Assembly (NCBI GenBank): GCA_021826565.1
Contig: JAKAZJ010000002.1
Coordinates: forward strand, 1-25,304
Length of the DNA: 25,304 nucleotides
Source of the DNA: Pseudomonadota bacterium
GTDB taxonomy: Bacteria > Pseudomonadota > Alphaproteobacteria > Acetobacterales > Acetobacteraceae
Direction: 5' to 3'
Below the pieces are notes generated by a model that saw only the letters and a program-made list of their open reading frames with translations, searched no databases and was not told the DNA's origin. The translations under genes and the position numbers were made by a program. Shown here piece by piece: positions 1-25,304 of this stretch; position 1 is the first letter of the stretch; each line of letters starts with the position of its first letter.

Positions 1-69
1 GTCCATGAACTGTTGCCGTGGAACCTCCCCAACATCCGGATCAGGCTCGATCAGCGCAACGCTGCCTGA
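1..69 (+). CDS. tnpC: IS66 family transposase (TnpC), C-terminal fragment at window edge
   Basis: Twenty-two codons and a TGA stop in frame 1 form the C-terminal tail of the IS66 DDE transposase. The residues HELLPWN match the end of the IS66 C-terminal domain; nothing of the catalytic core is visible. The gene is cut by the start of the window, so no start codon can be given. The family catalyses cut-and-paste or copy-out transposition together with the accessory proteins TnpA and TnpB, which would be upstream. The fragment is very short, so the assignment depends mainly on its position just inside a good IS66 terminal repeat. Confidence 0.6.
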   Translation, partial: VHELLPWNLPNIRIRLDQRNAA

Positions 70-126
70 CACCGATCGTAGCAGGCCGGCACCCGGTCAG
101 AAACGTGGGGCTGACCGGACGCTTAC
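1..126 (+). mobile_element. Right end of an IS66-family insertion sequence
   Basis: The window starts inside the element. Frame 1 gives the last 22 residues of a transposase, VHELLPWNLPNIRIRLDQRN-AA, ending at TGA 67-69; the ELLPWN motif is typical of the extreme C-terminus of IS66 TnpC proteins. About 57 bp further on, bases 107-126 read GGGGCTGACCGGACGCTTAC, whose reverse complement begins GTAAGCG, the characteristic IS66-family terminal inverted repeat. The element therefore ends at 126, and the next 8 bp (CATACAAC, 127-134) would be one copy of the 8-bp target duplication usual for this family. The left end and the rest of tnpC lie outside the window, so whether the element is intact cannot be judged. 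The family call rests on the short C-terminus plus the end sequence. Confidence 0.75.
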
Positions 127-752
127 CATACAACGTGCTGCGTTTCGCGGATCGCGCCCGGATCAATGAGGATGCGGTCAACGGTGCGATCGGCGCGCTG
201 GACGCGCTGTGCCAGGCGGAGGATTGCACCATCCTGGCCCTTTATCACCCCACGCGGGCCGGCGCAGCGCGTGGCGACGCGGGCAACAGCACGGCCTGGG
301 ATAGCGCCCCGCGCGCCCGGCTGGGGATGAAGCGCGAAGACGGCGGCAAGGCGATCACCCTCAGCGTGGAGAAGCGCAACCACACTGCCCGCGGAGAGCC
401 GATCACGCTTCACTACCGGGCGGGCATCCTGACCCCGCGGACCGCGGGCGATAAGAGCACCCTCGCGGACGCTTGCGTGGCGGTAGCGGTCATGGCGGCC
501 GAGAAGGGGGTTCCGATCCAGACACAGCGAAAGCTCGCCCCGCAGGATTGGCGGATGGGCAAGATCGAACGGCGGGCCGGGTGGAAGCCGCCTGACCGGG
601 AGGTGAAGGCCGCTCTGGCGCAGGCGATGGCAGGTGACCGGCTCCGGTATCAGCCGGGCGGCGGCACTCACCAGCCGGCCGGATACTACCCCCCGGTCGC
701 CAGCGCGGCCGATGCCACCACCCGTTTGGCAGGAGCCGACAATGCGCAGTGA
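127..752 (+). pseudogene. 3' part of RecA-like AAA ATPase (RepA-type replicative helicase), disrupted by IS66
   Basis: The open frame after the IS end encodes about 208 residues, beginning with NVLRFADRARINEDAVNGAI. The segment CTILALYHPTRAG followed by GNSTAWDSAPRARL matches the C-terminal half of AAA_25/RepA-like hexameric ATPases of plasmids and phages: a hydrophobic strand ending in HPS/HPT-R, then a G-STAW-RSRL box. The Walker A and B half is absent because the IS66 element precedes it; the in-frame ATG at 18 lies inside the IS and is not a native start. The remaining tail (to residue QTQRKLAPQDWRM and beyond) is less recognisable and may be a DNA-binding extension. The gene is presumed inactive unless the upstream half rejoins it outside the window. 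The family fit is by motif memory only. Confidence 0.6.
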
Positions 753-1317
753 AGAAACATTATTGCGCGCAACCACTGCGCAACCGTCCAAATTTTGCGC
801 GCAACCGGGTGCGCAACCCGAGCGCAACCGCTGCGCAACCATGGCACAACCGGCGCGCGCGCAACCCCCCATACCCCCCATGCGCTGGCGCGCGCCGACC
901 GGCGCGCCAACGCTGACAAAAGCGGAGCCAACAGCCCCGTGGCGCGACCCGATGGGAAGGCAACCCATCCCCATGCCCGCGCGATGTCTATACGCTGATC
1001 GGGTAGGGTCTGACTGGCGCCTCGGGGCTGATCCCGAGCGAGAGATATGCCGCTTCTGGCATGAATATCGCGAGTATCCGGTTACCGCATCCTGGCCAGT
1101 CTCTCGCGCGGCCTCGCCGGGCGATATGTTTGATCGGCTATTCCGTCAAGCCAAGCCCGCCGGCCCCGGCTGGCGAGGCTGGCAAGCCCCTGGCACAGGG
1201 TGCCCCGGGATCGGACGTGGTGCCCCTCGCCGAGCGTCCTGGTGCTGGCCCCCTTCCCCCCAAAGCACCCGCCAATCCCCCGAACGCCGCGTGGCGCGAT
1301 CCTGGGGGCAGTTTTAG
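742..1317 (+). CDS. Hypothetical protein overlapping the ATPase stop codon (doubtful)
   Basis: An ATG at 742 overlaps the end of the ATPase fragment by 11 bp, an arrangement that suggests translational coupling, and the frame stays open for 191 codons. The product is rich in Ala, Pro, Arg and Trp, with no domain I recognise. Its first 40 residues are encoded by the GCGCAACC repeat tract, whose 11-bp spacing does not respect codons, so that stretch is probably selected as DNA rather than as protein. A competing frame starting at 1061 looks equally protein-like further downstream (Pro/Ala-rich). I regard this as an unconfirmed ORF. Confidence 0.22.
   Translation: MRSEETLLRATTAQPSKFCAQPGAQPERNRCATMAQPARAQPPIPPMRWRAPTGAPTLTKAEPTAPWRDPMGRQPIPMPARCLYADRVGSDWRLGADPEREICRFWHEYREYPVTASWPVSRAASPGDMFDRLFRQAKPAGPGWRGWQAPGTGCPGIGRGAPRRASWCWPPSPQSTRQSPERRVARSWGQF
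767..866 (+). repeat. Iteron-like array of GCGCAACC, about 11-bp phasing
   Basis: Seven exact copies of GCGCAACC start at 767, 778, 799, 811, 822, 833 and 859, and a one-mismatch copy (GCACAACC) starts at 844. Most start-to-start distances are 11 or 12 bp, and one is 21 bp (two turns), so the copies lie on nearly the same face of the helix. Because 11 is not a multiple of 3 the repeat cannot arise from a repeated peptide. The position, immediately after a RepA-type ATPase fragment, is where plasmid or phage origins often carry initiator-binding iterons. Function as an origin is inference; a regulator-binding array is also possible. Confidence 0.6.
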
Positions 1318-1354
1318 GCCGCCTTGCGTCTGCCTCCCCGGTCCGGGTCCGCGC

Positions 1355-1401
1355 CAGTGCCGGGCCAGTGCCGGGCCAGTGCCGGGCCAGTGCCGGGCCA
1401 G
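1355..1401 (+). repeat. 11-bp tandem repeat, four copies plus a partial fifth
   Basis: The unit CAGTGCCGGGC occurs four times head to tail at 1355-1365, 1366-1376, 1377-1387 and 1388-1398 without a mismatch, then a truncated CAG at 1399-1401. It is distinct in sequence from the GCGCAACC array upstream but has the same 11-bp period. It lies 33 bp before the intrinsic terminator. A perfect short tandem repeat like this may be a slippage product or a protein-binding array; nothing here decides between them. Confidence 0.85.
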
Positions 1402-1433
1402 GATGGCTCGATCCAGCCCTATTCCATCCCCCC

Positions 1434-1460
1434 GGCGGAGGTAATCTCCGCCATTTTTTC
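1434..1460 (+). terminator. Intrinsic (Rho-independent) terminator
   Basis: A perfect 7-bp stem GGCGGAG (1434-1440) and CTCCGCC (1446-1452) encloses a 5-nt GTAAT loop and is followed by ATTTTTTC (1453-1460). The GC-rich stem plus six consecutive T residues is a textbook factor-independent terminator for rightward transcription. It would end the transcript carrying the ATPase fragment and the repeat region, and so marks the boundary of that decayed replication module. Confidence 0.85.
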
Positions 1461-1600
1461 GCCTGACACCGGCCGATTCGGCCATGTTCTGCCCCTTCTG
1501 CGTGTCCTACCCATCCCGCATACCCATCTTGAAAGGCTGATCCATGTCTCGCCTCGCCGCCTTGCTCCCCCGTTGCGCGCCTCAATCTGAACGGCGATCC

Positions 1601-1822
1601 ATGTCCCCCACCGCGGAGCTTCTGACCGATCTGCAAGGCCGCCTCGCCAGAGCCGTGGCCGAGCGCGATGCGCTGGCGGCCCGCGTCGCGCAGCTTTCCT
1701 TCCCCGGCGGGAAGCTCCATGACCACCGCTGGACCGGTAACGCCGCCTTGATCCTGCCGCTGCTAGATCGGCTCGCCGATGCCAGCGCCGCGACCCTCCG
1801 GCATGTCGGGAGCGTGGCGTGA
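1601..1822 (+). CDS. Small hypothetical protein with N-terminal coiled coil
   Basis: A 73-residue ORF beginning MSPTAELLTDLQGRL. Residues about 6-32 (LLTDLQGRLARAVAERDALAARVAQL) form a heptad-like amphipathic helix, and the second half contains a Leu/Ala-rich helix. Third codon positions are strongly G or C, as in the real genes of the window, which argues for coding. An upstream in-frame ATG at 1544 would add 19 residues; there is no strong ribosome binding site before either. The last bases overlap the next ATG (ATGA-like, 1820-1824), hinting at a small-gene cluster of phage or plasmid type. No homologue recognised. Confidence 0.4.
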   Translation: MSPTAELLTDLQGRLARAVAERDALAARVAQLSFPGGKLHDHRWTGNAALILPLLDRLADASAATLRHVGSVA

Positions 1823-1992
1823 TGCGCGCGCCAATCGGCGCCGGTCCGGAAAAGACCGGGGGTAGTGCCGGCGGCCCTCTTGCGCGCGCGCTCGCAAAGA
1901 TGAGCTTGGCAGCGGTCTCTTTCGCGGCGGAACTCCCCGAGAGGCGTTCCAAAAATCTGGACCGGAACTTCCTGCAACGTCCATTACGTTAG
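1822..1992 (+). CDS. Very small ORF coupled to the preceding one
   Basis: ATG at 1822 overlaps the preceding TGA (1820-1822) and reads 56 codons to TAG at 1990-1992. The product is basic and Gly/Ala-rich with no recognisable domain. The only support is the overlap arrangement; codon third positions are less consistent than upstream. It contains the first copy of the imperfect sequence that recurs at about 2200-2285. Confidence 0.22.
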   Translation: MRAPIGAGPEKTGGSAGGPLARALAKMSLAAVSFAAELPERRSKNLDRNFLQRPLR

Positions 1993-1996
1993 GAGA

Positions 1997-2143
1997 CTGA
2001 ACGTATCTGACTTCACCACGACAACGGCCCCGACCTTCTCGCCCGAGCAGCTTGCCGCCGCGCGGGCATACTGGATCGGCCAGGGGTATGATCCGGCGGC
2101 TTTCGACGCTGCCGTGGCCCCAGCGCCAGCGGCCCCGCCCTGA
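1997..2143 (+). CDS. Possible 48-residue peptide with non-ATG start
   Basis: After an AGGAG ribosome-binding-like sequence (1991-1995, overlapping the preceding TAG) an open frame runs VSDFTTTTAPTFSPEQLAAAR and continues YWIGQGYDPAAFDAAVAPAP to TGA 2141-2143. The composition (S/T-rich lead, then a well-formed amphipathic helix with aromatic residues and a Pro/Ala tail) looks like a genuine protein of the small phage-structural-gene kind. However, no ATG, GTG or TTG is available; CTG at 1997 is the only near-cognate codon and sits too close to the AGGAG. Either the start was lost by mutation (a pseudogene) or initiation is unusual. Confidence 0.25.
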   Translation: MNVSDFTTTTAPTFSPEQLAAARAYWIGQGYDPAAFDAAVAPAPAAPP

Positions 2144-2401
2144 CCATGGCGCAAGCGGCGCGCCTCTCGGCCGATCAGATGCAGCCCGGTGCTGACCACT
2201 CGCAAAAGACCCGGGGTATGGTTGGCGGCCCTCGCCACCGGTCTTGCGCGAGGTGCCCCGTAAGGCCCCAATCTTTCGCGGCTCGACCCAATATTGTAAG
2301 TGCTAATAAACAACGAAATCTTCTTGCAACTATAAGATATATGAACGAAACATCATCTAGAATTGAAGGCGGTCCTTGAACGAAATGGGTGCTATCTCTG
2401 C

Positions 2402-2449
2402 CGAGACTTTCGCAATCACCTAAACCGATGGAGTTTAGGACAAGTCTTG
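2402..2449 (+). other. Nested stem-loop / dyad symmetry element
   Basis: An inner perfect inverted repeat CCTAAAC (2419-2425) and GTTTAGG (2433-2439) with a 7-nt spacer is enclosed by an outer arm CGAGACTT (2402-2409) pairing with AAGTCTTG (2442-2449), eight pairs including one G-T. The internal loop is asymmetric (9 nt against 2 nt). As RNA this would be a stable bulged hairpin; as DNA a large operator-like dyad. An ATG (2428-2430), which would start the Cys-rich ORF, lies in the terminal loop. It is not followed by a T tract, so it is not a normal terminator. Confidence 0.55.
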
Positions 2450-2724
2450 CACGAGGCGGGTTCAAGGTGTATCGTCTACCATCCGGACCATGTGGGTCCT
2501 GCGCTGATTGCGAGTTGCTTGCCCGGCCGATCATCGAACCCCTACCGTCGGACGGATTGGTGGATGGCCACTCAAGCCAGACTTGGCAACGGGGATCACT
2601 TCCGGCCGATGCCCGGACGCTACTCCTGGCCGCGATCGTGCAAGCTGCTGGGTTCTGCGTTGGGTTCAATGGAGATGGCCTATGTCCCGAATGCGTCTGG
2701 TGCTTGCGTTGGCAACGACCCTGA
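2428..2724 (+). CDS. Possible Cys-rich small protein (doubtful)
   Basis: From ATG 2428 the frame encodes 98 residues with two Cys clusters, PCGSCADCELL near the N-terminus and LCPECVWCLRW at the C-terminus, which together could form a zinc-ribbon-like or iron-sulfur site. It overlaps the start of the Sel1-repeat gene by 43 bp in another frame. Against it: no ribosome binding site is visible, the start codon is buried in the stem-loop, and codon third positions are not strongly GC. It may be a real small protein, a decayed gene, or chance. Confidence 0.25.
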   Translation: MEFRTSLARGGFKVYRLPSGPCGSCADCELLARPIIEPLPSDGLVDGHSSQTWQRGSLPADARTLLLAAIVQAAGFCVGFNGDGLCPECVWCLRWQRP

Positions 2725-3929
2725 GCGGCCTCGCGCTCGCAGGCCCCGGCATGGCAGGACAATTTCAGGATGGACAGGCGGCCTTACTAGCGGGCGACTA
2801 TGCCACTGCCCTGAATGATTGGCGGCCCCTGGCCAAGCAGGGAAATGCCGGGGCGCAGACCGGTCTTGGCTTGCTCTACGAGCAGGGGACAGGCGTGCCG
2901 AAGGATGATACCCAGGCCGCTTATTGGTGGCGCCTCGCCGCCAAGCAGGGGGATGCCGGGGCGCAATTGGGCCTCGGCTACCTCTACGAGTTTGGCCAAG
3001 GCGTGCCAAAGGATTACACTCTGTCGGCCCACTGGTATCGCCTCGCCGCCAAGCAGGGAAATGCCAGGGCGCAGGGCGCCCTCGGCGACCTCTACGACCA
3101 CGGGGCAGGCGTGCTAAAGGATGACACCCAGGCGGCCCACTGGTATCGCCTCGCCGCCAAGCAGGGGGATGCCGGGGCGCAATTGGGCCTCGGCACACTC
3201 TACGACCAGGGCAAGGGTGTGCCGAAGGATTATACCCAGGCAGCCCACTGGTTTCGCCTCGCCGCCAAGCACGGAAATGCCATAGCGCAGGGCGTCCTCG
3301 GCGCCCTCTACGACCACGGGGCAGGCGTGCTAAAGGATGACACCCGGGCCGCTTATTGGTGGCGCCTCGCCGCCAAGCAGGGAAATGCTCTGGCGCAATC
3401 CAGCCTCGGCTACCTCTACGACCTGGGGCGAGGCGTGCCGAAGGATTACACCCAGGCTGCCCACTGGTATCGCCTCGCCGCCAAGCAGGGAAATGCCAGG
3501 GCGCAGACCGGCCTGGGCATACTCTACGACCGTGGGGCAGGCGTGCTAAAGGATGACACCCAGGCTGCTTATTGGTGGCACCTCGCCGCCAAGCAGGGAA
3601 ATGCCATAGCGCAGATCAGCCTCGGCCTGCTCTACGAGCAGGGCAAGGGTGTGCCGAAGGATTACACCCAGGCAGCCCACTGGTTTCGCGTCGCCGCCAC
3701 GCAGGGAAATGCCTTAGCGCAATTGGGCCTCGGCGACCTCTACGACCAGGGCAACGGTGTGCCGCAGGATTACGCCAAAGCCTACGTCTGGTTCGACCTT
3801 GCCGCTGCGGGTGGCGACCTTATCGCGGCGAACGCCCGCGACCTCGTGGCAAGGCATATGACCCGTGCGGAACTTGCCGCGGCACAACGCGCGGCCGAGA
3901 CGTTCCGGCCTCATTCCGCCGCGCCGTGA
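2682..3929 (+). CDS. Exported Sel1-like repeat (SLR) protein
   Basis: The 415-residue product starts at ATG 2682, chosen because GGAG (2671-2674) precedes it and because it gives a clear Sec signal peptide (MSRMRLVLALATTLSGLALA, cleavage probably after GMAG). Residues about 54-377 are nine 36-residue Sel1-like repeats of the pattern G-A-AQ-LG-LY-G-GV-KD-T-AA-W-RLAAKQ, a TPR-related alpha/alpha solenoid. A partial repeat with Q/A-rich helix and a short tail to SAAP follow. SLR proteins act as extracytoplasmic protein-interaction scaffolds in envelope, signalling or stress contexts; the partner here is unknown. The gene is isolated: no neighbour on the same strand is convincingly coupled, and a hairpin follows the stop. 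A longer frame starting at 2508 lacks a signal peptide and is rejected. Confidence 0.85.
   Translation: MSRMRLVLALATTLSGLALAGPGMAGQFQDGQAALLAGDYATALNDWRPLAKQGNAGAQTGLGLLYEQGTGVPKDDTQAAYWWRLAAKQGDAGAQLGLGYLYEFGQGVPKDYTLSAHWYRLAAKQGNARAQGALGDLYDHGAGVLKDDTQAAHWYRLAAKQGDAGAQLGLGTLYDQGKGVPKDYTQAAHWFRLAAKHGNAIAQGVLGALYDHGAGVLKDDTRAAYWWRLAAKQGNALAQSSLGYLYDLGRGVPKDYTQAAHWYRLAAKQGNARAQTGLGILYDRGAGVLKDDTQAAYWWHLAAKQGNAIAQISLGLLYEQGKGVPKDYTQAAHWFRVAATQGNALAQLGLGDLYDQGNGVPQDYAKAYVWFDLAAAGGDLIAANARDLVARHMTRAELAAAQRAAETFRPHSAAP
2841..3812 (+). repeat. Nine 108-bp Sel1 repeats with dimeric higher order
   Basis: The gene body is nine units of exactly 108 bp, beginning at GGAAATGCC 2841. The central positions show two sub-types: GVLKDDTQAA (units 3, 5, 7) alternating with GVPKDYTQAA (units 4, 6, 8), with related forms in units 1, 2 and 9. 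Blocks of nucleotide identity, such as the CTCGCCGCCAAGCAGGG joint, recur in nearly every unit. The alternation implies that expansion occurred in 216-bp steps. Confidence 0.85.
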
Positions 3930-4532
3930 TGCCGCCCCCCGCTAGCCTTCGGATTGCGGAACCCGTCCGGGCGCAGGGCAGCAAACCCGTAGAACGCTGC
4001 GGGCCGGACCCAAGGGTGGCATTGGGACAGCCCCGTCGTGAATGGTGTATGTGTCAAGGGATGGGTATCTGAGCAGTCCTCACGTAATATATTGAAATTC
4101 CTTGTGTTTTTCGCCTTATTGGCGGGCCGCGACCGACGATGATGAGCACTATGTCTGCGCTATAGCACTATGATGGGTGCTCGCGGTGCCGGATAGCCGA
4201 GGGCGGACCCTACCCAGGATTGGAGGGGTTTGCAGAGCTCAGGTCATTGCGTCCCGGATCGGCGCGTGACGCGACAGACCGACAAGCGAGTGCAACAGCA
4301 TCGTGGGGGTGAGCTGCCGAAGCGGCTGCCGCGCCGAACAGACCGAGACGAAGGCGAGCGGTGTCGTTTCTGGATCGATTTCGGCGCGGAGCGGGCGGTG
4401 AGCCGATCGAATACCGCCCGGAGGCGATCGGGCGGTGTTCACTCGGACGCGGATCAGGCGGAGCGGGTGGTCGGCGGCTCCTGCGGTCTCGGCCGGACGA
4501 ATCATGCCGGAGCCGGGATGTCAGCGGGTTTT
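3930..4532. other. Intergenic stretch between Sel1-repeat gene and cbbR
   Basis: Convergent spacer of about 600 bp. It holds the hairpin at 3965-4009, an AT-rich patch (about 4083-4125, CACGTAATATATTG and a run of five T) and a short direct repeat AGCACTATG at 4145-4153 and 4164-4172. The open frames that cross it in several directions have no recognisable product, and most extend into cbbR in antisense. No RNA gene is seen. It probably contains the 3' end region of the cbbR transcript. Confidence 0.4.
3965..4009 (+). terminator. GC-rich hairpin after the Sel1-repeat gene
   Basis: GTCCGG (3965-3970) pairs with CCGGAC (4004-4009), and inside it GCAG (3973-3976) with CTGC (3997-4000), around a 20-nt loop. 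The structure begins 36 bp after the stop codon of the Sel1-repeat gene and could terminate its transcript or stabilise the mRNA 3' end. No U tract follows, so intrinsic termination is not established. Confidence 0.35.
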
Positions 4533-5558
4533 TCAGCGGCCGGCCCGAGCCTTTACGGAGCGACCAATGACACCGGGGGCGCGCCCGCGTCCGCCGCGGT
4601 GGCCCCCGTCTCGCGACGAGGCAGTCTCGACCAATGCTGCGTAGAACTGCTCGCGCTCGACGATGATCGCACGGCCTTTCTCGATCAGGAACGACTGCAA
4701 TCGCGCGTGGAGCGGCAGCAATGGCATCCCCAGGCGGCGGGAAATCAGCCAGGCGCGCATCAATGGTGTGCCCTCGATCGGCAACTCAACGAGCGAGCCG
4801 AGACAAAGTTCAAGTCCGATGGTGTGGCGCGAGATCAGCGCCAGCCCCATCCCGGCGGTTACCGCCTGCTTGAGCATTTCGTTGCTGTTGCTTGTCAGCA
4901 CGGTCCGTGGCTTGGCACCGGCAACCTGGAAGAATCGCTCGGCGAGTTCGCGGGTGCCCGAGCCTTCCTCGCGGGCGATGAACGCCTCCCCAGAGAGCAT
5001 AGTGGCGGGCAGCGGCCCATGGCCGACGAAGGGATGGCTCGGGGCGGCGATGATCACCGATGGATGGTCGGCGAACGCCTCCCCGCTGACCGGCAGATCG
5101 GCCGGGGGGCGCCCGGCGATGACGAGATCCACCGTGCCTTCGATCAAGGCCTGGAAGATCTCGCGCCGGTTGCCGTCACGCAGGTTGAGCGTCACCGCGG
5201 GGTAGGCGGCCTGGAAGCGGGCGAGCATGTGGGGGACGATGTATTTGGCGGTCGAGACCAAGCCAACGCTGACGCGCCCGCCGGTTAGCCCCTTGTGCGC
5301 CTGCAACGCCCTGTCCGCGTCCTGCAGCGCCTGGAGAATCGTCTCGGCGTAACCGAGCAGGGCGCGGCCGGGTTCGGTCAGCCCGATGCGCCGGCCAGCG
5401 CGCTCGAACAGAGCGAAGCCGCTCACGCTTTCCAGTTGGCGGATCTGGGCCGAGACCGCTGCGGGGGTGAGGTGGAGCCGCTCGGCGACACGGGCGAAGG
5501 CGCCGGAGCGGGCGGCTTCGGCAAAAATCTGGAGCTGCCGGATGGTGGCCTGACGCAT
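4533..5558 (-). CDS. cbbR: CbbR, LysR-type regulator of the cbb operon
   Basis: A 341-residue LysR-type regulator. Residues about 4-63 form the winged helix-turn-helix (RQLQIFAEAARSGAFARVAE, HLTPAAVSAQIRQLE), followed by the linker helix and a two-lobed effector domain (RVSVGLVSTAKYIVPHMLAR, SNSNEMLKQAVTAGMGLALI) that closely resembles CbbR of autotrophic proteobacteria. CbbR senses metabolites such as RuBP, phosphoenolpyruvate or NADPH depending on species, and activates cbb transcription; which one acts here cannot be read from sequence. It is divergent from cbbL across 118 bp, the classical arrangement. The C-terminal 30 residues are Arg/Gly-rich and extend beyond the usual length of about 310. 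Start at 5558 places the HTH at the N-terminus; no better start exists. Confidence 0.93.
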   Translation of the reverse strand: MRQATIRQLQIFAEAARSGAFARVAERLHLTPAAVSAQIRQLESVSGFALFERAGRRIGLTEPGRALLGYAETILQALQDADRALQAHKGLTGGRVSVGLVSTAKYIVPHMLARFQAAYPAVTLNLRDGNRREIFQALIEGTVDLVIAGRPPADLPVSGEAFADHPSVIIAAPSHPFVGHGPLPATMLSGEAFIAREEGSGTRELAERFFQVAGAKPRTVLTSNSNEMLKQAVTAGMGLALISRHTIGLELCLGSLVELPIEGTPLMRAWLISRRLGMPLLPLHARLQSFLIEKGRAIIVEREQFYAALVETASSRDGGHRGGRGRAPGVIGRSVKARAGR

Positions 5559-7140
<1,582 letters not shown>

Positions 7141-7169
7141 CCGCGCCGCACCGACGAAGGAGCCGGACC

Positions 7170-7580
7170 ATGAAGCTGACCCAAGGGCAATTCTCGTTCC
7201 TCCCGGATCTCACCGATGCCGAGATCACGGCGCAAGTCGCCTACGCGCTCGATCAGGGCTGGGCGGTCGGCATCGAGCATACGCGCGATCCGCACCCCCG
7301 CAATATCTATTGGGCGATGTGGGGGCACCCGATGTTCGACCTGCGCGATCCGGCCGGGGTGATGATGGAACTGGCCGCCTGCCGGCGCGATCACAGCGAT
7401 GGCTATATCCGCGTGGTCGCGTTCGATAACCGCAAGGGCTGGGAGTCGATCCGCATGTGCTTCATCGTGAACCGTCCTGCCGAGGAACCTGGCTTCGAAC
7501 TGGTGCGCGGCGAGGGCGATGGGCGTCGCATCGACTACCGGCTGCGCGGTTACACCACCGCCCGCCCGCCCGCCACCTGA
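7170..7580 (+). CDS. cbbS: RuBisCO small subunit, form IC
   Basis: A 136-residue small subunit that caps the L8 core to make the L8S8 enzyme. It begins [20 protein letters not shown] and contains the conserved GWAVGIEHT, the [13 protein letters not shown] block, and [24 protein letters not shown]. The C-terminal extension after VNRP, ending in a YRLRGYT-like strand, is the hairpin typical of red-type (IC/ID) small subunits, longer than in the green form IA proteins. Start ATG 7170 is preceded by AAGGAG (7157-7162). It is co-transcribed with cbbL and followed 19 bp later by rpe. Confidence 0.97.
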
Positions 7581-7599
7581 GTTGTCCCGGAGCATGACG

Positions 7600-8271
7600 A
7601 TGCCCGCCACGCGAATTGCCCCCTCGCTCCTTGCGGCCGATTTCGCCCGACTTGGCGAGGAGGTCGCGCGCGTAACCGCCGCCGGCGCGGAGCTGATCCA
7701 TCTCGACGTGATGGATAACCACTACGTTCCTAACCTGACTTTCGGGCCGCAGGTCTGCGCCGCGCTGCGCCCGCTTACCGCCGCGCTGCTCGACGTGCAC
7801 TTGATGGCCCGGCCGGTCGATGCGCTGATCGGGATGTTCGCCGAGGCCGGGGCCGATATCATCAGCTTCCACCCCGAGGCCTCCGATCACGTCGATCGGT
7901 CGCTCGCGCTCAACCCGGCGACGCCCCTCGCCGTGCTCGATCATGTGTTGGACCGGCTCGACATGGTGTTGTTGATGTCGGTCAATCCCGGATTCGGCGG
8001 CCAGGCCTTCATCCCGACGACGCTCGACAGGGCGCACGCGGCACGGCGACGGATTACGGCGCATGTCGCCGCCGGCGGGCAGCCGATCCGGCTTGAGATC
8101 GACGGCGGGGTGAAGCCGGCCAACATCGCCGCGATCGCCGCGGCCGGAATCGATACGTTCGTGGCCGGCTCGGCGGTCTTCGGGGCACCCGATCCGGACG
8201 GCGGCTATCGCCGGGTGATGGCGGCACTGCGGAGCGAGATCGCTGCCGCCGTGCCATGGTGCGCGCCATGA
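7600..8271 (+). CDS. rpe: Ribulose-phosphate 3-epimerase
   Basis: A 223-residue TIM-barrel enzyme interconverting D-xylulose 5-phosphate and D-ribulose 5-phosphate in RuBP regeneration (also named cbbE). Visible signatures are [34 protein letters not shown] with the metal-binding His/Asp, [19 protein letters not shown] and the phosphate-binding EIDGGV. ATG 7600 is preferred over ATG 7594 because GGAG at 7589-7592 is then 7 nt away; the earlier ATG is almost adjacent to it. The stop codon overlaps the cbbX start (ATGA at 8268-8271), so the two are probably translationally coupled. Confidence 0.95.
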
Positions 8272-9158
8272 ACGCACAGGTCGAAGCCGCCGCGCCGACG
8301 GTGGATCTGCAGGCGCTGTTCACCGAGAGCAAGGTGGGCGAAACGCTGGCCGCGCTCGAGCGCGATCTGGTCGGGCTGCAACCGGTCAAGACCCGGATCC
8401 GCGAGATCGCCGCGCTGCTGCTGGTGGAGCGCGCGCGCCGCCTGCTCGGCCTCGCGGCCGAACCCCCGTCGTTGCATATGTGCTTCACCGGCAATCCCGG
8501 CACCGGCAAGACCACCGTTGGGCAGCGGATGGCGGCGATGCTGCACCAGCTGGGTTATATCCGGCGTAATCACGTGGTCAGCGTCACCCGCGACGACTTG
8601 GTCGGCCAGTATATCGGCCATACCGCGCCCAAGACCAAGGAGGTGCTGAAGAAGGCGATGGGCGGCGTGCTGTTCATCGACGAGGCGTACTATCTCTACC
8701 GCCCCGAGAACGAACGCGACTACGGCCAGGAAGCAATTGAGATTTTGCTGCAGGTGATGGAGGATCGGCGCGACGATCTGGTGGTCGTGCTGGCCGGTTA
8801 CAAGGACCGAATGGACACGTTCTTCCGCAGCAATCCCGGCATGGCGTCGCGGATCGCGCATCATGTCGACTTCCCCGACTATACCGCCGAAGAGCTGTTC
8901 CGTATCGCCACCCTGATGCTCGAGCAGATGCATTACCAGCTGAGCCCGGACGCCGCTGTCGCGCTCGGCGAGTATATCGCGCGGCGAATGCGCCAGCCGC
9001 GCTTTTCCAACGCGCGGTCGATCCGCAACGCGCTCGACCGGACCCGGCTGCGCCAGGCGAACCGGCTGTTCGCTGCCGGCGGGGGCGCGCTGGACCGCGC
9101 CGCGCTCGCCGCGATCGAGCCGACGGACATCCGTGCCAGCCGGGTGTTTGCGGATTAG
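8268..9158 (+). CDS. cbbX: CbbX, red-type RuBisCO activase
   Basis: AAA+ ATPase of 296 residues that removes inhibitory sugar phosphates from red-type RuBisCO by threading the CbbL C-terminus; it is allosterically activated by RuBP in characterised homologues. Walker A GNPGTGKT is at 75-82, Walker B VLFIDEA at 134-140 and the pore-loop YIG at 115-117. The C-terminal helical domain carries the sensor-2-like [12 protein letters not shown]. Presence next to form IC cbbLS is diagnostic for the red lineage, as IA types use CbbQ/CbbO. Start at ATG 8268 overlaps the rpe stop; a second in-frame ATG 12 bp upstream (8256) is possible and neither has a strong ribosome binding site. Confidence 0.95.
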
Positions 9159-9180
9159 CGCGCAAATGACGGGGGAAACC

Positions 9181-10251
9181 ATGCATCGGCAGAAGACCTT
9201 CAGCAAATTTATCATCGAGGAGCAGCGCCGCGGCGCCCGGCCGGACCCGGATTTCACCGCGCTGCTCAACGATATCCAGACCGCCTGCAAATACATCGCG
9301 GTCGCGGTCTCCCGCGGCGGTGCGGCGACGAAGACCCCGACCGGCGCCAACGTCCACGGCGAGATCCAGAAGCCACTCGATCTGCTCACCAACGATGTTA
9401 TGGTGCAGACCTGCGAGTTCGGCGGCCAGGTGCGCGCGATGGTCTCCGAGGAGATGGCGGATCCCTACCTGATCCCGGGCGAGTCCCCGCGTGGACGTTA
9501 TCTGCTGGTGTTCGATCCGCTGGACGGATCCTCCAACATCGACGTCAATGGGACCGTCGGCACGATCTTTTCCGTCCTCCGCGCCCCCGAGGGCGCGGCG
9601 GCGCCGCGGGCGGAAGATTTCCTCCAGCCCGGAACGAGCCAGATCGCCGCCGGCTACGCGCTCTATGGCCCGGTCTCGATGCTGGTGGTCAGCCTCGGCT
9701 CTGGCGTGCACGGCTTCACGCTGGACCGCGAGATCGGCGCCTACAGCCTGACCCATCCCGATCTGCGCATTCCCGCCGGCACGCGGGAGTTCGCGATCAA
9801 CGCCTCCAACGAACGCTTCTGGGAACCGCCGGTCCGCCATTACGTGGAGGAATGCATCGCCGGTAAGTCCGGCCCGCGGGGCGAGGATTTCAACATGCGC
9901 TGGATCGCGGCCATGGTGGCGGAGGTGCATCGGATCCTGATCCGCGGCGGCGTTTTCATGTATCCGCGGGATACGCGCGATCCGTCGCGGCCGGGCCGGC
10001 TGCGCCTCCTCTACGAGGCTAATCCGATGGCGATGCTGATCGAGCAGGCCGGCGGCGCGGCCTCTACCGGCCGGAAACGGCTGCTCTCGCTGCAGCCGCG
10101 GGATATCCACGAGCGCGTGCCGGTGATCCTCGGCTCGCGCGAGGAAGTGGAACGGCTCGAGCGATACCATGCCGCCTTCGACCGCGGCGAGGACCTCGCC
10201 TTCGACACGCCGTTGTTCAATACCCGCTCTTTGTTCCTCCGCAACGCCTGA
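9181..10251 (+). CDS. cbbF: Class I fructose-1,6-bisphosphatase
   Basis: The 356-residue enzyme hydrolyses fructose 1,6-bisphosphate (and possibly sedoheptulose 1,7-bisphosphate) to the monophosphate plus phosphate. The class I signature FDPLDGSSNIDVNGTVGTIFS starts at residue 111 with the metal-binding DPLDGSS, preceded by VSEEM (metal Glu). Further conserved blocks are AINASNERFW, the substrate-binding GGVFMYPRD and LYEANPMAMLIEQAGG. GGGGGAAA before ATG 9181 is a good ribosome binding site; the gene lies 22 bp after cbbX and 14 bp before prk. Whether it is truly bifunctional FBPase/SBPase cannot be read from the sequence. Confidence 0.96.
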   Translation: MHRQKTFSKFIIEEQRRGARPDPDFTALLNDIQTACKYIAVAVSRGGAATKTPTGANVHGEIQKPLDLLTNDVMVQTCEFGGQVRAMVSEEMADPYLIPGESPRGRYLLVFDPLDGSSNIDVNGTVGTIFSVLRAPEGAAAPRAEDFLQPGTSQIAAGYALYGPVSMLVVSLGSGVHGFTLDREIGAYSLTHPDLRIPAGTREFAINASNERFWEPPVRHYVEECIAGKSGPRGEDFNMRWIAAMVAEVHRILIRGGVFMYPRDTRDPSRPGRLRLLYEANPMAMLIEQAGGAASTGRKRLLSLQPRDIHERVPVILGSREEVERLERYHAAFDRGEDLAFDTPLFNTRSLFLRNA

Positions 10252-10265
10252 CGGGGAGCGCCTGC

Positions 10266-11141
10266 ATGTCCAGGAAACATCCCATCGTTGCCATCACCGG
10301 CTCCTCCGGCGCCGGGACCACCACGGTGATGTCGGCGTTCCAGCAGATTTTCCGCCGCGAGGGCGTGAACGCGGCGATGCTGGAGGGCGACGCGTTCCAT
10401 CGCTACGACCGCGCCGAGATGCGCGCGTTGATGGCCGAACGCCAGAAGGCCGGGGATAACACGTTGAGCCATTTCGGTCCCGAGGCCAATCTGTTCGCGG
10501 AGCTCGAGGCGCTGTTCGCCGGGTACGGCGAGACCGGCACCGGTCGGGTCCGCAAGTACCTCCACAGCGACGAGGAAGCCGCGCCATACGGCTTGCCCAA
10601 TGGCACCTTCACGCCGTGGACCGAGCTGCCGGCGGAGACCGACCTGCTATTCTACGAGGGCCTGCACGGCGGCGTGAAGACGGACCAATGCGATGTCGCG
10701 CGCCATGTCGATCTGCTGGTCGGCGTTGTGCCGATCATCAATCTGGAATGGATCCAGAAGCTGCATCGCGACAAGAAGGCGCGTGGGCATTCGCACGAGG
10801 CGATCGTCGATACCATCCTGCGCCGGATGCCGGACTATGTGAACTACATCACCCCGCAGTTCTCGCGCACCCATGTCAATTTCCAGCGCGTGCCGACGGT
10901 CGATACCTCCAATCCGTTCGTCGCCCGCGATATCCCGGGTCCCGAAGAGAGCATGCTGGTGATCCGCTTCGCCAATCCGAAGGGGATCGATTTTCCCTAT
11001 CTGCTGTCGATGCTAAAGGACAGTTTCATGTCCCGGCCCAATACCATCGTCTGTCCGGGCGGCAAAATGGGCCTGGCGATGCAGCTGATTTTCACGCCGA
11101 TGATCTGGCAGCTCATGGACCGCAAGAAACGGAGTGCGTGA
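10266..11141 (+). CDS. cbbP: Phosphoribulokinase
   Basis: The 291-residue proteobacterial-type (class I, allosteric) phosphoribulokinase makes the RuBisCO substrate RuBP from ribulose 5-phosphate and ATP. The P-loop GSSGAGTTT is at residues 12-20, the substrate-site motif [10 protein letters not shown] follows at about 40-49, and the Walker-B-like [10 protein letters not shown] lies in the middle. [19 protein letters not shown] and [18 protein letters not shown] are typical of the bacterial form. GGGGAGC before ATG 10266 acts as ribosome binding site. Together with cbbLS this enzyme is the diagnostic proof of a working Calvin cycle. Confidence 0.97.
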
Positions 11142-11175
11142 TCCGTCTCGCGGCCGAACCGGGGAAAACCGAACG

Positions 11176-12240
11176 ATGGCACTGATCTCGATGCGCCAAT
11201 TGCTGGACCACGCCGCCGAGCACGGTTACGGCGTGCCGGCTTTCAACATCAACAACATGGAGCAGATCCACGCGATCATGCAGGCGGCCGACGCCTGCGC
11301 GAGCCCGGTGATCCTGCAAGGCTCTGCGGGGGCGCGGAAATATGCCGGCGAGGCGTTCCTGCGCCACCTCGTCGCCGCGGCGGTCGAAACCTGGCCCGAC
11401 ATCCCGGTGGTGCTGCACCAGGATCACGGCGCCAGCCCCGCGGTCTGCCTGCGCGCCATCCGCTCCGGCTTCACCAGCGTGATGATGGACGGCTCGCTCG
11501 GCGAGGACATGAAGACCCCGTCCAGCTACGACTATAACGTGGACGTCACCGCCCGGGTGGTGGAGCTGGCCCGCGCCGTCGGCGTCTCGACCGAGGGCGA
11601 ACTCGGCTGCCTCGGATCGCTCGAATCCGGCACCGCGGCCGAGGAGGACGGCTCCGGCGCGGCCGGCCGGCTCGATCACGAGCAGTTGCTGACTGATCCC
11701 GACCAGGCGGCGGATTTCGTCGCCCGCACCCGGGTCGATGCACTGGCGATCGCGATCGGAACCAGTCACGGCGCCTACAAGTTCTCCCGCCAGCCGACCG
11801 GCGAGATCCTCGCCATCGACCGCATCCGCGCGATCCACGCCCGGATTCCGACCACGCATCTGGTGATGCACGGCTCTTCCTCGGTGCCGCAGGAGCTGCT
11901 CGCCGTGGTGCGCGCATACGGCGGCGCCATCAAGGAAACCTATGGCGTTCCGCTGGAACAGATCCGCGAGGGCATCCGCCACGGCGTGCGCAAGGTGAAT
12001 ATCGACACCGACATCCGCCTGGCGATGACCGGGGCGATGCGGCGCGTCATGGGCACGCGACCGGAAGAGTTCGATCCGCGCAAGTTCCTCGCCGCCGCGG
12101 TGGAGGCGACCGCGACGCTGTGCCGCGAGCGATTCGAGGCGTTCGGGAGCGCCGGACAGGCCCCGCGCCTCCGTCCTGTCCCGCTCGCCGTGATGGCGGA
12201 ACGGTACGAAGCGGGTCGGCTCGATCCGCGCATCGCCTGA
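11176..12240 (+). CDS. cbbA: Class II fructose-bisphosphate aldolase
   Basis: A 354-residue zinc-dependent aldolase condensing glyceraldehyde 3-phosphate or erythrose 4-phosphate with dihydroxyacetone phosphate. The catalytic Asp and zinc His are in [10 protein letters not shown] (Asp 83, His 84). [12 protein letters not shown] supplies the class II signature Glu, and the phosphate loop is HGSSSVPQE followed by [10 protein letters not shown]. The length and the long C-terminal segment ([20 protein letters not shown]) fit the type B Cbb aldolases. Start ATG 11176 follows GGGGAAA (11161-11167). It is 34 bp downstream of prk and 34 bp upstream of tkt. Confidence 0.96.
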
Positions 12241-12274
12241 TCCCCGCAAGCTGCGACCCCACCAGGAGCCGAGT

Positions 12275-14275
12275 ATGACCGCAACCGCCGAACTTGCCGC
12301 CCGCCCCACTGGGCCGGTTCATGAGATGGCCAACGCCATCCGCGCGCTTGCGATCGACGCCGTGGAAGCGGCGAAATCGGGCCATCCTGGGATGCCGATG
12401 GGGATGGCCGAGCTCGCCACCGTCTTGTGGTCGCGCTACCTCACCTTCGACCCCGCCGATCCGCACTGGCCGGACCGCGACCGTTTCGTGCTGTCGAACG
12501 GCCATGGCTCAATGCTGCTCTATGCGGCGCTGCATCTCACCGGCCATGCCGGAATGGAGATGGGCGCGCTCGCCAGCTTCCGTCAATTGCATTCGCCCGC
12601 GGCGGGACATCCAGAATACGGGGCCCATCCGGCGATCGAAATGACCACCGGTCCGCTCGGCCAGGGTATCGCCACCGCGGTCGGCATGGCGCTGGCCGAG
12701 CGGATGCTCGCCGCGCGCTTCGGTTCCGCGCTGGTCGATCATCGCACCTACGTTTTCGCCGGCGACGGCTGCCTGATGGAGGGGATCAGCCAGGAGGCGA
12801 TCGCGCTGGCCGGGCATCTGCGGCTGTCGCGGCTTTGCGTGATCCACGACGATAACGCGATTTCGATCGACGGCCCGACCGCGCTCGCCAGTTCGGAGGA
12901 TATCCCACGACGGTTCGTCGCGGCCGGCTGGGCGGTGCGGCGGATCGACGGGCACGATCCGCGCGCCATTGCCCCCGCGCTAGCCTTCGGCCGGCGGGCA
13001 ACCCGCCCGACCCTCATCAGCGCGCGCACGATCATCGGCTTCGGCGCGCCGCACCGGGCCGGCACCGCCGCGGCACACGGCGCCCCGCTCGGCGCCGAGG
13101 AGGCGGCGGCGGCCAAGGCGGCGCTCGGCTGGGACTCCCTGCCTTTCACCGTTCCGGCCGTGATTCGGGCACGCTGGGAAGCGGCCGGGCGCCGCGGCGC
13201 GGCGCAACGACTCGCCTGGCAGGAACGCTTGGCCGCGCACCCGCAGCGCACAGCGTTCGAGCGCGCGATCGCGGGGGAGCTGCCCGCGCAGCTCGACACG
13301 GCGCTGGCCGCGCTGCGCGCGGAATTGGCGGCCGCCCGTCCGCGGCTCGCGACCCGTCAGGCAAGCCAGCGCGCGATCGCGGCCATCGCGCCTGCGCTGC
13401 CCGAACTGGTCGGCGGTTCGGCCGATCTGACGGGATCGAACCTCACCCACGCGCCGGGCATGGCGCCGGTGGTGGCCGGGGACTACGCCGGGCGCTACGT
13501 GCATTTCGGCGTTCGCGAGCACGGCATGGCGGCCTGCCTGTCTGGCCTCGCGCTGCATGGCGGCTTTATTCCCTACGGCGGCACGTTCCTCTGCTTCGTC
13601 GATTACATGCGTCCGGCATTGCGGCTTGCGGCGCTGATGCGCCAGCGCGTGATATACGTCCTGACCCATGATTCGATTGGCCTCGGCGAGGACGGGCCCA
13701 CGCATCAGCCGATCGAGCATCTGGCCAGTCTGCGGGCGATCCCGAACCTGTATCTGTTTCGTCCCGCCGATGCGATCGAGACCGCGGAGGCATGGGAGAT
13801 CGCGCTCCGCACCCGGGACCGCCCCTGTCTGATCGTCCTGTCCCGCCAGACCGTGCCGACGCTCCGGTCCGACACGACGGACAACCGCTCAGCGCGCGGC
13901 GGATACGTCCTGGCCGAGGCCGAGGGGCCGCGGCAGGCGACCTTGATCGCCACGGGATCGGAGGTCGCCATTGCGCTGGAGGCACGCACCCGCCTGGCCG
14001 CCGATGGAATTCGCGCCGCCGTCGTCTCCCTGCCGTGCTGGGAACGTTTCGCCACCGAGGACGAGACCTGGCACGCCGAGGTGCTGGGCACCGCGCCGCG
14101 CTTCGGGATCGAGGCCGCCTCGGGTTTCGGCTGGGAGCGCTGGCTGGGACCCGACGGGGTGTTCATCGGTCTGAGCGGATTCGGCGCCTCGGCCCCGGCG
14201 GAGACGTTGTACCGGCATTTCGGCCTGACCGCCGAGGCCGTGGCGGCTGCGGTGCGGCGGCGCACGCTATCCTAA
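12275..14275 (+). CDS. cbbT: Transketolase
   Basis: The 666-residue thiamine-diphosphate enzyme transfers two-carbon units among sugar phosphates in RuBP regeneration. Landmarks in order are AVEAAKSGHPGMPMGMAELA near the N-terminus, RDRFVLSNGHGSMLLYAALH, the ThDP/Mg motif GDGCLMEGISQEA ending in HDDNAISIDG (about 163-200), ADLTGSNLTHAPG, the catalytic-base region HFGVREHGMAACLSGLALHGG and THDSIGLGEDGPTHQPIEHLASLRAIPNL. Start ATG 12275 follows AGGAG (12264-12268). It is the last gene of the cbb operon; no intrinsic terminator with a U tract follows it. Confidence 0.96.
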   Translation: MTATAELAARPTGPVHEMANAIRALAIDAVEAAKSGHPGMPMGMAELATVLWSRYLTFDPADPHWPDRDRFVLSNGHGSMLLYAALHLTGHAGMEMGALASFRQLHSPAAGHPEYGAHPAIEMTTGPLGQGIATAVGMALAERMLAARFGSALVDHRTYVFAGDGCLMEGISQEAIALAGHLRLSRLCVIHDDNAISIDGPTALASSEDIPRRFVAAGWAVRRIDGHDPRAIAPALAFGRRATRPTLISARTIIGFGAPHRAGTAAAHGAPLGAEEAAAAKAALGWDSLPFTVPAVIRARWEAAGRRGAAQRLAWQERLAAHPQRTAFERAIAGELPAQLDTALAALRAELAAARPRLATRQASQRAIAAIAPALPELVGGSADLTGSNLTHAPGMAPVVAGDYAGRYVHFGVREHGMAACLSGLALHGGFIPYGGTFLCFVDYMRPALRLAALMRQRVIYVLTHDSIGLGEDGPTHQPIEHLASLRAIPNLYLFRPADAIETAEAWEIALRTRDRPCLIVLSRQTVPTLRSDTTDNRSARGGYVLAEAEGPRQATLIATGSEVAIALEARTRLAADGIRAAVVSLPCWERFATEDETWHAEVLGTAPRFGIEAASGFGWERWLGPDGVFIGLSGFGASAPAETLYRHFGLTAEAVAAAVRRRTLS

Positions 14276-14326
14276 CGGGGGAGAGGCTGCCGGGTGTCCG
14301 TTCGATTTCGCGGGCGCACAACGCAT

Positions 14327-14384
14327 GGCGAGCGCAGGGCGAGGGTGTGAACCGACTGGAACTTTTTTGCTGCAGGCGCTCGCC
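14327..14384. other. 9-bp inverted repeat between convergent genes
   Basis: GGCGAGCGC (14327-14335) and GCGCTCGCC (14376-14384) form a perfect 9-bp inverted repeat separated by 40 nt that include a TTTTTT run (14363-14368). The element occupies the 119-bp gap between the ends of cbbT and the convergent LysR gene. It could be a bidirectional transcription barrier, although the T run lies inside the loop rather than after the stem. Confidence 0.4.
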
Positions 14385-14394
14385 CGGTGGCCGC

Positions 14395-15357
14395 TCAGCC
14401 CTCGCGCGGTCTGATTGCGCCGGGTTTTCGCGCAGGCTTTTCTTCTTGTTGGAACCAGGCCATCGGATTGTCGCTCGCGCTCAGCGGCTTCAGGATCGCA
14501 AGGAGCGCTCGCGCCATCGGCAGCAACGGGTCGCCGTCGACGTAGACCAGCCCCACGTGCCGCGTCACCTCGGGATTGACGAGCCGAACGACACGGGCGC
14601 CGGGAAAGCCTCCCGCGACAAGTTCGAAATGGCTCGGCACGATCGTGGCGAAACCGCTGAACATCGTGTGGAAGGCGAGATTTACGATGGAATCCGACTC
14701 GATCTGAGGCGTCGGCGCTTCGCCCACCGAGGCAAACGCGGCATCGATCACCTGCCGCTCATGCATGTGTGGCGGCAACAGGCACAGCTTCAGCTTCGCC
14801 GCCTCGCCCCAGGTCATCTCCGATGCCCCGGACGAGCCCGCCTCCTGGGGAATCAGAAGGCTCAGATGCTCCTTGTAGAGCGGCATGCTCAACAATGGCG
14901 CCGGCTGCGGCTGATCGATATAGGTGATTCCGGCATCGATATCGAAGCTGATCAGCTTGATCCGGAGTTCCTCGTTACCCAGGAAGCGAACGTCGATCCT
15001 GGATTTCGAATGAACGTCGAGGAATCTCTTGTTGAGATATGGCAATACCGGTGTGCTCGTCGGCATGACCCCGAGACGGAGCCGGCCGGTCAGTTCCTTC
15101 TTCAGGATCGAAAGATCCTGGCGCATGCTGTTCCGGTCGGAGAGAATCCGCTTCGACCATTCCAGGATACGCTGCCCCTCCGGGGTCAGGCCCTGGAACC
15201 TCTGATGGCGCAGCACGATGGTCGACCCGAGCTCGATCTCGAGCTGCCGGATCGCGTTCGACAGCGTCGGTTGCGACACATTGCAATGAACCGCGGCTCG
15301 GCTGAAGTTCTGGTGCTCGGCGAGCGCCAGAAGATATTCGAGCTGTCGGAAGAACAA
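14395..15357 (-). CDS. LysR-type transcriptional regulator
   Basis: A 320-residue regulator when started at TTG 15357, which is preceded by GGGGAG seven bases upstream and places the HTH at the N-terminus (FFRQLEYLLALAEHQNFSRA, then CNVSQPTLSNAIRQLE, residues about 2-45). A GTG-like start further upstream would prepend 41 residues unlike any LysR N-terminus. The effector domain (RLRLGVMPTSTPVLPYLNKR, FDIDAGITY, IESDSIVNLAFHTMFSGFATIVPS) is distinct from CbbR. It sits downstream of the DUF1634-TSUP gene on the same strand, 142 bp away, and converges on cbbT. It may regulate the formate/TSUP cluster; regulators of similar sequence are known beside formate dehydrogenase operons, but this is only an analogy. 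Confidence 0.88.
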   Translation of the reverse strand: MFFRQLEYLLALAEHQNFSRAAVHCNVSQPTLSNAIRQLEIELGSTIVLRHQRFQGLTPEGQRILEWSKRILSDRNSMRQDLSILKKELTGRLRLGVMPTSTPVLPYLNKRFLDVHSKSRIDVRFLGNEELRIKLISFDIDAGITYIDQPQPAPLLSMPLYKEHLSLLIPQEAGSSGASEMTWGEAAKLKLCLLPPHMHERQVIDAAFASVGEAPTPQIESDSIVNLAFHTMFSGFATIVPSHFELVAGGFPGARVVRLVNPEVTRHVGLVYVDGDPLLPMARALLAILKPLSASDNPMAWFQQEEKPARKPGAIRPREG

Positions 15358-15499
15358 GGCGCTTCTCCCCTGGCACGTTGGCCCATCCTGCCGAGACCCT
15401 ACAACCTCGCCAATGATCTTGCTATCACTGGACGAGCGGTGGACGTCGAGTGGAACCCTGGTCCGGGGAGGCTGGTGCACGCCCCAGGAGAGGCCCTGA

Positions 15500-16774
15500 T
15501 CAGAGCCAGCCCATCCCCCGCGCCAGCATGTTCAGCGCCACCAGCACGATCACCGGCACGAAGATCTTCTTCAACCAGACATTGGACATCCTGGTGAGTA
15601 TCTTGGCTCCGACCGTCGCGCCCAGCAGCACGCCGAGCGCCACCGGTGCCGCGATGGCCGGATCGATATCGCCACGCTGGAAGAAGATGCCCGCCGAGGC
15701 CGCCGCGGTCACCCCGATCATGAAATTGCTGGTGGTGGTGGAAACCTTCATCGGCAGCCGCATCGCCGTGTCCATCGCCAGCACCTTGAACGTGCCGCTG
15801 CCGATGCCGAGCAGGCCGGAGATCAGCCCGGCCACGTACATCATGCTGAAGCCCGACCTGATATGCGCCACATGATAGGACACGTCGCGCTGTGTGCGTC
15901 GATCCGGGTAGGTACCTGGCAGGCGCAGCTTCGTTGCCCATTTGTGGTTCGCCACGCCGGCCGGCAGTTCCTCGCCCAGCCGCATGATCAGCGGTGCCGC
16001 TGAAATCAGCAGCACCACTCCAAAAACAATGAAAAGCACCGACGCATTCAGCAGGGTGGACAGCAGGGCGCCGCAAATGGCGCCCGTGGTGGTTGCGACC
16101 TCCAGGAACATGCCGACCCGGAGGTTGGTCATACGGTCCCTCACATAGGCGGCCGCCGCACCCGAGGAGGTTGCGATCACCGACACGATGGAGGCGCCAA
16201 TCGCCGCGGTGAAGGTCACGTGGAAGACCAGGGTCAGGATCGGCACGATGAACACACCACCGCCCAGGCCGACCAGCGCACCTACGAAGCCAGCGAAGAC
16301 CGAGCTGAGGAGGACCGAAATGAAGAACGTCATGGTGTCGTCCTGCACCACAGCCGGCTCCGGCCGGCCGAGCCAGGCGCCGATACCGAAAATGCTGAAC
16401 AGCAGAATGGCCAGCACGAGGGCGGTGATCATCACATAGGTGCGGTCTTCCTCGATCGCGAAGGCAGCGATCGAGACCGCGACCCGGATCACCGGCGTGG
16501 CGAGCAGAATGAGCAGCCCGAGCACGACGATCGCCAATGGGCCGCCGCGCAGCAATCCGGTCGCGACCGCCGGCAGCGTGTCCGGAAAGGTCGGGTGGGG
16601 CAGCAGGCCTGCGAAGCGGAGCGCGTAGAAATAGCTGATCCCCCCCAGGATCACCGCCACGCTGAGCAGAACCCCCCCGCGCAACACGCCGCTGATAATG
16701 AGTTCGGTCTTTCGGATGACGCTGTCGTCCGGACGGAAAGCGACGGCTCCCCGGTCAACGGTCTGATCCGCCAT
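15500..16774 (-). CDS. DUF1634 - TSUP (TauE/SafE) permease fusion
   Basis: One uninterrupted frame of 424 residues joins two membrane domains. Residues about 20-132 (RKTELIISGVLRGGVLLSVA, then GLLRGGPLAIVVLGLLILLATPVIRV, three TM helices) match DUF1634, usually a separate small gene beside TSUP genes. Residues about 148-424 are a TauE/SafE-type permease with its two repeat motifs GFVGALVGLGGGVFIVPIL and GLISGLLGIGSGTFKVLAMD. TSUP proteins move sulfite, sulfonates or other small organic anions; the substrate here is unknown. Start ATG 16774 is chosen because the preceding 50 residues of a longer frame (from GTG 16924, overlapping the folB-like stop) look non-conserved. An internal ATG at 16333 with AGGA seven bases upstream would give the TSUP part alone. 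Confidence 0.85.
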   Translation of the reverse strand: MADQTVDRGAVAFRPDDSVIRKTELIISGVLRGGVLLSVAVILGGISYFYALRFAGLLPHPTFPDTLPAVATGLLRGGPLAIVVLGLLILLATPVIRVAVSIAAFAIEEDRTYVMITALVLAILLFSIFGIGAWLGRPEPAVVQDDTMTFFISVLLSSVFAGFVGALVGLGGGVFIVPILTLVFHVTFTAAIGASIVSVIATSSGAAAAYVRDRMTNLRVGMFLEVATTTGAICGALLSTLLNASVLFIVFGVVLLISAAPLIMRLGEELPAGVANHKWATKLRLPGTYPDRRTQRDVSYHVAHIRSGFSMMYVAGLISGLLGIGSGTFKVLAMDTAMRLPMKVSTTTSNFMIGVTAAASAGIFFQRGDIDPAIAAPVALGVLLGATVGAKILTRMSNVWLKKIFVPVIVLVALNMLARGMGWL

Positions 16775-16917
16775 AGCGCTTTGGTCCCATTGGTCCTGTC
16801 TGAAGTCGGCGCCTTCTCCCAACCCGCTCATCGCCTGGTCCAGGCTGATCGCGGAGACAAGGTCGGTGGCCGGTCCACCTGGACGAATAGAGCTTTCCAC
16901 TTCAATGCCTCGATGAT

Positions 16918-17340
16918 TCAGCACCCCACGCTCGTCCGTTCAATCTCGACCCCGACGCTGGCAACATCGTCATAGATGTCGAGTTTCTCGACCCGCGCGC
17001 GCAGACTGTGGACACGCACGTCCACGAGGCAGACTCCGGCGATGCGCTCGGCCAGGGTCTCCACGAGATTCACGTGTCCTTCCTGGATAATCCCGCGAAC
17101 TTCCTGGATGATCCGGTCATAGCAAACCACCCGGTGCAGATCGTCGTCGATCGGCTCCGCCTCCTCGTAGACAAAGAGGGTGAGGTTGATCCGGACCCGC
17201 TGAGGTGCGTTGCGCTCATGGGGATAGGCGCCGATACGTGCGGGAAGAACAAAGTCGCGTATCAGGACCTGGCGAAGACCCCGGGGCGCGATCAGTGGCG
17301 ATGACGGTCGCACACGTGGGTAAAGCTCGGTGTTGCTCAT
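16918..17340 (-). CDS. Dihydroneopterin aldolase family protein (FolB-like)
   Basis: The 140-residue protein has the T-fold of dihydroneopterin aldolase/epimerase. Key positions of FolB are recognisable: IGAYPHERNAPQRV (Glu 42), VVCYDRII (Tyr 74), the pterin-anchoring NLVETLAERIA, and VEKLDIYDDVASVGVEIER, in which Lys 119 aligns with the catalytic Lys of FolB. It has about 20 extra N-terminal residues compared with the usual length of about 120. The start at ATG 17340 gives GGA at a 7-nt distance; ATG 17346 and TTG 17352 are alternatives. It lies 135 bp after fhs and just before the TSUP gene, inside a C1-folate cluster, so it may act on H4-pterin cofactors rather than serve housekeeping folate synthesis. 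The exact substrate is inference. Confidence 0.8.
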   Translation of the reverse strand: MSNTELYPRVRPSSPLIAPRGLRQVLIRDFVLPARIGAYPHERNAPQRVRINLTLFVYEEAEPIDDDLHRVVCYDRIIQEVRGIIQEGHVNLVETLAERIAGVCLVDVRVHSLRARVEKLDIYDDVASVGVEIERTSVGC

Positions 17341-17475
17341 GGTCATGTCCAAAACCGTCGCGCCTCACATCCTTGGGTCATGTATCGCCACGGGTCCGCC
17401 TGACCGCTGGAAGAACGCCGAGACGGGTGGGGGCACATCCCCGCTCCATTCCTGGTCTGACGATCGCATCTCGGA

Positions 17476-19182
17476 TCAGGATAGCCCCGTGATTTGTCCG
17501 TCGGGACTGACCGCGACATCCACCGCCGAGGGCACGCGCGGCAGACCGGGCATCGTCATGATATCCCCGCAGATGGCAACGACAAATCCGGCGCCCGCCG
17601 ACAGCCGCACCTCCCGGACAGGCAAGGTAAAGCCGCTGGGGGCGCCGCGGAGATCGGGATCGGCCGAGAAGCTGTACTGGGTCTTGGCCATGCACACCGG
17701 CAGATGCCCGAATCCCATGTCCTCGAATTCCTTGAGGCGCGCGCGCACTGCCTTCGGGAGCTCAATCCCGCTTGCGCGGTAGATCTTGGTGGCGATGGTC
17801 TCGATCTTCGCCGCCAGCGGAAGTTCATCGGGATAGAGCAGGCGGAAATCCGCCGCCCCCGATTCGACCACACCAACCACCGCGCGGGCGAGATCCTCGG
17901 CCCCGGCGCTGCCTTTTCCCCAATGCTCGCAGACGACCGCCTGAATGCCGAGGGCCTTGCAACCGTCGATGATCGCGGCGAGTTCCGCCGCGCTGTCGCC
18001 GCTGAACCGATTGATGCCGACAACGGCGGGCACCCCGAATCGGGCCAGGTTTTCCAGGTGGCGCCGCAGGTTGGCGAGCCCCTTCGTCACCGCGCCCGGA
18101 TTGGCCGCGCCGAGCTCGGATTTGCTGACGCCGCCATGCATCTTGAGCGCGCGCACGGTGGCCACCACCACGGCCGCATCCGGGCGCAGACCAGTCTTGC
18201 GGCACTTGATGTCGAAGAATTTCTCGGCCCCGAGATCGGCGCCGAAGCCGGCCTCGGTCACGACATAATCGGCCAGCTTGAGGGCCAGGGTGGTTGCCAT
18301 CGCCGAGTTGCAGCCATGGGCGATGTTCGCGAACGGCCCGCCATGCACGAATGCCGGGTTGTTCTCGATGGTCTGGACCAAGTTGGGTTTAAGCGCATCC
18401 CTGAGCAGGGCAACCATCGCCCCCGCGGCCTTGATATCCCGCGCCAGCACCGGCTTGCGATCCCGCGTGACGCCCACGATGATATCGTTCAGGCGGCGTT
18501 CCAGATCCTCGAACGAGGTGGCGAGACAGAAGATCGCCATCACCTCGCTTGCCACCGTGATGTCGAATCCGTCCTCGCGCGGGAATCCATTAGCCGTACC
18601 GCCGAGCGAGGAGACAATCTGACGCAGGGCGCGGTCGTTCATGTCGAGGCAGCGGCGCCAGGTGATCCGACGCTGATCGATCCCGAGCGTGTTGCCCCAG
18701 TAGATGTGGTTGTCGATCATCGCGGCGAGCAGATTGTTCGCCGCGGAGATGGCATGAAAATCGCCGGTAAAATGCAGGTTGATGTCGTCCATCGGCACCA
18801 CCTGCGACCGGCCTCCGCCGGCGGCACCGCCCTTCATGCCGAAGCAGGGGCCGAGGCTTGGCTCACGGAGACAGATCGCGGCCTTCTTGCCGATCCGGTT
18901 GAGCGCGTCGCCGAGTCCGACGGTCGTCGTGGTCTTGCCCTCACCGGCCGGGGTCGGAGAGATGGCCGTCACCAGGATCAGCTTGCCGTTGGCGCGCTCC
19001 GTCATGGCGCGGCGGACGAAATCCAGCCCGATCTTCGCCTTGTAGTGGCCATAGGGTTCGACCACGCTCGCCGGAATGCCGAGCCGCCCGGTCGCGATCT
19101 CGCCGATGGGCTTGAGGTGCGCCGCGCTGGCAATCTCCCAGTCGCTCTGCATCGCTACCGGCGGAGAATGACCCTGGCTCAT
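17476..19182 (-). CDS. fhs: Formate--tetrahydrofolate ligase
   Basis: The 568-residue enzyme couples formate and ATP to tetrahydrofolate, giving 10-formyl-H4F, and can run in reverse to make ATP from 10-formyl-H4F. The P-loop TPAGEGKTT is at residues 77-85; [69 protein letters not shown] and the C-terminal [13 protein letters not shown] blocks are all present, so it is full length. ATG 19182 overlaps the folD stop (ATGA), implying tight translational coupling of the two C1 enzymes. Bacteria that build purines by formyl-H4F from FolD alone do not need Fhs, so it points to formate assimilation or C1 oxidation. Confidence 0.97.
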
Positions 19183-20084
19183 CGTACGGCTCCCTCGGTG
19201 ATGGATGGCTGTCGCGCAGCCGCTGCGTGTCGCGCTCCGTTCCCGCGTTCCGCGGCGACGACGGTGTTCTCAAGCAGCATCGTGACCGTCATCGGGCCAA
19301 CGCCGCCGGGCACGGGCGTGATGTAGGAGGCCTTTCTCCGCACACCCTCGAAATCAACATCGCCGACGAAATGCCCGTCGCTGCTGCGGTTGATGCCCAC
19401 ATCGATGACGACCGCGCCTGGGCGAACCATCTCCGGGGTCACGAGATTCGGGCGTCCGGCGGCGACTACCAGGATATCCGCAAGTGCGGTGTACTCGCGC
19501 AGGTCCCGGGTCTTGATGTGACAGACGGTGACCGTTGCCTCGCGCTCCAGGAACATCAGGGCCATCGGCTTGCCGACGATGTTGCTTGCTCCGACGACGG
19601 TCGCGTTGCGGCCGGTGACCGGGATATTCTCGTAGTCGAGCAGCTTCATGACCCCGTAGGGCGTGCAGGGCGGGAAGACGGTATCGCCGATGACAAGGCC
19701 GCCGACGTTATACAGATTGAACCCGTCCACGTCCTTTTCCGCGGCAATCGCCTCCAGGATCGGGCGGACCTGAATATGCCGCGGAAGCGGGAGCTGCACG
19801 AGAATACCGTGGATCGCGCGATCGGCGTTCAGTGCATGGATACGATCGAGGATTTCGGATTGCGTCACCGTCTCGGGGGAGCCGACCACCTGTGTACGAA
19901 TCCCGACATCGGAGCAGGCACGTAGCTTGTTACGGACGTAAAGCTTGGACGCCGGAGTGTCGCCGACCAGGATCACGGCCAGCCCCGGCGTGATCCCTCG
20001 CCCCGCGAGGGCCCCGACACGGGTGCGGATTGCCTCGCGAAGCTCGCGCGCAACCCCCAGTCCATCGATGATTTTTGCGTTCAA
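19179..20084 (-). CDS. folD: Bifunctional methylene-H4F dehydrogenase / methenyl-H4F cyclohydrolase
   Basis: The 301-residue FolD interconverts 5,10-methylene-H4F, 5,10-methenyl-H4F and 10-formyl-H4F with NADP. Catalytic Tyr 49 and Lys 53 lie in [14 protein letters not shown], the nucleotide-binding [22 protein letters not shown] and the closing [19 protein letters not shown] are canonical. I start at TTG 20084, which gives [10 protein letters not shown], the usual family N-terminus, with AAGGA nine bases upstream; the ATG at 20114 has no ribosome binding site and adds ten residues. It is first gene of a folD-fhs-folB-like-TSUP transcription unit preceded by a 589-bp spacer that must hold its promoter. 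Confidence 0.95.
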
Positions 20085-20673
20085 GGCCGTGTATCCTTGG
20101 CGGTGTGCGCGCATAGCGGCCGCGCGAGTCCTCTCGCCGGAATCGTCCGGCTGGAAATCGCAGGTGCCTCGCGCGGATCAATGGAGTCCATGCGGGTCGA
20201 CGACGGAGCAGGTCCGGCATACGCGATGCTTCCGGTGATCGGGAGCCATGAGCGCCAGGGCGTTCCATGATCGGGGACACTGCCCAGAAGCGCGGTGGCC
20301 AGACTGAATGCGGCCCCGTCTCGTTGGGAAAACCTGTCCCGTCGTTTCCATTCCCTCTGGCCTCATCCTTGTTGCCGGACCGCCACGTCGCGCTCGAACA
20401 CGCGCCCTGGGACCGGATGTCTGAGTATAATCAGGAAGCCCCGGCTCGTGCTCATACTTCTTTTCTATCAGCCGATAATACATCACCATGATGGCGCGTC
20501 CTTGCATGGCAGCCCGCGTCTGCAAGCGGCGCGGGTGCGCTACGTCGACGCGGAACAAGGGAACACGGAACCAGCATCCTCGGCCGCGGCCGCGGCCGCT
20601 TCCCGGCCCGGAGCGACCTCCGGCGCGCCGTGGCCCCGCCGGATTCCGTGTCGGGAACAGGTCCCGCCGGCGA
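20085..20673. promoter_or_regulatory. Long leader upstream of folD-fhs (no gene recognised)
   Basis: This spacer separates folC from folD. It includes a near-palindrome CTGAGTATAATCAG (20421-20434), where 6 of 7 base pairs match around a TATA core. An AT-rich region follows (about 20425-20480: ATACTTCTTTTCTATCAG), and GGCCGC is repeated three times in tandem (20582-20599). A folD promoter and a LysR-type or other operator are plausible here. No THF riboswitch could be recognised by eye. The open frames crossing it (for example minus strand from 20699) look like chance. Confidence 0.35.
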
Positions 20674-21948
20674 TCAGGATCCGCGCTGGACCCAGCCATC
20701 CTGCTTCAGCACTTCGCCGGCAAGATAGAGACTCCCGCAGATCAGCACCCGTCCGGGCGTCGCCTCCGCAGGCAGCTGCCGTAGGGCGTCCGCCACGCGC
20801 GGCCCCACAAGCGCGACGCCCCGGGACGCGGCGACAATGGCTTCCACCGGCAGCGCCAGGTGCTGCTCCGGCTCGGCCACCGCCCAGACGCCGGCGACCA
20901 ACGGCAGCAGCGGGCGGAGGAACTCGTCCGCATCCTTTGCCTGTTTCATTCCCACCACGAGATGCACCGGCCGGTCGGACCAGGAGGCGAGCTGCGCCGC
21001 CAACGCCGCTCCGGCACCCGGGTTGTGCCCGCCATCGAGCCACAACTCCCAGCCCGGCGGCAGCAGCGCGGCGAGCCTTCCGGTCAGGAGTTGCAGTCGT
21101 GCCGGCCATTCCGCGCGGGCGAGGCCGGCGGCAAGGGCCGCATCCGGTACACCGATTCCGGCGGCACGCATCGCCGTCAGCGCGATGCCGGCATTGTCCC
21201 ATTGATGCGTACCCGGCAGCGAGAGCGGAGGAAGGCGGAGCGTGCCCGCGGCATCACGGTAGAATCCCTCGCCGGTGTCCCAGTCCCGGCCGCGCAGCAA
21301 CACTGGCGCTCGCTGCGCGGCAGCCTGTGCGCAGAGGACCGCGCGCACCGCCTCCGGCTGCGCGCCGATGGCTGCCGGCACGCCCGGTTTGATGATTCCG
21401 GCCTTCTCCGCCGCGATCGCCTCCAGCGTGTCACCGAGCAGGTCCCGGTGATCGAGCGAAATGGAGGTGATCGCGCTCGCAGCGGGGCGGGAGATGACGT
21501 TGGTGGCATCGCCGCGCCCCCCGAGACCCACCTCCAGCACGCAGAGTTCGGCCGGGGTGCGGGCGAACAACATCAGGGCGACGGCGGTCGTGACCTCGAA
21601 CACGGTGATCGGCGCGCCGGCATTGACCTGTTCGACTTCCTCCAGGCCGGCCGCCAGCACCGGATCGGAGACCAGCGCACCCGCCAGGCGGATGCGCTCG
21701 TTGAAGCGGATCAGATGCGGCGAGGTATACACGTGGACGCGCAGCCCGGCGGCTTCGCCCATGCCCCGGAGAAAAGCGCAGGTGCTGCCCTTGCCGTTGG
21801 TGCCGGCGACATGGATCACCGGCGGCAGGCGACGTTCGGGATGATCGAGCTTCGCCAGCAGGCCGATCAGCCGGTCCAGGCTCAGATCGATCAGCCGCGG
21901 ATGAAGGCCGTGCAGGCGGGCAAGCAACCTTTCAATCCGGCGGCTCAT
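20674..21948 (-). CDS. folC: Dihydrofolate synthase / folylpolyglutamate synthase
   Basis: The 424-residue Mur-ligase-type enzyme adds glutamate to dihydropteroate and to folates, keeping H4F cofactors in the cell. The ATP loop GTNGKGST is at 49-56 and TSPHLIRFNERIRL follows. The carbamate/glutamate region VLEVGLGGRGDATNVI is in the middle, with [20 protein letters not shown] next; the C-terminal domain contains DGGHNPGAGAALA. The length matches the family. It lies 39 bp after the MFS gene on the same strand, and its link with folD-fhs is broken by the long spacer. A housekeeping role is likely, but its place in this cluster supports dedicated C1-folate supply. Confidence 0.95.
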   Translation of the reverse strand: MSRRIERLLARLHGLHPRLIDLSLDRLIGLLAKLDHPERRLPPVIHVAGTNGKGSTCAFLRGMGEAAGLRVHVYTSPHLIRFNERIRLAGALVSDPVLAAGLEEVEQVNAGAPITVFEVTTAVALMLFARTPAELCVLEVGLGGRGDATNVISRPAASAITSISLDHRDLLGDTLEAIAAEKAGIIKPGVPAAIGAQPEAVRAVLCAQAAAQRAPVLLRGRDWDTGEGFYRDAAGTLRLPPLSLPGTHQWDNAGIALTAMRAAGIGVPDAALAAGLARAEWPARLQLLTGRLAALLPPGWELWLDGGHNPGAGAALAAQLASWSDRPVHLVVGMKQAKDADEFLRPLLPLVAGVWAVAEPEQHLALPVEAIVAASRGVALVGPRVADALRQLPAEATPGRVLICGSLYLAGEVLKQDGWVQRGS

Positions 21949-21987
21949 GTGAGCGGTCCCTCCGTTCCTGCCGATGCGTCAGGCCGC

Positions 21988-23367
21988 CTACGCCTCTTCC
22001 TGCATCGAGATTTCCTCCAGGACCCGGCCGCGGGTCTCGATACCGAGGAAAAGGACGAGAGCGGCGGAGATCACGAAGCTCGCCGCGCCGAACGAGAACA
22101 CCGCACCCCGACCGATGGTGCTGATGAGGAAGCCGACGGCGATCGGCCCGAGAATGGCACCCACACGGCCGAAGGCCGAGGCAACGCCCGATCCCGTGGA
22201 GCGGGCCCGCGTCGGGTAGAGTTCCGGCGTGTACGCATACAGACAACACCACATACCGAACATGAAGAACTGCATGAAGAACCCGGCCGCGAACAGGAAA
22301 CCCAGGCTGATCGAGTGGCCATAGACGTAGGCAAGCAGCGCGCTCATCACGAGAAATAGCGCAGTCGTGAGTTTTCGTCCCAGGCGCTCCAGGAGCAAGC
22401 CGGCCGCGAAGAACCCCGGAATGCCGCCCACCGAGATCATGCTCACGAAGCCGATCGACTTGATGATAGAGAAGCCATGCTGGTTCAGAATCACGGCAAG
22501 CCAGGAGGTGAGCCCAAAATATCCAAGCAGCGCGAAGAACCAGAGGCCCGCGAGCATGACCGTGCTGCGTAGATAGGCGCGCGTGAAAAGGATGCGAAAG
22601 GGATTCGTCAGCGACTGCGATGTCTCCGGGACATACTGTTTGGGAGCAGGGAGCGGCCGGCCCCATTTCGCCGCAACTTCTCGTTCCATATTCGTAAGGA
22701 CCGCGTCGGCTTCCGCGAATCGCTTCTGATCGACCAGCCAGCGGGGGGATTCGAAGATGATCTGCCGTGCCCAGAAGATCACGAGCGAGAGGATTCCGAC
22801 CGCCACGAACACGCCCCGCCAGCCGAGAATCGGCAGGACCGTGTAGGCGAGCAGGCCGGATATGACGAACCCGACGGCCCAGAACCCTTCCATGAACGAT
22901 ATGTAGAATCCGCGCTTATCGGCCGGGATGATCTCCGACAGGATTGACTGCGCCACCGGCGCCTCCCCGCCCACGCCGATACCGATGATCAGGCGGAACA
23001 GCATCAGAGTCACCAGACCGGTGGCGCCGGCGGCCAGGAAGCTCCCGATGCCCCAGATCAGCATGGTAAGCTGGAAGGCGAGGCGGCGGCCGAAGCGGTC
23101 CGATATGTATCCGGCGATCAGATTACCGATCAGCTGACCAAGGAAGGTCATGGAGGCGAGCAGGCCGATCTGTACTTTCGTCAGATGGAAATACGCCGCG
23201 AGCGGCCCGATCAGAAACACCAGCAGGGCGACGTTCACCTGGTCGGCGAGCCATGCCGTCGCCACGGCAGCGAAGACGCGGCGCTGGTAGGAGGTCATCG
23301 GCAGACGCTCCAGCCGCCCGGGAACATTGACCGATTCCGCATCAAGCAACGCGGAGGACACGCTCAT
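21988..23367 (-). CDS. MFS transporter, metabolite:H+ symporter type
   Basis: A 459-residue, 12-helix major facilitator protein. The family motif A GYISDRFGRR is at residues 86-95, followed by RLIIGIGVGGEAPVAQSILSEIIPADKRG (motif typical of the sugar/aromatic acid/metabolite:H+ symporters) and, after the central loop, ERLGRKLTTALFL and YTPELYPTRARSTGSGVASAFGRVG. Candidates include organic acids, aromatic acids or nicotinate; the substrate cannot be read from sequence. Start ATG 23367 follows GGGAG at a 7-nt distance; an in-frame ATG 6 bp upstream and a long extension to 23478 are less likely. It is followed by folC after 39 bp. Confidence 0.88.
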   Translation of the reverse strand: MSVSSALLDAESVNVPGRLERLPMTSYQRRVFAAVATAWLADQVNVALLVFLIGPLAAYFHLTKVQIGLLASMTFLGQLIGNLIAGYISDRFGRRLAFQLTMLIWGIGSFLAAGATGLVTLMLFRLIIGIGVGGEAPVAQSILSEIIPADKRGFYISFMEGFWAVGFVISGLLAYTVLPILGWRGVFVAVGILSLVIFWARQIIFESPRWLVDQKRFAEADAVLTNMEREVAAKWGRPLPAPKQYVPETSQSLTNPFRILFTRAYLRSTVMLAGLWFFALLGYFGLTSWLAVILNQHGFSIIKSIGFVSMISVGGIPGFFAAGLLLERLGRKLTTALFLVMSALLAYVYGHSISLGFLFAAGFFMQFFMFGMWCCLYAYTPELYPTRARSTGSGVASAFGRVGAILGPIAVGFLISTIGRGAVFSFGAASFVISAALVLFLGIETRGRVLEEISMQEEA

Positions 23368-23531
23368 TCTCATTCTCCCGGACCAACCAATCCACCCGTT
23401 CCCCAAGCTTTTCGCGTCGGGGTCGTGGAAGCCTATGGCGCAGGAATCCGAAAACTCAAAATAGGCATGGCGTTTCATACTATAGTCCAGGCAAATAGTC
23501 GCTTCGGTCTGGCCCCGGGCCGTTCACGCAT

Positions 23532-24296
23532 TCACCCCCAGCTCAGTACTCCACCCAGTGATTGCCAGCTACGCGCCAGGACCAGAACACCGACGGCCAA
23601 CAGCACCACCGCGACCAACCTGGTCACCCACAGGAGTGGTGCGGCATGCGCAATGCGGGCACCCAGCGCGGTGCCGATCGCCACTCCGGCGCCGAGCACA
23701 AGGCCCAGGCGTGGATCGAACTGGCTCGCGAGAAGATTCCCAACTGTCGCCATCAGCGCGATCGGGATCTGGATCGCCTGACCGAGGCCGACAGCGGCGC
23801 GCACCGGCATGCGCAGCCACAGCAGCAGCGGCACGAGCAGAAGCGGCCCGCCGGTGCCGATCATGGCGGAGACGGTCCCGACACCGGCGCCGACTAGGAC
23901 GAGGCTCCAGGGGCGAAGCATATGACGGCCCTCCGCCGCCCTCTTCTGGCGTCGCAACGCACGAATCCCGGTGGCGATCACCACAATCGCGATCAGGGGC
24001 AGGAGCAGCTTGCCGTCGAGACGCGAGGCAAGCACGGCCCCAGCGAGTGCCCCAGGTATGGCTCCACTTCCAAGCCAGACAGTGGAACCCCAGTCGATCG
24101 ATCCACTTCGCCAGTACAGCGCGACCCCGACAATACCGCTGAAGACGAAACTGAACATCGCCGCCGCGAGAGCCACGTGCACCGAGATTCCGGCAAACGT
24201 CAGAACAGGAACGAGCACGACCCCGCCAATGCCGACGCAGCCGATCAACGTCCCGGAAACCAGCGCCAGCAAGGCGATGCCGATCACGCTTGGCAT
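23532..24296 (-). CDS. TSUP family permease (TauE/SafE-like)
   Basis: A 254-residue membrane protein with about eight predicted helices. The first repeat motif is LVSGTLIGCVGIGGVVLVPVLTFAGI (residues about 10-37) and the second is GAGVGTVSAMIGTGGPLLLVPLLL. TSUP proteins export sulfite or transport sulfonates and other anions. The start at ATG 24296 is supported by GGAA about eight bases upstream and by the family N-terminus; a longer frame from 24389 adds a hydrophilic leader without homology. It is a different, shorter relative of the DUF1634-fused TSUP at 15500-16774. Next to a DmsC-type anchor it suggests sulfite handling. Confidence 0.88.
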   Translation of the reverse strand: MPSVIGIALLALVSGTLIGCVGIGGVVLVPVLTFAGISVHVALAAAMFSFVFSGIVGVALYWRSGSIDWGSTVWLGSGAIPGALAGAVLASRLDGKLLLPLIAIVVIATGIRALRRQKRAAEGRHMLRPWSLVLVGAGVGTVSAMIGTGGPLLLVPLLLWLRMPVRAAVGLGQAIQIPIALMATVGNLLASQFDPRLGLVLGAGVAIGTALGARIAHAAPLLWVTRLVAVVLLAVGVLVLARSWQSLGGVLSWG

Positions 24297-24553
24297 TGAG
24301 TCGTTCCTTACGCTGGAGGAAAGCCTCTGGAACCCTTCCGGGATGCCGGCGGCCACCTGTCTTCGGCGGATGCCGGGGGGCGAAGTCACGCGACCTTCGC
24401 CACCGACCCCCTCGTCACATCAGGAATGGCCCGGGCGGCGATTCGATGCGGCGCGCGCCCAATCATGGCTGCTGGCCCCGGAGCGGTTCGATATGGGCGC
24501 GACCTCCTGTTGCCGTGCGATTGCGGCGGGTGACGGGCCACCCTCCCCGATTT

Positions 24554-25304
24554 TCACCCCGCGCGCCCATAGTACAGCGTGACGGTATGCGTTGCCTCGG
24601 CGAAGAACAGCCAGCGTTCGAGATAGATCCCCCCGACCGCGCTGACCGCCGCCGCCGGCAGCGCCACCAGTGCCAGCGCGCCGCCGCCGATTGCGCCCGC
24701 CAGCAGCAGCGTCGCCGGCGCGACGAACCCGAGTCCGAGCGCGATCTTCCGCAGCCGTGCCACGTGCCGCCGGCCGATCACGAAGCCCATTTCGCGCAGC
24801 AGGTAGTTCTCCTCGGTATGCGGCACCTCCAGGCTGCGCACCTTGCCGAGGAAGCCAAGCCCGGTCGCGCTCTCGATCGTCGCGGCCGGCGGCGCGCGAT
24901 CGATCGAGCGCCAGTAGCCGAGCTTGCCGGCCACCGCCGCCACCCCCGCCACGACCGCGATTCCGGCGGCGATCCGCGCCGCGCCCGACGAGAAGAACAC
25001 CGCGAAGCCGGCGAGGCAGGCGGCGCCGCTGAACAGCGACAGCATCAGGTAGTTCGGCAGCACGGCGTGGTGGTACCACTGCCGGATCGGCTTCAGCGAG
25101 GCGTAGATCATCGCCTGCGACGCCACGGTGGCCAGTCCGCAGGCGGCCGCGAGCACCCCGAGCGCGACAGTGACGCCCGCCCCCGCCCCCGCCAGCGCCC
25201 AGGCCAACGGAAAGCCGAGCGTGGGGAGGAAGGTCACGATCGCCATCACCCCCTCCCGCGACAGCCACGACGTGCGCCATTGCGAGATCGCCCGCCAGGC
25301 GCGC
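24554..25304 (-). CDS. DmsC/SoeC-family membrane anchor, partial at window edge
   Basis: The frame is open to the window edge, so the visible 249 residues are the C-terminal part. It contains about seven hydrophobic helices. The first visible residues, RAWRAISQWRTSWLSREG, match the membrane anchor of DMSO-reductase-type molybdoenzymes, and the C-terminus IYLERWLFFAEATHTVTLYYG is characteristic. Such anchors (DmsC in respiration, SoeC in sulfite oxidation) pass electrons between quinone and the iron-sulfur subunit. The companion catalytic and iron-sulfur genes would lie just beyond the window. Proximity to a TSUP permease and a cbb operon favours sulfite dehydrogenase (SoeC); respiratory DMSO reductase or another member of the family cannot be excluded. 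A start at 25246/25249 is internal, not native. Confidence 0.75.
   Translation of the reverse strand, partial: RAWRAISQWRTSWLSREGVMAIVTFLPTLGFPLAWALAGAGAGVTVALGVLAAACGLATVASQAMIYASLKPIRQWYHHAVLPNYLMLSLFSGAACLAGFAVFFSSGAARIAAGIAVVAGVAAVAGKLGYWRSIDRAPPAATIESATGLGFLGKVRSLEVPHTEENYLLREMGFVIGRRHVARLRKIALGLGFVAPATLLLAGAIGGGALALVALPAAAVSAVGGIYLERWLFFAEATHTVTLYYGRAG

Follow-up and report, generated by a model that had tools for sequence, protein, structure and literature searches.

The window, by which we mean the whole stretch of 25,304 nucleotides analyzed, probably comes from a bacterium of acid mine water. It contains a cbb operon with a divergent CbbR gene (4533..14275), in the order cbbR (minus strand), cbbL, cbbS, rpe, cbbX, fbp, prk, fba and tkt; prk, fba and tkt were identified by NCBIfam/Pfam and rpe by eye. 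Next to it lie five minus-strand genes, folB among them intact, and their arrangement as given in the initial annotation was borne out by open reading frames and family models. These are folD, for methylene-H4F dehydrogenase/cyclohydrolase (19179..20084, or 20114; PRK14189, 425.9 bits, cut-off 421), fhs, for formate-tetrahydrofolate ligase (17476..19182; PRK13505, 897 bits, cut-off 652), folB, for dihydroneopterin aldolase (DHNA; 16918..17340; TIGR00525, 76.3 bits, cut-off 72.15), a gene for a DUF1634-TSUP fusion permease (15500..16900; Pfam DUF1634 and TauE) and a gene for a LysR regulator (14395..15357; Pfam HTH_1 and LysR_substrate). folD and fhs overlap by four bases, ATGA. The probable start codons, as read from the sequence, are TTG at 20084 for folD, GTG at 16900 for the fusion permease (17 nt past the folB stop and preceded by GAGG) and TTG at 15357 for LysR. 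Upstream of folD, on the same strand, are folC (20674..21948; TIGR01499, 341 bits, cut-off 163), an MFS permease gene nearest to aromatic-acid/H+ symporters (21988..23298; TIGR00895, 243 bits, below the cut-off of 418.55), a second TSUP permease gene of the plain TauE/SafE kind (23532..24296; Pfam TauE, 138 bits) and a gene for a DmsC-like membrane anchor of a molybdoenzyme complex (24554..25304), whose N-terminus is lost at the contig end. The window's open reading frames include no Rieske oxygenase and no formate dehydrogenase (FDH). The contig stops at the DmsC-like gene, and because it ends there an oxygenase is not visible in the window. An origin on a plasmid was rejected, as no plasmid record spans 80% of 14300-22000.

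Counterparts of LysR, the second TSUP, folD, fhs and folB lie together on one 24.7-kb contig of the MAG G004, which indicates that the neighborhood is conserved outside one strain. The same contig carries fdsGBA, panB, 5-FCL and genes for Rieske alpha and beta subunits, ferredoxin and reductase. FolD is about 73-74% identical to the G004 protein, at most 54% identical to the other matches listed from 395 genomes of the order, and 67% identical to an Azoarcus plasmid copy; we class the window folD as an accessory copy of the betaproteobacterial type. Fhs is 82-83% identical to that of G004 and at most 79% to the other matches listed from 397 genomes of the family. The five-gene set recurs in G004; folB and folD adjoin fhs at only one of the 59 distinct fhs loci examined, and in two congeners of G004 an fhs of 78-79% identity stands without them.

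Alignment with solved DHNAs revealed intact Glu/Tyr/Glu/Lys positions in the window FolB, in agreement with the initial annotation; we take these to be the catalytic positions of dihydroneopterin aldolase. The FolB of the G004 module is 50% identical and keeps the same positions, with a TIGR00525 score (59.9) below the cut-off of 72.15. In the phylogeny, the window FolB falls outside a 42-row clade (support 100/99) that contains the other FolB of G004 and the family's usual FolB. FolB looks like an ordinary, accessory DHNA that would serve cofactor supply, and the earlier suggestion that it performs a step in the conversion of the C1 unit is not supported. Both FolD and FolB seem to be accessory copies that were acquired. 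folC is probably the native housekeeping copy: a homologue is found in 19 of 20 genomes, at one locus apiece (split in two pieces in two genomes), with 65-80% identity over full-length matches. This single locus per genome leaves unsupported the idea that folC is an accessory copy comparable to folC2 of pCMU01.

Both window permeases carry the TauE domain (Pfam). The DUF1634-TSUP permease, proposed initially as the dedicated transporter, belongs to a general family and was probably recruited here, since 50 of 51 other loci lack folD, fhs and folB as far as their contigs reach, a survey on which it was rejected as the unit-specific permease. The one exception (L030) has a distant fhs (44%) and a LysR gene and neither folD nor folB. 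The closest relation is to the copy in G001 (L001; 88%), and neighbors elsewhere, read by eye, include ribosomal protein L13. The generality of this permease and the native look of folC would suit an explanation in which folate housekeeping genes (folC, folD, fhs, folB) merely happen to stand in a row by a permease and a regulator. The accessory look of FolD and FolB and the five counterparts on a single G004 contig argue against such a chance run, which is already disfavored and which we regard as very improbable. The conserved permease is instead the second TSUP, which is 70% identical to the G004 TSUP encoded divergently from LysR and 43% identical to the TauE of a Methylobacterium nodulans plasmid locus. 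Because that TauE matches, we regard the lack of hits in a plasmid search at 1e-20 as a miss that the low-complexity filter may have caused; the count of G004 as the sole match at E<=1e-30 among 28 genomes should be read in that light. From these comparisons, the second TSUP is a conserved member of the unit and a probable carrier of sulfite or sulfonate anions. As this permease and the DmsC-like fragment show stronger conservation as partners than the DUF1634-TSUP permease does, the interval 14395-20084 is too short to describe the unit.

The LysR protein is 74% identical to its G004 homologue, encoded on the same contig as folD-fhs-folB-fdsGBA, and 44% to the next best matches. FDH-related genes lie near 11 of 14 close LysR homologues on plasmids and at 12 of 18 close loci in genomes, and near none of seven distant hits; the two 44% matches that rank next after G004 lack FDH in their vicinity. 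The window LysR is FdsR-like and probably formate-responsive by homology, and FdsR of C. necator is inducible by formate (PMC7057948). The proposal of a dedicated C1/formate unit gains support from the presence of the same genes with fdsGBA in G004 and from the FDH genes near most close LysR homologues. Upstream of folD, we predict a candidate LysR operator (20450..20478, minus strand; TTATCGGCTGATAGAAAAGAAGTATGAGC), of which 19 of 21 bases are common to the region upstream of G004 folD (1 of 300 shuffles as good). It comes close to matching the ATAG-N7-CTAT box found in the gaps between LysR and fds; local shuffles were as good in 32 of 2000 cases for the window and 7 of 2000 for G004. The candidate is not significant in a scan of the whole window (93/200), and the box matrix also exceeds 10 beside two of the seven distant LysR controls. 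The ATAG-N7-CTAT box was adopted in place of a TATC-N4-GATA dyad, which none of the 16 such gaps contains (one gap being empty). A riboswitch 5' of folD was also rejected: no Rfam family reached its gathering score anywhere in the window, and the only match in 20060-20700 was to a serC leader (12.7 bits, E 4.5).

The FdsR-like neighborhoods of LysR are also what would be expected if the unit served formate assimilation or detoxification only, with no sulfonate involved. Formic acid would then diffuse into the cell and be sensed by LysR, Fhs and FolD would convert formate to methylene-H4F, and the TSUP would export formate or another weak-acid anion. This would fit a window with fhs-folD-folB and no oxygenase, and relatives that belong to a MAG series resembling acid mine drainage, a habitat judged from sample names. 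However, we know of no TSUP that carries formate, and in three other genomes the conserved TSUP and/or a DmsC-like gene is paired with oxygenases of one distinctive kind, in one of them together with a SorAB sulfite dehydrogenase. We consider the formate-only explanation unlikely.

The oxygenases in question share the motif C-X-H-X26-C-X2-H, which is present in the alpha subunits of G004, M. nodulans and P. graminis and in one of those of a further genome, G615. To our knowledge, X26 oxygenases other than MsmA have no known substrate. A 26-residue Rieske spacer is described as peculiar to the methanesulfonate monooxygenase MsmA (PMC5068391). Its presence in the G004 oxygenase strengthens the suggested link to a small anion, sulfonate or sulfite. 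Plasmid pMNOD01 of M. nodulans carries the X26 oxygenase with TauE, LysR, FDH and a SorAB sulfite dehydrogenase, of which SorA and SorB both exceed their NCBIfam cut-offs. The G615 locus combines the X26 oxygenase with LysR, TauE, panB (76% to that of G004), fhs (66%) and a DmsABC-like complex; folD, folB, fds and the reductase were without match in the 28 kb read. Thus, related bacteria keep much of the window set beside enzymes resembling the methanesulfonate-splitting oxygenase. The P. graminis oxygenase sits amid meta-cleavage genes, with MFS genes and 4-hydroxy-2-oxovalerate aldolase. This locus would suit an aromatic or arylsulfonate island, in which the MFS protein imports an aromatic sulfonate, a dioxygenase strips sulfite and the C1 genes treat formate from ring cleavage, or methyl groups. 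The MFS proteins of the window, G004 and M. nodulans are likewise nearest to the aromatic-acid symporter model TIGR00895, all below its cut-off, and the latter two are only 25% identical to the window MFS. Since panB, 5-FCL, fhs and fds are C1 genes and the X26 spacer is the one described for MsmA, we hold an arylsulfonate island to be improbable.

The truncated DmsC-like frame scores 21.6 bits against Pfam DmsC, just below the cut-off of 22.3; over 248 residues it shares 40% identity with the DmsC anchor in the A-B-C complex of the msm-like locus of G615. SoeABC-type sulfite dehydrogenases consist of a molybdopterin A, an FeS B and a DmsC-like C subunit, and the window anchor is presumably SoeC-like. 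The window shows only the truncated C subunit, whereas G615 has A, B and C, none of which is named a sulfite dehydrogenase by a library model.

We interpret the window genes, with a probability of roughly 0.58, as one section of a C1-sulfonate (methanesulfonate-type) breakdown island by the cbb operon, the section that deals with one-carbon units, sulfite and regulation. Within this reading, a C1 module with FdsR-like regulation is on firmer ground and appears likely; the sulfonate link in this very organism is less sure, with the balance only slightly in its favor. An off-contig MsmA-type Rieske oxygenase would cleave a small sulfonate, yielding sulfite and a one-carbon unit. Sulfite would leave through the plain TSUP (23532-24296) or be oxidized by the molybdoenzyme with the DmsC-like anchor; that the TSUP may export sulfite is suggested by gene neighborhood (SorAB, DmsABC-like). 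Tetrahydrofolate would carry the one-carbon unit, with FolD and Fhs, whose identities come from the models, interconverting methylene-, methenyl- and formyl-H4F and formate in a presumed direction. The accessory FolB would provide more pterin precursor, and so an H4F pool able to bear the extra flux. Formate would be oxidized to CO2 by a formate dehydrogenase, as encoded in G004 and not in the window, for refixation by the adjacent cbb operon. LysR is predicted from sequence evidence to sense formate and to act at the box upstream of folD. More tentatively, and with some doubt, acidophilic Acetobacteraceae-type bacteria may possess a self-contained C1-sulfonate island that forms a single regulon and is linked to the Calvin cycle. 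Such a regulon would comprise an MsmA-type oxygenase, sulfite export and oxidation, a dedicated H4F path that includes a folB of its own, formate dehydrogenase and a LysR that senses formate, allowing autotrophic growth on methanesulfonate via formate and CO2 with cofactor supply inside the regulon.

If the C1-sulfonate reading is correct, methanesulfonate-type C1-sulfur degradation reaches acidophilic Acetobacteraceae-like bacteria, a TSUP subgroup gains a testable substrate and a LysR group a testable inducer, and a folate-synthesis gene sits alongside the C1 enzymes that depend on its cofactor. For annotators, C1-sulfonate loci without an MsmEFGH importer may be recognizable by an X26 Rieske alpha subunit combined with an FdsR-like LysR, TauE and either fhs or fds.

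The window gene set is undescribed among the full-text matches listed for folB with fhs/folD, for TauE with H4F and formate, and for regulators of fds operons, a search outside which most subscription papers fall. Several known systems resemble it in part. Candidatus Filomicrobium marinum degrades methanesulfonate with the msmABCD monooxygenase and msmEFGH importer, and a SoxDC sulfite dehydrogenase is encoded downstream of its msmH (PMC4424283). The likeness, drawn from spacer and gene content, lies in the X26 alpha, beta, ferredoxin and reductase genes, C1 genes and formate dehydrogenase of G004, and in a nearby sulfite dehydrogenase (SoxDC in Filomicrobium, SorAB by the M. nodulans X26 oxygenase). 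In contrast, the window has no msm gene, the G004, M. nodulans and G615 genes read include MFS and/or TSUP permeases instead of an ABC importer, an FdsR-like LysR and (in G004) folD-fhs-folB are built in, and a cbb operon adjoins the window unit. fdsR occurs with the NAD-formate dehydrogenase operon fdsGBA in C. necator (PMC7057948) and in M. trichosporium (PMC3615186). We liken these regulators to the window LysR by description rather than by sequence: the LysR type stands near FDH, LysR and fdsGBA share one G004 contig, and the ATAG-N7-CTAT box is related. The window LysR gene, however, follows folB/TSUP rather than preceding fdsG, and its predicted target is folD.

Plasmid pCMU01 of Methylobacterium extorquens CM4, for H4F-dependent chloromethane use, carries folD and an extra folC2, and its description remarks on enzymes clustering with cofactor-synthesis genes (PMC3621897). 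There too, folD and an extra folate gene travel with a C1 degradation pathway, but the substrate is chloromethane rather than a sulfonate, PurU replaces Fhs on the plasmid and the extra gene is folC2, not folB. Azospirillum oryzae (CP054618) and Phyllobacterium (CP088274) have a FolB homologue within a C1 gene cluster (H4MPT/methanofuran), where the cofactor is H4MPT as opposed to H4F. An H4MPT route was rejected, Fae being absent from the five genomes searched, G004 included. Plasmid pAZKH of Azoarcus sp. KH32C combines a cbb operon, a LysR gene (38% to that of the window) and the pterin gene folE beside C1 genes, with H4MPT genes (fae, fhc) in place of folD-fhs and folE in place of folB; its cbbL, S, X, F and P products are 56-76% identical to those of the window.

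The window, a metagenome contig of 25,304 bp, has its close protein relatives in MAGs, some of them named Acetobacteraceae. Its minus strand carries, in the order transcribed, a DmsC-like fragment (contig end to 24554, just under the Pfam cut-off), a plain TSUP (24296-23532), an MFS (23298-21988) and folC (21948-20674), followed after a 589-bp gap by folD (20084-19179), fhs (19182-17476), folB (17340-16918), a DUF1634-TSUP (16900-15500) and a LysR gene (15357-14395). FolC, FolD, Fhs and FolB score above the NCBIfam cut-offs, and the permeases and the LysR above the Pfam cut-offs. The cbb operon converges on the LysR end from the opposite side, ending at 14275. By eye, an ORF at 2508-3929 consists of repeated Sel1-like units (KQGNAxAQxxLGxLYxxGxGVPKD).

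The initial annotation had joined the genes from LysR to folD into one unit, possibly for uptake and assimilation of formate or a C1 anion. This unit is conserved beyond one strain. FolB relative P0002 (85%) and FolD relative P0242 (88%) each come from an 8,897-bp contig, and FolB relative P0004 (79%) and DUF1634-TSUP relative P0123 (84%) each from a 6,540-bp contig; because the source contigs match in size, we infer that the members of each pair share a contig. In the more distant MAG G004, folD (73%), fhs (82%) and folB (50%) occur in the window order, followed by fdsG, fdsB and fdsA. The fhs-neighbourhood survey that had been suggested, run by tblastn over approximately 1.5 kb on each side of fhs in the best 30 of 249 matching family genomes and the best 30 of 168 from the class, found folD and folB beside fhs in G004 only, among 59 distinct loci. 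By this survey, the folD-fhs-folB trio is rare. Two members of G004's genus (G145 and G070) have fhs at 78-79% without folD and folB beside it. In two further loci, L133 (G285) and L135 (G256), folC, 66-68% identical to that of the window, lies within ~5 kb of fhs, and this nearness may be older than the window arrangement. One FolD protein, P0244 (399 aa, 1,836-bp contig), has an added short-chain dehydrogenase domain (PF00106), possibly an assembly chimera.

The DUF1634-TSUP had been cast as the dedicated permease, a role that comparison with other loci does not uphold. It is present at 51 other loci, and tblastn with the window proteins (E<=1e-8) detected folD and folB at none of them, several of the contigs being short; one locus (L030) has a distant LysR (22%) and fhs (44%). 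The plain TSUP (23532-24296) has G004 as its sole match among 28 genomes at E<=1e-30, and its counterpart there is divergent from the LysR orthologue. Thus, the conserved permease lies outside the originally proposed interval (14395..20084). A gap of 17 nt separates folB from the start of the DUF1634-TSUP in the window, and the two genes are likely to be co-transcribed. The DUF1634-TSUP loci (L001-L051) are widespread in MAGs resembling acid mine drainage, from several phyla by record title; by eye, about ten have ribosomal protein L13 nearby, and no metabolic partner was seen.

FolD of the window shares 74% identity with that of G004, which carries two FolD matches, and at most 54% with the other matches listed among 395 genomes of the order. 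Betaproteobacterial proteins are nearer (Azoarcus 67%, Paraburkholderia 64-65%). In a tree of 115 FolB rows and 139 columns, whose bootstrap had not settled, 42 rows make up one clade (100/99); 41 of them are loci of G004's family, and the second FolB of G004 is among the 42. Outside this clade fall the window FolB and the fhs-linked FolB of G004, which are not demonstrably together. These comparisons support the view that the window folD and folB are accessory copies. FolC occupies one locus per genome in 19 of 20 genomes; genome G001 has both a FolC at 80% to the window's and a DUF1634-TSUP at 88%. From this contrast with FolC, folD-fhs-folB-LysR-TSUP is probably an acquired set that now adjoins native genes.

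The window LysR is 74% identical to the one on G004's folD-fhs-folB contig and at most 44% identical to other matches listed among 190 genomes of the class. From 20 other listed places we obtained 18 genome loci, one on a 3.7-kb contig, and 12 of the 18 have fds subunits or FdhD near the LysR homologue. The two best matches after G004 (44%) have no fds or FdhD nearby, and one adjoins molybdenum-cofactor genes. Among hand-picked plasmid matches, formate dehydrogenase, FdhD or formate hydrogenlyase genes lie near 11 of 14 at 155-225 bits; the remaining three, one of them a cbb/C1 cluster, have no such neighbours, nor do any of seven distant matches (72-122 bits), one of which shows formaldehyde dehydrogenases. 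In C. necator, FdsR is inducible by formate with a Km of 130 uM (PMC7057948). On Azoarcus pAZKH (L212, 251671-264558), fae, fhc and folE are neighbours of a cbb operon and of two LysR genes, one of which is 38% identical to the LysR of the window; this could be an H4MPT counterpart of the window arrangement.

The folD upstream regions of the window and G004 share an element with 19 of 21 bases identical (1 of 300 dinucleotide shuffles was as good), which we consider a candidate operator. ATAG-N7-CTAT is the commonest short dyad in the LysR-fdsG gaps of other loci (9 of 15). A matrix was built from 10 sites, chosen as the best from 14 gaps and including none from the window or G004. By its scores, the folD-upstream element takes first rank in the G004 contig and shares first rank in the window. 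Markov shuffles scored as high in 32/2000 (window) and 7/2000 (G004) cases for the folD upstream region alone, and in 93/200 and 11/200 for the whole window and G004 contig. Next to 11 near LysR genes outside the matrix, two sites score >10, one a perfect dyad (27.6), as do sites next to two of the seven distant LysR controls.

A probable link to sulfonates comes from oxygenase loci in other genomes. Between LysR-TSUP and folD, G004 encodes a panB-like protein, 5-formyl-H4F cyclo-ligase, a Rieske alpha subunit, a beta subunit, a Rieske ferredoxin, a cNMP-binding protein, an MmoC-like reductase and an MFS. The alpha motif is C-X-H-X26-C-X2-H, and its X26 spacer is published as peculiar to methanesulfonate monooxygenase MsmA (PMC5068391). 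M. nodulans pMNOD01 carries an oxygenase of this type (four parts at 61, 50, 49 and 42%; X26) with an MFS (40% to G004's), TauE (43% to the window's), formate dehydrogenase (36-39%), LysR, and SorA (678, cut-off 600) and SorB (118.5, cut-off 93), both above NCBIfam cut-offs; folD, fhs and folB are not annotated at this locus. In genome G615, an X26 alpha subunit occurs with beta, ferredoxin and an A-B-C molybdoenzyme whose DmsC anchor is 40% identical to the window fragment, together with LysR divergent from TauE, panB (76%) and fhs (66%); its 28 kb gave no folD, folB, fds or reductase match. Downstream of the X26 alpha and adjoining LysR/TauE, G615 also has an alpha paralogue (L316:13561-14670) with the catalytic domain kept and no readable Rieske motif. 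The alpha search matched 7 of 289 genomes. Seven stretches from the five other matching genomes contained twelve alpha matches (26-42%), with X17 in all ten that have a readable motif, and no LysR, TSUP, fhs, folD, folB or fds matches.

The gene identities and the conservation with G004 are established; beyond these, we propose a working scheme. The oxygenase would sit off the window contig, and sulfite would be exported and oxidised. The C1 unit would pass via H4F to formate and CO2, the latter refixed by cbb, with FolB supplying cofactor and formate acting as signal. The sequence does not tell in which direction FolD/Fhs runs: it may be oxidative, in keeping with the placement of the genes beside fdsGBA in G004, or assimilatory. 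Each part of the gene set is already known, and we found no description of the combination in the published literature searched.

An X26 alpha also occurs with TSUP and MFS in P. graminis, where 25 kb by annotation contain neither these C1 genes nor LysR; therefore, X26 need not imply methanesulfonate. This locus (L302, Paraburkholderia graminis pPHS1_P) places the X26 Rieske oxygenase, MFS and TSUP next to meta-cleavage genes. It may be an arylsulfonate locus, on which one could check if the X26 spacer is a general marker for sulfonates.
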